Source: Halapricum salinum
GTDB lineage: Archaea; Halobacteriota; Halobacteria; Halobacteriales; Haloarculaceae
Reading direction: 5' to 3'
Length of the DNA: 64,000 bases
Assembly (NCBI RefSeq): GCF_004799665.1
Contig: NZ_CP031310.1
Coordinates: forward strand, 3,340,887 to 3,404,886
The notes beneath the pieces were generated by a model, which worked only from the letters and a program-made list of their open reading frames with translations, made no database searches and was not told where the DNA came from. Position 1 is the first letter of the stretch. Each line of letters starts with the position of its first letter. Below are positions 1-64,000 of this stretch, one piece after another. A program made the translations under genes and the position numbers.

Positions 1-1
1 T

Positions 2-1069
2 CCGGCCATCGACGACGAGATGCGCGAGCAGATCGGCGAAGCAGCGAGGCGGGGCGTCCGCGAAGCCGACTACACCAACGCCGGCACCGTGGAGTTTCTC
101 GTCTCCGGCGACGAGTTCTACTTCCTCGAAGTCAACACGCGCATCCAAGTCGAGCACACCGTCACCGAGGAGATCACGGGCATCGACATCGTGAAGTGGC
201 AGTTACGTGTGGCGGCAGGCGGGGAGATCGAGTTCGCACAGGACGACGTCGAGGTCGAGGGGCACGCCATGGAGTTCCGGATCAACGCCGAGAACGCCGC
301 CAACCAGTTCGCGCCCCAGACCGGCACCCTCGACACCTACGACCCGCCGGGCGGGATCGGCGTGCGGGTCGACGACGCGCTGCGCCAGTGCGATCGGATC
401 GGCGGCGACTACGACTCGATGGTCGCGAAGTTGATCGTCGAGGCCACCGACCGCGAGGAGTGTCTCGCGCGCTCCCGTCGCGCCCTCGCGGAGTTCGACA
501 TCGAGGGACTCGTCACGATCGTCCCGTTCCACAGGCTGATGCTCGAAGACGAGACCTTCTGTGCGGGCGAGCACACGACTGACTACCTCGACGAGCACTT
601 CGACCGCGCGCGGATCGACGAGGCCCAGGAGCGCTGGGGGAGCGAGCCGAGCAGCGAAGACGGAAGCGAAGAGGCCGTCGAACGCGAATTCACAGTCGAA
701 GTCAACGGGAAGCGCTTCGACGTGACTCTCGAAGACCGCGGCGGGCTGACGGTCCCCGCAGGCGGCGAAACTACCAGCGGCGGGGGGAGCGAGTCCTCCG
801 CGGGCCCGCGCCGCCAGGAGAGAGAGTCGGAGAGTGCCGACGGCGTCCCCGGCGAGGGCGAGGAAGTAACCGCGGACATGCAGGGGACCATCCTCAGCGT
901 CGACGTGGCCGAAGGCGACGAGGTCGCGAGCGGAGACGTTCTCTGTGTGCTCGAAGCGATGAAGATGGAGAACGACGTGGTGGCTCCGCGTGGCGGGACG
1001 GTCGAGCACGTCGCCGTCAGCGAGGGCGACAGCGTCGACATGGGTGAGACGCTGTTCGTGATCGGCTGA
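2..1069 (+). CDS. Biotin-dependent acyl-CoA carboxylase, biotin carboxylase/BCCP subunit (5' partial)
   Basis: C-terminal part of a biotin carboxylase fused to a biotin carboxyl carrier domain; the frame is open to the window edge, so the N-terminal ATP-grasp part is missing. The visible part begins inside the ATP-grasp domain, with the conserved active-site stretch [13 protein letters not shown], followed by the biotin carboxylase C-terminal domain. A low-complexity acidic/Ser/Gly linker leads to the carrier domain, where the biotinylated lysine sits in EAMKMEND (Lys codon at 962-964). In haloarchaea such proteins serve acetyl-/propionyl-CoA carboxylase (known from the family); the substrate here depends on a carboxyltransferase subunit outside the window. 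The family and the truncation are certain; the substrate is not. Confidence 0.95.
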
Positions 1070-1078
1070 ACCGGTCGT

Positions 1079-1561
1079 CTACGGTGGATTGCGCGCGTTG
1101 TTCAACGGATCGTAAGAGTCCGTATGATAGGCGACGCGCCAGAGTCTAAGCACGGCACGAGTGACGAGCGTTTCGGCAGCGTGCTCGATACACGATGCTT
1201 CGACATCAGCGGGGTTTGAGGTGGCATCCGGTGGCGGGTGGAAGTGTTCGAGTCCTGGAACGTGAGTAAACTCCCCGCCGTGCGGGTGTTTTCCCCACCT
1301 GCAGTTCACGCCAGCGCTATCTGTGTAGTGAAATTTGTAGTCCGACTGGGTCGTCCACTCGACATCGATCCGCGCGGTGTCGGCACTGCAGAGGCCGTCG
1401 TCAAGCGGGACCTCCAGAACCGAGGGACCGAGATAGTCATCCAGCGACGGCGATGCGAGCGGTTCCTCTCGCTCGATCGTATCGCGGATGGAACAGAGCG
1501 CAGCGCGGTCGATCGGGCCTCTGAGCGAGTGTCCTTCGTCTGCATCGTCACGATCCACCAT
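1079..1561 (-). CDS. TumE-like toxin candidate (DUF6516-like)
   Basis: 160 residues, second gene of a two-gene minus-strand operon, starting 3 nt after the stop of an HTH gene. The central region (residues about 70-115) has a short beta-rich segment followed by a His/Pro-rich stretch (WGKHPHGGEF, then HVPGLEHFHPPPDA) that resembles the conserved H-rich core of TumE/DUF6516 proteins, which are annotated as toxins paired with HTH antitoxins. The order DNA-binding protein then small H-rich protein, with tight spacing, fits a toxin-antitoxin pair. Both the family match and the toxin role are inferred by eye; an uncharacterised haloarchaeal protein co-expressed with a regulator is the alternative. 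Confidence 0.55.
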   Translation of the reverse strand: MVDRDDADEGHSLRGPIDRAALCSIRDTIEREEPLASPSLDDYLGPSVLEVPLDDGLCSADTARIDVEWTTQSDYKFHYTDSAGVNCRWGKHPHGGEFTHVPGLEHFHPPPDATSNPADVEASCIEHAAETLVTRAVLRLWRVAYHTDSYDPLNNARNPP

Positions 1562-1564
1562 CGT

Positions 1565-2155
1565 TCAGACGGGAATACTGTCGTCAGTCGGTCCTGCGTC
1601 GCCGTCGACAAACCGCTCGGCGGTCGCGATCGAGAGCGCCGCGTTCGCGAACGCCAGATTTCGACGCGTCGTCTGCCAGTCTCGAAGCGTCTCGGCGTCG
1701 ATCCGCGACCGAGCGGAATCACGCTCCGAGAGGGTCTGATTCGTCTGCTCGATGGTCAGCTCGTCCGGAGAGGCGACGCCGTACTCTGTCCGATAGTCCT
1801 GGAGTTGCTCGCGCATCTCCGTGATACGTGCCCGAAGATCCTCGATCGAGACGTGTTCGAGGATGTCCGCGGCCTGTTCGACCACGAGCGACTCCGGTGA
1901 CCGTCGATACGTCGTCCCGCCGTGTTCGCCCGTGTCGGTGACGACGAATCCCTCGTCGGCGAGCGCGCTCAGGTGTTTCCGTGCCGTCTTCGGTGTGGTC
2001 CGTGCCTCGTCTGCGGCAGTTGCCGCCGAGACAGGTGAATAGGTGTGGGCGATCACCTGGCGAACACGCTCGTAGGGTGTCGTCTCCGACTCCCACTCCT
2101 CGCCGACCGCCTCGTTGACGTCCGCGAACTCGTCCGGTGTGAGGTCGTCGCTCAT
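1565..2155 (-). CDS. Winged-HTH DNA-binding protein, candidate antitoxin/autoregulator
   Basis: 196 residues. The N-terminal half holds a winged helix-turn-helix (residues about 25-75; 'SAATAADEARTTPKTARKHL' is the HTH and the following GEHGGTTYRR is the wing). The C-terminal half is a helical, Glu/Arg-rich segment (about 90-170) likely to oligomerise. It resembles haloarchaeal DUF7342-type regulators. It is the first gene of the operon with the TumE-like gene. A near-perfect inverted repeat (2181-2203) overlaps its AT-rich core promoter just upstream, so negative autoregulation is likely (inference). The start ATG at 2155 is the only in-frame start that gives the complete HTH. Confidence 0.75.
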   Translation of the reverse strand: MSDDLTPDEFADVNEAVGEEWESETTPYERVRQVIAHTYSPVSAATAADEARTTPKTARKHLSALADEGFVVTDTGEHGGTTYRRSPESLVVEQAADILEHVSIEDLRARITEMREQLQDYRTEYGVASPDELTIEQTNQTLSERDSARSRIDAETLRDWQTTRRNLAFANAALSIATAERFVDGDAGPTDDSIPV

Positions 2156-2180
2156 GCCAGCACGAACGAGCTGTGTTAGT

Positions 2181-2203
2181 ATAGTACTTTTGTAAAGTAT
2201 TAT
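2181..2203. promoter_or_regulatory. Inverted repeat at the promoter of the HTH/TumE-like operon
   Basis: ATAGTACTTT-TGT-AAAGTATTAT: two 10-bp arms matching at 9 of 10 positions around a 3-bp spacer, 26 nt upstream of the HTH start codon. It overlaps the only AT-rich (TATA-like) stretch of the promoter, as expected for an operator bound by a dimeric autorepressor. Confidence 0.6.
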
Positions 2204-2267
2204 TCTACGCCTACACTCGCTGGCGTCACCCCTTCTCGAACGTAAGCGCCGCGCCAGAATCCAGCAC

Positions 2268-3335
2268 TCACTCTACCAGTGATTCCACGTACTTGGTGAC
2301 GTGATCGTCAATCCGGCGCTTGAAGCCGGCCTGGCGGGCCAGTCGATCGAGTTCCCGAGAGACCAGGCTCCCGTACTGGACGGCCTTCTTCTCACGAGTG
2401 GCCAGCTCCTCGGGGAGCCAGCGCCAGGCCGCCTCCCGGAGGGCGACCTTCCGGGTGTCGCCGTCGACGAGCAACTCCCCGGGCAGGCCGAGCGCGGCCT
2501 CGACGACGGCGTCGTGGAGCAGCGGCGCGACGGGCTCGACGCCCGCCGCCCGCAACGTCAGCACGTCACGCTCCAGTTGGTCGGGCAACGTCTCGATCAC
2601 CTCGCGGGTGGCTCCCCGAACAGTATCGGCCTCGGTCCGAGGGTCGTCAGGCGCTTTCGCGACCTTGGCGTAGCCGCCGAACAGTTCGTCCGCGCCCTGG
2701 CCCACTGCGAGTCGGTCGAACCCGTCGCTGGCGACGCGCTCGCCGACCAGATACAGCGCGAGCGCGATCTGGACATCCATCGCGTTCGTCCGTCCCGTGG
2801 CGGCGACGATCTCCGGGACTGCACGCTCGATGTCGTCGTGAGTTACTTCGATGACAGTCAACTCCTTATCGAGCAGTTCGGAACCTGATCGTGCAGCCTC
2901 GACATCGTGGCTGTCAGGGAACCCGGCGACGTACAGCGGGACGTCGAGGGCGGCGGCGACCAGTGCGGAGTCCACGCCACCGGAAAAAGCGACGGCTAGC
3001 CCTTCGGTGTCGACCGTCGCGAACGAGCGTTCTAGCGCCGAGCGGACAGCCGCGACGCCCTCGTCAGGGTCGGCAAGCGAGGGGTCCGGGAGATCACACC
3101 AGCGTTCGAAACCATCGTCGGTCCGGATGTGTCCGGCCGGGAACGACGACGGATCGTCGAGGTCGGCGGGATCGAACGCCCAGCCCTCGTCGTCGACGAA
3201 CAGCGGATAGCGCCCGATGACGTCCCGGACGAGATAGTCGTCGACCTGACCGGCAAAGCCGTTCGTTCCGGGCAGGGCGTCGCCGCGCTCGACGGCGGAC
3301 CGAACGATATCCGGCGATGACCCGTGCAGCGTCAT
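2268..3335 (-). CDS. Asparagine synthase-related ATP pyrophosphatase lacking a functional glutaminase domain
   Basis: About 355 residues. The C-terminal two thirds is an asparagine synthase (AsnB C-terminal) domain with the PP-loop SGGVDS and the downstream GQGADELFGGY signature, which activates a carboxylate by adenylation. The N-terminal region keeps pieces resembling the end of a class II glutamine amidotransferase (DVIGRYPLF) but is far too short, and Met1 is followed by Thr rather than the catalytic Cys. Ammonia use, or a different amide/lactam-type reaction, is therefore likely (inference). I chose the ATG at 3335 because it overlaps the stop of the upstream PHP gene as TGATG; a longer frame to 3410 would run into that gene. 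Coupled expression with the PHP protein follows from the overlap. Confidence 0.8.
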   Translation of the reverse strand: MTLHGSSPDIVRSAVERGDALPGTNGFAGQVDDYLVRDVIGRYPLFVDDEGWAFDPADLDDPSSFPAGHIRTDDGFERWCDLPDPSLADPDEGVAAVRSALERSFATVDTEGLAVAFSGGVDSALVAAALDVPLYVAGFPDSHDVEAARSGSELLDKELTVIEVTHDDIERAVPEIVAATGRTNAMDVQIALALYLVGERVASDGFDRLAVGQGADELFGGYAKVAKAPDDPRTEADTVRGATREVIETLPDQLERDVLTLRAAGVEPVAPLLHDAVVEAALGLPGELLVDGDTRKVALREAAWRWLPEELATREKKAVQYGSLVSRELDRLARQAGFKRRIDDHVTKYVESLVE

Positions 3336-4018
3336 CAAAATAGCCCCGACAGCCGACTTCGGATGCGTCGTTTCGCGCCGCCGGCGGCTTGTCTGAAACT
3401 GATCCACCACGGCGTCCGGCGACCTTCGATCGAGGTTCGTCCCTCGACGATTGCCTGGAGAATCGCTTCGACTGTGCGTTCGTCGGTATCGACGTTCGTC
3501 ACCGCGCGGCCGACCATCTCGGCGATGTGGGCGTCACTGCCGGCCGTCATCGGGATCCCGTGTTCGCGGGCGAAGCGCCGCGCCTGGCGATTGGCTCGCC
3601 CCGTCAGCAACCGGGAGTTGTACACCTCGATGGCGTCGGCCCGGGCCAGTTCGGCCCGCGAGATGTTGTCGATGACGCCGCTGCGCGATTCCTGAAAGGG
3701 GTGGGGAACGACGGCGATCCCACCCTGGTCGTGGATTCGATCGAGCGTCTCCTGGAAAGACAGTCCCTTCGGGATCGCCTCGGTGATACCCAGCCCGAGG
3801 ACGTGCCCGGCGGCGCTCGTGACCTCCATCCCCGGGATGCCGATCAGGTCGTAGTCGGAGGCCTTCTCGACGGCGTCGAGACTAGCCGCTATCTCGTCGT
3901 GGTCGGTGACTGCGAGCGCGTCGAGAGAGGCGTCGCGAGCGCGTTCGAGTAGCGCATCGACGGGGTCGCGGCCGTCGTAGGAGAGTGCAGAGTGGGCGTG
4001 AAGCTCGACCGAGAGCAC
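3335..4018 (-). CDS. PHP domain metal-dependent phosphoesterase
   Basis: 227 residues, the usual size of a stand-alone PHP protein. Metal-binding motifs follow the family order: ELHAHSALS (residues 5-13), VTDHDE (about 37-42), GMEVTS (about 63-68), a VPHPF motif near the middle and AGSDAH near residue 160. These proteins hydrolyse phosphoesters (nucleotides, RNA ends, histidinol phosphate-like substrates); the actual substrate cannot be told. A basic tail (KRRIRSRL) ends the protein. Its stop overlaps the start of the asparagine synthase-like gene, so the two are translated together. Confidence 0.85.
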   Translation of the reverse strand: MLSVELHAHSALSYDGRDPVDALLERARDASLDALAVTDHDEIAASLDAVEKASDYDLIGIPGMEVTSAAGHVLGLGITEAIPKGLSFQETLDRIHDQGGIAVVPHPFQESRSGVIDNISRAELARADAIEVYNSRLLTGRANRQARRFAREHGIPMTAGSDAHIAEMVGRAVTNVDTDERTVEAILQAIVEGRTSIEGRRTPWWISFRQAAGGAKRRIRSRLSGLF

Positions 4019-4092
4019 ACCCGTGGGTTCGACACGACTGATAAAAAGCGCCTCGGTCTCGCTTTTCTGACCACCACACCCTGGTTGCGCTG

Positions 4093-4839
4093 TCAGGACC
4101 GACTCACCGTCACGGACTCGTCCTCGGCGACCCCAAGCCCGAGTCGCTCGATCGCGTCCGCGGTCGCACTCGGATAGATCCGGCCCGCACGCTCGCGGGC
4201 ACGGACTTCTGGGACGACCGTCGCCAGGTCGGCCGGCGTCCGAACGGGCTGGAGTCCCGGGAGGAAGTCGGCGTCGACGCCGGCGTCGATCGCGCTGTCG
4301 ACGAGCGACTCGACCGCCGGCGCGTCGTAGGCTCCGTCGAAGTCGATCGTCTCAGCGAAGCCAGCGTAGCCGACGCGCCCCCCGCTGGCTGGGGAGACGA
4401 CGACCGAGGAGCGCCGCAGCTTCATCGACGCCGAGTCGATCGCCTGGCGCGACACCAGCGGGACCGTCGGTTCGAGGACGTGGACGCTGCCCTCCCCCTC
4501 CTGTTCGAGCAGGTGCGTCACGGTGTTGCCGGCCCGTGCGGCGAAGGTGCTGCCGACCTGAACTTCGTACCGCACAGCTTCTGGCGCGTCGACGGCCTCG
4601 CTCACGACGCCCTCCAGTCGCGTCTTGGGCGACACCGACTCCGGCAGGTCGAGGTGCTCTCGCGGCCGGTAGTTGAGCAACAACTGGGCCCCGCTGCCCT
4701 CGACGGCACGGCAGATGTCGGTCAGCATGGCCTCGTAGAGCCTCACTCCGTCGGCAGCGTGCAGCGGCGTCGACTCGATCAGGTCCCGACAGACGACGCC
4801 TTCGACGGGCGGATCGGCGAGTACGGCGACAGTGGTCAT
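4093..4839 (-). CDS. DUF2064-like (CofC/glycosyltransferase-fold) protein
   Basis: 248 residues from the ATG at 4839; an in-frame ATG 7 codons earlier adds only MATPSTC. The N-terminus MTTVAVLADPP is a beta strand like the start of nucleotide-diphospho-sugar transferase folds. Further along are the 'P-VP-VSRQAID' segment, a VVVSPASGGRVGYAGF stretch (like the 'GPA..GGYYLLGL' region of DUF2064) and a C-terminal PADLATVVPEVRARE segment. The classical acidic metal-binding motif is weak, so catalytic activity is uncertain. It may belong with the PHP/AsnB-like genes downstream on the same strand (74-nt gap), but this is only positional. Confidence 0.5.
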   Translation of the reverse strand: MTTVAVLADPPVEGVVCRDLIESTPLHAADGVRLYEAMLTDICRAVEGSGAQLLLNYRPREHLDLPESVSPKTRLEGVVSEAVDAPEAVRYEVQVGSTFAARAGNTVTHLLEQEGEGSVHVLEPTVPLVSRQAIDSASMKLRRSSVVVSPASGGRVGYAGFAETIDFDGAYDAPAVESLVDSAIDAGVDADFLPGLQPVRTPADLATVVPEVRARERAGRIYPSATADAIERLGLGVAEDESVTVSRS

Positions 4840-4899
4840 ACACGTACTCGGAGTGGCCACCCCTTCAAGGACGCGTTTGCAGTCGAGTACTTGTCCAGT

Positions 4900-6075
4900 C
4901 TACTGATCCGACCGCAGATCGTACAGCCGTTCGAAGACGAGCGTGGGGAACCGTGGCTCGACGCGACTGGGCGGGCGGCCGTGACCGGACGGTTGGTCGG
5001 CTGTGACACGCTCGACGACGCCGGATTCGGCGAGTTCGTAGAGGAAACGCTTGACCGTCCCCGACGAGAGATCGACCGTCGGCGAGGCGGCGATCGCGTC
5101 GGTCGTGGTCGTCACCGATTCGCGGTCGGCATCGTCGATCGCGAGCAACTCCCGGAGGACACGCTGGCGGTTCTCGGGCAAGGTCAACACGATCCCGAGT
5201 GAGACGCAGGGCTGTGGCACGGCCTCGATCCCACCGTCGACATCGGGCTCGCGGATTCGTTCCGCACCCCGGGAATCGGCTAACTCCGCCGCGCCGAACA
5301 GTGCCGAAAGTGCGTCGTGCGCGTTGCCACGTGCCCAGGAGGCGATCCGGCGTGCCTGGGCGTGACCGAGCGCGTCGCGTGCGAGCCCCGCCGAACCGCG
5401 AGTCATGAGGATATCGATCAACACCTGTTGACTGTAGGCCGGAACCTCGATCTCGTTCGTCTGTTCCGGAATTCCGAGATCGCCCGGGGGGCTTCGGCCG
5501 ACCAGAACAGTCGAGAGCGGCCCGTCGAGGTCGGCGAGCGATTCGAGCACGGAGTCGGGCGATAGCGACCGCGGTTCGTCGACGTGATCGACGGCGACGA
5601 CCGTCCCCGGGGTCGATCGAAGTCGGTCTTCGAGGCGACCGCGAAGTTCGGAGGTACTGACTCCTTTCTGCGGGACGTCGGTCTCGGTGAGCCCGTCGAG
5701 AAGAGCGTGGTAGAACTGGAACTCCGTGGCGGCCTCCCGGGCATTGACGTAGACGAATCGCGGCAACTCGACGGGCTGTGCGCGGGTCGTCGTGTGGATG
5801 ACTGTCCGGGACTGGACTGTCACGACACCGAGTCGGTCGAACAGCGCCGTCACGATCGCCGACTTTCCGCTGCCTGCCGGTCCCCACAGATACGCGTCGC
5901 CCGGCAACGATCCCTCGAAAACGGGATCGAGGTAATCGAGAACACGTTCGAGGATCGGGCCGCGTCCAGTCGGTTCCTCGACGTGTGCGACCGGGTTGAT
6001 CGGCTCGTAGTTGAGCACTACCGCTCTGTTGCCGCCCCGGCGCTGGCGTCGCCTGATGCGCTCCGTCAGATCCAT
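4900..6075 (-). CDS. Cdc6/Orc1-family AAA+ ATPase, divergent
   Basis: 391 residues. Walker A GPAGSGKSA lies near residue 66, a Walker B-like VVAVDHVDE near 160, sensor and lid regions follow, and a winged helix occupies about residues 290-380 (segment 'SSGTVKRFLYELAESGVV'). The N-terminal YEPINPVAHVEEPTGRGP matches the 'P..l.hR..ei..l' entry of Orc1/Cdc6 proteins. The Walker B has His where initiators usually have Asp-Glu, and no origin-like repeats are visible nearby. It is therefore probably one of the accessory Cdc6-like ATPases of haloarchaea rather than the origin-binding initiator (inference). Confidence 0.7.
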   Translation of the reverse strand: MDLTERIRRRQRRGGNRAVVLNYEPINPVAHVEEPTGRGPILERVLDYLDPVFEGSLPGDAYLWGPAGSGKSAIVTALFDRLGVVTVQSRTVIHTTTRAQPVELPRFVYVNAREAATEFQFYHALLDGLTETDVPQKGVSTSELRGRLEDRLRSTPGTVVAVDHVDEPRSLSPDSVLESLADLDGPLSTVLVGRSPPGDLGIPEQTNEIEVPAYSQQVLIDILMTRGSAGLARDALGHAQARRIASWARGNAHDALSALFGAAELADSRGAERIREPDVDGGIEAVPQPCVSLGIVLTLPENRQRVLRELLAIDDADRESVTTTTDAIAASPTVDLSSGTVKRFLYELAESGVVERVTADQPSGHGRPPSRVEPRFPTLVFERLYDLRSDQ

Positions 6076-6181
6076 GGGTGGAGTCGAGTCCTGTGATTGG
6101 TGCTCCAGCGTCGGGAATAAAAATGCCCCTTTCGAGACTGGAGTGGTCGCCCCGCCGCACCCGAGGACCGTCCAGTTCGTG

Positions 6182-6394
6182 TCAGTACTCCAGGCCGGCC
6201 TTCTTGATCAAAATGGTCGTGACGACGAACACGACAGCGCTGATGAGCCCGCCGATGACGCCGGCGAGAAGCCGGACGACGACCGACCCGTCGGTGAAAA
6301 ACGCCATGAGGATCGCGATGACGACCGCGACAGCGACGAGATTTCGACGGTCGCGATCGGAGATCCCGAATCGCTCCAACATACTGCTCGCCAC
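6182..6394 (-). CDS. Small two-helix membrane protein
   Basis: 70 residues: a short charged N-terminus (ERFGISDRDRRN), two hydrophobic helices (about residues 18-34 and 39-63), and the C-terminal tail KKAGLEY. A TATA-like CTATAT on the minus strand near 6409-6415, about 20-25 nt upstream of the ATG, supports a short or leaderless transcript. No known domain recognised; the function is unknown. Confidence 0.6.
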   Translation of the reverse strand: MASSMLERFGISDRDRRNLVAVAVVIAILMAFFTDGSVVVRLLAGVIGGLISAVVFVVTTILIKKAGLEY

Positions 6395-6569
6395 TCCGGG
6401 CCAGCATATAGTGTTGGCGGCGCGCTCGTCCCCGGGACAGGGTCGACCTTCGGGTGACGGCCCTGCAGTTACGAACGCTCCTGCGATGAGGGTCGTCGAT
6501 CTGAGACGGCCGCTGGACGGGCGCTGGCGCCTGCAAACTTATAACGGGATTCGATACGTGCCGGTAGGT

Positions 6570-6962
6570 ATGGCCGACGCTCAGGTGGACGAGTCGCTGC
6601 AGCGAGCCGACAAGTGGAGCAAGATCATCGCGCTGTTCTTCGCGATGGCCGTCTTCGGGCTGGCGACGCTGCTGACCGACAACGTCAATTTCAACGCTGC
6701 TATCGCGGCGTTTTCCGCCATCGGCGTTCGAATCTACATCCCCTATCACGCGAGTCTCGCCTCGGACGCGGGCGTCCCGAGCCAGGCGATCGAAGCCACT
6801 GGCAACTACCATCACGGCGCGGCCGGCGGTGCGCTCGTCGTCGGATCGTTCGCGGCGCTGGCGGCGATGGTGATCGAGCCGGGCTTTCTCCTGGCGCTGG
6901 GCGTCGGGGTGGGCACGGGCGTGCTGTCGTTTCTTGTCTTGCGGACAGCGCTGCCGTCGTAG
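6570..6962 (+). CDS. Small integral membrane protein, haloarchaeal
   Basis: 130 residues from the ATG at 6570. I rejected longer upstream frames because a TATA box (ACTTATAA, about 6536-6543) lies about 27 nt before this ATG, the spacing typical of leaderless haloarchaeal transcripts. A soluble N-terminus (MADAQVDESLQRADKWSK) precedes two hydrophobic stretches around residues 20-50, then a Gly/Ala-rich pair near 75-125. It is divergent from the small membrane gene at 6182-6394. Function unknown. Confidence 0.6.
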   Translation: MADAQVDESLQRADKWSKIIALFFAMAVFGLATLLTDNVNFNAAIAAFSAIGVRIYIPYHASLASDAGVPSQAIEATGNYHHGAAGGALVVGSFAALAAMVIEPGFLLALGVGVGTGVLSFLVLRTALPS

Positions 6963-7039
6963 GTGCATAGCGAATTGGTGGTACGGCTACGGGGGCGGTG
7001 TGGGGGCTGTACGATAAACGAAGAGAGTGCGGGCCGAAT

Positions 7040-8185
7040 TTAGAGGCCACCGGGGACCCAGACGGACGTGGCGAAGACGCCAGCGACCGCCAGCACCCAG
7101 ATCAGCGAGATCGAGATGAAGATGGCGAACGCAGGCGGGTCCACGTGGGTCGAGCCGTGGGCGTAGAAGATCCGCTGACCGGCCTCACCGATCAGCGCAC
7201 CGATCATGCCGAAGACGGCACCGATGGCGACGGCGACGATCGGGTCGACGCCCGCGATTATCGCGTCCCCTGAAGCGAGGGCGGCGAAACACGCAGTTGC
7301 CCCTGGGAGAGTCATGTGGTGTGTGACCGGAATTCGATCGACGCCCAGATTCAGGAACAGCAGCGTCGCTGCACTGAACCCGAATCCGAGGAAGACTGCA
7401 GGTGCGGCAGCACCACCGTACGCAACCGTGGAAACTTGCCAGCCTGCGTAGGAAGCCGCAGCCCCAGCGACCAGACCGATCGAAGCGACGTGCGACCACT
7501 TGTACATGTTCGGCAGCCACGGCTCGACGGCGAGCCGTTCCGACGTGCTCTTCTCACCGTCGGTGACGAGCGATTCGCTCTCGGCACGCATTTCCTCGCG
7601 CTCGAACGGCCCCATGTCGAAGCGTCCCTTGGCCTTGGAGCTGACCGTGCCGAGGATCGAGTAGCCGAAGACTGCACGGTGGGCGAACGCGCTGATGACG
7701 ACCATGATCGCGATCGGGTCAGTCGGGACAGCAAGGTTGCGGAGCAGTTGTTCTCCGAGTATCCCGAACACGCCGAATAACGCACCAACGGCCAAGATGT
7801 CCGGTCGACTCCCTAACGCGAATCCTATGTCTTTCCCGTTATGGTAGTCGAATCCGGACTCCATCAAGCCGTTCTTCGAGGCGTAAGCGGCCGCGGCTGC
7901 ACCACCTGCGAAGGAAATGTGCGGGCCAAAGACCGGGCCGAACCCGACACCGACCAGGTTCCCACCGGCGACGCCCGCCAGAACGAGGAAGCCGGTGAAG
8001 ATGAATGCCGGGAGTGCCCCCAGTGCCGCACCGAACGCGCCACCGGCAGCCGCCCCCAGCAGAATCGCTGGGCCCGGTTGATCAGTGAACACTTCGATGA
8101 CATCGTCGATGGTCCCCCAGTCATGTCCGGCCTGCAACACGACGTCGACCAGGTCGACGCCGGCCAGAGCTGCCTCCACCGCCAT
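7040..8185 (-). CDS. Polytopic membrane protein of the glycerol operon
   Basis: 381 residues with about eight to ten hydrophobic Gly/Ala-rich helices and a central soluble loop (about residues 195-230, rich in Glu/Lys). Conserved-looking intramembrane motifs include VGFGPVFGPHISF and THHMTLPGA. It starts 2 nt after the stop of glpK, so it is almost certainly co-transcribed with glycerol kinase. A membrane gene in this place is found in haloarchaeal glycerol operons and has been proposed to help glycerol entry; that role is inference here, as the protein is not recognisably an aquaglyceroporin (no NPA motifs). Confidence 0.7.
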   Translation of the reverse strand: MAVEAALAGVDLVDVVLQAGHDWGTIDDVIEVFTDQPGPAILLGAAAGGAFGAALGALPAFIFTGFLVLAGVAGGNLVGVGFGPVFGPHISFAGGAAAAAYASKNGLMESGFDYHNGKDIGFALGSRPDILAVGALFGVFGILGEQLLRNLAVPTDPIAIMVVISAFAHRAVFGYSILGTVSSKAKGRFDMGPFEREEMRAESESLVTDGEKSTSERLAVEPWLPNMYKWSHVASIGLVAGAAASYAGWQVSTVAYGGAAAPAVFLGFGFSAATLLFLNLGVDRIPVTHHMTLPGATACFAALASGDAIIAGVDPIVAVAIGAVFGMIGALIGEAGQRIFYAHGSTHVDPPAFAIFISISLIWVLAVAGVFATSVWVPGGL

Positions 8186-8187
8186 AT

Positions 8188-9726
8188 TCAGTCACCTCCG
8201 TCACGAGCCCAGTCGAGCGAGCGGTCGACTGCTTCCTCCCACCGGGCCTGCTTCTTGTCGGCGTCGCCGCTGGCCATCTTGGGCTTGAACGTCTTGTCCA
8301 CCTGCCAGTTGTCGCGGAGTTCGTCCACCGTCTCCCAGTAACCCACCGCGAGACCGGCAGCGTAGGCCGAGCCGAGCGCCGTCGTCTCGTCGACTTTCGG
8401 GCGGGCGATATCGGTCTGGATGATGTCGCTCTGGAGCTGGCAGAGGTAGTTGTTCTTGACTGCCCCACCGTCGACTTTGAGACTCGTCATCTCGACGCCG
8501 GAGTCGGCTTCCATCGCTTCCGCGACGTCGCGGGTCTGGAACGCGATGGATTCGAGGGTCGCGCGAACGATGTGCTCGCGGCGGGTCCCCCGAGTCATTC
8601 CGACGATGGTCCCGCGTGCGCGGCCGTCCCAGTGGGGTGCTCCCAGGCCCGTGAACGCGGGTACGAAGTAGACGCCGTCCGTGGAGTCGACCGAGCGCGC
8701 GAGTTCGGCGGTCTCGGCCGGGTCGTCGATCAGCTCGACGTCTTCGAGCCACTCGATTGCGGCTCCAGTAATGAATATCGACCCTTCCAGGGCGTACTGG
8801 ACGGGCTCGCCCGAGCGCTGGAAGCCGATCGTCGTCAGGAGGCCGTGATCCGACGCGACAGCTTCCTCGCCGGTGTTCATCAGGAAGAAGCTCCCTGTGC
8901 CGTAGGTGTTTTTGGCGTCACCGGTGTCGAAACAGGTCTGGCCGAACAGCGCGGCCTGCTGGTCTCCCAGCGCGCCAGCCACCGGGACCTCCGCACCGAG
9001 GAAGCCGTCCGCGTCCGTCGTCCCGTAAGTCTTCTCGTCGCTGGACGGGCGGACTTCCGGCACCATCGATCTGGGGACGCTGAACTCTTCGAGGAGTTCG
9101 TCGTCCCACTCCAACTCACGGATGTTGTACAGCATCGTCCGCGAAGCGTTCGAGACGTCCGTGATGTGATTGCCGGTGAGGTTGTAGATGAGCCACGTGT
9201 CGATCGTCCCCATCAGCAGCTCACCGCTCTCCGCTCGATCGCGGATGTCCTCGGGTCGTGCGCGGCCGGTCTTGATCTGATCGGCGTTGTCGAGAATCCA
9301 CTCGACTTTCGTCGCCGAGAAGTACGCGTCACACTCCAGGCCCGTCTTCTCGCGGATCCACTCGACTTTGTCCGCCTCCTGGATCTCCTCGACCCGGTCG
9401 GTCGTCCGGCGATCCTGCCAGACCAGCGCGTTGTGTACCGGCTTGCCCGTCTCTGCGTCCCACACGATCGTCGTCTCACGCTGGTTGGTGATCCCGAGCG
9501 CATCCAGCTGATCGGGCGAGAGCCCACCGTCCGCGAGTCCGTCTTTGACGACTTGTTTCGTGTTCTCCCAGATCTCCATCGGGTCGTGCTCGACCCACCC
9601 GGGCTCCGGGTAAATCTGTTCGTGTTTCTCGTAGGCGTTGGCGACCACTGAGCCGTCGTGGTCGAACACCATGAACCGAGTGCCTGTCGTCCCCTGGTCG
9701 ATCGCACCGACGTATGTGTCTGACAT
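8188..9726 (-). CDS. glpK: Glycerol kinase
   Basis: 512 residues, full length for the FGGY family. It phosphorylates glycerol to sn-glycerol 3-phosphate with ATP. The N-terminal phosphate-binding DQGTTGTRFMVFD is present, with the hallmark 'WDAETGKPVHNALVWQDRRT' region, GTYGTGSFFLMNTG-type hinge residues (NTYGTGSFFLMNTGE), and the C-terminal KVDGGAVKNNYLCQLQSDI motif. It is divergent from gpdABC, which oxidises its product, and is followed immediately by a membrane gene. The intergenic region has a TATA-like element at about 9790-9797, 60-70 nt upstream of the ATG. Confidence 0.97.
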   Translation of the reverse strand: MSDTYVGAIDQGTTGTRFMVFDHDGSVVANAYEKHEQIYPEPGWVEHDPMEIWENTKQVVKDGLADGGLSPDQLDALGITNQRETTIVWDAETGKPVHNALVWQDRRTTDRVEEIQEADKVEWIREKTGLECDAYFSATKVEWILDNADQIKTGRARPEDIRDRAESGELLMGTIDTWLIYNLTGNHITDVSNASRTMLYNIRELEWDDELLEEFSVPRSMVPEVRPSSDEKTYGTTDADGFLGAEVPVAGALGDQQAALFGQTCFDTGDAKNTYGTGSFFLMNTGEEAVASDHGLLTTIGFQRSGEPVQYALEGSIFITGAAIEWLEDVELIDDPAETAELARSVDSTDGVYFVPAFTGLGAPHWDGRARGTIVGMTRGTRREHIVRATLESIAFQTRDVAEAMEADSGVEMTSLKVDGGAVKNNYLCQLQSDIIQTDIARPKVDETTALGSAYAAGLAVGYWETVDELRDNWQVDKTFKPKMASGDADKKQARWEEAVDRSLDWARDGGD

Positions 9727-9782
9727 GGGTTGTGCGACGAGACCTCTTTATCGAAGGTCCCGTTCTGGTAGTAAATCTCACA

Positions 9783-9894
9783 GTGAATCATTATAAATGC
9801 TTCGCAAGTGCCTGTTCGTTTCCGCTGAGATGTGTATATTTGGCCGTTTCAGATGAAATATTACTTCAGACTTTATTGAGTGGGAGTGATTCAC
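9783..9894. promoter_or_regulatory. Divergent glpK/gpdABC promoter region with paired TGATTCAC elements
   Basis: The AT-rich divergent region carries GTGAATCA (9783-9790) and its exact complement TGATTCAC (9887-9894). Relative to each transcript the order is the same: TATA-like box, then TGATTCAC, then the gene. Toward glpK the box is ATTTATAAT read on the minus strand; toward gpdA it is CTTTATTGA near 9871-9879. This arrangement suggests a shared regulator binding next to both core promoters (inference). Confidence 0.45.
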
Positions 9895-9967
9895 ATCGGT
9901 TCTTTATCGACATCGCCGGTTTCGAAGTAACAATGAAGTACGTTCGGTCCGTTGGGCTTGCTATCGG

Positions 9968-11713
9968 ATGGCAGCCACACCACACGTCCTCGTAATCGGC
10001 GGCGGGTCGACGGGTATCGGCATCGCGCGCGACCTCGCGATGCGCGAGCTCGACGTCACGCTCGTCGAACAGGGAAATCTAACCCACGGGACCACAGGCA
10101 GGATGCACGGCCTACTCCACAGCGGCGGGCGCTACGCCGTCTCGGATCAGGCCAGTGCGACGGAGTGTATCGAGGAGAACCGCGTCCTCCGGGACATCGC
10201 GAGTCACTGTGTCGAGATGACAGGGGGACTGTTCGTCAAACGTCCGGAGGACACAGAGGAATACTTCGAGCAGAAACTCAACGGGTGTGAGGAGTGCGGC
10301 ATCCCGGCCGAAGTCGTTTCCGGACGCGAGGCCAGAGAGATGGAGCCGTACCTCGCGAAGGACATCGACAAGGCGATCACCGTCCCCGACGGGGCCATCG
10401 ATCCCTTCCGGCTGGTGGTCGCAAACGCCGCCAGCGCCGAGGAACACGGCGCGCGCATCGAGACCCACTCCCCGGTAACCGACCTCCTGCTCGAAGACGG
10501 CGAGGTCGTCGGCGTCGAGGTCGAACACCAGTCCGGGTCGGGCAAACGCGTCCACGGCGTCGAAGGTGGTCGAGAGGAGATTCGCGCCGACTACGTCGTC
10601 AACGCGACAGGTGCGTGGGCGGGACAGATCGGCGAGATGGCTGATGTCGACATCGCGGTCCGCCCCTCGAAAGGCGTGATGACGATCATGAACGTCCGGC
10701 AGGTCGACACCGTGATCAACCGGTGTAAACCCAAGGGCGACGCCGACATCATCGTGCCCCACGAGACGACGGCGATCCTGGGGACGACCGACGAAGAGGT
10801 CGAAGACCCCGAAGACTACCCCGAAGAGCAGTGGGAGGTCGACCACATGATCGACACGCTCTCGGAACTCGTCCCGATCCTCCAGGAGGCGCGGACGATC
10901 CGGTCGTTCTGGGGCGTTCGGCCGCTGTACGAGCCGCCGGACGTCGCCAGCGAGGATCCCACGGATATCACGCGTGATTTCTTCCTGCTCGACCACGAGG
11001 AACGCGACGACCTGCCCGGGATGACCTCCATCGTCGGGGGGAAGTTCACGACCTACCGTATGATGGGCGAGAAGATCTCCGACCACGTCTGCGCGCAGTT
11101 CGGCATCGACCGAGAGTGTCGGACGGCAGACGTCCCACTCCCCGGAAGCGAGGACTTCTCCGTGTTACGGAACTACATGGACGAGTTCGGTCTCCGCTCG
11201 CCGATCGGTCGCCGCAGCGTCGAGCGTCTCGGCTCGCGCGCCGACGAGGTACTCAAGACGAGCGGGCCGAACCCGACGATCTGTGAGTGTGAGGGCGTCA
11301 CCCGCGCTGAGATTCAGGACGCCATCTCCCAGTCGGGGTCGGATCTCAACGCGGTTCGGATCCGCACGCGGGCCTCGATGGGGAACTGCCAGGGCGGGTT
11401 CTGCGTCCACCGGCTGGCCAACGAACTCCACGGGACCGTCGTCGACGGCGACACGTACGACGAGTCGATCGCTCGGCAAGCCTGGGACGAACTCCTCCAG
11501 GAACGCTGGAAAGGGCAGCGCCACGCTCTCTGGGGCGAACAGCTCTCACAAGCCGCGTTGAACTACGCCCTGCACGCGACGACCCAGAATCGCGATCACG
11601 ACCCCGCCGACGGCGAACCGATCGACTTCGCCGCCTTCGATACGGGCAGTGGTCGGTCGAGTGGTGCGAGCACCGGCGACGTCGCGACCGACGGAGGCCA
11701 CCATGGCAATTGA
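9968..11713 (+). CDS. gpdA: Anaerobic-type glycerol-3-phosphate dehydrogenase subunit A
   Basis: 581 residues. It is an FAD-dependent dehydrogenase oxidising sn-glycerol 3-phosphate to dihydroxyacetone phosphate, with electrons passed to GpdB/GpdC and the quinone pool. An N-terminal FAD-binding GGGSTG occurs at residues 9-14, then the GlpA/GlpD fold with [14 protein letters not shown], and a C-terminal BFD-like [2Fe-2S] domain with Cys pairs at about 439/441 (CECEG) and 473/478 (GNCQGGFC). The start ATG ([13 protein letters not shown]) is right at the fold boundary. The stop overlaps gpdB by 11 nt. First gene of a three-gene operon. Confidence 0.96.
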
Positions 11714-12977
11714 GTCGGACGTCCTGGTGATCGGCGGCGGTCTCGCCGGCCTGACGAGTGCTATCACCGCCGCGCGTGAGGGCGCACACGTTCGACTCGT
11801 CTCGTACAAACAGAGTACGCTTCGGCAGGCCTCGGGACTGGTCGATATTCTGGGGTACACACCCGAGGGAGAGGGGCCACTCACCGACCCCTACGAGGCC
11901 ATCCCCGAGCTCCCCGACGCGCATCCCTATCGGATCGTCGGGAGCGACACCGTTCGCGACTCGATGGCCCTCTTCGACGAAGTCGTTCCCGAGTACCAGG
12001 GTGGGCATACCGACACGAACGCGCTCCTGCCCACCCACGGCGGGACCGTCAAGCCCACGTCCAGATATCCCGCCGGCGCGGCCGCCGGGCTGGCGAGCGA
12101 CGACCGGGACGTCCTGCTGGTCGGTTTCGAGAGCATGACCGACTTCGACGCGCCACATGCCGCGGCCCACCTCCGGGCTGCGGGCGTTCCCTTCGACGTT
12201 CACGGCGTCACGGTCGAGTTCCCGGGTGATCTTAAAGCGGACGCGAAGGTGACGCGCTACGCCAAGCTTCTCGAACACAACGGGACAGTGTCGGTCCGCG
12301 GACGCGAGCAAGGCGCACGCGACGCACTGGCGGCCCGGGTCAATCGCGAGCGGACCGAGGAACCACGGGTCGGCTTTCCGGCCGTGCTGGGCGACGACGA
12401 CGCGGTCGGCGTCCACGCTGCTCTGAGCGAGAAACTCGACGCCGAAGTGTTCGAGGTCCCGAGTGGGCCGCCGTCGTTGCCGGGACTCAGACTCGAAGAC
12501 GCACTCTTCGACGCCCTCGACGAGGCCGGCGGCAACTTCGAGACCGGCAACCCGGTCGTCGAATTCGACGGCGACGATCGAATCGAGCGAGTCTACCTGG
12601 AGAAAAACGGCGCGAAAGTGCCCGTGCGCGCCGACCAGTACGTTCTCGCGACTGGCGGGCTGGTGGGCAAGGGCGTCGAGTCCGACCGTGAGGGCGTTCG
12701 CGAACCGGTGTTCGACTGTCACGTCCCACATCCCGAGGACCGGTACGCGTGGTTCGACCTCGATGTCTTCGGCGATCACCCGTTCGCGCTGTTCGGCGTC
12801 GATCCCGACCCCGAACTCCGACCCAAGGACGCCGAGGGCGACCCCGAGTTCGAGAACCTGCGCGCTGCGGGATCGGTCCTCGGTGGCTTCGACTTCGCCG
12901 CCGAGAAATCCGGAAGCGGCGTCTCGATAGCAACAGGATACCACGCTGGTGCGGCCGCGGCACAGGAGGCACGATGA
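11703..12977 (+). CDS. gpdB: Glycerol-3-phosphate dehydrogenase subunit B
   Basis: 424 residues from the ATG at 11703; an upstream extension to 11649 lies inside gpdA in another frame and is rejected. It is an FAD/NAD(P)-binding flavoprotein with the dinucleotide motif VIGGGLAGL near the N-terminus, like E. coli GlpB. A C-terminal '[12 protein letters not shown]' motif closes the FAD site. Together with GpdA and GpdC it forms the membrane-associated anaerobic-type enzyme. It is translationally coupled on both sides (overlap with gpdA; ATGA with gpdC). Confidence 0.95.
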
Positions 12978-14341
12978 GCGACGCAGAAGATCCACCGTTC
13001 GACCCAGTTGCACCGAACACCGGCGACTCCTACGAGCCGGTCGATGTCTTCCCCGACAGCGACGACTTCGACCTCCGGCCCGGGGCAGATTCGTGTTACA
13101 AGTGCTCGATCTGTGATACGAACTGTCCGGTTGCGGAGGTCGACGACGATTTCCCCGGTCCGAAGTTCCAGGGGCCCGAGCAGTGGCGGCTCAAACAGAC
13201 AGACGACGATTACGAGATCGACGACTCGATCACTGAGTGTTCGAACTGCATGCGGTGTGACGACGGCTGTCCGTCGGGCGTTCCGTTGAGTCAGATGCAC
13301 AACACGGCCCGTGGCCAGTACGTCGACGAACAGATGTCGAAGTTCTCGATAACGTACTGGCGCAACCGCATCCTCGCGAACTATCGGACGTCGGCTCGAC
13401 TGGCGAGCATCTTCCCACGGACGGCCAACTTCGTGATGAACTTCGGCCCTGTCCGGTGGGTGATGGACAAGACCATGGGGATCCCGAACGAGCGAGACTT
13501 TCCCGCCTTCGCCACCGAGACATTTCGCAAGTGGTGGCAGAAACAGGGCGGAGCCGACGCCTCGCGCCAGCGCGCTCGCGAGGCTCGCAAGCGCCGCGGG
13601 GAGCCGGAAGACGCCGACAAAAAGATCGCGTACTTCCACGGCTGTTACTCCAACTACAACACGCCGGAGGTCGCGAAAGCACTCGTCAGCGTCTACGAAC
13701 ACTTCGGCTACGAGGTGGTCGTCCCCGAACAGCGCTGCTCGGGAACGCCGATGTTCGCAAACGGCATGTTAGACGACGCCCGGCGCGGTGCCGAAGTCAA
13801 CGTCGCGTCGTTTGCAGACCTGGTCGAACAGGGCTACGACGCCATCGCCTCGTGTACGTCCTGTTCGATGGCACTGCGAAAGGAGTATCCCGAACTGTTC
13901 GACATCGAGGGCGTCGACACCGTCGCCGAACACACCTTCGAGTCGATCGAATACCTCCGCATCCACGAGGATCTGAAAGGAGAAATCGAACAGGCAGATG
14001 TCTCCGAGGACCTCGCTCGGGAGTTCGCCTATCACGCGCCCTGTCACGCTCGCAATCAGGGCCTCGAACGACAGGCCGTCGAACTGTTCCGCGATCTCGA
14101 TAACGTCGAAGTCGAGGACGTGGGCGAGTCCTGTTCGGGGATCTCGGGTACCTACGGCTGGAAGTCCGAGAAGTACGAGAAGTCCATGAAGATCGGCGAA
14201 GAGATGTTCGACCACATGGAAGACGCCGAGGGAACGACCGGGATGACCGAGTGCCCGACCTGTGCCATGCAGATGGAACACGGAACGGGCTACGAGATTC
14301 GACATCCGCTCGAACTGCTCGAAGCCGCGCTGGTAGAATAG
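12974..14341 (+). CDS. gpdC: Glycerol-3-phosphate dehydrogenase subunit C (Fe-S, CCG domain)
   Basis: 455 residues. Two [4Fe-4S] clusters are in the N-terminal part (CYKCSICDTNCPV and CSNCMRCDDGCPSG). Two CCG (heterodisulfide reductase D-like) domains follow: the first starts at HGCYSNYNTPEV, with CSGTP downstream; the second has HAPCHARNQG and ESCSGISGTYGWK. It links the flavoprotein subunits to the membrane quinone pool. The ATG at 12974 overlaps the gpdB stop as ATGA and is preceded by AGGAGG (about 12964-12969), an unusually good Shine-Dalgarno. Longer upstream frames lie within gpdB. Confidence 0.95.
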   Translation: MSDAEDPPFDPVAPNTGDSYEPVDVFPDSDDFDLRPGADSCYKCSICDTNCPVAEVDDDFPGPKFQGPEQWRLKQTDDDYEIDDSITECSNCMRCDDGCPSGVPLSQMHNTARGQYVDEQMSKFSITYWRNRILANYRTSARLASIFPRTANFVMNFGPVRWVMDKTMGIPNERDFPAFATETFRKWWQKQGGADASRQRAREARKRRGEPEDADKKIAYFHGCYSNYNTPEVAKALVSVYEHFGYEVVVPEQRCSGTPMFANGMLDDARRGAEVNVASFADLVEQGYDAIASCTSCSMALRKEYPELFDIEGVDTVAEHTFESIEYLRIHEDLKGEIEQADVSEDLAREFAYHAPCHARNQGLERQAVELFRDLDNVEVEDVGESCSGISGTYGWKSEKYEKSMKIGEEMFDHMEDAEGTTGMTECPTCAMQMEHGTGYEIRHPLELLEAALVE

Positions 14342-14427
14342 CTCGAAAAAACGCGTCGCGTCCTCCGCCTGTGGCGGCTGGACCGGCCGCGCGTTCTACC
14401 GTCGGTACGTCTCGTTGCTACCTGACG

Positions 14428-14886
14428 CTAGTTGCCGTTCCCGTTCTCGCCGCGGACGAACGTCACCGGGCACGGCGCGTCGAGCATGACGGCCTGGGCG
14501 ACCGACCCGAAGACGGCCTTCCCCGTCGGCGAGCGCTTGCGGCCACCGACGACGACCCGGTCGGCCTCGACTTCTGTGGCGAGGTCGATGATCTCGGCCG
14601 CGTGTTCGCCCATTGCGCCCCGAATCGTGTAGTCGACACCGGCGTCGTCGAACAGCTTCGTCATCGTCCGCACGGTCTGGTGTCGCTTGGCCACTTCGTC
14701 CGGGTCCGCGTCTTCGTCGAATTCCAGCCGCTTTGCCGTCTTCGCGAACTCGCTCTCGGTGAAGACGTGTGCGATCACGACGTCTGCGCCTGTGGGTTTC
14801 GCTACTTCGACGACTGCCTCCGCGAGGGCGTCCGCGCGGTCGTTGTCGCTCGGTCCAACTGCCAGGAGGATCGTATTGAGTGTCAT
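14428..14886 (-). CDS. Universal stress protein A family protein
   Basis: 152 residues, one UspA domain. N-terminal strand TILLAVGPSDND and the C-terminal nucleotide-binding signature VVVGGRKRSPTGKAVFGS followed by 'DAPCPVTFVR' are typical of ATP-binding Usp proteins. It is transcribed alone, convergent with gpdC; the AT-rich region upstream (about 14890-14935) probably holds its promoter. The stress response it serves is unknown. Confidence 0.88.
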   Translation of the reverse strand: MTLNTILLAVGPSDNDRADALAEAVVEVAKPTGADVVIAHVFTESEFAKTAKRLEFDEDADPDEVAKRHQTVRTMTKLFDDAGVDYTIRGAMGEHAAEIIDLATEVEADRVVVGGRKRSPTGKAVFGSVAQAVMLDAPCPVTFVRGENGNGN

Positions 14887-15175
14887 GATATGCTCCTACC
14901 AGTATTATTTACTCGCAAGTAGATAAATGATTCGATTGTTGCAATAGTGGGCGTGTGGAAATATGTACAATGGTACGGTGTTGTGCTCATTGGCACTCTG
15001 TGGTGGAGACGACCGTCGGATGGTCGGGTACATTCGCTATCGAGGTATCACGACGAATGTCGTCTGGGCTCACCGTAAATTGGCGGGGTAACTGTCACCC
15101 AGATATCGACGTGAGCAGGGCCTGGTTAATATGTGAAGCTTCGATTTGAAGGGGTAATCGTCCGAATCTGTGAGT

Positions 15176-16003
15176 ATGGCAGCGGAATCTGAGAACGACG
15201 TGCAATATACGACGAACGACGGGGTGCGGCTGGCATACGACCACGCCGGCGTCGGGAACGACGAGACGGTCCTCTTCGTGGAGGGACTGGGGTACAGTCG
15301 ATGGATGTGGCACTGGCAACGAGAGGCGGTGCTCGGAACGTACGAGGTCGTCGTCCCGGACAACCGCGGGACCGGCGACTCCGACGAACCCGAAGGTCCC
15401 TACACGATCACGGAGATGGCGGGCGACCTCGAAGCGGTCCTCGCAGACGCAGGCGTCGAGCGTGCACACGTCGTCGGCGCGAGCATGGGCGGGATGATCG
15501 CCATGCAGTATGCCCTCGAATACGACCGCGCCGAGTCGCTCTCGCTGTTTTGCACGAGCTTTGGAGGGGAAGAAGCCGTCCCGATTCCGGAGGAGACCAG
15601 AGTCAAGATGTTTACCGTGCCCGGGGAGTACGACGAGCGCCAGGCGATTCGCCACAAGATGGGGCCCGCGCTCTCGGAGGAGTATCCTGAGGCGCATCCC
15701 GAGCAGATCTCTCGCATCGTGGACTGGCGACTCGAGAGCGACGCGAGCGAGCAGGCTCGCCAGTGGCAGGCCGCCGCCGTCGAGGCCTTCGACGTCAGTG
15801 ATCGGTGTGACGAGATCGACCTCCCCGCGCTCGTCGTCCACGGAACGGACGACCGGGTCGTACCCTACGAGAACGGCGAGATGCTGGCCGAACGGCTCCC
15901 GAGATCTCGGCTGGTGCCGATCGAAGGCGGCCCGCACCTGTTCTTTATCGAGCAGACAGAGCTGGTGAACGACCGTCTCCTAGAGTTTCTCGAAGATGTC
16001 TGA
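15176..16003 (+). CDS. Alpha/beta hydrolase, copy 1 (next to acyl-CoA ligase)
   Basis: 275 residues from the ATG at 15176 (a GTG two codons earlier is possible). Alpha/beta-hydrolase fold: oxyanion-region EGLGYSRWMW, then DNRGTGDSD, nucleophile elbow GASMGG, acid in HGTDDRVVP, and a catalytic His in GGPHLFF. Candidate roles are hydrolysis of an ester, lactone or acyl-CoA. Its last 8 nt overlap the start of an acyl-CoA ligase (ATGTCTGA), so hydrolase and ligase are made together; release of an acid and its activation is a reasonable inference. A close paralogue is at 31254-32057, sharing a 39-residue identical stretch around the nucleophile. Confidence 0.88.
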   Translation: MAAESENDVQYTTNDGVRLAYDHAGVGNDETVLFVEGLGYSRWMWHWQREAVLGTYEVVVPDNRGTGDSDEPEGPYTITEMAGDLEAVLADAGVERAHVVGASMGGMIAMQYALEYDRAESLSLFCTSFGGEEAVPIPEETRVKMFTVPGEYDERQAIRHKMGPALSEEYPEAHPEQISRIVDWRLESDASEQARQWQAAAVEAFDVSDRCDEIDLPALVVHGTDDRVVPYENGEMLAERLPRSRLVPIEGGPHLFFIEQTELVNDRLLEFLEDV

Positions 16004-17630
16004 GCATCACCCGCGCAGCCCCCACCGTCCGGCCGACTGGGTCGGCGACTGGAGCGGTCGGCGCGCCCGACTGACGCCCGAGCGAATCGGTCTGATCGAC
16101 CGAACGACCGGCGAGCGATACACCTATGGTGAACTCGATCGGCGGGCGAACCGCGTCGCGCGACTGCTGTCCGAACAGGGCGTCACGGCCGGGGCCGAAT
16201 CCGCACGCGAGAACGTCGGCGGACGGGTCGCGGTCGTCTCGCGCAACCGACCTGAACTGGTCGACCTCTTCTTCGCGACCGGCAAGACCGGCGGCGTGCT
16301 GGTGCCGCTCTCGCACCGTCTCGCGCCGCCCGAACTCGGGACGCTCCTCGAAGACGTCGACCCGGCGCTGCTCGTCGTCGAGGAACCCTTCATCGAGACG
16401 GTCGAGGAGGCCCTGGCAGACGATTCGACGTTCGAGAGACTGGTACTACCGACCGAGGGTTCGCACGACGGGCGGGCCTTCGAAAACGCACTCCCGACGG
16501 ACGAAAGCCCGGTCGAGACGGCCACCCTGTCGATGGACGACGCGCATCTCTTCTTGCACACCGGCGGGTCGACGGGCGTCCCCAAGGAGACGGTCCTCAC
16601 ACACGGCGGGATCGTCTGGAACTCGCTGAACACGATCACGGGCTGGGGGATCCGCGAAGACGACGTCACTCCGATGGTATTTCCGATGTTCCACACAGGC
16701 GGATGGAACGTGATCACCATCCCGATCTGGCACATGGGTGGGACCGTGGCCATCGCCCGGGCATTCGACCCCGGAGCGGTCCTCGCGACGGTCGATGATC
16801 TCGGTGGGACTGTCCTCGTCGCCGTTCCAGCGGTGCTGCGGATGATGACCGAGCACGACCGCTGGGAGGACGCCGACCTGTCGTCGCTCCGGGTCGTCAA
16901 GTCCGGCGGCGGTCCCTGCCGAGAATCGGTCATGGATACCTGGTGGGACCGCGGGATCGAGCTCTCACAGGGATACGGACTGACGGAGTGCGGGCCGAAC
17001 AACTTCGCGATGCCCGAGGGCTGGCCCCGCGAGAAGGCCGACAGCGTCGGCGTGCCGGATATGCACGTCGAAACGCGGGTCGTCGACGACGGCGAGCCGG
17101 TCGAGCGCGGTAAGATCGGCGAACTCCAAATCGCCAGTCCGCACGCGGCGGACCGCTACTGGAACGACGAGAGCGAAACCGTGGCAGCGTTTGGAGAAGG
17201 AACGGTCGAACCGGCCAACGAACCCGGGGCCGACCGGGGTTGGGTTTCGACGGGCGACCTCGCGCGCGTGGACGAAGACGGCTACCACTACATCGAGGGG
17301 CGGAAGAAGCACATGTTCGTCAGCGGCGGTGAGAACGTCTATCCCGCCGAAGTCGAAGACGCGATCGCGGATCATCCCGCCGTCGCAGAGGTCGTCGTGA
17401 TCCCGATTCCCGACGGGCAGTGGGGCCAGGTCGGCAAGGCCGTCGTCGAACTGGCCGGCGGGACCAGCGAATCGGACCTCGACATCGAGTCGCTACGCGC
17501 CTTTCTCGACGGCCGACTCGCCCGATTCAAGCACCCCAGAGCCGTTTCATTCGTGGAGACGATGCCGACCAGTGGACCCTCCAAGATCGACCGTGAGGCC
17601 GTCGCCGAACGTTTTGGCGAACTGGAGTGA
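15996..17630 (+). CDS. AMP-forming acyl-CoA synthetase/ligase
   Basis: 544 residues, full length for the ANL superfamily. It activates a carboxylic acid to acyl-AMP and then acyl-CoA. Motifs: P-loop GGSTGVPKETVLTHGG, SQGYGLTECGPN (A5), STGDLARVDEDGYHYIEGRK (A7/A8), FVSGGENVYPAEVE, and the C-terminal catalytic Lys in 'PTSGPSKIDRE'. The substrate cannot be read from sequence; it resembles medium-chain/aromatic acyl-CoA ligases. It is coupled to the upstream hydrolase and followed by a regulator and an organic-acid/amino-acid ABC transporter, which suggests catabolism of an imported acid. Confidence 0.93.
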   Translation: MSEHHPRSPHRPADWVGDWSGRRARLTPERIGLIDRTTGERYTYGELDRRANRVARLLSEQGVTAGAESARENVGGRVAVVSRNRPELVDLFFATGKTGGVLVPLSHRLAPPELGTLLEDVDPALLVVEEPFIETVEEALADDSTFERLVLPTEGSHDGRAFENALPTDESPVETATLSMDDAHLFLHTGGSTGVPKETVLTHGGIVWNSLNTITGWGIREDDVTPMVFPMFHTGGWNVITIPIWHMGGTVAIARAFDPGAVLATVDDLGGTVLVAVPAVLRMMTEHDRWEDADLSSLRVVKSGGGPCRESVMDTWWDRGIELSQGYGLTECGPNNFAMPEGWPREKADSVGVPDMHVETRVVDDGEPVERGKIGELQIASPHAADRYWNDESETVAAFGEGTVEPANEPGADRGWVSTGDLARVDEDGYHYIEGRKKHMFVSGGENVYPAEVEDAIADHPAVAEVVVIPIPDGQWGQVGKAVVELAGGTSESDLDIESLRAFLDGRLARFKHPRAVSFVETMPTSGPSKIDREAVAERFGELE

Positions 17631-17779
17631 CGCCGTTCAGAGTTTTTCTCACGAAGGAAAGAAATCGGATTCTGCAGTGTTCACAATCGGCAATATTCAC
17701 CGTCACAGGCAGGATCGAACCAGACACGTACTCAACACTTAACACCATGTAGAATGATGAACTATCAGGGTATCGGCTC

Positions 17780-18481
17780 ATGATCGACATCGCCATGGAC
17801 ATGGAGCAGTACGACTGTCCGTTCATCGACACCACGGCAGACCACGGTGTCGCGTTCGCTACCGTCCACTGGGACTTCGATCAATCTCGGCGGGAACTAG
17901 AGACGCGGCTGGTCGTCGAAGGGGACGACCGTGGGGAACTCGACGCGGGGTTGGATGCGTTGCGAGCGCACGACAACATGAACGACTACTCGCTGATCAC
18001 GCGCCAGAAGAATGTGGCACACATCCGCACGCGGATCGTCGAGACGGACGCGATGGCCGCGATCCGCGACAACGACGGCTACATCACCGGCCCCTTCCAC
18101 ATCGAGGACGGGAGCGAGATCTGGCACGTCGGGTTCGACCGCAGCGACGAGGCCGACGTGGCCCTCTCGGAACTGGACCGCAACAACGAGTTCGACATCG
18201 TCGAACGGAAGAATTCGGCACTGCCCGATCTGCAGGACTTCGTGCAGAACGCGGGTGCCGCGATGACGCTGATCGAGGGCTGTCGAGACCTCTCTGACGT
18301 CGAACGCGAGACGCTCGAGACCGCCGTCCAGAGCGGGTACTTCGAGACACCGCGGGACGCCTCGCTCGGCGCGCTCGCCGACGAGTTCGGCGTCTCGAAA
18401 CCCGCCGTGTCGAAGAACCTCCGCCGGAGTCAGCAGAAGATGATCGAACGAGTCGTCGAAGCGCTCGACAATCTGGAGTGA
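17780..18481 (+). CDS. Bat-type HTH_10 transcriptional regulator
   Basis: 233 residues. The N-terminal about 160 residues are a haloarchaeal bacterio-opsin-activator-like sensor region; the C-terminal HTH_10 domain (about 180-230) contains 'LGALADEFGVSKPAVSKNLR' and ends with the typical RRSQQKMIERVVEAL. It sits between the ligase and the ABC transporter, in the same direction, and is the obvious candidate regulator for the cluster. An inverted repeat (18531-18550) lies between it and the transporter. Either activation or repression is possible. Confidence 0.85.
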   Translation: MIDIAMDMEQYDCPFIDTTADHGVAFATVHWDFDQSRRELETRLVVEGDDRGELDAGLDALRAHDNMNDYSLITRQKNVAHIRTRIVETDAMAAIRDNDGYITGPFHIEDGSEIWHVGFDRSDEADVALSELDRNNEFDIVERKNSALPDLQDFVQNAGAAMTLIEGCRDLSDVERETLETAVQSGYFETPRDASLGALADEFGVSKPAVSKNLRRSQQKMIERVVEALDNLE

Positions 18482-18530
18482 ACCCGTCCGCTACTCGTGG
18501 TCAGGGCCGCGAAAATCGACGTCACTGTCG

Positions 18531-18550
18531 CGGGTTCACATGTAAACCCG
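18531..18550. promoter_or_regulatory. Inverted repeat upstream of the LivK-type transporter operon
   Basis: CGGGTTCACATGTAAACCCG: a 20-bp palindrome with one mismatched base pair (two of 20 positions), centred about 47 nt upstream of the substrate-binding protein start. It is a likely operator for the adjacent HTH_10 regulator or another dimeric factor (inference). Confidence 0.5.
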
Positions 18551-18587
18551 ACTTGCCTTGTCTTTCGTTAACATTGGTTAGTACGTC

Positions 18588-20003
18588 ATGGCAGACAACA
18601 ACGTAACACGGCGGCGAGCGCTGCAGGCGCTCGGTGTCGCGGGGTTCGCCGGCCTGGCCGGCTGTGGTGAAGAGACGGGACCGGGAGGAGACGACGATGG
18701 CAATGGAAACGGAGAGACAGATCCGATGACTACCGAAGGAACACGAACGCCGCAGGACGTCTCGGGAACGATCAAGATCGGTGTCCTCCAGCCGCTGACC
18801 GGGGACCTGCGATACTACGGTCAGCAGAGCGTCTGGGGGTTCCTGTCGGGACTTGCCTACAAAGGCGATTCCGAACCGCCGGGCGACATCAGCGCCGGGA
18901 CGATCACGATGGACGTCGGTGACGTCACGTACGAACTACTCCTTCGGGACACGGAGTTCACGGCAGATATCGCCCAGACGCGAGCGACTGACCTGGTCCA
19001 GTCCGAGAACGTCGACATGCTGTTCGGCTGTTCGTCCTCGGGGGCGGCGACGCGGGTCATCGATACCGTCGTCAGTGCCACGAACGTCCCGTACATGGCC
19101 GGTCCTGCGGCCTCGGCAGACATCACGTCCAACAACGAGACGTGTCGCGATATCGTCTTCCGCGCGAGCGAGAATACGGCGATGGACGCCCGGAGTGGCG
19201 GCCAGTACGTCGCCGAGGAGACAGACGTCGAGAACGTCTACCTGTTCGGTGCCGACTACAGCTTCGGGCGTGCCGTCGTCAACAACTACGAACAGGTGCT
19301 GGCGGCCAACGGCGTCAACGTCATCGACACGCGGTTCGTCGAGCGGGGTTACTCAGACTGGGGGCCCCTGCTCGACAACGCCGAGGAGGCCGGCGCGGAC
19401 GGCATCGTCGGCGGGTTCACCGTCGCCACGCTCCCGCAACTGTTCACGGCGTTCCTGACCGGGGACTACAGTTTCCGGGCGTTCGGTGGGTTCGCGACCC
19501 TGATCACGAACACCGTCGTCGGTGAGACGATGCAGAACGCCCTCGGAGAAGACCTGACGGCCCAGGACATCCGCGACGCGAAGCTCGGGCCGTTCACGAC
19601 GCGGTATCACTGGAACCAGTACGACAACCCGATCAACGATGCGTTCGTCGACACGTACACCAGCACGTACGGGATGGTTCCCGACCTCTTTACCTCGGGG
19701 ACGTTCACCGCGGCGTCGGCGATCCATCAGGCCGCCCGGTACGGCGGCTCGCTCGAAGGTGCCGATATCGCGAGCGAACTCCGCGGGATGACCGTCAGAG
19801 ACACGCCGAAGGGGGAGAACGGCTACACCTTCCAGACGTACAACAACCAGATCCGCTCGGAGATGACGGTCGCCGATCCGATTCCGACGACCGACGAATG
19901 GGCCGACGCCTGGAGCGCAACGATCATGCCCGGCGAACCCCGCGTCCGGATCAGTGGCGAGGACGCGACCATCCCCGAAAGCGACGTCTCCTGCTCGCTG
20001 TAA
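18588..20003 (+). CDS. LivK-type ABC transporter substrate-binding lipoprotein
   Basis: 471 residues. A Tat signal (RRRALQALG, residues 8-16) with lipobox LAGC (Cys26) precedes an acidic Gly/Glu/Asn linker and a type I periplasmic-binding (branched-chain amino acid/amide/urea) domain beginning 'IKIGVLQPLTGDLRYYGQQS'. The later 'VYLFGADYSFGRAVVNNYEQ' is typical of LivK/AmiC proteins. Anchored outside the membrane, it delivers substrate to the LivHM permease. It is the first gene of a co-linear operon with livG, livF, livH, livM and a thiolase. The ligand may be a branched or aromatic acid rather than an amino acid, given the acyl-CoA ligase context (inference). Confidence 0.92.
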   Translation: MADNNVTRRRALQALGVAGFAGLAGCGEETGPGGDDDGNGNGETDPMTTEGTRTPQDVSGTIKIGVLQPLTGDLRYYGQQSVWGFLSGLAYKGDSEPPGDISAGTITMDVGDVTYELLLRDTEFTADIAQTRATDLVQSENVDMLFGCSSSGAATRVIDTVVSATNVPYMAGPAASADITSNNETCRDIVFRASENTAMDARSGGQYVAEETDVENVYLFGADYSFGRAVVNNYEQVLAANGVNVIDTRFVERGYSDWGPLLDNAEEAGADGIVGGFTVATLPQLFTAFLTGDYSFRAFGGFATLITNTVVGETMQNALGEDLTAQDIRDAKLGPFTTRYHWNQYDNPINDAFVDTYTSTYGMVPDLFTSGTFTAASAIHQAARYGGSLEGADIASELRGMTVRDTPKGENGYTFQTYNNQIRSEMTVADPIPTTDEWADAWSATIMPGEPRVRISGEDATIPESDVSCSL

Positions 20004-20006
20004 GCT

Positions 20007-20780
20007 ATGCTGCAGACGAGCGGACTCACGAGACGATTCGGCGGACTCGTCGCCGTCGACGACGTCGACTTCTCACTCGGCGACGAGCTGTGCTCGCTCA
20101 TCGGTCCCAACGGTGCCGGGAAGACGACGTTCTTCAATCTCCTCACCGGGGCCCTGGAGCCGAGCGACGGCACGATCGAATTCCGCCGAGACGACGAGTG
20201 GCTGGACATCACGAACGCCTCGCCACACGAAACGGCTTCGCTGGGCATTCACCGATCGTACCAGCTCACGAATATCTTCCCGACCAGCAGCGTCTTCGAG
20301 AACGTCAGAGTCGCCGCCCAGGCGGCCGACAGCGGCCGGCGGAGCTTCTGGCGCAACGTCAATCACTTCGAGCGATATCGCGAAGAGGCCTACGACATCC
20401 TCGAGCGCGTCGGCCTCGCCGAGCACGCAGAGACGCCAGCGAACGCACTCAGTCACGGTGCCAAACGCCAGCTCGAAGTGGCGATCGCTCTCGCCGGCGA
20501 TCCCGACGTTCTCTTGCTCGACGAACCGAACGCCGGGGTCTCCTCGGAGAGCGTCGGCGACATCATCGACCTCATCGAGGACGTCGCCGGCGACCACGCC
20601 GTGCTGCTGGTCGAGCACAACATGGACGTGGTGATGCAGGTCTCGGACCGCATCGTCGTTCTCAACCAGGGCGCGGTCATCGCTGACGACGAGCCCGAAT
20701 CGGTACGCAACGACCCCGCAGTGCAAGAGGCCTACCTCGGTGGGTACACACCCGGGGATCTCGCGGAGGGGAGTACATGA
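20007..20780 (+). CDS. livG: ABC transporter ATP-binding protein, LivG-type
   Basis: 257 residues. Walker A GPNGAGKT at residues 33-40, signature ALSHGAKRQLEVA, Walker B VLLLDEPNAG and H-loop LVEHNMD. As in LivG proteins the signature is LSHG rather than LSGG, and the C-terminus is extended (EAYLGGYTPGD). It powers uptake with LivF. It starts 3 nt after the binding-protein gene and overlaps livF by 4 nt (ATGA). Confidence 0.93.
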   Translation: MLQTSGLTRRFGGLVAVDDVDFSLGDELCSLIGPNGAGKTTFFNLLTGALEPSDGTIEFRRDDEWLDITNASPHETASLGIHRSYQLTNIFPTSSVFENVRVAAQAADSGRRSFWRNVNHFERYREEAYDILERVGLAEHAETPANALSHGAKRQLEVAIALAGDPDVLLLDEPNAGVSSESVGDIIDLIEDVAGDHAVLLVEHNMDVVMQVSDRIVVLNQGAVIADDEPESVRNDPAVQEAYLGGYTPGDLAEGST

Positions 20781-21475
20781 CGTTGCTCTCTCTCACAGAC
20801 GTCCACACGTACTACGGCGAGAGCCACATCCTCGAGGGCGTCTCTCTCGAGATCGAGGCGGGCGAAGTCGTCGCCCTCGTGGGGCGCAACGGCGTCGGGA
20901 AGACGACGACCATCCGGACGATTCTCCAGCTGACGCCGCCACGCGAGGGGACCGTTCGGTTCAAGGACGAAGAAATCGCGGGCGAAGAGACTCACGAGGT
21001 CGCCCGTCGCGGTATCGGCTGGATTCCCGAGGACCGGCGGATATTCACCCAGTTGAACGTCGAGGAGAACCTCCGAGTCGCGGTCCCCGACCGTGACGCG
21101 CTCCGGCCGGCACTGGAGATGGCATACGACGCCTTCCCGATCCTCGAAGAGCGTCGCGATCAGCGAGCCGGGACGCTCTCGGGCGGTCAACAGCAGATGC
21201 TCTCGCTCGCGCGCGGGCTCGTCGGTGAGAACGAACTGCTACTGGTCGACGAACCGAGCGAGGGACTCGCGCCACAGGTCGTCGCGACGGTAGCGGAGTC
21301 GCTCGCCGAGGCGGCCACCGACACGTCGATGCTCGTCGTCGAGCAGAACCTGCCGCTGGCGCTCGACCTCGCGGATCGGTTCTACGTGCTCGACAACGGT
21401 TTGATCGTCGACGAGGGATCGACCGACGAAGTCTCGGCCGACAGCGAACGCCTCAGGAGGTATCTCTCTGCATGA
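20777..21475 (+). CDS. livF: ABC transporter ATP-binding protein, LivF-type
   Basis: 232 residues, the usual LivF size. Walker A GRNGVGKTT, signature LSGGQQQMLSLARGL, Walker B LLLVDEPSEGLAP and H-loop VVEQNLPLALDLADR. Its start overlaps livG and its stop overlaps livH, both as ATGA, so the four transporter subunits are stoichiometrically coupled. Confidence 0.94.
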   Translation: MTLLSLTDVHTYYGESHILEGVSLEIEAGEVVALVGRNGVGKTTTIRTILQLTPPREGTVRFKDEEIAGEETHEVARRGIGWIPEDRRIFTQLNVEENLRVAVPDRDALRPALEMAYDAFPILEERRDQRAGTLSGGQQQMLSLARGLVGENELLLVDEPSEGLAPQVVATVAESLAEAATDTSMLVVEQNLPLALDLADRFYVLDNGLIVDEGSTDEVSADSERLRRYLSA

Positions 21476-22503
21476 TCGACGCCACGCTCTTCACCGCGGA
21501 AGTGGTCCCACTGTCGATCGTCGACGCGTTCGTCGAGTTCCTCCACCCCTCGGAACTGGTCGGCGTCCTCGTCGACGGGCTCTCGAAAGCAGCCATCTAC
21601 GCCATGATCGCTGGCGGGTTGACGCTGATCTTCGGACTGATGGGCGTGCTCAACTTCGCGCACGGCTCACTGACGATGGTCGGCGCATACCTCGGCGGGG
21701 CGATCATGGTCCTGTCGGTGAGTTCCGCCACCGGACCGATGACCAGGCTCGCGTTCTTCTTCGTCGGCATCGTCGTGGTATTCGGCGCGCTTTCGGCAGT
21801 CGGGGGCGCGCTCGAGATATCGCTCATCCGACGCCTTTACGATCGTCCCCCCATCGCACAGATCCTGCTGACGTTCGGCCTCACGCTGATCATCGACGAG
21901 TTGATGCGGATCGTTCTCGAGTTCTACGACCTCCAGCCGCGAGCCGACTGGATCGCCGCCTGGGGAACCAAGCCGTGGTTCCTCTCACAGCGGCTGTCGA
22001 TCGGCCCCGTCGACGTCAGAGGGCTCGCGCTGTTCGAGATTCTGATGGGCGTCCTGACGGTCGGCGCGATCTGGGCCTTCCTCACGCGGACGCGCTACGG
22101 GCTGTTCATCAGGGCCGGCAGCGAGGACAGCGAGATGGCGTCCGCACTGGGAATCGACGTCCGACGGGTGTTCACGGTCGTCTTCGCGATGGGGACCGGC
22201 GTCGCCGGCGTCGCCGGGATGCTCCTGATGTGGGACACCCTCTGGGGTGCCAGCGTCCCGCTCGGCGCTGAGACGCTGTTGCCGGCGTTCGTCGTCGTCA
22301 TCATCGGCGGCCTCGGAACGTTCCGCGGGACGGTCGTCGCGGCGTTGCTGGTCGGGATGGTCGACGCCGTGATGACGTGGTGGTTCGTAAACGAGATCAG
22401 GTTCACCGGGTTACCCGAACTGACGATCTTCCTGATCCTGGTGATCGTCCTGATCGTCCGCCCGCAGGGACTGTACGGCGTCGAGGGGGTGGGCGGCCAT
22501 TAG
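21472..22503 (+). CDS. livH: ABC transporter permease, LivH-type
   Basis: 343 residues with about eight hydrophobic helices. The family motif 'GLTLIFGLMGVLNFAHGSL' occurs near residue 50, and a cytoplasmic coupling region 'RAGSEDSEMASALGIDVRRV' near 220. It forms the inner-membrane channel with LivM. The stop codon is TAG within ATTAG, directly touching the possible start of livM. Confidence 0.93.
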   Translation: MIDATLFTAEVVPLSIVDAFVEFLHPSELVGVLVDGLSKAAIYAMIAGGLTLIFGLMGVLNFAHGSLTMVGAYLGGAIMVLSVSSATGPMTRLAFFFVGIVVVFGALSAVGGALEISLIRRLYDRPPIAQILLTFGLTLIIDELMRIVLEFYDLQPRADWIAAWGTKPWFLSQRLSIGPVDVRGLALFEILMGVLTVGAIWAFLTRTRYGLFIRAGSEDSEMASALGIDVRRVFTVVFAMGTGVAGVAGMLLMWDTLWGASVPLGAETLLPAFVVVIIGGLGTFRGTVVAALLVGMVDAVMTWWFVNEIRFTGLPELTIFLILVIVLIVRPQGLYGVEGVGGH

Positions 22504-22597
22504 CGACGATGCCCCGCCCGAAGACGCCCCCGAGGCGTCCGGGTCCGACGAAACCGCGGCCAACACCGGCGGTACTGATCCCGTCCCTGACGGAGCC

Positions 22598-23899
22598 GTG
22601 GCGACTGCAGACGACGAGCACACGCGTGCGGAACAAGGGACGGGCTGGCGCTCGTCCTGGCCCGCCCGGTACGCCCGGGATCACGCCATTCACCTCGCGG
22701 TCGTCCTGCTGTTCGCCTGCTATCCCGGTATCTATCACGTCGCCACCACCTCGCAGTTCGGACTGGTCTTCGAGTCGTTCTTGCCGCAGGTTCAGACGAT
22801 GACGCCGATCCTGTACTTCGGCCTGTTCGCGATGTCGTTCGACTTCATCTCGGGGTACACCGGGTACCTCTCGTTCGGCCACGCGGTCTTCTACGGCACC
22901 GGCGCCTACCTCGTGATCGTCATCGCCAACGGGAAGATCCCGCTGCTGGCCGCGGGGACGCCGTTCATGATTTCGGTCGTACTGGCGGCGGTGCTGGCGG
23001 CGCTCATCGCGGTCGCGATCGGCCTCGTCTCCTTCCGACTGACGGGCGTCTACTTCGCGATGATCACCCTCGGCTTCGCACAGGTGTTCTACGTCTTCAT
23101 CCGCGGTTGGGACTGGGTCGCGACAGCGCCGCGAGACGGGCCGTCCGTCTCCTTCGGGACCCACCCCGAAGGATTCAGGATCGGGATCCCCTACGTCGAC
23201 GGCGCCAGCTACGCGATCGGGCGGCTGTACGGCTCCGGGCTGGAGGGCTTTCTCGGTCTGTTCGATCTCTCTACCACTGTCGTCTCCTTCTACATGATCG
23301 GGCTGGTCGTACTCGTCTGCTATCTCGCGATGCAGCGGATCATCCACTCCCCGTTCGGCAGGGTGATGATCGCCATCCGCGAGAACGAAGAGCGCGCCCG
23401 TGCGATCGGGTACAACACCTTCTACTACAAGCTGGGCGCCTTCGCGATCAGTGGCGCGTTCGCCGGCGTGGCCGGGGCCCTGTTCGCGGGCTACAGGCGA
23501 TCTGTCACGCCCGAGAACACCTTCTACTTCCTGACGACAGGGGACGCGCTCCTGTCGAGCATCATCGGCGGGCTCGGCACGCTGGCCGGGCCGCTGTACG
23601 GCCGGTTGTTCGAACAGGGCCTCGACGAATTCCTCTCGAAGGGGAGCGAGGGCGGCGGCCTGCTCCCGATGTTACAGGAGTACCTCAGCCGGTCGATTCT
23701 CGAGACGAACGCGCTCGGCCTGACCATCGAGGAGATGATCGACGCGTTCATCAACGGCCGTGCCAGCCTCTACGTCGGCATCGTCTTCGTGCTGTTCGTG
23801 CTGTTCGTCCCCAACGGGCTGCTGGGATCGCTCCGCGAGCGGGTCGGCGGTCCGATCGCCAAACTCCCCGGACGGCTCTTCGGCGGTGAAAAGCCGTGA
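22598..23899 (+). CDS. livM: ABC transporter permease, LivM-type
   Basis: 433 residues from the GTG at 22598. It has about ten hydrophobic helices, with the LivM motif 'YFGLFAMSFDFISGYTGYLS' and the loop 'RENEERARAIGYNTFYYKL'. The frame upstream is open back to livH and reads as an acidic, haloarchaeal-looking N-terminus (about 33 residues from 22502). The protein could therefore really start at a non-canonical ATT (22499-22501) overlapping the livH stop; GTG 22598 is the first standard start codon. The stop overlaps the next gene's GTG start. Confidence 0.88.
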   Translation: MATADDEHTRAEQGTGWRSSWPARYARDHAIHLAVVLLFACYPGIYHVATTSQFGLVFESFLPQVQTMTPILYFGLFAMSFDFISGYTGYLSFGHAVFYGTGAYLVIVIANGKIPLLAAGTPFMISVVLAAVLAALIAVAIGLVSFRLTGVYFAMITLGFAQVFYVFIRGWDWVATAPRDGPSVSFGTHPEGFRIGIPYVDGASYAIGRLYGSGLEGFLGLFDLSTTVVSFYMIGLVVLVCYLAMQRIIHSPFGRVMIAIRENEERARAIGYNTFYYKLGAFAISGAFAGVAGALFAGYRRSVTPENTFYFLTTGDALLSSIIGGLGTLAGPLYGRLFEQGLDEFLSKGSEGGGLLPMLQEYLSRSILETNALGLTIEEMIDAFINGRASLYVGIVFVLFVLFVPNGLLGSLRERVGGPIAKLPGRLFGGEKP

Positions 23900-24915
23900 G
23901 TGTCGGGGTGACTGGCCTGGGAACGTATCTTCCCGAACCGACGCTGTCGGCCGAGGAGATCGCAGCCCGGAGTGACGTCCCCCAAGAGGTGGTGCGCGAG
24001 AAGATGGGCGTCGAACGTAAACACGTCTGTCCGCCGGACGGCGAACACGTCACGGACATGTGTGTCGAGGCCGCGGCGGCGGCTCTCGAGGAGTCGTCCC
24101 TGTCGGCTCACCAGCTCGATTACGTGCTGTACCACGGCAGCGAGTACAAGGACTACGTCGTCTGGCCGGCAGCCGCCGCTATCGCCGAGCGGATCGGCGC
24201 ACAGACCGCCTTCGCCACCGAGAGTTACACGCTCTGTGCCGGCGCACCCATCGCGATTCGAACCGCGGCGGCGATGCTGACAGCAGATTCGCCCCGGAGC
24301 GCACTCCTCGTGAGTGCCAGTCGCGAAGAGGACCTGGTCGACTACACCGACCCGGACGCCTCGTTCATGTACAACTTCGGCAGCGGGGCCAGCGCGATGG
24401 TGCTCGAATCCGACCCCGACGACCGCCTGGCCACAGTCAGGTCGAGCGCCGCCCACACCGACGGGAGTTTCGCAGACGACGTCGTCATGCCAGCCGGCGG
24501 AAGCCACAACCCGCCCAGCGAGGAGACAGTCGCCGCGGAGGAGCACACGCTGACGGTTCCGAACTACGAGTCGATGAAAGAACGACTCGCGGAGGTGACG
24601 CTGGCGAACTTCACCGACGTCGCGGATACGGCCCTGTCGCGGTCTGGATTCGAACGAACTGACGTCGATCTGCTGGCGCTGACGCACATGAAACGGTCGT
24701 TCCACGAGACCCTCGTGGACGTCTTCGACCTCGGACCAGACGAACACGTCTACCTCGAAGAGACCGGGCACGTCCAGTCCGTCGATCAGGCGCTGGCGAT
24801 CGAGCGAGCACGGGAATACGGCTGGCTCGGAGACGGCGACGTCGTGCTCTGTCTGGCCGCCGGGACGGGCTACACCTGGTCAGCGACGGTCATGGAGTGG
24901 GAGACCCAGGTCTGA
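23896..24915 (+). CDS. KAS III/HMG-CoA synthase-like thiolase-fold enzyme
   Basis: 339 residues, thiolase superfamily. The nucleophilic Cys is C114 (ESYTLCAGAP) and a His lies in ALTHMKR (H264). The usual third residue of KAS III, Asn in a GN[TS] motif, is replaced: residues 291-292 read Gly-His in ETGHVQSVDQAL. The C-terminal GTGYTWSA is typical. Such enzymes acylate themselves with an acyl-CoA and condense or transfer the acyl group. It starts at a GTG overlapping the livM stop (GTGA), so it is part of the transporter operon. Archaea lack bacterial fatty acid synthesis, so a role in modifying the imported, CoA-activated substrate is more likely (inference). Confidence 0.85.
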   Translation: MSVGVTGLGTYLPEPTLSAEEIAARSDVPQEVVREKMGVERKHVCPPDGEHVTDMCVEAAAAALEESSLSAHQLDYVLYHGSEYKDYVVWPAAAAIAERIGAQTAFATESYTLCAGAPIAIRTAAAMLTADSPRSALLVSASREEDLVDYTDPDASFMYNFGSGASAMVLESDPDDRLATVRSSAAHTDGSFADDVVMPAGGSHNPPSEETVAAEEHTLTVPNYESMKERLAEVTLANFTDVADTALSRSGFERTDVDLLALTHMKRSFHETLVDVFDLGPDEHVYLEETGHVQSVDQALAIERAREYGWLGDGDVVLCLAAGTGYTWSATVMEWETQV

Positions 24916-24992
24916 CGGCCGAGATGAGCGTCTCTGACGGACGTCTGAATCCGAAATTCCATCGCAGAGAAACAGGCGACGAGAACTGACTT

Positions 24993-27692
24993 CTATCCGG
25001 TGTTTTTCATCCCGGCGGCGATGCCGTGGACGGTCAGCCGAAGCGTCCGTTTTTCGGTCTCGGTGAGGTGGCTCTGGGCGAGCAACCGGGTCTGCAGGAG
25101 GTTCAGCGGGTCGACGTACGGGTTACGCCGCTCCATGTTCTCTTCGAGCCACGCCCGCTTGACCAGACTATCACGGCCGGTGATCTCCTGGACGATATCG
25201 ACTGCGTCCTGGTACTCCTCGCGGATGCGCGAGAAGATTCGTTCCTGCAAGTCCTCGTCGGCGAGGGCAGCGTACTCCTCGGCAATCTCCATCTCCGTTC
25301 GCGCGAGCGCCAGCGCGGCGTGGTCGAGCATGGTGTTGAAGAACGGCCAGTTCTCGTACATCTCCCGCAGCGTCTCGATGTCGCCGCCGTCGTCGAGGTA
25401 GGCCTGCAGTCCCGTCCCCAGCGAGTACCACCCTGGGACGATACAGCGCGACTGCGTCCAGGAGAACACCCACGGGATCGACCGCAGGTCCTCGACGTTG
25501 CGCTCCTCACTTCGGGAGGCCGGCCGAGAGCCGAGGTTGAGGTTCTCGATGACGGTGATCGGCGTCGCCTGCTCGAAGTATGTGACGAAGCCGTCAGTGT
25601 CGAGGAGGCCGCGGTACTCCTCGCGGGCGGCTTCGGCCGAGGACTCGAAGGCGTCCATCCACTCCTCGGGCACTTCCTCGACAGGCTCCTGTAGCGCGTT
25701 GTGGCGCGCTTTCACCTGCGCGTTGAGCATCTGTTCGAGGTTGCGCTCGGCGATGTTCTCGTTGGCGTACTTCTCGGCGATGGCTTCGCCCTGCTCGGTG
25801 AACTTGATCTGGCCCGTGCAGGTCTCGTTGGGCAGCGCCAGCATCGCCTCGTGCATCGGGACGCCGCCGCGGGAGATCGACCCACCGCGGCCGTGGAACA
25901 GGCGCATCTCGACGTCGAAGTCGTCACAGATCGCCGCCAGCCGTTTCTGGTTGCGGTACAGCGACCAGTTCGCCGCGAGGAAGCCGTTCTCCTTGTTCGA
26001 ATCGGAGTAGCCCAGCAGGATCTCCTGGGTGTTGTTCCGGGCCTCCAGCGCCTGGGCGTAGGCCTCGTTCTCGAACAGCGTCCCCATGATCCGGCGCGCA
26101 CCGGAGAGGGCGTATTCGGTCTCCAGCAGGGGAACGATGTCGAACCCACAGTAGTTCGGGAGGTCGACGATGCCGGCCTGGTCGCCGAGGAACAGCACCT
26201 CCAGTGCGTGACTCGGCTCTTCGAACCAGCTGATCGCGTAGGTGTCGATCGCGTCGACGCCGTACTCTTTCTGCCACTCGGCGGTCTGCTCGAAGCGGGT
26301 CAGCACGCGGGCGGCGTCGTCGCCGAGGCCATCAGTGTGCTCGATGTCCAGCACTGGCTCGTCCTGGAGGATGGCCTCAGTCAGGAACTCCTGGCGTTCC
26401 TGTTCGTCCATCCCCTCGTAGTCGATCCCCTCCTGGGCGTCGAGCGCCTGGCTGAGGGCGTTGGTGTGCATCTCTCGGTGGTCACGCAGGTCCATGCTGA
26501 CCAGCGTGAATCCGAACGTGTCGACCTTCCGGCGAAGCGGGCGGACGTACGCCTCGGAGATGTCCTCGCCGCCGTGTTTGTGGAGGCTCTCCTCGATGAC
26601 CCGCAGATCCTCCATGAACTCCTCCTCGTCGCTGTAGCCGCCCTCGCGGACGTCCGAGACCCGGAGGATCGACTCGCGCATCAGCTTGAGTTTCTGCCGG
26701 TAGGGTTCGTCGGGATAGCGCTCTTTGGCCTCGGCGGCGACGCCGGGCAGGCGCTGTTTGTGCGGCTCGAAGCGCTCCTCGAACTCCCCGGTGACCGACA
26801 CCTGTGAGGCGTCCTGGGTCAGCACGCCCGAGAGTTCCTTGAGCTTGTCTCGGTAGAGCTGGAGGACGGTTTCGCGCTGACGATCCAGCGTCTCGGCCGT
26901 GACTTCGGGGGTCACGAAGGGGTTACCGTCCCGGTCGGAGCCGGCCCACGACCGGAACTCGTAGAGTTTGGGGACGTCGACGTCGGACTCGTAGGCGTCG
27001 TCGAGCGCCGATTCGAACTCGTCGTAGATCCTGTCGATGATCTCGAAGAGGACGTTCTCGAGATACCACTGGACGTTCAGCGCTTCGTCGGTGACCTCCG
27101 GGCGGCGCTCGCGTACCTGCGGCGTCTGCCAGAGGCTCGTGACCTGCGCGCGAACCTCGCGTTTGATCCGGTCCTCCTCGCGGTCGGTCAGTCGAACCTC
27201 GTCGAGTTCTTCGAGGTCGCCCGCGATGTCTCGCAGCTTGGCCTTGACCGTCTTCCGGCGGGCTTCGGTCGGGTGTGCGGTAAAGGTCGGCTGGATCAAC
27301 ACGTCTTTGAGGATGTCTTCGAGCGCGTCGGGCGAGACGTCGTTGTTCTTGAAATACTGAGCGGCCTCGCGGACGCTGTCGTCGAGCGTCTGCTCCTGGG
27401 TCCCCTCGCGGATCTCCCGGACACGTTGGCGCTCTTCGGCTAGATTGATAAGTTCGAAGTAGGTAGTAAAAGCCCGAGCGACGACGTCCTGTTTCTCCGG
27501 CGAGAGACGGTCCAGTGTGTCGTGGATGGGGTCGCGGGAGTCGGCTTCCCCGCGGCGGTAGTTGATCGCTGCGTTGCGGATCGTCTCCACCAGATCGAAC
27601 GCCTCGTCCGAACTCTGGTGTTTGATCACGCGGCCCAGCAACTCACCCAGCTCACGCACGTCCTGATTTATTTCTCTGGCGTGTAGACTCAT
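24993..27692 (-). CDS. ppc: Phosphoenolpyruvate carboxylase
   Basis: 899 residues from the ATG at 27692; the longer frame to 27863 adds an unrelated-looking N-terminus and would cover the promoter. It carboxylates PEP to oxaloacetate (anaplerosis). All bacterial-type PEPC motifs are present: AHPTEARRKT near residue 140, GYSDSNKENGF near 560, FHGRGGSISRGG near 605, the active-site GSRPASR, and the C-terminal MKNTG. GTTTTAC (27722-27728, minus strand), about 34 nt before the ATG, is a plausible TATA box. It is divergent from the por operon and convergent with the thiolase gene. Confidence 0.96.
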   Translation of the reverse strand: MSLHAREINQDVRELGELLGRVIKHQSSDEAFDLVETIRNAAINYRRGEADSRDPIHDTLDRLSPEKQDVVARAFTTYFELINLAEERQRVREIREGTQEQTLDDSVREAAQYFKNNDVSPDALEDILKDVLIQPTFTAHPTEARRKTVKAKLRDIAGDLEELDEVRLTDREEDRIKREVRAQVTSLWQTPQVRERRPEVTDEALNVQWYLENVLFEIIDRIYDEFESALDDAYESDVDVPKLYEFRSWAGSDRDGNPFVTPEVTAETLDRQRETVLQLYRDKLKELSGVLTQDASQVSVTGEFEERFEPHKQRLPGVAAEAKERYPDEPYRQKLKLMRESILRVSDVREGGYSDEEEFMEDLRVIEESLHKHGGEDISEAYVRPLRRKVDTFGFTLVSMDLRDHREMHTNALSQALDAQEGIDYEGMDEQERQEFLTEAILQDEPVLDIEHTDGLGDDAARVLTRFEQTAEWQKEYGVDAIDTYAISWFEEPSHALEVLFLGDQAGIVDLPNYCGFDIVPLLETEYALSGARRIMGTLFENEAYAQALEARNNTQEILLGYSDSNKENGFLAANWSLYRNQKRLAAICDDFDVEMRLFHGRGGSISRGGVPMHEAMLALPNETCTGQIKFTEQGEAIAEKYANENIAERNLEQMLNAQVKARHNALQEPVEEVPEEWMDAFESSAEAAREEYRGLLDTDGFVTYFEQATPITVIENLNLGSRPASRSEERNVEDLRSIPWVFSWTQSRCIVPGWYSLGTGLQAYLDDGGDIETLREMYENWPFFNTMLDHAALALARTEMEIAEEYAALADEDLQERIFSRIREEYQDAVDIVQEITGRDSLVKRAWLEENMERRNPYVDPLNLLQTRLLAQSHLTETEKRTLRLTVHGIAAGMKNTG

Positions 27693-28122
27693 GCCACTGC
27701 GTCTCAGTCCCACTGCCGAGTGTAAAACACTAGCGGAACAGGGTGGCCGTAACCGGGAGAACGTTTGTGATAGATACGCTGTCAATCCCCTTATATAAGG
27801 GGGATCTGGTGCAGACGAAACCTGTGTTGAGAGTCCAATGTGAGACCCGGAAACGCGCGACACCTGAGACTGACTATCGATACGGCGAGATCCCTAATCA
27901 ATTATCGAAAACGTTTCAACTATCTTAAACACCCTCTATTTGAGGGCTATAACGGTGTGGTAGTGGGACGAGTAGAGTCGAGTAGGGTACTTCCGGCTGG
28001 CAGTGACAGGCGCAGATCAGCGATGTCGATTCCAGCCGGAGAACGTCAGTGAGGATAGGGCCTGTACAGCGTGCGAGACGCTGACTGGTCGTTTCTCACT
28101 CCCAGCGGAGGAGGATTTCACA
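27693..28122. other. 430-nt divergent intergenic region between ppc and porG
   Basis: No gene is supported here. The region is clearly AT-richer than its surroundings. It holds a perfect 16-bp palindrome around a TATA box (27787-27802), a GTGTAAAACAC element (27720-27730) close to ppc, a promoter-like TATCTTAAAC (27921-27930) and a small hairpin CCCTC-TATTT-GAGGG (27932-27946). If por transcription starts near 27950, its mRNA has an unusually long leader of about 170 nt for a haloarchaeon. A good Shine-Dalgarno (GGAGGAGG, 28106-28113) precedes porG, consistent with a leadered transcript. Confidence 0.6.
27787..27802. promoter_or_regulatory. Perfect palindrome centred on a TATA box
   Basis: CCCCTTATATAAGGGG is its own reverse complement. 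The TATA box TTATATAA is its centre, so the element could recruit TBP in either direction, or an operator could occlude it. It lies between divergent ppc (start 27692) and por genes (start 28123). Confidence 0.6.
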
Positions 28123-28662
28123 ATGTACGCAATCAGGATTCACGGTCGCGGTGGGCAGGGCACCGTGACACTAGCACAGTTGCTGGCACAGGCAGGACAC
28201 GAAGAGGGGATCTGGACGCAGGCGACGCCATCGTTTGGCGTCGAACGACGGGGGGCACCGGTCGAGGCGTACGTGCGATACAGTGACGAGAAGATCACCG
28301 AGCGAAGCCACGTCGAACAGCCGGATTGTGTCATCGTTCAGGACACGAGCCTGCTGGAGTACGTGGACGTGACCGAGGGGCTCGAAGACGACGGCATCCT
28401 GCTCGTCAACACGGACGCCGATCCGGCAGCCGTCGACGTCGACACTGACGCCGACGTCATCACCGTCGACGCGACCGAAATCGCGCTGGAGAACCTCGGG
28501 CGGCCGATCATGAACACGGCGCTGCTCGGGGCCTTCGCGGGCGCGACTGACAAACTGAGCACCGGGAGCCTCGAGTCGGTCATCACCCGCAAGTTCGCAG
28601 GCGAGGTCGGTCGGAAGAACGTCGCGGCCACCACCGACGCGTACACGGAGGTACACGCATGA
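28123..28662 (+). CDS. porG: 2-oxoacid:ferredoxin oxidoreductase gamma subunit
   Basis: 179 residues from the ATG at 28123, preceded by a strong Shine-Dalgarno; upstream in-frame residues are Cys/Arg-rich and not protein-like for this host. It carries the gamma-subunit motif RIHGRGGQGTVTLAQLLA at the N-terminus and 'GVERRGAPVEAYVR' after it. It forms part of the four-subunit pyruvate/2-oxoisovalerate-type oxidoreductase with the next three genes. ATGA overlap with porD. Confidence 0.92.
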   Translation: MYAIRIHGRGGQGTVTLAQLLAQAGHEEGIWTQATPSFGVERRGAPVEAYVRYSDEKITERSHVEQPDCVIVQDTSLLEYVDVTEGLEDDGILLVNTDADPAAVDVDTDADVITVDATEIALENLGRPIMNTALLGAFAGATDKLSTGSLESVITRKFAGEVGRKNVAATTDAYTEVHA

Positions 28663-28952
28663 GCGACACGCAAGACCCATACGAGAACCTGAAGATCACG
28701 ACAGGCGTCGTCGCGGAACCGAACACGTCCCGTACGAACGAGACCGGCTCCTGGCGGGAGTACAAACCGGTCGTCGATCCGGACACCTGTATCGGCTGTG
28801 GCCAGTGTGAGACGTACTGTCCCGATCAGGCGGCCAAGCCGGTCGAGGGCGAGGACTTCTACGCCTTCGATCTGGACTACTGCAAGGGCTGTGGCATCTG
28901 TGCCGACGTGTGCCCGACCGACGCTATCGAGATGGTACGGGAGGTGAAATAA
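28659..28952 (+). CDS. porD: 2-oxoacid:ferredoxin oxidoreductase delta subunit (2x[4Fe-4S])
   Basis: 97 residues. Two ferredoxin-type cluster motifs, CIGCGQCETYCPD and CKGCGICADVCPTDA, pass electrons from the TPP site to external ferredoxin. A short N-terminal region (about 45 residues) precedes them, as in stand-alone delta subunits. Translationally coupled to porG and one nucleotide away from porA. Confidence 0.95.
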   Translation: MSDTQDPYENLKITTGVVAEPNTSRTNETGSWREYKPVVDPDTCIGCGQCETYCPDQAAKPVEGEDFYAFDLDYCKGCGICADVCPTDAIEMVREVK

Positions 28953-28953
28953 C

Positions 28954-30189
28954 ATGGCACGAGCGGACCAACAGCACCCCTCGGACGAACAGGAAGTGAT
29001 GAAGGGGACGTCGGCGGTCGCGAAAGGCGTCATGGCCGCCGACCCCGACGTCGTCTCGGCGTACCCGATCACGCCCCAGACGGGCGTCGTCGAGAAGCTC
29101 TCCGAGCTGGTCGCCGACGGTAAACTCGACAGCGAGTTCATCAAAGTCGACAGCGAGTTCAACGCCGCTTCGACGTGTATCGGCGCGTCGGCGGCCGGCG
29201 CTCGCGCGTTCTCCGCGACCTCGAGTCAGGGCCTGAAGCTGATGAGCGAACCGCTCTTTACGGCCGCGGGGATGCGCCTGCCGATCGTGATGGCGGTCGC
29301 CAACCGGTCGCTGTCGGCACCGCTGTCGATCTGGGCCGACCACACCGACGCCTTCGCGGAACGGGACGGCGGCATGCTCCAGTTCCACGCCGAGGACGTC
29401 CAGGAAGCGATCGACCACGTCCTGCTGGGTTTCCGCGTCGCCGAGCAGGTCAACCTACCGGCGCTGTCGAACTTCGACGGCTTCATCCTGACGCACGTCC
29501 AGGAACCCGCGAACATCCCGGACGAGACGGAAGTCAGCGAGTTCCTCCCGCCGCGCGATCCCGAGTACACGCTCGATCCCTCGGATCCGAAGACGATGGG
29601 CGCCTACGCCCGCCCCGAGCACTGGACGGAGAGTCGCTACGAGATCCAGCGCGCGATGATGGACGCCCGCGAGGTCTGGGCCGACGCTGTCGAGGAGTTC
29701 CGCGACGTGTTCGGTCGCGATTACACCGAGTACGGCGGGATGCTGGACACCTACCACGCCGAGGACGCCGACCACATCGTCGTCGCGATGGGGTCGATCG
29801 CCGGGACCGTCCGCAACGTCGTCGACGCCTACCGCGAGGACGGCGAGACGGTCGGCATGGTCCGACCCCGCGTGTTCCGTCCGTTCCCGGCCCCCGAACT
29901 GCGCGACGCGCTGGCCGATGCCGAGTCGGTCGCCGTCCTGACAAAGGAGATGTCGCCCGGCTACGAGAGCGCCTTCGCCGGGGAGATCAAGGGCGCGCTC
30001 TACCACGCCGAGAGCCGGCCCCCCATCAAGAGCTACGTGCTGGGGATGGCCGGGCGCGACGTCAAGCCCGAAGACATCGCGGAGATCGTCGAGGACGTCA
30101 AGACGGCGACGCCGCGGATGGGCTTCAAAGAGAGCGAATCGTGGCCGCAACTGCGTCCCGAACTCCTCGAAGGAGGGGATGACCGATGA
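28954..30189 (+). CDS. porA: 2-oxoacid:ferredoxin oxidoreductase alpha subunit
   Basis: 411 residues. The pyrimidine-binding TPP domain begins with 'GTSAVAKGVMAADPDVVSAY' and the PITPQT motif. The 'NRSLSAPLSIWADHTDAFAE' stretch is the hallmark of POR/VOR alpha subunits. The C-terminal transketolase-like domain carries 'VGMVRPRVFRPFP'. It oxidatively decarboxylates a 2-oxoacid to acyl-CoA, reducing ferredoxin; pyruvate and branched 2-oxoacids cannot be distinguished by eye. ATGA overlap with porB. Confidence 0.93.
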   Translation: MARADQQHPSDEQEVMKGTSAVAKGVMAADPDVVSAYPITPQTGVVEKLSELVADGKLDSEFIKVDSEFNAASTCIGASAAGARAFSATSSQGLKLMSEPLFTAAGMRLPIVMAVANRSLSAPLSIWADHTDAFAERDGGMLQFHAEDVQEAIDHVLLGFRVAEQVNLPALSNFDGFILTHVQEPANIPDETEVSEFLPPRDPEYTLDPSDPKTMGAYARPEHWTESRYEIQRAMMDAREVWADAVEEFRDVFGRDYTEYGGMLDTYHAEDADHIVVAMGSIAGTVRNVVDAYREDGETVGMVRPRVFRPFPAPELRDALADAESVAVLTKEMSPGYESAFAGEIKGALYHAESRPPIKSYVLGMAGRDVKPEDIAEIVEDVKTATPRMGFKESESWPQLRPELLEGGDDR

Positions 30190-31145
30190 GTTCCGACCCG
30201 CAAGAGCAAGACTACACCGACCGACTCGAACACGACGACGAACTGTGGAACCCGGGCCACCGCGCGTGTGCCGGCTGTGGCCCCGCGCTGGCGATGAAAT
30301 ATATTACTGAAGCTGCCGGCGAGAACACCATCGTCACCAACGCCACCGGCTGTATGGAGGTCGTCTCGACGCCGTATCCCGAGAGCGCCTGGGGGACCAG
30401 CTACATCCACAACATCTTCGAGAACGCCGCGAGCGTCGCGGCGGGCATCGAAGCCGCGTACAAGTCCTTCGACCGGCGCGATCCCGATCACCTCGACGTC
30501 CAGGACAGCGACGACCTCAACATCATCGCCATCGGCGGCGACGGCGCGACCGCCGACATCGGCTTTCGGGCGCTGTCGGGCATGATGGAGCGCGGCCACG
30601 ACGTCCTCTACATCATGTACGACAACGAGGCGTACATGAACACCGGCGTCCAGCGCTCCAGCCAGACGCCGTTCGGTGCCGAGACGACCACCTCCCCGGC
30701 CGGGAAAGAGAGTATCGGCAACGACACCAACAAGAAGGACATGGCCTCGATCGCCGCCGATCACGGCGTCCCCTACGTCGCGACGGCGACGATATCCAAC
30801 CCGCGTGACTTCAAGCAGAAAGTCGAGAAGGCCCTGGAGATCGACGGGCCAAAGTTCATCCACGTCTACGCGCCCTGTCCGGTCGGCTGGGGCTTCGACT
30901 CTGCGAAGACCATCGACCTCGCCGAGAAGGCCGTCGAGACCGGTCTGTTCCCCGTCTTCGAGATGGAAGACGGCGAGATAACGAGCGTCAACAAGATCCG
31001 CGACCGCGAGCCGATCGAGGAGTGGCTCGAACCGCAGGGCCGGTTCAGGCACCTGTTCAAAGACGAGGAGAACGGCGAGGAAGCGATCGAAGAACTGCAG
31101 GGGTGGATCGACGGGCGTGCTGAAGACCTCGGTCTAGACGCCTGA
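30186..31145 (+). CDS. porB: 2-oxoacid:ferredoxin oxidoreductase beta subunit
   Basis: 319 residues. It binds TPP and the proximal [4Fe-4S] cluster: CAGCGPALAMKY, the TPP motif GDGATADIGFRALSGMMERG ending at YDNEAYMNTG, and 'QRSSQTPFGAETTTSPAGK'. The C-terminal 'HVYAPCPVGWGF' is diagnostic for PorB/VorB. Last gene of the porGDAB operon. The four-gene layout differs from the two-subunit KorAB/PorAB enzymes described in Halobacterium, so this is the hyperthermophile-like type. Confidence 0.93.
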   Translation: MSSDPQEQDYTDRLEHDDELWNPGHRACAGCGPALAMKYITEAAGENTIVTNATGCMEVVSTPYPESAWGTSYIHNIFENAASVAAGIEAAYKSFDRRDPDHLDVQDSDDLNIIAIGGDGATADIGFRALSGMMERGHDVLYIMYDNEAYMNTGVQRSSQTPFGAETTTSPAGKESIGNDTNKKDMASIAADHGVPYVATATISNPRDFKQKVEKALEIDGPKFIHVYAPCPVGWGFDSAKTIDLAEKAVETGLFPVFEMEDGEITSVNKIRDREPIEEWLEPQGRFRHLFKDEENGEEAIEELQGWIDGRAEDLGLDA

Positions 31146-31253
31146 TCGGGGATTCCCGACGTTTCTTCCGGGACGACTGTCCGACACGTGGGCCCCTACA
31201 GGCCCGTCGGTACAACACCTACTGTGAAATGGTCGGCCACCGTTGGTCGAGGT

Positions 31254-32057
31254 ATGCCCACCGCAAACAACGACGGCGTCGCCATCGCCTACGAACGCGA
31301 CGGACTCGACGACGCAGAGACGATCGTCTTCGTCGAGGGCCTGGGCTACGGGCGCTGGATGTGGCGCTGGCAACGCGCACAGCTGCAGGATCACTACGAC
31401 CTCCTGCTGTTCGACAACCGCGGGACCGGCGATTCGGCCGAACCTGACGGTCCATACACCATCGGCGAGATGGCCGGCGACCTCGAAGCCGTCCTCGCGG
31501 ACGCTGGCGTCGAGCGCGCCCACGTCGTCGGCGCGAGCATGGGCGGGATGATCGCCATGCAGTACGCTCTCGAATACGACCGCGCCGCGTCTCTGGGCCT
31601 GTTCTGTACGAGTCCCGGCGGTCCCGACGCCGCCCCGACGCCCGAAGAGACTCGCTCGCGAATGTACGACGTCCCCGAGAATCTGGGTGAGCGCGAGGCG
31701 ATCAAGTACAAGATGGAGCCGGCACTCTCGGAAACGTTTCCCGAGCAGTACGACGACGTCTTCGAAGAGATCGTCGACTGGCGACTCGAATCGGACGCCT
31801 CCGAGCAGGCCCGCCAGTGGCAGGGCGCCGCCGTCGAGGCCTTCGACATAAGCGACCGGCTCGACGAGATCACGCTGCCGGCGCTGGTCATCCACGGGAC
31901 CGGCGACAAGGTCGTCCCACCGGAGAACGGGGAGCTACTGGCCGAGTCGCTACCGAACAGTCGGTATCTGACGCTGCACGACGCGCCACATCTGTTCTGC
32001 ATCGAGGAGTTCCTGCAGGTCAACGAACACCTCGACATGTTCATCAGGGATGTCTGA
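31254..32057 (+). CDS. Alpha/beta hydrolase, copy 2
   Basis: 267 residues from the ATG at 31254, preceded by GGT-rich sequence but no clear Shine-Dalgarno. It shows the same motifs as copy 1: EGLGYGRWMW, DNRGTGDSAE, GASMGG nucleophile elbow, HGTGDKVVP, and His in DAPHLF. Around the nucleophile, 39 consecutive residues are identical to copy 1, and a second block (WRLESDASEQARQWQ) is also identical, so the two arose by a fairly recent duplication or gene conversion. It follows porB by about 110 nt in the same direction. Its 3' end still has the ATGTCTGA overlap that in copy 1 starts the ligase. Confidence 0.87.
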   Translation: MPTANNDGVAIAYERDGLDDAETIVFVEGLGYGRWMWRWQRAQLQDHYDLLLFDNRGTGDSAEPDGPYTIGEMAGDLEAVLADAGVERAHVVGASMGGMIAMQYALEYDRAASLGLFCTSPGGPDAAPTPEETRSRMYDVPENLGEREAIKYKMEPALSETFPEQYDDVFEEIVDWRLESDASEQARQWQGAAVEAFDISDRLDEITLPALVIHGTGDKVVPPENGELLAESLPNSRYLTLHDAPHLFCIEEFLQVNEHLDMFIRDV

Positions 32058-32109
32058 CCCCGACGAGCCTCCCGAACACCGTCCCGCGAGCCCGCACCGC
32101 CCGTCCGCG
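32050..32109 (+). pseudogene. Relic of an acyl-CoA ligase N-terminus after hydrolase copy 2
   Basis: After hydrolase copy 2 the sequence opens a frame reading MSDPDEPPEHRPASPHRP, closely like the real ligase start after copy 1 (MSEHHPRSPHRPADW), and with the same 8-nt overlap (ATGTCTGA). Similarity stops after about 19 codons; the rest of the ligase is gone, and the convergent membrane protease gene begins its 3' end there. It is best read as the scar of a deleted ligase gene in a duplicated hydrolase-ligase unit. Confidence 0.6.
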
Positions 32110-32126
32110 AGCGCTTCGGAACCTGA

Positions 32127-32639
32127 TCACGCCGGCCGAACGAGCGCCAGGAGCGCTCCGGTCCAGAAGAGTGCGACGATCCCCGCGAGAAACACCGAGT
32201 ACGAGACGGCACGCACGGGAACAGCGATCGCGTAGCCGACCGGCCGAAGCCCCGGTGAGAGCGTCCGAGCGCCGGCCACCAGCGACGCCGTGTCGTCGTG
32301 ACTCGGGAGCGCTGTCAGCCCGAACGTGAGGCCAAGCCAGAGCGGCACGAACGCGACGGGCGGATCGAGTCGCGTCGCGAAGAAGAACGCCGCGAGTGCG
32401 AGCAGGGAATTGACGACCAGCGGCGCGACGGCGATCGCGAAATCCTGGCCGAACGTCTCGACTGGGTCGTGTTCGATGGTGGCCGCCGACTCTAACAGCG
32501 CGAGCGAGGGTCGCTGGCGAATCTCGACGCCAGTCAGTCGACACGCCAGAACGTGCGCGTACTCGTGGCTCAGAATCCCGGGAGCGACGGCGATCGTGAT
32601 GGCGGCGTTTCCGAGTGCTCCGAGAGCGCCTCCTGTCAC
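32127..32639 (-). CDS. Small M50-like membrane metalloprotease
   Basis: 170 residues, mostly hydrophobic with about four helices. The first helix carries HEYAH (about residues 25-29) in 'GILSHEYAHVLACRLTG', the zinc site of site-2-type intramembrane proteases and their DUF3267-like relatives. No obvious second NxxPxxxLDG motif is present; a later Asp (PSHDDTAS) could be the third ligand. It may be a protease or an inactive relative. Transcribed alone. Confidence 0.65.
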   Translation of the reverse strand: MTGGALGALGNAAITIAVAPGILSHEYAHVLACRLTGVEIRQRPSLALLESAATIEHDPVETFGQDFAIAVAPLVVNSLLALAAFFFATRLDPPVAFVPLWLGLTFGLTALPSHDDTASLVAGARTLSPGLRPVGYAIAVPVRAVSYSVFLAGIVALFWTGALLALVRPA

Positions 32640-32849
32640 GAGAACGTCTGGGCGACGGATCGAGAAGTCACTGTCGAACGATCACACCGAAAAGGACACA
32701 GAGGGAAGGCGCGGCAGGCGTCAGCGCGTGGTGACCGCGATGTCAGAGGCACGGCCGGGCGAAGCGCCGCGGGGCACGGGCGGCGGCTCGTTCCACACGC
32801 AGGGTGTCACCCCCCTGCCGCATGTAGGTGTAGACAGGGGTAATTGGTA

Positions 32850-32879
32850 GATACTACTCAGATACTATCAATACTATCA
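32850..32879. repeat. Short tandem repeat, about 10-nt unit
   Basis: GATACTACTCA, GATACTATCA and ATACTATCA follow one another in an AT-rich stretch, giving helical-turn spacing. The tract lies in the roughly 265-nt gap between the M50-like gene and the 3' end of the CARF-like regulator. I see no gene in that gap; a possible CCCCTG/CAGGGG hairpin lies just before the repeats. Confidence 0.4.
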
Positions 32880-32904
32880 AAACAATCGCAGCTATCGATA
32901 CAAC

Positions 32905-33642
32905 CTACAACTTGTGTCTGAACGCGTGGAGGACGTTCTCGCCTGTGTCGGTCAGTTCGATCTGTTTCTGCCGCCCGACGGCGTTGACCCCGATGTAACC
33001 GTCGTCCTGCAGGGGATCGATGACGTTGGCGTTCAGGAGCGCGAACTTGGCCTTGTCGTTGGCGGGATTGGCTTCGGTCAGGAACGTGAGTTCTGCCTCC
33101 TCGGCGAATTCGATGAGGTCTTTCTTCTTTGCGGTGTAGGCCTGGGTGTTGGTCTCGTCGAGGAAGTTCAGGATTGCGACCTGATCGCGCGAGATCGCCT
33201 CGATCGGGTAGGACGGTAATTTCTCGTCGTCGACCATCCCCCGGGTGAGCGGTTCCTCGTCGAGGGCGTGGACCTGTTCTTCCGGCTGGACGTAATAGGG
33301 CGTCGCGTCGGTCGCCATACAGGCGATGGCAGAGCCGATGTCGGCCAGTTTCGGGCCACTGGAGACGTTCACACGGACGATGTCGCCCGCGTGGTCGGCG
33401 GTGATCGTCGTGACCACGCCCATCACGTCGTAGAGATCCTGCAGATCCGCCGTCTCGACGTGGACGTCGACGCCGTCGTCTCGGAGGGTTTCGATCATCT
33501 CCTCGTGGTAGCACGTCCGGCCACCGTGGATCGTGTCTTCGAGGAGGTAGACGACGTCCGCGTTGTGTTTGCGAATCGGTTCGACGATACGGTCGCGCTC
33601 GTATCCCAGCGGCGCGATGTGAATCTCGTCGATCTGCTCCAT
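32905..33642 (-). CDS. HFX_2341-type transcriptional regulator (CARF-like N-terminus, wHTH C-terminus)
   Basis: 245 residues. The N-terminal about 130 residues start 'IDEIHIAPLGYERDRIVEP' and contain 'VRVNVSSGPKLADIGSAIAC', matching the Rossmann-like CARF-type sensor of HFX_2341/DUF6293 proteins. The C-terminal part (about 150-245) is a winged helix ending 'RQKQIELTDTGENVLHAFRH'. CARF domains in CRISPR-associated relatives (Csa3) sense cyclic oligoadenylates; whether this protein does is unknown, and no CRISPR genes lie in the window. Transcribed alone, divergent from the GNAT gene. Confidence 0.75.
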   Translation of the reverse strand: MEQIDEIHIAPLGYERDRIVEPIRKHNADVVYLLEDTIHGGRTCYHEEMIETLRDDGVDVHVETADLQDLYDVMGVVTTITADHAGDIVRVNVSSGPKLADIGSAIACMATDATPYYVQPEEQVHALDEEPLTRGMVDDEKLPSYPIEAISRDQVAILNFLDETNTQAYTAKKKDLIEFAEEAELTFLTEANPANDKAKFALLNANVIDPLQDDGYIGVNAVGRQKQIELTDTGENVLHAFRHKL

Positions 33643-33751
33643 GGCTGCCGTGCTCAGTCCGATCGCTTACACTTTTTGGGACGGCTCCGAGATGACTACG
33701 GGAATCCTCCCGAGACGATACATAGAAACGTGCGCAAGCGAACCCGGCGAC

Positions 33752-34351
33752 ATGAAAATTCGAATCGCTACGACCGACGACGCGGCTGCGATCCGCGAAA
33801 TCTACGCTCCCTACGTCGAGTCGACGGCGATCACCTTCGAAGTCGAGCCGCCGTCGGTGGCGGCGATGGCCGAGCAGATCGCGGCCGGTGTGGAGACGTA
33901 CCCGTGGCTGGTCTGTGAGAGCGGTGACGGCGAGTTAGTGGGCTACGCCGCAGCGAGCCAGTTGCGCTCGAAGACGGCCTTCCAGTGGTCGGTCGAGCTG
34001 TCGATCTACGTCGATTCTGCCGCCCAGGGTAACGGGATCGGAACGGCGCTGTACACTGCGCTGCTCGATATCCTTGCTGAACAGGGATTTTTCAACGCCT
34101 ACGTCGCGATCACGCTCCCGAACGAGGCGAGCGTCGCCCTGCACGAGCGCCTCGGCTTCGAGGCGGTCGGGACGTTCCCCGGCGTCGGCCACAAACGCGA
34201 CGCGTGGCACGACGTCCAGTGGTGGGCCAGGACTCTCGGCGAGCGACCGTCCGACCCCGATCCCCCGAAGCCGTTCGAGACACTCCGAGGGTCGCCAGCG
34301 ATCGAGCGAGCCATCGACGCCGGGCAGGCCCGACTCGAACAGGGCGAGTGA
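33752..34351 (+). CDS. GNAT N-acetyltransferase, phosphinothricin/arsinothricin (ArsN1) type
   Basis: 199 residues from the ATG at 33752; the upstream frame to 33641 overlaps the divergent promoter. It begins 'IRIATTDDAAAIREIYAPYV'. The CoA-binding loop is 'SAAQGNGIGTALY', and the later 'HERLGFEAVGTFPGVGHKRD' with the WWARTL ending is typical of phosphinothricin acetyltransferase-like proteins. The likely activity is N-acetylation of amino-acid analogues; the substrate is inferred from the family only. Confidence 0.85.
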   Translation: MKIRIATTDDAAAIREIYAPYVESTAITFEVEPPSVAAMAEQIAAGVETYPWLVCESGDGELVGYAAASQLRSKTAFQWSVELSIYVDSAAQGNGIGTALYTALLDILAEQGFFNAYVAITLPNEASVALHERLGFEAVGTFPGVGHKRDAWHDVQWWARTLGERPSDPDPPKPFETLRGSPAIERAIDAGQARLEQGE

Positions 34352-34413
34352 TCGATCCGAAGGTCGACCGCGGATGCCAAGGTAAAAATCGGTGCGGCCC
34401 CGAGCGTCGGTCG

Positions 34414-35016
34414 ATGGCTGTCGCCACAGACCTCAAAGAGGGCGTGAAGGCCCGTCCGCGGGCCGTCGCGGCCGTGATTACGGTCGTCGGCTACGCGCTA
34501 GTGATGAATGCCTTCGAACAGTTCGTCCCGATCTTCCCGACGATCCCCGAATCAACAGTCAGAATGCTCTCGTCGGTCATCGTCGTCATCAACGCGGCGA
34601 CGCTGACGACGCTGCTCGCGGGCGTCTACTTCATCAAACAACGCCAGATCGATCGCCATAGAACAGCGATGGTCACGGCGGTCGTTCTAGAATTTGGGTT
34701 TCTCGTGCTCTACCTCTGGAAGGTCGGCGGCGGCGGCGAGCTCTACATCCAGGCCACGGGAGCCTTCAAGACCGCCTATCTCGTGATCCTGGCGATCCAC
34801 CTCGTCTGCTCGGCGCTCGCGGTCCCGGTCGTCGTCTACGCCGTCCTGCTCGGGTTGACGCACACCCCGGCCGAACTGGCCGAGACGGCCCACGCTCGAG
34901 TCGGGCGGATCGCCGTGGCCGTGTGGTCGATCAGCCTCGCGCTCGGGATCGTCACCAGCGGGATGCTCCGATACGCTGGCTCAGAGCTCAAGACTGTCGG
35001 AATGATCGTCTTCTAG
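34414..35016 (+). CDS. DUF420 membrane protein
   Basis: 200 residues from the ATG at 34414. About five transmembrane helices carry conserved His/Lys positions of DUF420 (IDRHRTAM after helix 2; 'FKTAYLVILAIHLVCSALAV'; 'HARVGRIAVAVWSISLALG'). DUF420 proteins are often found near heme-copper oxidase assembly genes, though none is adjacent here. Not in an obvious operon. Confidence 0.8.
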   Translation: MAVATDLKEGVKARPRAVAAVITVVGYALVMNAFEQFVPIFPTIPESTVRMLSSVIVVINAATLTTLLAGVYFIKQRQIDRHRTAMVTAVVLEFGFLVLYLWKVGGGGELYIQATGAFKTAYLVILAIHLVCSALAVPVVVYAVLLGLTHTPAELAETAHARVGRIAVAVWSISLALGIVTSGMLRYAGSELKTVGMIVF

Positions 35017-35068
35017 GTTCGTCTCGGAGGCCCGTATCATTTTGACAGCGGGCGTTCTGTGATAGCAC

Positions 35069-36124
35069 ATGGCAAGCAACGGGGACGCAAACGAGACAGA
35101 CCCCCCGACACCCAACAGCGGCGATCAGCGGGGGATCCATCGCTGTGACTACTGTCGACTACCGATCCCACACGACCCGATCGCGGTCGGACACGACGGC
35201 TACACCTACGAATTCTGTTCGCAAGCGTGCCGGGAGGCCCTCGAAGACAGTGAGCGAGTGTTCACACAGTATCACGGCCATCGACGCTTCGACCCTGGCG
35301 TCGACGCACTGCAGGCCAGCCTCCCGGAGGGAATCCCGCGTAACTCCTTCGTCATGCTGAGCGATCTGGCGGGCACGAGGACGGAAGCGGTCCGGGCCGA
35401 ACTGGTCTGGCGCGCGCTCCAGCGCGGCGAGCCAGTCGTAGTCGTCTCGCTACTCGAACCACCCGTCTCGCTGTTGCAGTCGTTCGTCTCCCTGGAGTGG
35501 AACATCCTGCCGTATCTTGAACGCGACCGCTTGCGCATCGTCGACGGCTTCACCTACCGCGTCGAGGACCACGAGCGGATGGTCGGCCGGATGAACGCCT
35601 GGAACAGCCACCTCCGGGCGGTCGCCGCCGAGGCGACGACGACGGTCAGAGATCCAACGGAGATCCGCGAACTCCAGAGCCGGATCGACAACGCGATGGA
35701 CGACCTGGGCATGCAAGAGCAGGGAATCGTCGTCATCGACTCGCTCACAGAGTTGGGGGCGCTCGTCCAGCCAGTCCAGTCGTACAACTTCGTCAAGGAC
35801 GTCCGGGCCGACGTCTGCAAGGGTCGGTTCGTCCCCGTCTTCGCGAGCGCGACCATCACGACCGACGAGGAGCGCTTCCCCCACGACCTCGATTACATGG
35901 TCGACGGCATCGTCGAGATGCGGCTCAACGAGGAACTGGTCGAAGGCGCGCTCCTCAAGCAACTGCGCGTCCGGAAGATGAACGGCGTCCTCACGTATCC
36001 CGAATGGAAGTGCTACGAGTACACCAGCGGCCTCGGCATCGTCACCTTCGACCCGCACGAGGAGATGGAACGCTCCGAGGAGACAGTCGAAGAAGAGACC
36101 GTCGACGACAGCGAACGACTATAG
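35069..36124 (+). CDS. RecA/KaiC-like protein with N-terminal TRASH-like zinc finger and degenerate P-loop
   Basis: 351 residues. An N-terminal treble-clef finger has Cys26, Cys29, Cys50 and Cys54 (CDYC ... FCSQAC), like TRASH/YHS metal-sensing fingers. The rest resembles haloarchaeal RecA/KaiC-like (DUF7504) proteins: 'RGEPVVVVSLLEPPVSLLQ', and a Walker B-like strand IVVIDSLTELGAL near residue 227. Where Walker A should be it reads LSDLAGTRTEAVRAEL, lacking GKT/S, so ATP hydrolysis is doubtful. The tail is very acidic. Its stop overlaps the convergent GGGPS-like gene by 6 nt. A signalling or scaffold role is inferred. Confidence 0.65.
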   Translation: MASNGDANETDPPTPNSGDQRGIHRCDYCRLPIPHDPIAVGHDGYTYEFCSQACREALEDSERVFTQYHGHRRFDPGVDALQASLPEGIPRNSFVMLSDLAGTRTEAVRAELVWRALQRGEPVVVVSLLEPPVSLLQSFVSLEWNILPYLERDRLRIVDGFTYRVEDHERMVGRMNAWNSHLRAVAAEATTTVRDPTEIRELQSRIDNAMDDLGMQEQGIVVIDSLTELGALVQPVQSYNFVKDVRADVCKGRFVPVFASATITTDEERFPHDLDYMVDGIVEMRLNEELVEGALLKQLRVRKMNGVLTYPEWKCYEYTSGLGIVTFDPHEEMERSEETVEEETVDDSERL

Positions 36125-37399
36125 TTCGAGACTGACGTGTTTGACCGGCAGGCCGTCGGTCTCGACGTCGTAGCGCGGCCCAGCGAGGTCGACGAGCACG
36201 TCTAACAGGTATCCCTCCGCGTCGAGGACCGCGTCGACCGCCGTGGTTCCCGGGAGGTCCGCCTCGCGGAACGCCGTCCGTATCTCCGTGGCCGAACTGG
36301 GCTCGTCGGTGTCGAGTTCCTCGAGGACGGACTGCACGGCCAGCCACGTCAGGATCGTCGTCTCGAGATACTCGCGGGCCCGGCCCTCGGGGTTCGAGAC
36401 GTCGACGATCGTCGAGAGATACTTCGTCGCACTCGCTGCGTCGAGATCGACGTTCGAGTCGATCCACGCATCGACGTCGTCGCGCGAGGCGTCGGGATCG
36501 AGGTCGGCAACGACCTGTTCACAGACGTCGACTTCTTCGTCGGCGATCTCGTGGAACACGTTGCCGACGACGACGGCGTCCGCGCCGGCGTCGAGTACGC
36601 GCTGAGCGTTCTCACGGTTGTCGAGGCCACCGCCGTACCACAGTCGCGACCACGTGAGACCGTCGCTGACGGCCTCGAGGATATCCTCGGCTTCCTCGCC
36701 GCCGAAAGTCCCGGAGTATTCGAGGTAGACGAGTTCGCTTTCGAGGTGCTGTTCGGCCGCCAGCGCGCGCTGTTTGGCCGTCCCCGGATCGAGGAGGTCG
36801 TCCTCGGTGACGTTGCTCTCGCGGGCAGCCGCGCTGTCGAGATTCATGATGATGTAGGCCTCGAAGACGGCTTCTCGAAGCATCCACGCGGAGGCGAACT
36901 GTGACAGTCGGTCTTCGATCGCGCCACCCGGCGAGATCGGCAGTTTTTCCGCGATCATCTCCGGCGCGAGGTCGTCCTGAATATGTTCGATCCCGGCACC
37001 GAGCTGGCCGATGAGTGCGTCGACGTCGCCGTTGAGCACCTCGGGAATGGCCAGGAATTCCGCTTTCGAGCGCGTCTCGTCTGTCACCTGTGTGGGGCCG
37101 CTGGGTTCCTGGAAGGCCGGCACCGGACGGTCGGCGACCAGGTCGAGCGTCTCTTCGGTATTCTGGTCGGTAACGTCTCGGGAGCCGCCGACCTCGACGG
37201 CGCTCGTGTGCTGGAGGTAGAGCGGGTAGAGCAGCGGGAGCTGTTTCTCGTCTTCCGGGTCGATCTTGGTGATGTGTGTCCAGTCGCCCGGGACCGGGTT
37301 GGTATCCAGCGAGAGTAGCGTCCGAGCGGCGATACTCGCCGTGGCTGTGACGTCCTCGACACGCCGGGCGATAGCTGGGAGACTCGTCATTACCGACAC
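36119..37399 (-). CDS. Enlarged geranylgeranylglyceryl-phosphate synthase-like protein
   Basis: 426 residues, versus about 230-250 for ordinary GGGP synthases. The N-terminal about 280 residues keep the TIM-barrel landmarks: WTHITKIDPED, VEVGGSRDV, PVPAFQEPSG, 'YLEYSGTFGG', LWYGGGLDN and DAGADAVVVGNVFHEI, which bind the glycerol-phosphate group and the prenyl donor in PcrB/GGGPS proteins. The C-terminal about 140 residues form an acidic, helical extension not present in the enzyme. It could be a prenyl transferase with another acceptor, or a regulatory paralogue; the usual GGGPS gene should be elsewhere. The upstream gene on the same strand (64-nt gap) may be its partner. Confidence 0.7.
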   Translation of the reverse strand: MSVMTSLPAIARRVEDVTATASIAARTLLSLDTNPVPGDWTHITKIDPEDEKQLPLLYPLYLQHTSAVEVGGSRDVTDQNTEETLDLVADRPVPAFQEPSGPTQVTDETRSKAEFLAIPEVLNGDVDALIGQLGAGIEHIQDDLAPEMIAEKLPISPGGAIEDRLSQFASAWMLREAVFEAYIIMNLDSAAARESNVTEDDLLDPGTAKQRALAAEQHLESELVYLEYSGTFGGEEAEDILEAVSDGLTWSRLWYGGGLDNRENAQRVLDAGADAVVVGNVFHEIADEEVDVCEQVVADLDPDASRDDVDAWIDSNVDLDAASATKYLSTIVDVSNPEGRAREYLETTILTWLAVQSVLEELDTDEPSSATEIRTAFREADLPGTTAVDAVLDAEGYLLDVLVDLAGPRYDVETDGLPVKHVSLEL

Positions 37400-37463
37400 G
37401 GTGGGTCCCCGTAGTATAAAAGCGTGGCAGATATTGCTCCGTTTCCCGCGTCAGACCCGGGCT

Positions 37464-38663
37464 TCAAGCCCCTGGGAGGACGTGGGGATCCCCGGAGTGA
37501 TAGATGTACTCGGTGGCGATCCCGGTCAGCGGCGACTCGCTGTCGGTGGCGTTCTCGCGCGCGAGGTCGAGGTATCGCTCGGTGATCTCCCTGACGCGGC
37601 GTGCTGCTTCGCGGTCGGTGTCGGCCAGTACGTACTCAGCGGTGACCGGCGTGAGTTGGCCGTCTTCGAGATCCACACCGTAGTCGTCCACGTCATCGAG
37701 CCAGATCTGTGCGCCGATGATCGCCAGCACGATCGAGCGCTTGAACGCCTGGTCGACCGGGAGTCCAGTGTGACGGTACATCTCGATCATCGCGTCGTAG
37801 ATGACACCCACCCGAGCGTACTGGGTCTTGAGATACGGCAGTTCGAGTTCCGCCTCAGTGAAGACGTCCGTCTCCACGTCGAAGGCGGCCTCGCGATACT
37901 CCGCGCGGATGGCCCCGACGGCGTCTTCCTCACCGTCGCGGGCGCGCTCGTAGAGTTCGCGGAATCGCGGATCACGATCCTGGTGGGCCTCCGAGACGTC
38001 GACCGCCCAGTCGTAGATCTCCTCGACCTCCGCGGGCAGTGCCGCAAGCGTCTCCGTCAGGTTCGCTTCGAGAGTTTGCTGGGCGACGCGCGCGACCGTC
38101 TCGTACTCGTCGGGTTCGATGTGGATCGACACCTCGAAGTCGTCGTACTCCTCGTCGTTGACGGCGTCGCGCATGTCGCCGTCCAGCAGCGCCTCGATGA
38201 CGACCCGTGTCAGAAACTCCGCGCGGTCGACCAGCGCCTGGGGATTCTTCGGACTCCCCTCCCACGCCGTGGGGTCGTCGGGATCGCGGTAGTCGTCGCT
38301 CTCGACGCGGTTGGCGACCCGACCTGCCCAGGTGCTATACGCGACTGGATCGTCGTTGTTGGCCCGGAGCCGGGCCTCACGATAGAGATGGCCCAGCGTC
38401 AGCTGGGCGGGCAGGATGAGCTTCGTGTCGTACTCGAAGGTGACCGACTCGACGCCGAACTCCTCGGCGAGAGCGGACTCGATCATCGTGAAGACGTCCT
38501 CGACCATCGCTTCGGTGCGATCGTCGACCGTCGACTTCAGTCGGAGACTTTCGAGGTCGAACGCGCCCGAGTGGCCGTAGTAGCCGAAGACGGCGCGAAC
38601 CGAAGTCGGGAACGCCGACCGATCGGCGAGCCAGCCGGCCGCGGCGCGGAGTGGTCCTGTCAT
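37464..38663 (-). CDS. Conserved haloarchaeal protein upstream of the GGGPS-like gene
   Basis: 399 residues from the ATG at 38663; the frame to 38792 adds a non-acidic, Arg-rich stretch in the promoter. Acidic and mostly alpha-helical, no signal or membrane segment. No motif I can name; segments such as 'FGYYGHSGAFDLESLRLKS' and 'KRSIVLAIIGAQIWLDDVDDYG' look conserved. The latter, with its two Asp pairs, is faintly reminiscent of prenyl-synthase Asp-rich motifs, but that is speculation. Same strand and just upstream of the GGGPS-like gene, so probably in one transcription unit with it. Confidence 0.6.
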   Translation of the reverse strand: MTGPLRAAAGWLADRSAFPTSVRAVFGYYGHSGAFDLESLRLKSTVDDRTEAMVEDVFTMIESALAEEFGVESVTFEYDTKLILPAQLTLGHLYREARLRANNDDPVAYSTWAGRVANRVESDDYRDPDDPTAWEGSPKNPQALVDRAEFLTRVVIEALLDGDMRDAVNDEEYDDFEVSIHIEPDEYETVARVAQQTLEANLTETLAALPAEVEEIYDWAVDVSEAHQDRDPRFRELYERARDGEEDAVGAIRAEYREAAFDVETDVFTEAELELPYLKTQYARVGVIYDAMIEMYRHTGLPVDQAFKRSIVLAIIGAQIWLDDVDDYGVDLEDGQLTPVTAEYVLADTDREAARRVREITERYLDLARENATDSESPLTGIATEYIYHSGDPHVLPGA

Positions 38664-38821
38664 CGTTGTGCCTGGCGAGACGTCGCTCGCTTTGGAAGGT
38701 GTCCGGCGGGTCGCATAAAGACGCTTGCCCTTTGGAACAGAAACAAACCAGATCCACCTCGGAGATACTCGAACTATTATTGGGGAGAACACACTTTGTC
38801 GTAATACTCCAATACAGATTC

Positions 38822-40102
38822 ATGAACGAAAACAGACGACGGTTTCTCACTCTTGTGGGAGCATCCAGCGTGGGTTGGCTGGCAGGATGCGGCGGTGATG
38901 ACGTTGGAGAAGACGAGTCACCCAATCCGCCCCAACAGATCACAACACTCACCCCGGGAGCTGAATCCGGGACACAGGATTTCGGAGAGTCAGTTGCGCT
39001 GTCGAGCGATAGCTCGACGATCGTCGTGTCGGATTCGAGGCGAGAATACGATACCGGAGCGGCATACGTGTTCGAGCGCTCCGGTGATGATTGGCGTTCC
39101 CAGCAGCGCCTCATTCCTGCGGACGCTGAGAGAGGCAGCAATGTGGCTGAGTCGCTCGCCATCTCGGACGACGGCAGGACCGTCGTGGTCGGGGCTCCTT
39201 CGATCGGTGGGGCCGACGAAACGCCGACCGAACGGAATGGTTCGGCGTACGTCTTCGAGCGTTCCGATGGCAGATGGGACCGGCAAGCGAAACTGACTGC
39301 CGAAGCTGACAGCGAGGACCTCTTCGGCATCTCGACCGCGATCTCGGGTGACAGTTCGACACTCCTCATTGCAGACCCAGGGAGAAACGCCGACGCTGGG
39401 GTTGCTTACGTATTCGAACAGTCCAACGAGTCGTGGAACCGACGAGCTACCCTAACCGCCGACGACGGCGACGATCAGGACCGGTTCGGTACTGGACTCT
39501 CTATCTCAGAGGATGGATCGACGATCGTTATCGGGGCACCGGGTGTTGAGAGTCCAGACGTGACGGGGACGGGAGCAGCATACGTGTTTGGAAAGATAGA
39601 CAGAGAGTGGAGTCAACAGACGAAATTAGTCGCCGACGAGAATAGCGTCGGCCGGCACGGCAGTGCAGTCGCGATATCGAGTGACGGGCGGACTGTCATT
39701 GTTGGAGCCGATCACGTAGGCGATTCGAGGGAGGGTATTGCGGGGTTCGTGTCCGTATTCGAGCAGTCCGACGAGGAGTGGAACCAGACCGCTACATTCG
39801 CTCCTGAAGCCGACGGCAATGGATCGATCGGATCGCTCACAGTCTCTGACGACGGGGGGACGATAGCCCTCGGAGCCCCCGACGGATCGCCTGGCGAAAC
39901 GAGCGGCTCGGCGTTCCTGTTCGAACAGTCCGAACGAGAGTGGAGGCAACAGGCGACGGTCACCCCACAGGATAGCGACACGCAAACGATCTTTGGCTGG
40001 TCAGTCGCAGTCTCGGGCGACGGGACAACGACGCTTGTCGGCGCTCCGAATGGCAGTCCTCCAGAACGAGGCGGTTCCGGGGAGGTCTACGTCTTCCAGT
40101 AG
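38822..40102 (+). CDS. Secreted lipoprotein with FG-GAP repeats (beta-propeller)
   Basis: 426 residues from the ATG at 38822; upstream in-frame sequence is non-coding. Tat-type signal (NRRRFLTLVG region) and lipobox LAGC (Cys23) show export and lipid anchoring. The mature part consists of seven or so repeats of the pattern 'F-G-S-VAIS-DG-TIVVGAP...GAAYVFE', the FG-GAP unit of integrin alpha-type propellers. Such proteins bind surfaces, sugars or other proteins. Codon use is less GC-biased than in neighbours, suggesting relaxed selection or a transferred gene. Transcribed alone. Confidence 0.82.
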   Translation: MNENRRRFLTLVGASSVGWLAGCGGDDVGEDESPNPPQQITTLTPGAESGTQDFGESVALSSDSSTIVVSDSRREYDTGAAYVFERSGDDWRSQQRLIPADAERGSNVAESLAISDDGRTVVVGAPSIGGADETPTERNGSAYVFERSDGRWDRQAKLTAEADSEDLFGISTAISGDSSTLLIADPGRNADAGVAYVFEQSNESWNRRATLTADDGDDQDRFGTGLSISEDGSTIVIGAPGVESPDVTGTGAAYVFGKIDREWSQQTKLVADENSVGRHGSAVAISSDGRTVIVGADHVGDSREGIAGFVSVFEQSDEEWNQTATFAPEADGNGSIGSLTVSDDGGTIALGAPDGSPGETSGSAFLFEQSEREWRQQATVTPQDSDTQTIFGWSVAVSGDGTTTLVGAPNGSPPERGGSGEVYVFQ

Positions 40103-40192
40103 CGGCTATCAGAATAGGCCGTCGACTCGTACTTCGTCACCAACACCCACGCTTCAGAACCCCTTAGGTCGTCGCGTACGTCAGTGGAAGTG

Positions 40193-41029
40193 ATGGCAAC
40201 CGATCAACTCACCCCCGAGAGCGTGCCGCGCGCCCAGGACATGCCGATGCTCGGCCTCGGCACCTGGGAGAACGAGAACCCCGACCAGTGTGCCGACAGC
40301 GTCCGCACGGCCCTGGAGATGGGCTATCGACACGTCGACACCGCCCAGATCTACGGCAACGAGGACGCCGTCGGCGACGGGCTCGCCGCCGCGGACGTCG
40401 ACCGCGAGGAGATCTTCCTCGCGACCAAGATCTGGATCTCGAATCTCGACTACGAGGGCGTTCTCGAGACCGCACAGGAGAGTCTCGACCGCCTCGGCAC
40501 CGACTATCTCGACCTGCTGTATATCCACTGGCCGGCCCGCGCGTACGACCCCGAAGACACGCTGGCGGCGTTCGACGAACTCTACGACGAGGGGACGATC
40601 CGCAACGTCGGCGTCTCGAACTTCGAACCCCATCACGTCGAGGAGGCCCGCGAGCACCTCGACGCGCCGATCTTCGCCAATCAGGTCGAGATCCACCCGC
40701 TGCTCCAGCAGACCGAACTCCGGACGTTCGCCGCCGACACGGATCTCGAACTGGTCGCGTACTCGCCGCTGGCACGCGGTGACGTCTTCGACGTGCCCGA
40801 GTTGACCGAGATCGCAGAGAAACATGGTGTCAGCGAGCCGCAAGTCAGTCTCGCGTGGCTCCGCGAGAACGACATCACGGCAATCCCCAAAGCCACGAGC
40901 GAGGCCCACATCCGGGACAACTGGGAGAGTCTGACGCTGGAACTCGACGAGGAAGACCACGAAAAGATCGCCGGCATCGACCGGACGGACCGGAAGGTCG
41001 AACCCGGCTTCGCGCCGGACGCCTGGTAA
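40193..41029 (+). CDS. Aldo/keto reductase
   Basis: 278 residues from the ATG at 40193; a GTG three codons upstream is possible. The catalytic tetrad is complete: Asp49 (RHVDT), Tyr54 (AQIYGNE), Lys79 (FLATKIW) and His112 (YIHWP). The later 'RNVGVSNFEPHHVEEA' and IPKATSEAHIRDN (NADPH phosphate site) are typical. It is an NADPH-dependent reductase of aldehydes or ketones, substrate unknown. Transcribed alone. Confidence 0.92.
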   Translation: MATDQLTPESVPRAQDMPMLGLGTWENENPDQCADSVRTALEMGYRHVDTAQIYGNEDAVGDGLAAADVDREEIFLATKIWISNLDYEGVLETAQESLDRLGTDYLDLLYIHWPARAYDPEDTLAAFDELYDEGTIRNVGVSNFEPHHVEEAREHLDAPIFANQVEIHPLLQQTELRTFAADTDLELVAYSPLARGDVFDVPELTEIAEKHGVSEPQVSLAWLRENDITAIPKATSEAHIRDNWESLTLELDEEDHEKIAGIDRTDRKVEPGFAPDAW

Positions 41030-41109
41030 GGTTCACCTTTTTCGGCGGCTCCGCGGGGGTGGGGCCAGAACCTACAACTATTAACCGCCGGGCAGTCGAA
41101 TCGTCAGGT

Positions 41110-41853
41110 ATGTCGGCCGCGACTTCGACGGGCCTGGTCGGTGCGATCCGGATCGACCTCAAGCGGCTCCACGAGACCTGGATGGAACTGATCTACCCGC
41201 GGCAGTTGAACGCCGAGCAGACGGTCCTCGGGAAGTGGCGACCCGATACGACCGGGAGTCTGCTCGCCTACCGTCTGTGGGCAGCGCTGGGCGTGCCCCT
41301 GATCGCGATCCTCTACCCGATCGTCCTCTTTGGGTACATTTTGCGCTTTCAGACGCGACGGATGGACAGCGCTGCGACGCGGATCGGCGTCGCCGGCGTC
41401 GTCGTCCTCTCGGTCGTCGTCTGGGGCGCGCTCTCGCTGGTGGCGCAGTTCGGAACGGAGATGAGTACGACAGGCGTGATCGCGGTCGTCGCCGCGGGCG
41501 TCGTCGCGACCGTCTCGGCGGCGCTCGCGCTGGTCACCAGCCGCGTCGGCGGCCGTCTCACAACGGTCCTGATCTCCTATCCGCTGGCAGTCACGGCGAT
41601 CTTCCTGCCACCCGTGGTCGCCGGCCTCTATTCGGAAGCGGTCGCCAATCAGGTCTTCCCTCAGAGCGAGTCGCTGGCGATCTGGCTGCTGGACAACGTG
41701 CTCACGATCGGTGATCTCAACGAGTACCTCCGGGACAACTACCAGTTGCAGGGCCCGGCCTACGCCGCGATGTGGTTCGGCATCGCCGTCCCCGTCGGCT
41801 GGGTTCTGGGGACGATCGTCACGCTGGCGGATTACGTGCGCCCGAAAGACTAG
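41110..41853 (+). CDS. Membrane protein of unknown function
   Basis: 247 residues from the ATG at 41110. A cytoplasmic-looking N-terminus ('IRIDLKRLHETWMELIYPRQ') is followed by about five hydrophobic helices, the last ending 'WVLGTIVTLADYVRPKD'. No family recognised with confidence. Its stop codon overlaps that of the next, convergent gene within CTAG (41850-41853). Confidence 0.7.
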   Translation: MSAATSTGLVGAIRIDLKRLHETWMELIYPRQLNAEQTVLGKWRPDTTGSLLAYRLWAALGVPLIAILYPIVLFGYILRFQTRRMDSAATRIGVAGVVVLSVVVWGALSLVAQFGTEMSTTGVIAVVAAGVVATVSAALALVTSRVGGRLTTVLISYPLAVTAIFLPPVVAGLYSEAVANQVFPQSESLAIWLLDNVLTIGDLNEYLRDNYQLQGPAYAAMWFGIAVPVGWVLGTIVTLADYVRPKD

Positions 41854-42569
41854 AGACGAACCGTGTCTGGCCGGACGACGGCTTCTCCCTCGCGATTCGC
41901 GACGACCAGCGACGCCTCGCCCCCGAGCGTGATCGCCGTTCCCGAGAGAAGCGGCGCGATCACGCCAGCGACGACCGCACCGGGATCGTCCAGCGAGGCC
42001 GACAGCGCGACCCGTTCGACGGAATCGAGATCGTATTTGTCGACGGCCTGCTGGCCGGCCGCGAGGAGGTCCGCGTGGGAGAACGAGCCGGCGTCGGTAT
42101 CCAGGGCCGTAGCGTCGGTCTCGACCGTCGCGGGGAACTGGACCGGGTTCTCGCTCCAGCGTTGCTCCTCGAAGTGGACGACAGTGGAGTCTTCGGGGGC
42201 GGTCCCGTAGCCCAGCGCCGTGGTCTCGGGGCGAAGTTGGTACTGGTCGATGTCGTCCGACGGAGCCACGAACGCGCGCCCGGGCGGGCTCTCGGGAGGG
42301 TCGACCCGGACGCTCGCCCCGAGGACCCACGCGCCGAACAGGGCGACGAGCGCTTGCGGTGAGGGTGTCGTCTCGTTTTCGCCTGTGCCGTCGGCTAGCG
42401 AGACGGTCGCGCCCTCGTGGACGCCGTAATGGCGCAACAGATTCCCGGCTTTCCAGGCGTCGATACAGAACTGGCGGCCGCTCCAGGAGCGGCTTCGAGA
42501 GCCGGGGCGGTGGATCCACACCGAGTCGCCGCCGCGGTCGGGGTCGACGAGGTCTCCGAGAACGTTCAT
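41850..42569 (-). CDS. AMP-ligase N-domain-like protein (catalytic half missing)
   Basis: 239 residues from the ATG at 42569. The first half (VWIHRPGSRSRSWSGRQF, then LRHYGVHEGATVSLADG and 'ALFGAWVLGASVRVDPP') resembles the N-terminal part of acyl-CoA ligases, but the P-loop (TSGTTGxPKG) and the C-terminal lid are absent. The C-terminal half has 'FSHADLLAAGQQAVDKYDLD' and 'GVIAPLLSGTAITLGGEASL', which also look like ligase segments after the P-loop. Probably a non-catalytic ligase-fold protein seen as a single-copy gene in haloarchaea; it is divergent from valS. Confidence 0.55.
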   Translation of the reverse strand: MNVLGDLVDPDRGGDSVWIHRPGSRSRSWSGRQFCIDAWKAGNLLRHYGVHEGATVSLADGTGENETTPSPQALVALFGAWVLGASVRVDPPESPPGRAFVAPSDDIDQYQLRPETTALGYGTAPEDSTVVHFEEQRWSENPVQFPATVETDATALDTDAGSFSHADLLAAGQQAVDKYDLDSVERVALSASLDDPGAVVAGVIAPLLSGTAITLGGEASLVVANREGEAVVRPDTVRL

Positions 42570-42690
42570 AACTGGCCTTCGGCACCGCGAGCGCAAAAGC
42601 GCGCGGAATGTGTCGCGAGACCCCGACCGAAGGGACGGATCTCGATGCGGCGAACAGATCCGACCCTACGTGAGACACCGACACGGAAGC

Positions 42691-42702
42691 GAAAGTTTAT
42701 AC
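42691..42702 (+). promoter_or_regulatory. Core promoter of the valS transcript
   Basis: GAAAGTTTATAC: a purine-rich BRE-like start followed by the TATA box TTTATA (42696-42701). An initiation site about 25 nt downstream falls at 42722-42727, i.e. on or next to the ATG of the nine-codon leader frame (42727) and about 90 nt before valS. Confidence 0.6.
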
Positions 42703-42726
42703 ACAGAACGTGGCAATCACTCAGAT

Positions 42727-42756
42727 ATGGCTCTGATGTCGTCGGTAGTACGATAG
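42727..42756 (+). CDS. Possible leader peptide of valS (MALMSSVVR)
   Basis: Nine codons and a TAG stop. The ATG lies where a leaderless transcript from the TATA box at 42696 would begin. It contains two consecutive valine codons, GTA GTA, rare in this GC-rich genome, just before the stop, upstream of valyl-tRNA synthetase. Downstream are overlapping complementary pentamers CGACG, CGTCG and CGACG that could form alternative hairpins. This is the layout of a bacterial-type attenuation leader, but chance remains possible for so short a frame. Confidence 0.3.
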   Translation: MALMSSVVR

Positions 42757-42813
42757 CGACGCGGGAGTGTTTTTGCCGTCGATCCGACGACCAGCCACTA
42801 CGCTACTCGACAT

Positions 42814-45471
42814 ATGACTGACCTTCCAGACAATTACGACCCGGACGAGCGAGAGGAGTACTGGCGCCAGCAGTGGCAGGAGATGGACGTCTATCACTAC
42901 GACGCGGAGGCGGCCGACCCCGATACTGACTACGTGATCGACACGCCGCCCCCCTATCCGACGGGGAACCTCCACATCGGCAACGCGCTGGGCTGGTGTT
43001 ACATGGATTTCTCGGCGCGCTATCGCCGCTTGCAGGGCCAGGAAGTCCTGTTCCCCCAGGGGTGGGACTGCCACGGGCTCCCGACCGAGGTCAAGGTCGA
43101 GGAGAACGAGGGTATCCACCGGACGGACGTCCCCCGCGACGAGTTCCGCCAGATGTGCATCGAGCACACCGAGGACCAGATCGACGCGATGAAAGAGACG
43201 ATGCACACACTGGGGTTCTCCCAGGACTGGGATCACGAGTACAAGACGATGGATCCCGAGTACTGGGGCACCACTCAGGAGTCGTTCGTCGAGATGGCCG
43301 ACGACGATCTGGTCTACCGGGACGAGCACCCGGTCAACTGGTGTCCGCGCTGTGAGACCGCCATCGCCGACGCCGAGGTCGAGACCGAGGAGGGCGTCGA
43401 GGGAACGCTCTACTACGTCACCTTCGAAGGAGTAGAGAACGACGACATCGAGATCGCCACCACGCGACCCGAACTGCTGGCAGCGTGTGTCTCGATGGCC
43501 GTCTCGCCCGACGACGAGCGCTACGAGGACCGGATCGGCGACACCTTCGAAGTCCCGATCTTCGGCCAGGAGGTCGAACTCATCGCAGACGAGGAAGCCG
43601 ACGCCGAGTTCGGGACCGGCGCGGTGATGATCTGTACATTCGGGGACAAACAGGACGTGAACTGGTGGGCCGAACACGACCTGGACCTCCGAGCAGTCAT
43701 CACCGAGGACGGCCATCTCAACGAGGAAGCCGGCGAGTACGAGGGGCTCTCGATCGAGGAGGCCAAGGAAACCATCGCCGAGGACCTCGACGACGCGGGC
43801 TACCTCAACGACACCGAACCCACCACCCAGAACGTCGGGCAGTGCTGGCGCTGTGATACCCCGATCGAGATCCTGAGCAAGGAACAGTGGTTCGTCGAGG
43901 TCGACGGCGAGGAGATTCTCGACCGTGCCCAGGAGGTCGAGTGGATCCCCGAGCACATGTACGATCGGCTGGAGGACTGGACCGAGGGCATGGAGTGGGA
44001 CTGGGTGATCTCCCGCCAGCGCGTGTTCGCGACGCCGATCCCGGCCTGGTTCTGCGAGGATTGTGGCCACGTCCACGTCGCCGACGCCGACGAACTGCCG
44101 CTCGACCCGACCGACGAAGATCCTGCAGTCGGCGGTTGTCCCGAGTGCGGGTCGACCGAATGGCGCGGCGAAACCGACGTGATGGATACGTGGATGGACT
44201 CCTCTATCACGCCGCTGTTCGTCCGTGACTGGCCCGATTCGGAGTTTTACCCGACGACGCTGCGACCGCAGGGCCACGACATCATCCGGACGTGGGCGTT
44301 CTACACCCTCCTCCGAACGGCGGCACTGGAAGACGAGATCCCCTGGGAGGAGATCCTCATCAACGGGATGGTGTTCGGCGACGACGGCAACAAGATGTCC
44401 AAGTCCAAGGGCAACTTCGTCCAGCCCGAGGAAGTCGTCGAGGAGCACTCGGCCGACGCGTTCCGCCAGGCGATGGCGCTGGCTGGAAAACGCGGCGAGG
44501 ACGTCCAGTTCCAGTGGAAGGAGGTTACCTCCGCGTCGCGGTTCAACACGAAGGTCTGGAACATCACGAAGTTCGCTTCGGGCCACCTCGACGAAGACCG
44601 CGAGCCGCTGGACAACCCCGCCTATCGCGACATCGACCGCTGGATCCTCTCGCGGTGTGCCGAGACCGCCGAAAACGTCGACGAGTACATGGACGACTAC
44701 CGCTTCGACGCCGCCCTGCGCGAGCTTCGGGAGTTCGTCTGGCACGACCTGGCCGACGACTACCTCGAACTCATCAAGGGCCGCCTCTACGAGGGGCGAC
44801 CGGGCGAGCGCGACGCCGCCCGACAGGGCCTCTTCATTACCCTAACTGCCTCGCTGAAGATGCTCGGGCCGTTCGCACCCTTCATCGCCGAAGAGGCCTA
44901 CGACGCCCTGCCGAGCACCGAGGGCAGCGTCCACGCCGCCGAGTGGCCCGAGATCGACCTCCATCCCGAAGAAGTCGAGGACATGGCCGCCGTCGAGCAG
45001 GCCGGCGAGATCATCGTCGACGTCGCCTCGACGATCCGGGGCTGGAAGTCCGACGAAGGAATGGCACTCAACACGGAACTCGACAAGGTCGAGGTCTATC
45101 CCGACGACGCGCCCGAGGAACGCGCCATCGACACCTACGACCTGAGCGAGGCCGTCAACGCCCCCGTCCTCGTCCGCGAGGGCGTCCCGAACGTCGAACT
45201 GGTCCCGGTCGAGGTCGACCCGGACCACTCGGTCATCGGACCGGAGTTCCGCGACAAGGCCGGGCAGGTCGTCGGCGCGCTCGATTCGATGGACCCCGAA
45301 GAAGTCAAGACGCAGGTCGACCGCAACGCCGAGGTCGAGGTCGACATCGGCAGTGAGATTGCTGTGATCCCAGGCGACGCCGTCGATATCGTCGAGGAAC
45401 ACCGCGCGGCCTCAGGCGAGGAGGTCGTCGTGCTCGAATCCGAGACGGCGACGATTCTGGTCTATCGCTGA
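42814..45471 (+). CDS. valS: Valyl-tRNA synthetase
   Basis: 885 residues, class I aminoacyl-tRNA synthetase charging tRNA-Val. HIGH-type motif LHIGN (residues 53-57) after [13 protein letters not shown] at residues 527-531; editing (CP1) domain in the '[20 protein letters not shown]' region; a Cys-rich zinc site (CEDCGH ... CPECGS) near residues 410-445; anticodon-binding domain and short C-terminal helical part. The start [17 protein letters not shown] is normal for archaeal ValS. It carries a leader of about 90 nt, unusual for a haloarchaeal housekeeping gene. Confidence 0.97.
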
Positions 45472-46428
45472 TCAGTCCATCCGTTGCAGCCACAACCCAG
45501 GTTCCTCGATCTCGTCGTCACTCGGCAGATTCTCGGGCTGTTCCCACACTTTCCCAGCATACTCGATCCCGCGGGCGTCGGCGACCGAATCGAAGAAGTC
45601 CTTGCCGCGCTCGTACTGGCGGCGTTTCATGCTCAGACCGAGCACTCTCCGAATGAGTTTCTGAACCGGGCCACGGCCCTGGCGGCGTTTTTCGAGTTCC
45701 TCCCGGAGGTCCTCGTACTCGTCGTCGAACGCGCGGTCCATCAGGAGTTCGGCGTAGCCCTCGACGGCGGTCATCGTCGTGTCGAGTTCCCCCAGCGTCT
45801 CGCGGTCGACGTCGCCGTCGGCGAGGCGGTCGACGGCCTGCTCCATCCGGGTTTCGAGGTGGCCCGGCAGCCACGGAGCCGCGCCGAACTCCGCTGCGTG
45901 GGTCACTTCGTGGAAGGCGATCCAGCGCCGGAAGCGGTCGTTGTCCGCGTCGAGCGTGTCGGCGACGCGCTGGATGTTCGGGTGAACGAAGTAGAGGGCG
46001 TGCTCGTCAGCACCGACGCCTTCCGCGAGCAGGAGCGGGTCGTACTGCCCCAGGACGTTCCGTGCGAGAAAGGAGAGTGCGACCGTCATCGTCCCGGAGT
46101 TGATCTTGCGGGCGGCGCTCGGAAACATCCCGACGTGATCCTCCAGGGGGGCCATCACGCGTTCGAAGGTCTCGACGTTGTTGTCGGTCCAGTGGTGGCG
46201 ATTGATGATCTCCACTGTTTCGGGAAGATCGAAATCGATCCCCGAGACCTCTCGGACGCGATTGCGGGCGTCCCGGACGTCCGTGGCGTACCCCTCGCGT
46301 TCGGCGTCGTCGATATCCAGCGACCCGGGGTCTGTCGCGGCCTTCGTCGCCTCGGCCACTGCCGACCAGTCGATCGCGCCGCTGCCGGAAGCACCGGTCA
46401 CGGCGCGCATACTGCGATAGAGTCCCAT
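45472..46428 (-). CDS. Zinc-dependent metalloprotease, DUF2342 (F420-biosynthesis-associated family)
   Basis: 318 residues from the ATG at 46428. Zinc motif HEVTH at residues 173-177, with 'RRWIAFHEVTHAAEFGAAPW' as in DUF2342/TIGR03624 proteins, which are phylogenetically linked with coenzyme F420 producers. A helical C-terminal region follows, including the third-ligand candidate 'TAVEGYAELLMD'. Its stop is immediately adjacent to that of valS (convergent, no gap). Substrate unknown. Confidence 0.82.
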   Translation of the reverse strand: MGLYRSMRAVTGASGSGAIDWSAVAEATKAATDPGSLDIDDAEREGYATDVRDARNRVREVSGIDFDLPETVEIINRHHWTDNNVETFERVMAPLEDHVGMFPSAARKINSGTMTVALSFLARNVLGQYDPLLLAEGVGADEHALYFVHPNIQRVADTLDADNDRFRRWIAFHEVTHAAEFGAAPWLPGHLETRMEQAVDRLADGDVDRETLGELDTTMTAVEGYAELLMDRAFDDEYEDLREELEKRRQGRGPVQKLIRRVLGLSMKRRQYERGKDFFDSVADARGIEYAGKVWEQPENLPSDDEIEEPGLWLQRMD

Positions 46429-46503
46429 GCACCTCGCTAAGCCAGCGGTGCACATAGGGTTTCTCCCCCAGGGGGCGTCCAGTGGTACTATCGGGCGACT
46501 GGG

Positions 46504-46776
46504 TTAGGCCTCGCTTTCGCTGCCGAGTCGCTTCTTGAGGATGATCGCAAGCACGACCAGCCCGAGGATCAGGATCAGCGGAGCCAGCGAGATTGTCGTC
46601 TCCTCGTCTTCGTCTTCGATCTCGACTGCTTCCACGTCCGACTCGTCGGCTTCGTCGCGCTCGCCAGTCGTCACGGTACTGAACGGCAGCGCAGTCACGG
46701 CGTCGGCGGTCGCTTGGGCTGTCCCGTCGATGTCGGCGTCGTCGAGGTGGATTTCGAGGAAGGTGAACTTCGGCAT
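46504..46776 (-). CDS. Small protein with a C-terminal membrane anchor
   Basis: 90 residues: a short N-terminal beta-like segment (MPKFTFLEIHLDD), a Ser/Asp/Glu-rich middle, and one hydrophobic helix near the C-terminus (about residues 63-81, LAPLILILGLVVLAIIL) followed by KKRLGSESEA. Haloarchaeal proteins of this design are anchored with the acidic part outside or inside depending on orientation; no function recognised. Confidence 0.65.
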   Translation of the reverse strand: MPKFTFLEIHLDDADIDGTAQATADAVTALPFSTVTTGERDEADESDVEAVEIEDEDEETTISLAPLILILGLVVLAIILKKRLGSESEA

Positions 46777-46816
46777 GGACCAAAGTTCGACGAGCGAGCG
46801 TATAGTCGTTGTCCTG

Positions 46817-47251
46817 TCACTCGACGATCACGGTTCCGATCATGTCCTGATTGACGTGTGGACCACAGACGTAGGTGTACTCGCCGGCCGTCTCGAAGGT
46901 GTGCTCGAAGACTTCACCAGGGTCGACGGGTTCGTACGCGCTGCCGTCCGCAGACATCGTTCCGAAGGGGTCGGCACCCTCCGGAATCGAGACTATGTCA
47001 GGGAACATCTCCGGATAGGCACAGACGTTGTGGCCACCTGACTCGAACTCCCAGGTGACAGTCTCACCGACGGCAATGGTGATCTCGTCGGGTTCGAACG
47101 CGTAGTTTACCGCGGAGACTGTGTTCCCGTCACCGCCGCCGTTTCCGTTGCCGCCGCCGTCTCCGCCACACCCTGCGAGAGCCGCGCCTGCGAGCACGCC
47201 GCCTGTCGATCGGAGTAGGGTTCGTCTATCGAGGGCTTTGTCGTGGGCCAT
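46817..47251 (-). CDS. Halocyanin-type blue copper lipoprotein
   Basis: 144 residues from the ATG at 47251; the longer frame crosses the divergent promoter. Tat motif DRRTLLRSTGG and lipobox LAGC (Cys28), then a Gly/Asn-rich linker and a cupredoxin domain. Copper ligands: His in GGHNV, Cys in TYVCGPH, His two residues later, and Met in QDMIG. It is a membrane-anchored electron carrier on the outer face of the membrane. Divergent from the YdjM-like gene. Confidence 0.93.
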   Translation of the reverse strand: MAHDKALDRRTLLRSTGGVLAGAALAGCGGDGGGNGNGGGDGNTVSAVNYAFEPDEITIAVGETVTWEFESGGHNVCAYPEMFPDIVSIPEGADPFGTMSADGSAYEPVDPGEVFEHTFETAGEYTYVCGPHVNQDMIGTVIVE

Positions 47252-47369
47252 GTATAGCCTAGCGTCTTCACACGCATAAGCCGCCGGGCAAACACGTTCG
47301 CAGAATCGCAAGACGGGTGTCAGACATCGGGGAAACGTTTGTGCGCTTGCAGTCCAACGGTGGACGTAG

Positions 47370-47894
47370 ATGAACAAGCGCGGGCACGTGCTGAACGCAG
47401 TGCTATTGAGTATCGGGATCGGGTACATCATCCAGCCGTCCGGTGACGTCGAGACCTTCCGCACGATCGCCGAGGTGTCGGTGCCGATCGTCCTCGGGGC
47501 ACTGTTCCCGGACGTCGACACCGCCTTCGGCAAGCACCGCAAGACTCTGCACAATCTGCTCGTGCTCGGGGTCGTCCTCGCCTATCCGATCTACTTCGAC
47601 AACCTCCAGTTCGTCTGGATCGGCGTCGTCACCCACTACGTATTGGACGTGTTCGGCTCGAAACGCGGGATCGCACTGTTCTACCCGCTGTGGGACGAGG
47701 AGTTCGGCCTGCCGATCGGTGTGAACGTCTCCAGCAAGTGGGCCGACGCGATGATGCTCTCGGTCACGGCCTTCGAACTCGCCGTCGCCGCGTTCATCGT
47801 CTACGTCCTGCCGGCCGAGATCCAGGCCCAGGGCCAGCAGGCCGTGGGCCTCCGGGCAGTCGAGGGACTCCAGCAGGTCGTCGTCTTCTTGTAG
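47370..47894 (+). CDS. YdjM-family (PF04307-like) membrane metal-dependent hydrolase
   Basis: 174 residues. The family's conserved motifs are seen: HVLNAVLLSIG at the N-terminus, 'GALFPDVDTAFGKHRKTLHN' (metal-binding Asp/His) and THYVLDVF. Three or four membrane helices; the C-terminal 'QQAVGLRAVEGLQQVVVFL' is short. These proteins are annotated as inner-membrane hydrolases; substrate unknown. Confidence 0.82.
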   Translation: MNKRGHVLNAVLLSIGIGYIIQPSGDVETFRTIAEVSVPIVLGALFPDVDTAFGKHRKTLHNLLVLGVVLAYPIYFDNLQFVWIGVVTHYVLDVFGSKRGIALFYPLWDEEFGLPIGVNVSSKWADAMMLSVTAFELAVAAFIVYVLPAEIQAQGQQAVGLRAVEGLQQVVVFL

Positions 47895-47982
47895 GGACTC
47901 GTTGCCGGGGGGAGGAACTGCACGGCGAGACACACTGGTCCCCATCACGGCGTTTATCAGGCCACGTCTCCGACGAACGAGC

Positions 47983-49839
47983 ATGGAAATCGTACCGGAC
48001 ACGAGCGTGGTCATCGACGGCCGCGTGTCCGAGCAGATCGCAGACGGCGAGTTCGCCGGCGCGACTGTCGTCGTCCCCGAGGCAGTCGTCGGTGAACTCG
48101 AAGCCCAGGCCAACGACGGCCGCCAGCAGGGGTGGGACGGGCTCGAAGAACTCCAGAAACTCGCCGACCTCCACGACGCCGGAGACGTCGCCGTCGAGTA
48201 CGTGGGTCGTCGTCCCGACGCTATCGAGAAGCGCGAGGCCGGCGAGGGCCAGATCGACGCCCTCATCCGCGATCTCGCACAGGACCGCGACGCCACGCTC
48301 GTCACGAGCGACGTCGTCCAGAGCGAGGTCGCCCGCGCGAAGGGGCTGGAGGTCGTCTACCTCGAACCCCACGGCAGAGACGTCGAACGTCTCGAAATCG
48401 AAAACTTCTTCGACGAGTCGACGATGAGCCTCCACCTCAAAGTGGGGGTCGCCCCGAAGGCAAAGCGCGGGGACATCGGCGACATGCACTACCAGACGAT
48501 TCGCGACGAACCCGCCGACGAGGCCGAACTGAAAGAGTACGCCCACGAGATCGAGGAGGGCGCACGCGCCAGCCCGGACGGGTTCATCGAGATCGACGAA
48601 CCCGGCATGAGCATCGTTCAGTTCCGCCAGTACCGCATCGCCATCGCCCGACCCCCGTTCTCGGACGCGCTGGAAATCACGGCGGTTCGGCCGATCGTCA
48701 AGACCGATCTCGACGACTACGAGTACGCCGACGAACTCCGGGATCGCCTCGCGGAACGACAGCGCGGCGTCCTCATCTCGGGGTCACCCGGCGCGGGGAA
48801 ATCGACGTTCGCCCAGGCCGTCGCGGAGTTCCTGAACGACAGCGACTACGCCGTCAAGACGATGGAGAAGCCGCGGGACCTCCAGGTCGGTTCGGACATC
48901 ACCCAGTACACTGCGCTGGGCGGGAGTATGGAGAAGACCGCCGACTCCCTGCTGATGGTCCGGCCCGACTACACCATCTACGACGAAGTGCGAAAGACCG
49001 ACGACTTCGAGGTGTTCGCGGACATGCGCCTCGCAGGCGTCGGGATGATCGGCGTCGTCCACGCGACCCGTGCCATCGACGCCCTCCAGCGCCTCGTGGG
49101 TCGGGTCGAACTGGGGATGATCCCCCAGATCGTCGACACCGTCGTCTATATCGAGGCCGGCGAGATCGCCAAAGTCTACGACGTCAACACCGAGGTCAAG
49201 GTCCCCGAGGGCCTGATGGAAGAGGACCTCGCCCGGCCCGTCATCACGATCGAGGACTTCGAGACCGGCCGGCCGGAGTACGAGATCTACACCTTCAACC
49301 GTCAGGTCGTGACGGTTCCGCTGACCGAGGGCGACAGCGACGAGAGCGGCGTCGATCGGATCGCTCGCCAGGAGATCCAGCGCGAGATCCGGTCGGTCGC
49401 GGACGGCCACGTCGAAGTCGAACTTCAGGGGAGCAATCGGGCGGTCGTCTGGGTCGAACAGCACGACATCAGCCACGTCATCGGCAAGGGCGGCGGCCGC
49501 ATCTCGGACATCGAGAACCGCCTGGGCATCGAGATCGACGTCCGAACGTTCGACGAGCGCCCCGGCGGCGAGTCCGGCTCCAGCGGCGGCGGCGGGCAGT
49601 CGGCCCCGACGACAGCGCAGGGTGACGTCGTGACGCCCGAGATCACCTCTCGGCACGTGATCGTGCCGGCCCACGACTACACAGGAGAGACCGTCGAGGT
49701 CCAGGCCGACGGCGAGTACCTCTTTACCGCGACCGTCTCACGCGGCGGCGAAATCCAGGTCTCCCGTGGAAGTGCGATCGCCGAGGAACTCGAACAGGCA
49801 GTCGACCGTGGCAAGCAGATCAGCGTCGTGCCGTCCTGA
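47983..49839 (+). CDS. PIN domain-ATPase-KH fusion protein
   Basis: 618 residues from the ATG at 47983. The N-terminal PIN domain (1 to about 135: IVPDTSVVIDGRVSEQI, acidic nuclease residues, 'DATLVTSDVVQSEVARAKG') is followed by a T2SS/PilT-like ATPase with Walker A GSPGAGKST near residue 267. A KH domain (about 490-515, 'HVIGKGGGRISDIENRLG') and a small C-terminal beta domain separated by a Ser/Gly linker complete it. The domain set suggests an RNA-binding, ATP-driven nuclease conserved in archaea (family knowledge); its substrate is not established. Transcribed alone. Confidence 0.92.
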   Translation: MEIVPDTSVVIDGRVSEQIADGEFAGATVVVPEAVVGELEAQANDGRQQGWDGLEELQKLADLHDAGDVAVEYVGRRPDAIEKREAGEGQIDALIRDLAQDRDATLVTSDVVQSEVARAKGLEVVYLEPHGRDVERLEIENFFDESTMSLHLKVGVAPKAKRGDIGDMHYQTIRDEPADEAELKEYAHEIEEGARASPDGFIEIDEPGMSIVQFRQYRIAIARPPFSDALEITAVRPIVKTDLDDYEYADELRDRLAERQRGVLISGSPGAGKSTFAQAVAEFLNDSDYAVKTMEKPRDLQVGSDITQYTALGGSMEKTADSLLMVRPDYTIYDEVRKTDDFEVFADMRLAGVGMIGVVHATRAIDALQRLVGRVELGMIPQIVDTVVYIEAGEIAKVYDVNTEVKVPEGLMEEDLARPVITIEDFETGRPEYEIYTFNRQVVTVPLTEGDSDESGVDRIARQEIQREIRSVADGHVEVELQGSNRAVVWVEQHDISHVIGKGGGRISDIENRLGIEIDVRTFDERPGGESGSSGGGGQSAPTTAQGDVVTPEITSRHVIVPAHDYTGETVEVQADGEYLFTATVSRGGEIQVSRGSAIAEELEQAVDRGKQISVVPS

Positions 49840-49855
49840 CGGCCCCGTCGGTCAG

Positions 49856-52738
49856 TCAGTCCGGTCGCTCGAACGTCAGGCGGAAGGTCGCGCCACCGCG
49901 GTCGTTGTCTTCGACGGTGATATCGCCGCCGTATGACGACATGATTTCGCTCACGAGGTAGAGCCCGAACCCGGATCCGGGGTCGTGGAAATCCCTGGAA
50001 TTCCGGTCGAAGGCCGCCGCTTTTTGATCGTCCGGAATTCCGGGGCCGTTGTCTGCGACCGTCACTTCGACGCAGGTGTCGCCGACGGTCGCGTCGATCC
50101 ATATCTGTGGATTCGGATCTGGATTGTGCTGGACGGCATTGAGCAGAATGTTGTCCAACAGCTCACCCAGCAGCTCGTCGGCGGCGACGTCGACCGAGGG
50201 AAGTGATTCGAGATGATACTCGGCGTCGGAATAGGTTCGCTGGGCACCCACGACGCGTGATTCGAGGACGTCGTCGAGCGGTCGCGGTTCGAGTTCCTGC
50301 TCACCGCCCCGACCGATCACGTTCGTCACCTTCCGCACCGTCTGGACGAAGTCGATCATCTCCTGGGTGCGATCAGTCGCGACCGCCAGGTCGTCGTGAA
50401 CCTCGTAGTCGACTCGACCGTCGAGCAGGTCCAGCCGCGCATTGACGACGTTGAGGCTGTTGAGCATGTTGTGCCTGAGTAGCCGATTCATGAACTCCAG
50501 CCGATTGCGCTCGCGCTGGAGTTCGCGGTCGCGCTCGACGGAGGAGAGGGCGTACGCGAGAATCGAACCCAACCGTCTGAGGGCGTCGCGCTCCTCGTCG
50601 TCGAAGGCACTGACGCGACCGGAGTAGACGTTGAGCGTCCCGTGTATCTCGCCGTCGGCGATCGGGATCGACGCCGAGGCGCGATAGCCGTGGGTCTCGG
50701 CGTGCTCGCGCCAGTGTTCGTAGCGCGGATCGGTCGTGACGTCCTGAACGACCTGCATGTCGCCCGTCTCGTGGGCGACGGCCGTCGGTCCTGGGTCGCC
50801 TGTGGAGTCGTCGATAGCGAGGTCCAGATCGTCGAGATAGTCCTCGACACCGGCTTCTGCGTCGACGACGACGTCACCGCCGTCAACACTGCCGACCCAG
50901 GCGAACTCGAAGGAGTCCGAAGCTGCCAGCCGATCACAGACCAACTGCTGAATCTCGTCTTTCGAGGAGAGGCCGAACATCGACTCGGCGAGGCTGTGGA
51001 CCAGCGAGTTGATGTCGTTGAGTGCGGCCAGTCTGTCGCGGCGGTCGCGAAGTTCGACTTCGTCCTGGTGGCGTTCGATAGCTGCCGCGAGGATGTTCGC
51101 CACCGACTGAACGAAGTTGACGTCGTATTCGCTGAAAACCTTCTCGTCAGTGTCGTGCGCGCCGAGGATCCCCCAGGGATCGTCGACGGGGCCGACGATC
51201 GTCGACACGCCGCTGGTCACGTCGTGGTCTCGCAGGAGATCCGGGCCGCTGAATCGCGTCTCGGCGTCGAGATCGGAGACGACGATCGGTTCGTCGCTCG
51301 CCAGCGTATGCGCGGCCTGGGAACCGTCGTCGATGGCCGAGACGGTCCCCGAGCCGACCACATCTTCGTCCCAGCCGACACCCTGGCGCAGCAACAGTTG
51401 CTCGCCCGCCTCATCGAGGTCGAGCACCTTGCAGTAGTCGGTGTCGAGCGTCTCGGCGACGAGCCGAGCCGCGTCGGCCATCAACTGATCGATGTCGTGG
51501 TTGGTCAGCACGAGTTTGCCGAACTCCGTGACACCCTCCTGCTGGACGATCCGCTTGCGGAGTCGCTGTTCGTCTTCGACGCGGTCGAGTGCGGCCGCGA
51601 CGTTCGTCGCGATGACCTCGACGAGCTGTCGCATCTGGTCGTCGAAGGCCGCGCGGTCGGCAGCGACGGCCCCGAGGACGCCCCCATCCCCGACCGGAGC
51701 GGCCACCGCCGACTTGACCGGGGATCGCTCGGACGGTTGTTCGTACTGGGGCACGTCTCGGACGTCCGGGAAGTAGCGGGCCTCTCGGGTTTCGAAGACC
51801 AGGCCGGTGACGCTGCCCTCGCCTGGTGTGACCGCGTAGAACTCGACGTCGAGGATATCGGACGGGTCGTCGACTACTGGCGGCCCGAGCACGTCACGAG
51901 CTTCGTCGTACCCGAAATACAGCGAGGCTGGAGCGTCCAATACCTCTCGCAGGGCGTCTGTCGCGATGTCGACGACCTCCTCGCTCGATTCGGCCCGAAC
52001 AAGGTTCCGACTGATCTCGTGCAACTCAACCAGCCGTCGCTCGAACTGCTTGCGCTCTGAGATGTCCCGGACGACGCCGACCCGGTCGCCATCCGGAAGC
52101 ATCGAGAACGTCGCCTCGGCGTCGATCTCGGTGCCGTCGTTGCGCTCGATCGTCGCTTCGAGGGTAGCCGTTTCGCGCGTCCCCGCGCGCAGTTCGGCTT
52201 CGAGTTCGGCCGCCTGTTGTGCAGTGTCTGTATCGACGACCGTCGAGACGTGCGAGCCGAGGAGTTGCCCGCGATCGTAGCCGAGCAGCTCCGTGTACGC
52301 GTCGTTGACGAGTGTGAACGTCCCGTCTTCGTCGACGGCGTAGACACCGTCGTCCATCGTCTCGAAGATCCGTTCGTACTGTTCGAGGTCGCGTTCGCGC
52401 TCGACACGGTCGGTTACGTCACGGAAGTACACCGACAGCCCCGTCTCCGAGGGGTAGGCGGTGACCTCCACCCAGATCGAAAGCGGCGCGTAATACTCCT
52501 CGAAGGAGACCGGTTCCTGTGTCTCCATCGCCCGCTCGTATTCCTCCTGAAAGGTCGTCCCAGCGGCAGGTTCGAACGCTTCCCAGACGTTCTCGCCGAG
52601 GACGTGTTGGCGGTCGACGTTCAGCAGGTCTTCGGCCTGTTCGTTGAGATAGGTGAACCGCCACTGTTCGTCGAGCGCGAAGAAGGCGTCGTCGATCCGT
52701 TCGAGTACCTCAGTCGCTGTCGCATGTACGTTAGTCAT
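49856..52738 (-). CDS. PAS-PAS-GAF-GAF-GAF sensor histidine kinase
   Basis: 960 residues from the ATG at 52738; no membrane segments, so cytoplasmic. Two PAS domains (about 1-115 and 116-240), three GAF domains (about 262-410, 415-570, 590-735), then the kinase: H-box in LLRHNMLNSLNVV near residue 755, N-box LLDNILLNAVQHN, G1 DNGPGIPD, G2 GSGFGLYLV. A minus-strand TTTATAAC near 52893-52900 gives it its own promoter with a long leader. The upstream same-strand gene is a truncated receiver domain. Confidence 0.92.
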   Translation of the reverse strand: MTNVHATATEVLERIDDAFFALDEQWRFTYLNEQAEDLLNVDRQHVLGENVWEAFEPAAGTTFQEEYERAMETQEPVSFEEYYAPLSIWVEVTAYPSETGLSVYFRDVTDRVERERDLEQYERIFETMDDGVYAVDEDGTFTLVNDAYTELLGYDRGQLLGSHVSTVVDTDTAQQAAELEAELRAGTRETATLEATIERNDGTEIDAEATFSMLPDGDRVGVVRDISERKQFERRLVELHEISRNLVRAESSEEVVDIATDALREVLDAPASLYFGYDEARDVLGPPVVDDPSDILDVEFYAVTPGEGSVTGLVFETREARYFPDVRDVPQYEQPSERSPVKSAVAAPVGDGGVLGAVAADRAAFDDQMRQLVEVIATNVAAALDRVEDEQRLRKRIVQQEGVTEFGKLVLTNHDIDQLMADAARLVAETLDTDYCKVLDLDEAGEQLLLRQGVGWDEDVVGSGTVSAIDDGSQAAHTLASDEPIVVSDLDAETRFSGPDLLRDHDVTSGVSTIVGPVDDPWGILGAHDTDEKVFSEYDVNFVQSVANILAAAIERHQDEVELRDRRDRLAALNDINSLVHSLAESMFGLSSKDEIQQLVCDRLAASDSFEFAWVGSVDGGDVVVDAEAGVEDYLDDLDLAIDDSTGDPGPTAVAHETGDMQVVQDVTTDPRYEHWREHAETHGYRASASIPIADGEIHGTLNVYSGRVSAFDDEERDALRRLGSILAYALSSVERDRELQRERNRLEFMNRLLRHNMLNSLNVVNARLDLLDGRVDYEVHDDLAVATDRTQEMIDFVQTVRKVTNVIGRGGEQELEPRPLDDVLESRVVGAQRTYSDAEYHLESLPSVDVAADELLGELLDNILLNAVQHNPDPNPQIWIDATVGDTCVEVTVADNGPGIPDDQKAAAFDRNSRDFHDPGSGFGLYLVSEIMSSYGGDITVEDNDRGGATFRLTFERPD

Positions 52739-52942
52739 TGTGGCGCGTCGAGTCGATAGCACCAACAGGCCGATCGCTCGGTTCGACAGCTGTCTCACTG
52801 GGACGCCCACCGCGGCGAATCGACGGATTCCGATCGATTTCGATTTCAGCAACTCCCATGCCGGAAATTGTAGAATTCTTGTGTTGCAGATGTTATAAAA
52901 CTCGTGGTCACCCCAACGACAGCGACCTGACGAGGCTCTCGA

Positions 52943-53266
52943 TCACGGACTGATCGGGAGCGAGGTACTCGCTATCGCGTCGATCGTTTCGAGGAGTTCG
53001 TCACGGCTCACTGGTTTCGTGAGGTAATAGTCGTACGTGTTCGCGTCGAGGTTGTCGTCCTGCTGGAGCGCACTGGCGATCACGACGAGACAGTCTGGGT
53101 AGGTCGACGCGCTCACCCGAGCGACTTCATCGCCGCTGGTCTCGGGCATCCGTCGATCGAGGATTGCGACGACGGTGGAGTCGTCGAGTCGGTCGAGCGC
53201 TTCGTCGCCGTCGGTGGCTGTCCGGGCCGTCACCTCCTGGACGCTCGTGAGCCACCGGTCGTACAT
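52943..53266 (-). CDS. Receiver-domain protein lacking the N-terminal acidic pocket
   Basis: 107 residues. The phospho-acceptor Asp is in VVAILDRRMPETSGDEV and the Lys of the switch region in YYLTKPVSRDELL, matching HalX-type response regulators. However, the protein starts in the first helix (MYDRWL), so the first strand with the acidic pair (VLVVDDE) is missing. Extending upstream in frame gives 10 more codons, then a TGA at 53297-53299. No C-terminal output or HalX domain is present. It is either a degraded gene or a phosphorylation-deficient partner of the downstream kinase. Confidence 0.6.
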   Translation of the reverse strand: MYDRWLTSVQEVTARTATDGDEALDRLDDSTVVAILDRRMPETSGDEVARVSASTYPDCLVVIASALQQDDNLDANTYDYYLTKPVSRDELLETIDAIASTSLPISP

Positions 53267-53360
53267 CTCGAGGGATGGAAATTTGATACGTTCTGGTCAA
53301 TCGAAACTCACGACGGTCGTGGGCGGCGTTTTATTGGCCTGCGGGATATTGCTCTCGGGT

Positions 53361-53792
53361 ATGTTCGAGACGATTCTGGTGCCGACGAAACGCCGCGCCG
53401 AGGACGACGCCGCCGAGCGGCGAGCGGTCGACATCGCCGCGATTCACGGCGGGGAAGTCGTCGGGCTGTTCGTCGCCGATCCGCGAGCGACACCAGTCTC
53501 GACGAAACTCTCGGCCGAGGAGGTCAAAGAGGCCTTCCTCGAAGACACCGACCACCCGGCCACGACGCTCGAAGACCTCGCCGAAGAGCGGGACGTACCG
53601 GTGTCCAGGGCGACCCGCGTCGGTCGGCCGGCGAGCGAGATCGTCGCGTGTGCCGAGGCGATCGGTGCGGATCTGGTCGTCATGGACACCCACGCGCGCT
53701 CAGGGTTGAAACGCCACCTGCTTGGCAGTACGACCGAGCGTACGCTCCGACAGAGCGACGTACCAGTGCTCTGTATCCCCGTCTCGGAGTGA
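53361..53792 (+). CDS. Universal stress protein A family protein
   Basis: 143 residues from the ATG at 53361. N-terminal FETILVPTKRRAEDDAA and C-terminal VVMDTHARSGLKRHLLGS followed by DVPVLCIPV, the ATP-binding Usp signature. The early loop has Lys/Arg instead of the usual DGS. Divergent from the truncated receiver gene. Confidence 0.88.
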   Translation: MFETILVPTKRRAEDDAAERRAVDIAAIHGGEVVGLFVADPRATPVSTKLSAEEVKEAFLEDTDHPATTLEDLAEERDVPVSRATRVGRPASEIVACAEAIGADLVVMDTHARSGLKRHLLGSTTERTLRQSDVPVLCIPVSE

Positions 53793-53993
53793 GCGCACCC
53801 TAATTATCTCGTTCAACGCTCGTATCGGTTCGAAGAGAGCGGCCAACAGCGGATCGTTGGTCGCCCCTTCAGAAGGACGCAGGCCGAACGACGTGACGAC
53901 CCCAATTGCTACGGTCCTGGGCGACCCGCTCAAAGATACGATGCGCGAAGTGACAGCACAGCCGCCCGATCCGGCGGCCCGCGTCTGCTCTCG

Positions 53994-54521
53994 GTGGAGG
54001 TGCTGACAGTGCACCAGTTCGAGGGCGAGCCCCCGGTCCAGAGACAGGTCGCACAGACGCTCACCGAGGCCGGCGAGACGCTGGCGATCGCCGAGTCGCT
54101 CACCGGCGGACTCGTCGGGGCGCTCGTGACGGCAGTCCCGGGGTCGAGTGACTTTTTCGATCGATCGCTGGTCGCCTACACCCACGAGGCCAAACACGAG
54201 GAACTCTCGGTCCAGCAGCACGTGCTCGAAGAGATCGGAGCCGTCAACGAGACCGTCGCCGAGCAGATGGCCCGGGGCGTTCTCGAGGTGGCCGACACGA
54301 CCTGGGGACTCTCGACGACCGGGATCGCCGGCCCGACCACCAACGACCGCGGAGATCCGGTCGGAGTCGTCTTCGTCGGCGTCGCCCGGGCACACGCGGA
54401 CAGCGAAGATCACCCGTCGGCCACGGTTCAGCGATACGACTTCGAGGGAGAGCGCAGCGCAGTCAAGGAGAAAGCAGCACGGCAAGCGCTCGAAGACCTC
54501 CACGCGATGGCGACGGCGTAA
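53994..54521 (+). CDS. CinA C-terminal domain protein (nicotinamide-nucleotide amidase family)
   Basis: 175 residues; GTG start at 53994 (a second GTG five codons later is possible). Stand-alone CinA/PncC domain: AIAESLTGGLVGALVTAVPG, 'FFDRSLVAYTHEAKHEEL', GLSTTGIAGPT and 'GVVFVGVA'. The family deamidates nicotinamide mononucleotide to recycle NAD by-products; this fits next to an NAD+-dependent DNA ligase, whose reaction releases NMN (inference). Confidence 0.9.
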   Translation: MEVLTVHQFEGEPPVQRQVAQTLTEAGETLAIAESLTGGLVGALVTAVPGSSDFFDRSLVAYTHEAKHEELSVQQHVLEEIGAVNETVAEQMARGVLEVADTTWGLSTTGIAGPTTNDRGDPVGVVFVGVARAHADSEDHPSATVQRYDFEGERSAVKEKAARQALEDLHAMATA

Positions 54522-54538
54522 CTCGGTAGACGGGTACG

Positions 54539-54668
54539 ATGGCAGTTCGGTAGGACGTCCAGCAGGCTGTCGATCAGACGGAGCGGTTCCTCGTCGACAG
54601 CCTCGACGACACCGGGATGAGGGCGACGCCGACGCTCGCCGATTTCGGCCACTCCCAGCCGACGTACT
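54539..54668 (+). pseudogene. Possible gene remnant interrupted by TAG
   Basis: A frame from the ATG at 54539 reads MAVR, a TAG stop, then an acidic, haloarchaeal-looking segment (DVQQAVDQTERFLVDSLDDT, later LADFGHSQPTYF) before running into the end of ligA on the other strand. Composition looks coding, but no family is recognised. Chance coding-like sequence cannot be excluded. Confidence 0.25.
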
Positions 54669-56861
<2,193 letters not shown>

Positions 56862-56883
56862 CTAGCCCGCCGGGGCCGGTCCG

Positions 56884-57762
56884 TCACTCGCTCTCGGGCG
56901 GAACCGCGAGCACGGGGACCTCGCTCGTGCGGATGGTCCGCTCGGCGACGCTACCCAGGAGCAGTCGTTCGAGGCCGCTGTGGCCGTGAGTCCCCATCGT
57001 CACGAGGTCGATCCCGTGCTTCGTGACGTACTCGCTGATGGCCTGGACCGGTGCGCCCTCGAAGACCGCCGTCTCGCAGTCGATACCGTGGGTTGCTGCA
57101 CGATCGCGGACGGCGGCGACGGCGTCCTCGCGTTGGTCGGTCAGCGTCTCGATCACGTCCGGCAGCCCCGCGCCCATGTCCAGCCCCGAGGCCATCGCCT
57201 GCACGTCCACGGCCGAGAGGGCGTGGAGGGTCGCGTCACAGCGGTCCGCGATCGCCAGCGCGTGGTCGACCGCCCGCTCGGCGCAGCTGCTCCCGTCTGT
57301 GGGGACCAGCACGTCGTCGAAGCGCCCGACTTCGTCGCGCTGATGTGCCGTCAGAACGGGCACGGTCGACGTTCGGAGGAACCGCTCGGTCACGCTCCCC
57401 AGCAGGACGCGCTCGACGCCAGTTCGGCCGTGTGTCCCCATCGCCACCAGATCCGCACGCAGGTCGGCGACGGCGGCGGAGATGACGTCGTGGGGAAGCC
57501 CTCGCTCCACGAGGGTCTCGTGGGCGACGCCGGCGTCGGCGGCGTGGGTTTCGAGCCACTCGATCGCACGGGCAGTCTCCTCGTCGAGCGACCGACGGTC
57601 TGACCCGGTCACGACCTCGGAATCGGGGGGTTCCGGAACCTCGATCGCGGTCACTAGCGACAGGTGTGCGTCGAAACGCCGTGCGATCTCGATGGCCTCC
57701 TCGGCGGCGGCTACGGACGGGTCGCTCCCGTCGACGGGAACGAGTATCGTCTCGTACATCAT
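56884..57762 (-). CDS. Tandem universal stress protein (two UspA domains)
   Basis: 292 residues; two complete UspA units. Unit 1: YETILVPVDGSDPS ... VAMGTHGRTGVERVLLGS. Unit 2: FDDVLVPTDGSSCAE ... VTMGTHGHSGLERLLLGS. Both keep the ATP-binding G-2x-G-9x-G(S) signature. Transcribed alone; the ATG two codons in is an alternative start. Confidence 0.92.
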   Translation of the reverse strand: MMYETILVPVDGSDPSVAAAEEAIEIARRFDAHLSLVTAIEVPEPPDSEVVTGSDRRSLDEETARAIEWLETHAADAGVAHETLVERGLPHDVISAAVADLRADLVAMGTHGRTGVERVLLGSVTERFLRTSTVPVLTAHQRDEVGRFDDVLVPTDGSSCAERAVDHALAIADRCDATLHALSAVDVQAMASGLDMGAGLPDVIETLTDQREDAVAAVRDRAATHGIDCETAVFEGAPVQAISEYVTKHGIDLVTMGTHGHSGLERLLLGSVAERTIRTSEVPVLAVPPESE

Positions 57763-57949
57763 CTAGACAATCAGCTGCAACGTTGATAATGGTCGGGTCT
57801 ATCCGTGCGATCCATCGGCATGCTCGCCCAGCGCTCGAAAGCGACGAACCTGGCCGGGCCGTACAGCCAGGGCCAGCCGCGAGACGGACGACTCCGAAGC
57901 GCCAGGAATCGCCGAAAGAAGTATCGAGCGTCCTGACTAAGGTTCTCAC

Positions 57950-58225
57950 ATGATGGAGCGAACAGTCACGATCGTCCCCGAAGCTGGACTCCACGCCCGG
58001 CCGGCTTCGAAGTTCGTCGAGACAGCAAACCAGTTCGAGGCCGAGTTACAGATCGCAACCGAGGATGAAGAGCCAGTAAACGCCCGGAGCATGCTCGGCG
58101 TCTCCAGCCTCGGCGTCGAACACGGGGAGGAAGTCAGATTGATCGCCGACGGCGACGACGCCGAGGCGGCACTGGACGCGCTCGAAAAAGTGCTCACGAC
58201 ACCGGAATCTGAGTACGATGAGTGA
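57950..58225 (+). CDS. ptsH: Phosphocarrier protein HPr
   Basis: 91 residues. Active-site His15 in EAGLHARPAS, and ARSMLGVSSLGVEHG with the Ser46-equivalent region, 'EAALDALEKV' at the C-terminus. It carries phosphate from Enzyme I to a downstream PTS acceptor. The stop overlaps ptsI by 8 nt (ATGAGTGA). Start is one of two adjacent ATGs (57950 or 57953). Confidence 0.93.
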   Translation: MMERTVTIVPEAGLHARPASKFVETANQFEAELQIATEDEEPVNARSMLGVSSLGVEHGEEVRLIADGDDAEAALDALEKVLTTPESEYDE

Positions 58226-59912
58226 ACGCACGCTCTCGGGGACCGGCGTGACGCCACTGTCGGGCGTCGGCACCGTCGTCTGGTACGACCAGGACGTCGA
58301 ACTCGACGAACCGCACGCACCCGAAGATGTCGACACCGCGGCCGAACAAGCGCGCTTCGAGAACGCCGTCGCCACCGCCCGCGAGGAACTGCAAACCGAG
58401 CGCGAGCGCACCGCCGAGAAGGTCGGCGAGAGCGAGGCGGAAATCTTCGACGCGCATCTCCAGTTTCTGAACGATCCGCAGATCACCGACGCAGTCGAGG
58501 AGTCGATCGACGAGGGGCTGCCGGCCGAGCACGCCACGCGCGAGGGATTCCAGCAGGGAATCGAACAGCTGGCGGCCGCAGGCGGCCGGATGGCCGAGCG
58601 CACCGACGACCTGCGGGACATCCGCGACCGGTTGGTCCGAATTCTCGCTGACGCCGAACGGATCGATCTCTCGGCGCTGCCGGAGGGGACGGTCCTGCTG
58701 GCTGAGATGCTCACCCCGAGCGATACCGCACAGCTCGACCCCGAGACTGTCGCCGGATTCGCAACCGCCGAGGGCGGCCGAACGTCTCATGCAGCGATCT
58801 TCGCGCGGTCGATCGGGATTCCGGCCGTCGTCGGCGTCGGCGACGACCTGCTGGGCGTCGAGGCCGACGAGACCGTCGTCGTCGACGGCGAGGCCGGCGA
58901 CGTGATCGTCGATCCGAGCGCGGAGACCCGCGAACGAGCGAGCGAGCGTCGCGACGTCGAGATTCGGTCCGATCGCGTCGAGACGGCCGACGGAAAAGAG
59001 ATCGAGGTTGCGGCGAACGTCGGGACGCTGGCCGAACTCGAAGGTGCGGTCGCCCAGGGCGCGGACGCGATCGGCCTCTTCCGGACGGAGTTTCTCTTTC
59101 TCGACCGGGAAGCGCCACCGGACGAGGACGAGCAGGTCGACACGTACGTCGAGGCACTCGACGCCTTCCCGGAGGGGCGGGTCGTCGTCCGAACGCTGGA
59201 CGTCGGCGGCGACAAGCCGATCCCCTACATCGAGGCCGACGAAGAGGACAATCCCTTCCTCGGGATGCGCGGGATTCGCCGGTCGCTCGGCCCCGACGCC
59301 GAGCTGTTCGAGACACAGATCCGGGCTCTGTTGCGCGCCGGCGCGGTCGGCGACGGCGACCTCGCGGTGATGTTCCCGCTCGTGGCCACAGTCGGGGAGG
59401 TCGAGCAAGCCCTCGACGTCGTCGAGGACGTCGCCGGGGATCTCGAATCCGAGGGTGTCGACTACGCGATGCCAGAACTGGGCGTGATGATCGAGACGCC
59501 GGCGGCGGTGTTCGTCGGCGACGCGCTGGCCGAGCGGCTAGACTTCTTCAGCATCGGGACCAACGACCTCGCACAGTACGTGATGGCCGCCTCCCGGCAG
59601 AACGAACACGTCGCGGATCTCCACGATCCCAGCGATCCGGCCGTCCTCCGGGCGATCGATCGGGCCGTCGAAGCCGCCCACGACGGCGACATCTGGATCG
59701 GGATGTGCGGCGAGATGGCCGGCGATCCAGACCTGACGGAGTTGCTGATCGGCCTCGGTCTCGACGAACTGAGCATGAGCGCGGTCACGATCCCCGACGT
59801 CAAAGCGAACGTCGTTGACGTCTCGACGGCCGACGCGAGAACACTGGCCGAGACGGCACTCCGAGCAGCGACGAAAGACGAAGTGAGAGCGGCGCTGTCA
59901 GAGGACACATAG
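58218..59912 (+). CDS. ptsI: Phosphoenolpyruvate-protein phosphotransferase (Enzyme I)
   Basis: 564 residues. N-terminal HPr-binding and phosphohistidine domains with His191 in GGRTSHAAIFARS; C-terminal PEP-binding TIM barrel with LFRTEFLFLDR, RTLDVGGDKPIPY, 'MIETPAAVFVGDALAERLDF' and SIGTNDLAQYVMA. It transfers the PEP phosphate to HPr. No PTS sugar-specific EIIABC or DHA kinase gene is in the window, so the final acceptor is encoded elsewhere. Confidence 0.96.
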   Translation: MSERTLSGTGVTPLSGVGTVVWYDQDVELDEPHAPEDVDTAAEQARFENAVATAREELQTERERTAEKVGESEAEIFDAHLQFLNDPQITDAVEESIDEGLPAEHATREGFQQGIEQLAAAGGRMAERTDDLRDIRDRLVRILADAERIDLSALPEGTVLLAEMLTPSDTAQLDPETVAGFATAEGGRTSHAAIFARSIGIPAVVGVGDDLLGVEADETVVVDGEAGDVIVDPSAETRERASERRDVEIRSDRVETADGKEIEVAANVGTLAELEGAVAQGADAIGLFRTEFLFLDREAPPDEDEQVDTYVEALDAFPEGRVVVRTLDVGGDKPIPYIEADEEDNPFLGMRGIRRSLGPDAELFETQIRALLRAGAVGDGDLAVMFPLVATVGEVEQALDVVEDVAGDLESEGVDYAMPELGVMIETPAAVFVGDALAERLDFFSIGTNDLAQYVMAASRQNEHVADLHDPSDPAVLRAIDRAVEAAHDGDIWIGMCGEMAGDPDLTELLIGLGLDELSMSAVTIPDVKANVVDVSTADARTLAETALRAATKDEVRAALSEDT

Positions 59913-59972
59913 CGCCTCGTCGCGGGCGCCCCCGGCCGAAACGATATCTGCGAGAACCGACACTAACAGTAT

Positions 59973-60395
59973 ATGCAAGAGCGACAGCGACACAAACTGG
60001 CGGACACAGCACAGCAGATCGTCGGGGGGTTCCTGCTGTCCGGACCCTTCGTCGTGACCGGCGAGGTGTGGCAACTGGCCCGGAACATGACCGTCTTCCA
60101 CAGTCTGTTCCTCGTAGCTGTCATCATGGCTATCGGCTACGGTGGCCTCTACGGAGCCGATAACGACCGCGACCCCCGGAGGGAAGCTGCGATACTCGGT
60201 GTCCCGGTGCGGTTCATCTCGCTACTGATCGTCGCGTTCGGGTCGGTCACCCTGCTGGCGTTCGCGATTACCGCGCCGTCGGTCTTCCTCGCCGATCTGG
60301 ACCCCGCGGGCAGACTGGCTGTCACGGCGCGCACTGTCAGCGTCGCGGCTATCTTCAGCGTCGTGGGGGCGGTGACCACTGACAGTCTTTTCTGA
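59973..60395 (+). CDS. DUF2391 membrane protein
   Basis: 140 residues, four hydrophobic helices. The N-terminal 'DTAQQIVGGFLLSGPFVVTG' and 'FHSLFLVAVIMAIGYGGLY' fit the DUF2391 (TIGR02587-like) family; a late 'FSVVGAVTTDSLF' ending is also typical. Function unknown; it sits between ptsI and the aldolase in the same direction. Confidence 0.75.
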   Translation: MQERQRHKLADTAQQIVGGFLLSGPFVVTGEVWQLARNMTVFHSLFLVAVIMAIGYGGLYGADNDRDPRREAAILGVPVRFISLLIVAFGSVTLLAFAITAPSVFLADLDPAGRLAVTARTVSVAAIFSVVGAVTTDSLF

Positions 60396-60462
60396 GGTCT
60401 CCCGACGGGTATTCCGCATCCATTATTACGGAGGCGAGTAAACGCTCATACGGTGACAACGA

Positions 60463-61458
60463 ATGCCGTTCTACGGCGGAAGTGAACTCAGTCAGGTGTA
60501 CGACAAGGCTCTGGAGGAGGACTTCGGGCTGGTGGCCAGCAACATCGCCGAAGCGGACGTGATGATGGGGCTGATGGAGGGTGCTTCGCAGGTAAACTCC
60601 GATCTGCTCATCCAGATGAGCGCTGGTGCATGTAGTTTCGCGGGCAACGGCGACCCCGAGGCCGGCTTGCGCGCGATGGGGAACTACATCGACGTCATCG
60701 CCGAGCAGTACGACATCGGCGTGTTCCTCAACATGGACCACCAGACGGACATGGACTTCATCGACATGCAGATCGAGACGGAGATCCCCTCCTCGATCAT
60801 GATCGACGCCTCCCACGAGGACTTCGAGGAGAACATCCGCCAGTCCAAAGCAGTCGTCGACAAGATCGACGAGGCCGACGCGGACATCCTCGTCGAGGCC
60901 GAACTCGGCCGGATCAAGGGCGTCGAAGACGAGATCGTCGCCGAGGAAGCCTTCTACACCGACCCCGAGGACGCCGTCGAGTTCGTCGAGCGCACGGGCT
61001 GTGACCTGCTCGCTATCTCCGTCGGGACCCAGCACGGCGTCGCGAAGGGCAAAGACCTCGAACTCAAACCCGACCTCGCCAGCGAGATTAGCCAGACGCT
61101 GGCCGATCACGGTCTCGAGATCCCGCTGGTGCTCCACGGCTCGTCGGGTCTGCAGCCCCCGCAGGTCGAGGACTTCATGCACCGTGGCATCTGCAAGATG
61201 AACAAGGACACGCGCTACCAGTACGAGTACACGCGCACCCTGTTCGACCACTACCTCGACCACAAGGACGAACTCGTCCCGCCGGAGGGCGTCGAGGACC
61301 AGAAAGACACCTTCTACAACGACGTCGACTGGTCGCCGAACAAGGATCACTTCGATCCGCGCGTCGGCGGTCGGCTCGTCCGCGAGCGCATCGCCGACGT
61401 TCACGCCGGTCTCGCGGAACTGTCCGGCAGCGCCGGCAACTCGATGTTCCCGAAGTAA
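60463..61458 (+). CDS. fba: Class II fructose-bisphosphate aldolase
   Basis: 331 residues. Zinc-dependent aldolase: '[20 protein letters not shown]', FLNMDHQTD (zinc His), [13 protein letters not shown] (second metal region), [23 protein letters not shown] (third zinc His). It interconverts fructose 1,6-bisphosphate and triose phosphates. In Haloferax this class II enzyme works with the fructose PTS genes; here it is near ptsH/ptsI, but no PTS fructose transporter or pfkB is present. A TATA-like ATTATTACG about 35 nt upstream gives a short leader. Confidence 0.93.
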
Positions 61459-61514
61459 ACGACTCGAAACACCGCAGCCGCGGATTTATTGTTTCTCGGA
61501 CTGTTCGTCTAGAT

Positions 61515-61664
61515 ATGCCCACAGTCGACCTCGACGAGGAGACGATCGAGCGTCTCGACGGCCTCCGCGTCGAAGACGAGAGCTACGACGAGATCGTCAC
61601 CGAGTTGATCAACATCTACCAGGCCGAAGAGCTGACGCTGTTCCACGGCGGCGACGAGTACTGA
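61515..61664 (+). CDS. 49-residue VapB/DUF7557-like small protein
   Basis: MPTVDLDEETIERLDGLRV-- start with a short strand and a helix, then 'EDESYDEIVTELINIYQ' and a C-terminal LTLFHGGDEY. The layout (strand-helix-helix) matches ribbon-helix-helix antitoxin-type proteins common in haloarchaea. A TATA-like GATTTATTG (61483-61491) about 27 nt before the ATG supports a leaderless transcript. No toxin gene is adjacent; it ends directly at the convergent DUF5799-like gene with no gap. Confidence 0.6.
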   Translation: MPTVDLDEETIERLDGLRVEDESYDEIVTELINIYQAEELTLFHGGDEY

Positions 61665-62126
61665 TTACTCTCCGGCAGCCTGCTCGCAGATCGTCTCCCA
61701 GCGACCGCGTTTTTCGAGGTGGGACTGCAGTTTCTCGGTGTACTCCGCTGCCAGTTCTTCGGCTTCATGCTGGAGTGCGCCACCGCCTCCGCCACCGCCG
61801 CCGAACAGGCCCGCGATCTTGCCCAGTATACCGCCGCCCCCGCTGCCGCTGCCGCCAGCTCTGCCACCGCCCGACGGACTGGCCATGCCGCCACCGCGCT
61901 TGTCGAGGTTCTTGATCTCGGACATCACGCTCGATAGCTTGCTCGTATCCGCTCGCAGTGTCGCCTCTTTCGGGTTCTCTGGACCGTCGATCTCGAAATC
62001 GGCGGCCGTCATCACCAGCCCCCACTGCTGTCGGGAGAACGACGAGGCCTCGAGTTGGTCCTCGAACTTCCGGTCGACACGCATCCGTTCGGCGGCGAGC
62101 ATGTCCGTCCAGTCGCTGTCACTCAT
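61665..62126 (-). CDS. DUF5799-like haloarchaeal protein
   Basis: 153 residues from the ATG at 62126 (MSDSDWTDMLAAERMRVDRK). An N-terminal mixed alpha/beta part ('FSRQQWGLVMTAADFEIDGP') precedes a Gly-rich low-complexity stretch (about residues 85-125, including runs of Gly) and a helical C-terminus. It probably binds other proteins. Adjacent and convergent to the small VapB-like gene; divergent from the dehydrogenase gene. Confidence 0.7.
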   Translation of the reverse strand: MSDSDWTDMLAAERMRVDRKFEDQLEASSFSRQQWGLVMTAADFEIDGPENPKEATLRADTSKLSSVMSEIKNLDKRGGGMASPSGGGRAGGSGSGGGGILGKIAGLFGGGGGGGGALQHEAEELAAEYTEKLQSHLEKRGRWETICEQAAGE

Positions 62127-62200
62127 ACCGGGGGCTTCGACCCGCCGCCCAATCAGCGTTTCCCGACGCTCAAGTACACCCGCCTCCAAGTGCCCACCGT

Positions 62201-63088
62201 ATGCAAACGATCGGATTCGTCGGACTGGGCGCGATGGGAGCGCCGATGGCGTGGAATCTCGACGACGCGGGCTACGAACTGCTCGTCTACAACCGCAGCG
62301 ACGGCCCGACCGAACCGTTCGCCGACGCCGGCATCGAGGTCGCCGAGTCGCCGCGCGAACTGGGCCAGCAGGCCGACGTCGTGATCACGATGGTCACCGA
62401 CGACGAGGCACTCGCAGCCGTACTCGACGGCCCGGACGGCCTGCTGACGGGTATCAACGGCTCCAATACCGTGATCCAGATGAGTACGGTCACGCCCGAC
62501 GCCACGCTGGCGGCGGCCGAAACCGTTCGCGCGCAGAACTCACGATTCGTCGACGCTCCCGTCTCGGGGACGGTCGGTCCCGCCGAAGAGGGGACGCTGA
62601 CTGTCCTGGCTGGCGGTGAAGACGACGTCCTCGACGACGTCGAGGCGATTCTCGAAGCGATGGGCGAACCGGTCGTCCGCTGCGGTGGCGTGGGCGACGG
62701 CGCGCGCATGAAGCTGTTCGTCAACCTCCTGCTGGGGGACATGATGAGCGCCTACGCCGAAGCGCTGACCTTCGGTGCGGCCCAGGACCTGAATCTCGAC
62801 GCGATGCAGCAGGTCGTCGAGGCCGGCGCGGTCGACTCGCCGCTGTTCCGGATCAAAGGCGAGTTGATCGCAGCACGTGACTTCGAACCGCGCTTCCCGG
62901 TCGATCTGCAGTTCAAGGATCTCCGGTATGCCAACGAAGTCGCCAACGACGTGGGGCTGACGCTGCCCCAGACTGCGGCCGCTCGCGAGTCGTTCTCGGC
63001 CGCGAGCGCGATGGGCCACGGCAACGAAGACATGACGGCGGTGCTGAAGTACCTGGAGTCGGTCGCTGGCGTGACAGTCGGCGAGTAG
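62201..63088 (+). CDS. 3-hydroxyisobutyrate dehydrogenase-type beta-hydroxyacid dehydrogenase
   Basis: 295 residues from the ATG at 62201. N-terminal NAD(P)-binding IGFVGLGAMGAPMAWNL; substrate-binding SRFVDAPVSGTVGPAEEGT; catalytic Lys in GDGARMKLFVNLL. It oxidises a 3-hydroxyacid to the semialdehyde or reduces glyoxylate/succinic semialdehyde-type substrates; the exact substrate is open. The frame to 61958 is rejected since it lies inside the opposite gene and starts with non-acidic sequence. Confidence 0.9.
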   Translation: MQTIGFVGLGAMGAPMAWNLDDAGYELLVYNRSDGPTEPFADAGIEVAESPRELGQQADVVITMVTDDEALAAVLDGPDGLLTGINGSNTVIQMSTVTPDATLAAAETVRAQNSRFVDAPVSGTVGPAEEGTLTVLAGGEDDVLDDVEAILEAMGEPVVRCGGVGDGARMKLFVNLLLGDMMSAYAEALTFGAAQDLNLDAMQQVVEAGAVDSPLFRIKGELIAARDFEPRFPVDLQFKDLRYANEVANDVGLTLPQTAAARESFSAASAMGHGNEDMTAVLKYLESVAGVTVGE

Positions 63089-63094
63089 GCCGTC

Positions 63095-64000
63095 TCAGGA
63101 AGGCCCCCTCGACTCGACCGTACGATCGCCGCTGATCGACGCCGCGATCCAGGACTCGTCGTCTCCAGTACGCTGCTCGACGAGGTCGACAAACGTCTCG
63201 ACAGTGATCGGTCTGTCCAGCCGATTCATCGCCCGGAAGACGTCTATCAGTGTGTCCTGACCGCCGGTGTCGGCCCTGATCTCCGCGTCGACAGCCCCGA
63301 GCAGACGAGCGCCGACGTGGTAGTTCGCGCTCGTCCCGCGCCACGTCGTCTGATTCGCGAGCGCGACCCCCTCGTGTGCCGGGAAGGCCTCCAGGCGCGC
63401 CTGCAGGTCAGTTTCCGAGACCTCGCCGTACTGCTCTTCCATGATCCGGTAGCTCAGGTACTCCGCGCTTGCCTCGCGGAACCACGTCATCTCGGGGTCG
63501 AGACGGAAGTTCTGCCGGGCGTGGAGGTACTCGTGGATCCAGACGCTCCCGACGTCGCCGTCCCAGAACGCCTCGATCGTCACGTACCCCCGGTCGTCGC
63601 CGTACATGGCGCCCTCGTGGCTCAGTCCGCGGGGTGCGGCGACGAGCACGACCCGCTCGGGCGTGTCGGGATCCAGCGCGTAGGGGTCGACGAACTGTCT
63701 CAAGAAGCCGGCCTTCCGGGTCGGATCGACGTTCCGACCGGCCGGAGCGACGACGGTCAGCGTCGCCTCGCCGATCGAGACTGTCGCGTTCGTACTCGCG
63801 CCGACGAGTGCCCACTCGCCGAACCCGACGACACTGGACCCAGGCGTTCTCGATACCGCCTGCAGCGGCGACGGGAGCGCCGAGCGCTCGACGATCGCCC
63901 AGCCGTCGACCGCGCTGGACAGGCCCGGGTCCGTGTCGGCCACGACCGTCTGCGAACTACCACTCCCGTCCGTGTACCTGATCGTGACGGTCGCGTCGCC
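63095..64000 (-). CDS. Zinc metallopeptidase-like protein (partial, 5' end beyond window)
   Basis: At least 301 codons to the window edge; the frame is open upstream of the internal GTG at 63943, so the N-terminus is missing. Zinc motif HEYLH in 'VWIHEYLHARQNF' followed 18 or so residues later by a Glu in FREASAEYLSYRI, the gluzincin layout. A beta-rich N-terminal part precedes it. Probably a secreted or membrane-anchored peptidase of a haloarchaeal family; no exact family recognised. Confidence 0.7.
   Translation of the reverse strand, partial: GDATVTIRYTDGSGSSQTVVADTDPGLSSAVDGWAIVERSALPSPLQAVSRTPGSSVVGFGEWALVGASTNATVSIGEATLTVVAPAGRNVDPTRKAGFLRQFVDPYALDPDTPERVVLVAAPRGLSHEGAMYGDDRGYVTIEAFWDGDVGSVWIHEYLHARQNFRLDPEMTWFREASAEYLSYRIMEEQYGEVSETDLQARLEAFPAHEGVALANQTTWRGTSANYHVGARLLGAVDAEIRADTGGQDTLIDVFRAMNRLDRPITVETFVDLVEQRTGDDESWIAASISGDRTVESRGPS

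Follow-up and report, generated by a model that had tools for sequence, protein, structure and literature searches.

A conserved haloarchaeal cluster of a Liv-type importer, acyl-CoA enzymes and a KAS III-like protein suggests a possible catabolic module for organic acids

In Halapricum salinum, an enzyme with a KAS III-like fold is encoded directly behind a complete Liv-type importer, raising the question of what such a transporter and a thiolase-fold enzyme would accomplish together. A sequence-only reading of this DNA had suggested organic-acid import, CoA activation and condensation. We analyzed the locus within a stretch of 64,000 nucleotides (the window) and compared it with its relatives in other genomes.

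Organization and components of the cluster

By our gene reading, nine open genes, all on the + strand, occupy positions 15170 to 24915 of the window, and the family of each was confirmed by Pfam and NCBIfam profiles. In order, these genes are as follows:

15170 to 16003, + strand: alpha/beta hydrolase of the Ser-Asp-His type, esterase/lactonase-like (PF00561, 7e-27)
15996 to 17630, + strand: AMP-forming acyl-CoA ligase (PF00501, 7e-71; PF13193)
17780 to 18481, + strand: HTH_10 transcription regulator with an HVO_2525_N domain (PF04967, PF24279)
18588 to 20003, + strand: livK, substrate-binding lipoprotein (PF13458)
20007 to 20780, + strand: livG, ABC ATPase (PF00005 plus PF12399)
20777 to 21475, + strand: livF, ABC ATPase (PF00005; UrtE/LivF models are the best NCBIfam matches, below cut-off)
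21472 to 22503, + strand: livH, permease (PF02653, 7e-38)
22598 to 23899, + strand: livM, permease (PF02653, 7e-37)
23896 to 24915, + strand: KAS III-like enzyme, PRK06840 (NF005308, 405 bits; Cys114, His264, His292)

Direct reading of the junctions placed the ligase ATG within the 3' end of the hydrolase gene and revealed an ATGA common to the livG/livF and livF/livH junctions. The livM/KAS junction is a shared GTGA with a 4-nt overlap, bearing out the earlier description of a one-direction hydrolase-ligase-regulator-Liv-KAS set whose KAS GTG start overlaps livM. The hydrolase was assigned a GTG start at 15170; the ATG at 15176 used in the sequence-only reading is an alternative.

The hydrolase is well conserved among 51 homologues at its catalytic positions Ser105 (48/51), Asp228 (51/51) and His256 (51/51), with the nucleophile motif GASMGG in 48/51. 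Its best NCBIfam model was PcaD (TIGR02427), at 131.6 bits against a cut-off of 255.85. The ligase core motifs do not vary across 59 homologues, and its nearest solved protein is a feruloyl-CoA synthetase/fatty acyl-CoA synthase (8wev/8weu). The regulator, which 37 of the 46 haloarchaeal loci encode, had been described as Bat-type, which holds for its HTH_10 domain but not for its N-terminal part: the latter is PF24279 (HVO_2525_N), and a Pfam search detected neither the PAS nor the GAF domain that would define a Bat regulator together with HTH_10.

The livKGFHM genes supply, together and in order, the complete make-up of a HAAT (Liv-type) importer (PF13458, two PF02653 and two PF00005). The LivK N terminus, inspected by eye, carries TRRR and LAGC, resembling a Tat-lipobox signal. 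The predicted LivK structure (pLDDT 87.3) was nearest to RPA4397 (3n0x; Z of 44) among solved proteins, and its structural neighbors include 4-hydroxybenzoate and vanillate binders; the matches ranked first and second carry no stated ligand, and amino-acid binders followed closely in score. In LivK fold and five-gene make-up, the window transporter resembles the HAAT-family aromatic-acid transporters of Rhodopseudomonas palustris, RPA4397 being the nearest, but sequence identity between LivK and these proteins is only 17 to 23%.

Conservation of the cluster in archaea and bacteria

An orthologous LivK is encoded within 10 kb of the KAS gene in 43 of 44 KAS-positive haloarchaeal genomes, a linkage beyond chance (for KAS-LivK co-occurrence over 194 genomes, Fisher p = 7e-28, uncorrected for genome relatedness). 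For 37 of 43 same-strand loci, the distance from livM to the KAS gene was estimated at -40 to +200 nt; the 4-nt overlap recurs in 14, including that of Herpetosiphon aurantiacus. Among 13 Chloroflexota KAS loci, the hydrolase is linked in 10 and the ligase in 11, often with Liv genes as well. Hydrolase and ligase are linked to the KAS gene in all three Thermoproteota loci, where an MFS carrier replaces Liv; this carrier is nearest to TIGR00895 (aromatic acid/H+ symport), although at 189 bits it falls below the cut-off of 418. The exchange of one carrier type for another shows that transport itself goes with these enzymes. The sequence-only reading had staked its proposal on conservation of the neighborhood, and the set is indeed kept across haloarchaea, with its core in Chloroflexota and Thermoproteota and no alternative partner set. 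Its suggestion of organic-acid uptake and CoA activation follows from the gene families.

Coupling of transporter and thiolase-fold enzyme is not obligate, contrary to what had been implied. A LivK orthologue occurs in 21 haloarchaeal genomes that lack the KAS gene, and a Haloarcula-type genome keeps the regulator, Liv, the ligase and the adjoining hydrolase but not the KAS gene. Since these Haloarcula relatives retain transporter, hydrolase and ligase, the KAS gene is not essential to the module. The label "undescribed" held in part: we found no description of the haloarchaeal KAS/Liv cluster in the literature searched, yet NF005308/PRK06840 is an existing curated model for the KAS family.

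PRK06840 proteins carry altered KAS III motifs

The window KAS protein belongs to NF005308/PRK06840 (405.3 bits over residues 2 to 337; curated cut-off of 315), and the same cut-off is passed by Chloroflexota proteins and by two from Thermoproteota. The genome of Thermus composti, included as a control, was also positive for the family. The family is thus already named, but functionally vague, and no mention of PRK06840 was found in the literature searched. The predicted structure (pLDDT 93.7) matched KAS III and BioZ structures over the whole chain (Z of about 40, rmsd of 2 to 2.5), with Foldseek E values of 1e-26 or lower and TM scores of 0.8 to 0.9 to FabH structures. The best Z scores were to BioZ, which condenses glutaryl-CoA, and to FabH, tied with others, and PqsD and PqsBC were also among the fold matches.

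PRK06840 thus shares its fold and nucleophile Cys with KAS III (FabH) and BioZ but differs in the HQAN and GNT motifs. Cys114 is kept in 72 of 73 family sequences (Ser in L092). The FabH Asn position is occupied by His292 in 72/73, with GNT replaced by GH, and the HQAN stretch reads xHMK[RP]S (THMK in the window protein). The canonical KAS III His-Asn pair, with its HQAN and GN motifs, was accordingly not found in the window protein; true FabH-like paralogues in the Chloroflexota genomes that carry PRK06840 proteins retain both motifs. In ungapped alignments, the invariant His264 falls one residue past the FabH catalytic His, to which it may be equivalent, judging by conservation alone. A His in place of the KAS III Asn is also typical of thiolases and of KAS I/II. 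However, the second catalytic Cys of thiolases is missing from the C-terminal motif of the KAS protein (AAGTGYTW), and no thiolase Pfam match to this protein was found.

Accessory genes of related loci

Recurring accessory genes in related loci encode an (R)-hydratase-type MaoC protein with a GDxNPxH motif, an SDR resembling 3-hydroxybutyrate dehydrogenase, an acyl-CoA dehydrogenase and a thiolase, the last resembling acetoacetyl-CoA thiolase and having a DUF35 partner. The SDR was found in 10 and MaoC in 15 of 46 haloarchaeal loci, and both are absent from the window cluster. The ten best solved matches of the SDR are all 3-hydroxybutyrate dehydrogenases, and some Chloroflexota and haloarchaeal SDRs keep the QH, SxHG, KxxY and PLVxxQ positions of these enzymes. 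The Gln, Ser-x-His, Lys, Tyr and Gln residues, which we take to be those lining the 3-hydroxybutyrate dehydrogenase substrate site, are kept in SDRs of L084 (L084a), L086, L088, L091 and the haloarchaeal L045 type but are absent from L083, a second L084 protein (L084b) and L057. Against TIGR01963, the curated 3-hydroxybutyrate dehydrogenase model (cut-off of 307.05), the L084 SDR scored 348.8 bits and the haloarchaeal L045 SDR scored 194.1.

Cluster L121 has a thiolase and lacks the KAS gene. PRK06840 and a normal thiolase occur together in L009 and L115, and the KAS-like enzyme is therefore not simply a thiolase replacement. The window genome encodes an unlinked SDR orthologue (C1:2142477; 55% identity) adjoining a patatin-type gene, an arrangement that corresponds to phaZh1-bdhA of Haloferax mediterranei (PMC11205408).

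Comparison with known systems

In the H. mediterranei phaZh1-bdhA and PhaJ route for 3-hydroxybutyrate and (R)-3-hydroxyacyl-CoA, BdhA and PhaJ resemble the accessory SDR and MaoC, and the window genome has its patatin-SDR pair elsewhere. That route mobilizes the cell's own PHA, whereas the genes considered here are accompanied by an importer and show no preferential co-occurrence with PHA synthase. PHA synthase is in fact rarer with the KAS gene (14/44 KAS-positive versus 88/150 other genomes, uncorrected for relatedness), so that we see nothing connecting the cluster with PHA made by the cell itself and set mobilization of that PHA aside.

The lower beta-ketoadipate branch (PcaD, CoA transfer, PcaF, PcaK/T) has the same order of activities, namely, lactonase-type hydrolase, CoA activation, thiolase-fold cleavage and a carrier, but uses a CoA transferase rather than a ligase and a thiolase rather than a KAS III-like enzyme. 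The PcaD-PcaF branch as such was rejected because the hydrolase scores far under the PcaD cut-off. OleB-type hydrolases have an Asp nucleophile. OleABCD olefin synthesis, which combines the same four folds (thiolase-fold enzyme, hydrolase, ligase and SDR), was rejected given the Ser nucleophile of our hydrolase and the transporter in the set. BioZ-like biotin synthesis was likewise discarded: BioZ ties for the best fold match, yet no bio genes were noticed in passing in the neighborhoods.

Possible functions of the cluster

We tentatively favor, with somewhat less than even confidence, a catabolic module that would import an organic acid, activate it with CoA and break it down, the substrate being a short 3-hydroxy or 3-oxo acid or its ester, in which the KAS-like enzyme would perform a retro-Claisen or acyl-transfer step. 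LivKGFHM would import an acid or a small ester of one, the hydrolase would cleave an ester, lactone or thioester bond, and the ligase would convert the acid to its acyl-CoA. The PRK06840 enzyme may then act on the acyl-CoA through its cysteine, most likely in a thiolase-like retro-Claisen reaction yielding a shorter acyl-CoA and acetyl-CoA from a 3-oxoacyl-CoA. The HTH_10 protein may be the local regulator, and an SDR step in the window genome, if used, could be served by the unlinked orthologue. Gene content, gene families, conserved linkage, the fold, the altered active-site motifs and the accessory genes of relatives are direct observations, whereas the substrate class (most likely a short 3-hydroxy or 3-oxo acid), the direction of the KAS-like step and the regulation are inferences.

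The sequence-only reading had proposed condensation. The accessory acyl-CoA dehydrogenase, (R)-hydratase, SDR and thiolase read instead as a breakdown route, and the KAS-like step may therefore be cleavage or acyl transfer. Linkage, these catabolic genes, the patatin-SDR pair, the His at the KAS III Asn position and the thiolase-for-KAS cluster are in keeping with catabolism; the minority occurrence of SDR and MaoC, their absence from the window cluster, the joint presence of PRK06840 and a normal thiolase in L009 and L115 and the missing second thiolase Cys count against it. The nearest solved relatives of the ligase and LivK, being aromatic-acid enzymes and binders, count against a C4 acid. 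A bolder proposal, which we consider doubtful, sets PRK06840 apart as a branch of its own within the KAS III fold. Its members would catalyze a CoA-dependent retro-Claisen reaction by means of a Cys-His-His set and so fill the role of thiolase in an importer-tied catabolic route shared by archaea and bacteria.

Those same relatives, feruloyl-CoA synthetase 8wev and the 4-hydroxybenzoate and vanillate binders, together with the below-cut-off resemblance of the Thermoproteota carrier to TIGR00895, would fit shortening of an imported phenylpropanoid-type aromatic acid. Liv or an aromatic-acid/H+ symporter would import the acid, the ligase would form an arylpropenoyl-CoA, and after a hydratase and a dehydrogenase the KAS-like enzyme would release acetyl-CoA and an aroyl-CoA. 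We judge this unlikely: the top two LivK matches lack a stated ligand with amino-acid binders close behind, and the SDR resembles an enzyme for free 3-hydroxy acids. Gentisate dioxygenase-like genes, moreover, are not enriched with the cluster (3/44 KAS-positive versus 27/150 other genomes, and none in the window genome), and gentisate-linked aromatic catabolism was rejected on this count.

Condensation, in which the KAS-like enzyme would join an acyl-CoA to acetyl- or malonyl-CoA and the SDR and MaoC would act reductively in a CoA-based chain extension, appears rather unlikely. It would suit the KAS III fold with its tied best matches to BioZ and FabH, and the His at the Asn position could still allow decarboxylative condensation, with which such a His is compatible in KAS I/II. 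Fatty acids in archaea are also thought to be made without ACP (PMC3533463). However, links to importers and acyl-CoA dehydrogenases indicate breakdown, and no malonyl-CoA or ACP gene was found among the annotated neighbors examined.

The altered active-site motifs and the PqsD and PqsBC fold matches would accommodate an enzyme that makes or breaks no C-C bond but passes the acyl group of an acyl-CoA to an oxygen, nitrogen or sulfur acceptor, as CerJ- or PqsD/PqsC-type KAS III relatives with altered sites do. In that case the hydrolase would cut the ester or thioester; with no acceptor-making gene recurring in the neighborhoods, we find this improbable. An ordinary branched-chain amino-acid importer beside unrelated acyl-CoA genes by accident is highly improbable, for although Liv transporters often import amino acids and Haloarcula-type genomes that lack KAS still have Liv, hydrolase and ligase, the linkage is kept across phyla and MFS replaces Liv while hydrolase, ligase and KAS stay.

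Implications for the PRK06840 family

The NF005308 family name implies ACP, whereas here the family is conserved alongside CoA enzymes and a transporter, and its active-site motifs are unlike those of KAS III. Fatty-acid synthesis in haloarchaea is thought to proceed without an acyl carrier protein, so their genes labeled "3-oxoacyl-ACP synthase" are probably misnamed. Through this cluster, the PRK06840 family gains a consistent partner set, recurring in three phyla or more, along with a few candidate substrates that can be tested. Cleavage rather than condensation by the enzyme would be new chemistry for the KAS III fold; failing that, the cluster would still mark a route, common in salt lakes, by which organic acids are taken up.

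Gene cluster and its surroundings

The window lies within a 3.45-Mb haloarchaeal contig and carries nine genes in a single direction within 15170-24915. They encode an alpha/beta hydrolase, an AMP-forming acyl-CoA ligase, an HTH_10 regulator with an HVO_2525_N domain, the five-gene Liv importer (livKGFHM, with LivK the substrate-binding protein) and a KAS III-type protein (KAS) that passes the NF005308/PRK06840 cut-off. The end of the hydrolase gene contains the ligase start, and 4-nt overlaps occur at livG/F, livF/H and livM/KAS. A genome search found only one KAS gene of this kind, the cluster copy. The window includes the following features.

9968-14341: probable glpABC set, upstream of the cluster
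15170-16003: alpha/beta hydrolase
23896-24915 (+): KAS III-like protein
24993-27863 (-): PEP-carboxylase-like gene, downstream of the cluster
28003-31145: apparent four-subunit 2-oxoacid:ferredoxin oxidoreductase genes, named by reading rather than by family search
31188-32057 (+): second alpha/beta hydrolase directly 3' of the oxidoreductase genes, 67% identical to the first

Two other loci (L117 and L119) repeat the glpABC-ppc-ligase association and have neither Liv nor KAS.

The PRK06840 family is already present, vaguely named, in public libraries. No description of the cluster was found in the open-access papers searched, which is weak evidence of absence, as subscription papers fell mostly outside that scope. 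We classify the cluster as an operon that joins an importer to CoA catabolism and includes an unusual KAS III-like enzyme.

Conservation of the neighborhood

A protein-guided search of named genomes yielded 39 loci. The KAS family occurs in 44 of 194 haloarchaeal genomes, and the neighborhood that a sequence-only reading had interpreted as a possible uptake-activation-condensation system is indeed conserved in relatives: an orthologous LivK lies within 10 kb of KAS in 43 of the 44, and sets also occur in Chloroflexota and Thermoproteota. Among 46 dereplicated haloarchaeal loci, several cut by contig ends so that counts are lower bounds, KAS was accompanied by three or more Liv genes in at least 42, the regulator in at least 37, the ligase in at least 36 and the hydrolase in at least 27. 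Natrialbaceae-type genomes (L011, L044, L096 and L097) carry an additional acyl-CoA ligase of greater divergence (38-41% identity), inserted between livM and KAS.

A LivK orthologue without a KAS gene was found in 21 haloarchaeal genomes. A Haloarcula-type locus (L116; G154:C8) retains the order regulator-livKGFHM-ligase without KAS, with the hydrolase also located there by hydrolase search, and L121 has ligase, regulator, thiolase and Liv without KAS. KAS without Liv was seen at a few loci (L019/L113, L023, L030 and L037). Thus, KAS nearly always needs the transporter, and the transporter does not need KAS. L116 and other genomes of genus g3 keep a regulator-Liv-ligase cluster that lacks KAS and, like the cluster in the window, neighbors a PEP-carboxylase-like gene. 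The Liv-less KAS genes of Halovenus (L019, L030 and L113) share another recurrent set of partners, with a class-I glutamine amidotransferase and a hydrolase alongside.

Of 13 Chloroflexota loci, 11 had the ligase near KAS, 10 the hydrolase and 6 at least three Liv genes. In Thermoproteota, 3 of 200 genomes passed the family search; at each of the three loci an MFS carrier stands where Liv would be, beside hydrolase, ligase and KAS. The set recurs in Vulcanisaeta (L047), where its reading frames look broken. What accompanies the enzymes is thus transport as a function, not one specific transporter. The top NCBIfam model for the carrier is the aromatic acid/H+ symport family, at a score under its cut-off.

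Fold and active site of the KAS III-like protein

The protein model is confident (pLDDT 93.7), and the full chain matches structures of KAS III and BioZ. Cys114, His264 and His292 are each conserved in 72 of 73 sequences. Cys114 corresponds to the FabH nucleophile, and His292 occupies the position of the FabH Asn. In ungapped alignments, His264 falls one residue past the FabH His, but because it is the sole invariant His of its loop we infer that it is likely the catalytic His. FabH-like paralogues in the same Chloroflexota genomes retain HQAN and GN and form a separate, supported tree group, albeit on long branches. By fold, then, the KAS protein resembles KAS III, but it shows the motif set of neither KAS III nor thiolase. 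One PRK06840 member (L092:9905-10912), clustered with hydrolase, ligase and ABC genes, has Ser replacing the nucleophile Cys, reflecting either an acyltransferase variant or a one-residue alignment slip (SCG).

Proposed substrate and function

Recurring extra genes in relatives include MaoC proteins bearing the (R)-hydratase motif GDxNPxH, an ECH-type CoA hydratase, acyl-CoA dehydrogenases, an acetoacetyl-CoA-thiolase-like gene paired with a DUF35 gene, and an SDR that retains the substrate-site residues of 3-hydroxybutyrate dehydrogenases, which make up its ten best solved matches. In Haloferax mediterranei, PhaJ connects (R)-3-hydroxyacyl-CoA with beta-oxidation (PMC4823750). The SDR orthologue of the window genome (G000:C1:2142477-2143286; L127, L129) has the same site residues and lies away from the cluster, adjoining a patatin-type gene. 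This pairing matches phaZh1-bdhA of Haloferax mediterranei, whose BdhA converts 3-hydroxybutyrate to acetoacetate (PMC11205408), and is probably that pair. Together, the accessory genes and the patatin-SDR pair suggest that a 3-hydroxy/3-oxo acid is broken down. The window genome also encodes a class III PHA synthase (C1:1050965); co-occurrence with the cluster supported neither the cell's own PHA nor a gentisate route.

Counting against a 3-hydroxy/3-oxo acid are the ligase, closest to feruloyl-CoA synthetase, the LivK matches, which include binders of 4-hydroxybenzoate and vanillate, and the MFS carrier, which leans toward aromatic acids. Shortening of an aromatic side chain, which would accommodate these three hints, seems unlikely. 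Condensation, as first proposed, is quite unlikely, and acyl transfer is improbable. An unrelated amino-acid importer is highly improbable.

We tentatively favor a reading in which Liv would import the acid, the hydrolase would cleave an ester, the ligase would activate the product to its CoA form, and the PRK06840 enzyme would perform a cysteine-dependent acyl step, most likely a retro-Claisen cleavage. More generally, the linkage data support well the claim that these genes form a conserved module for organic-acid uptake and CoA catabolism.
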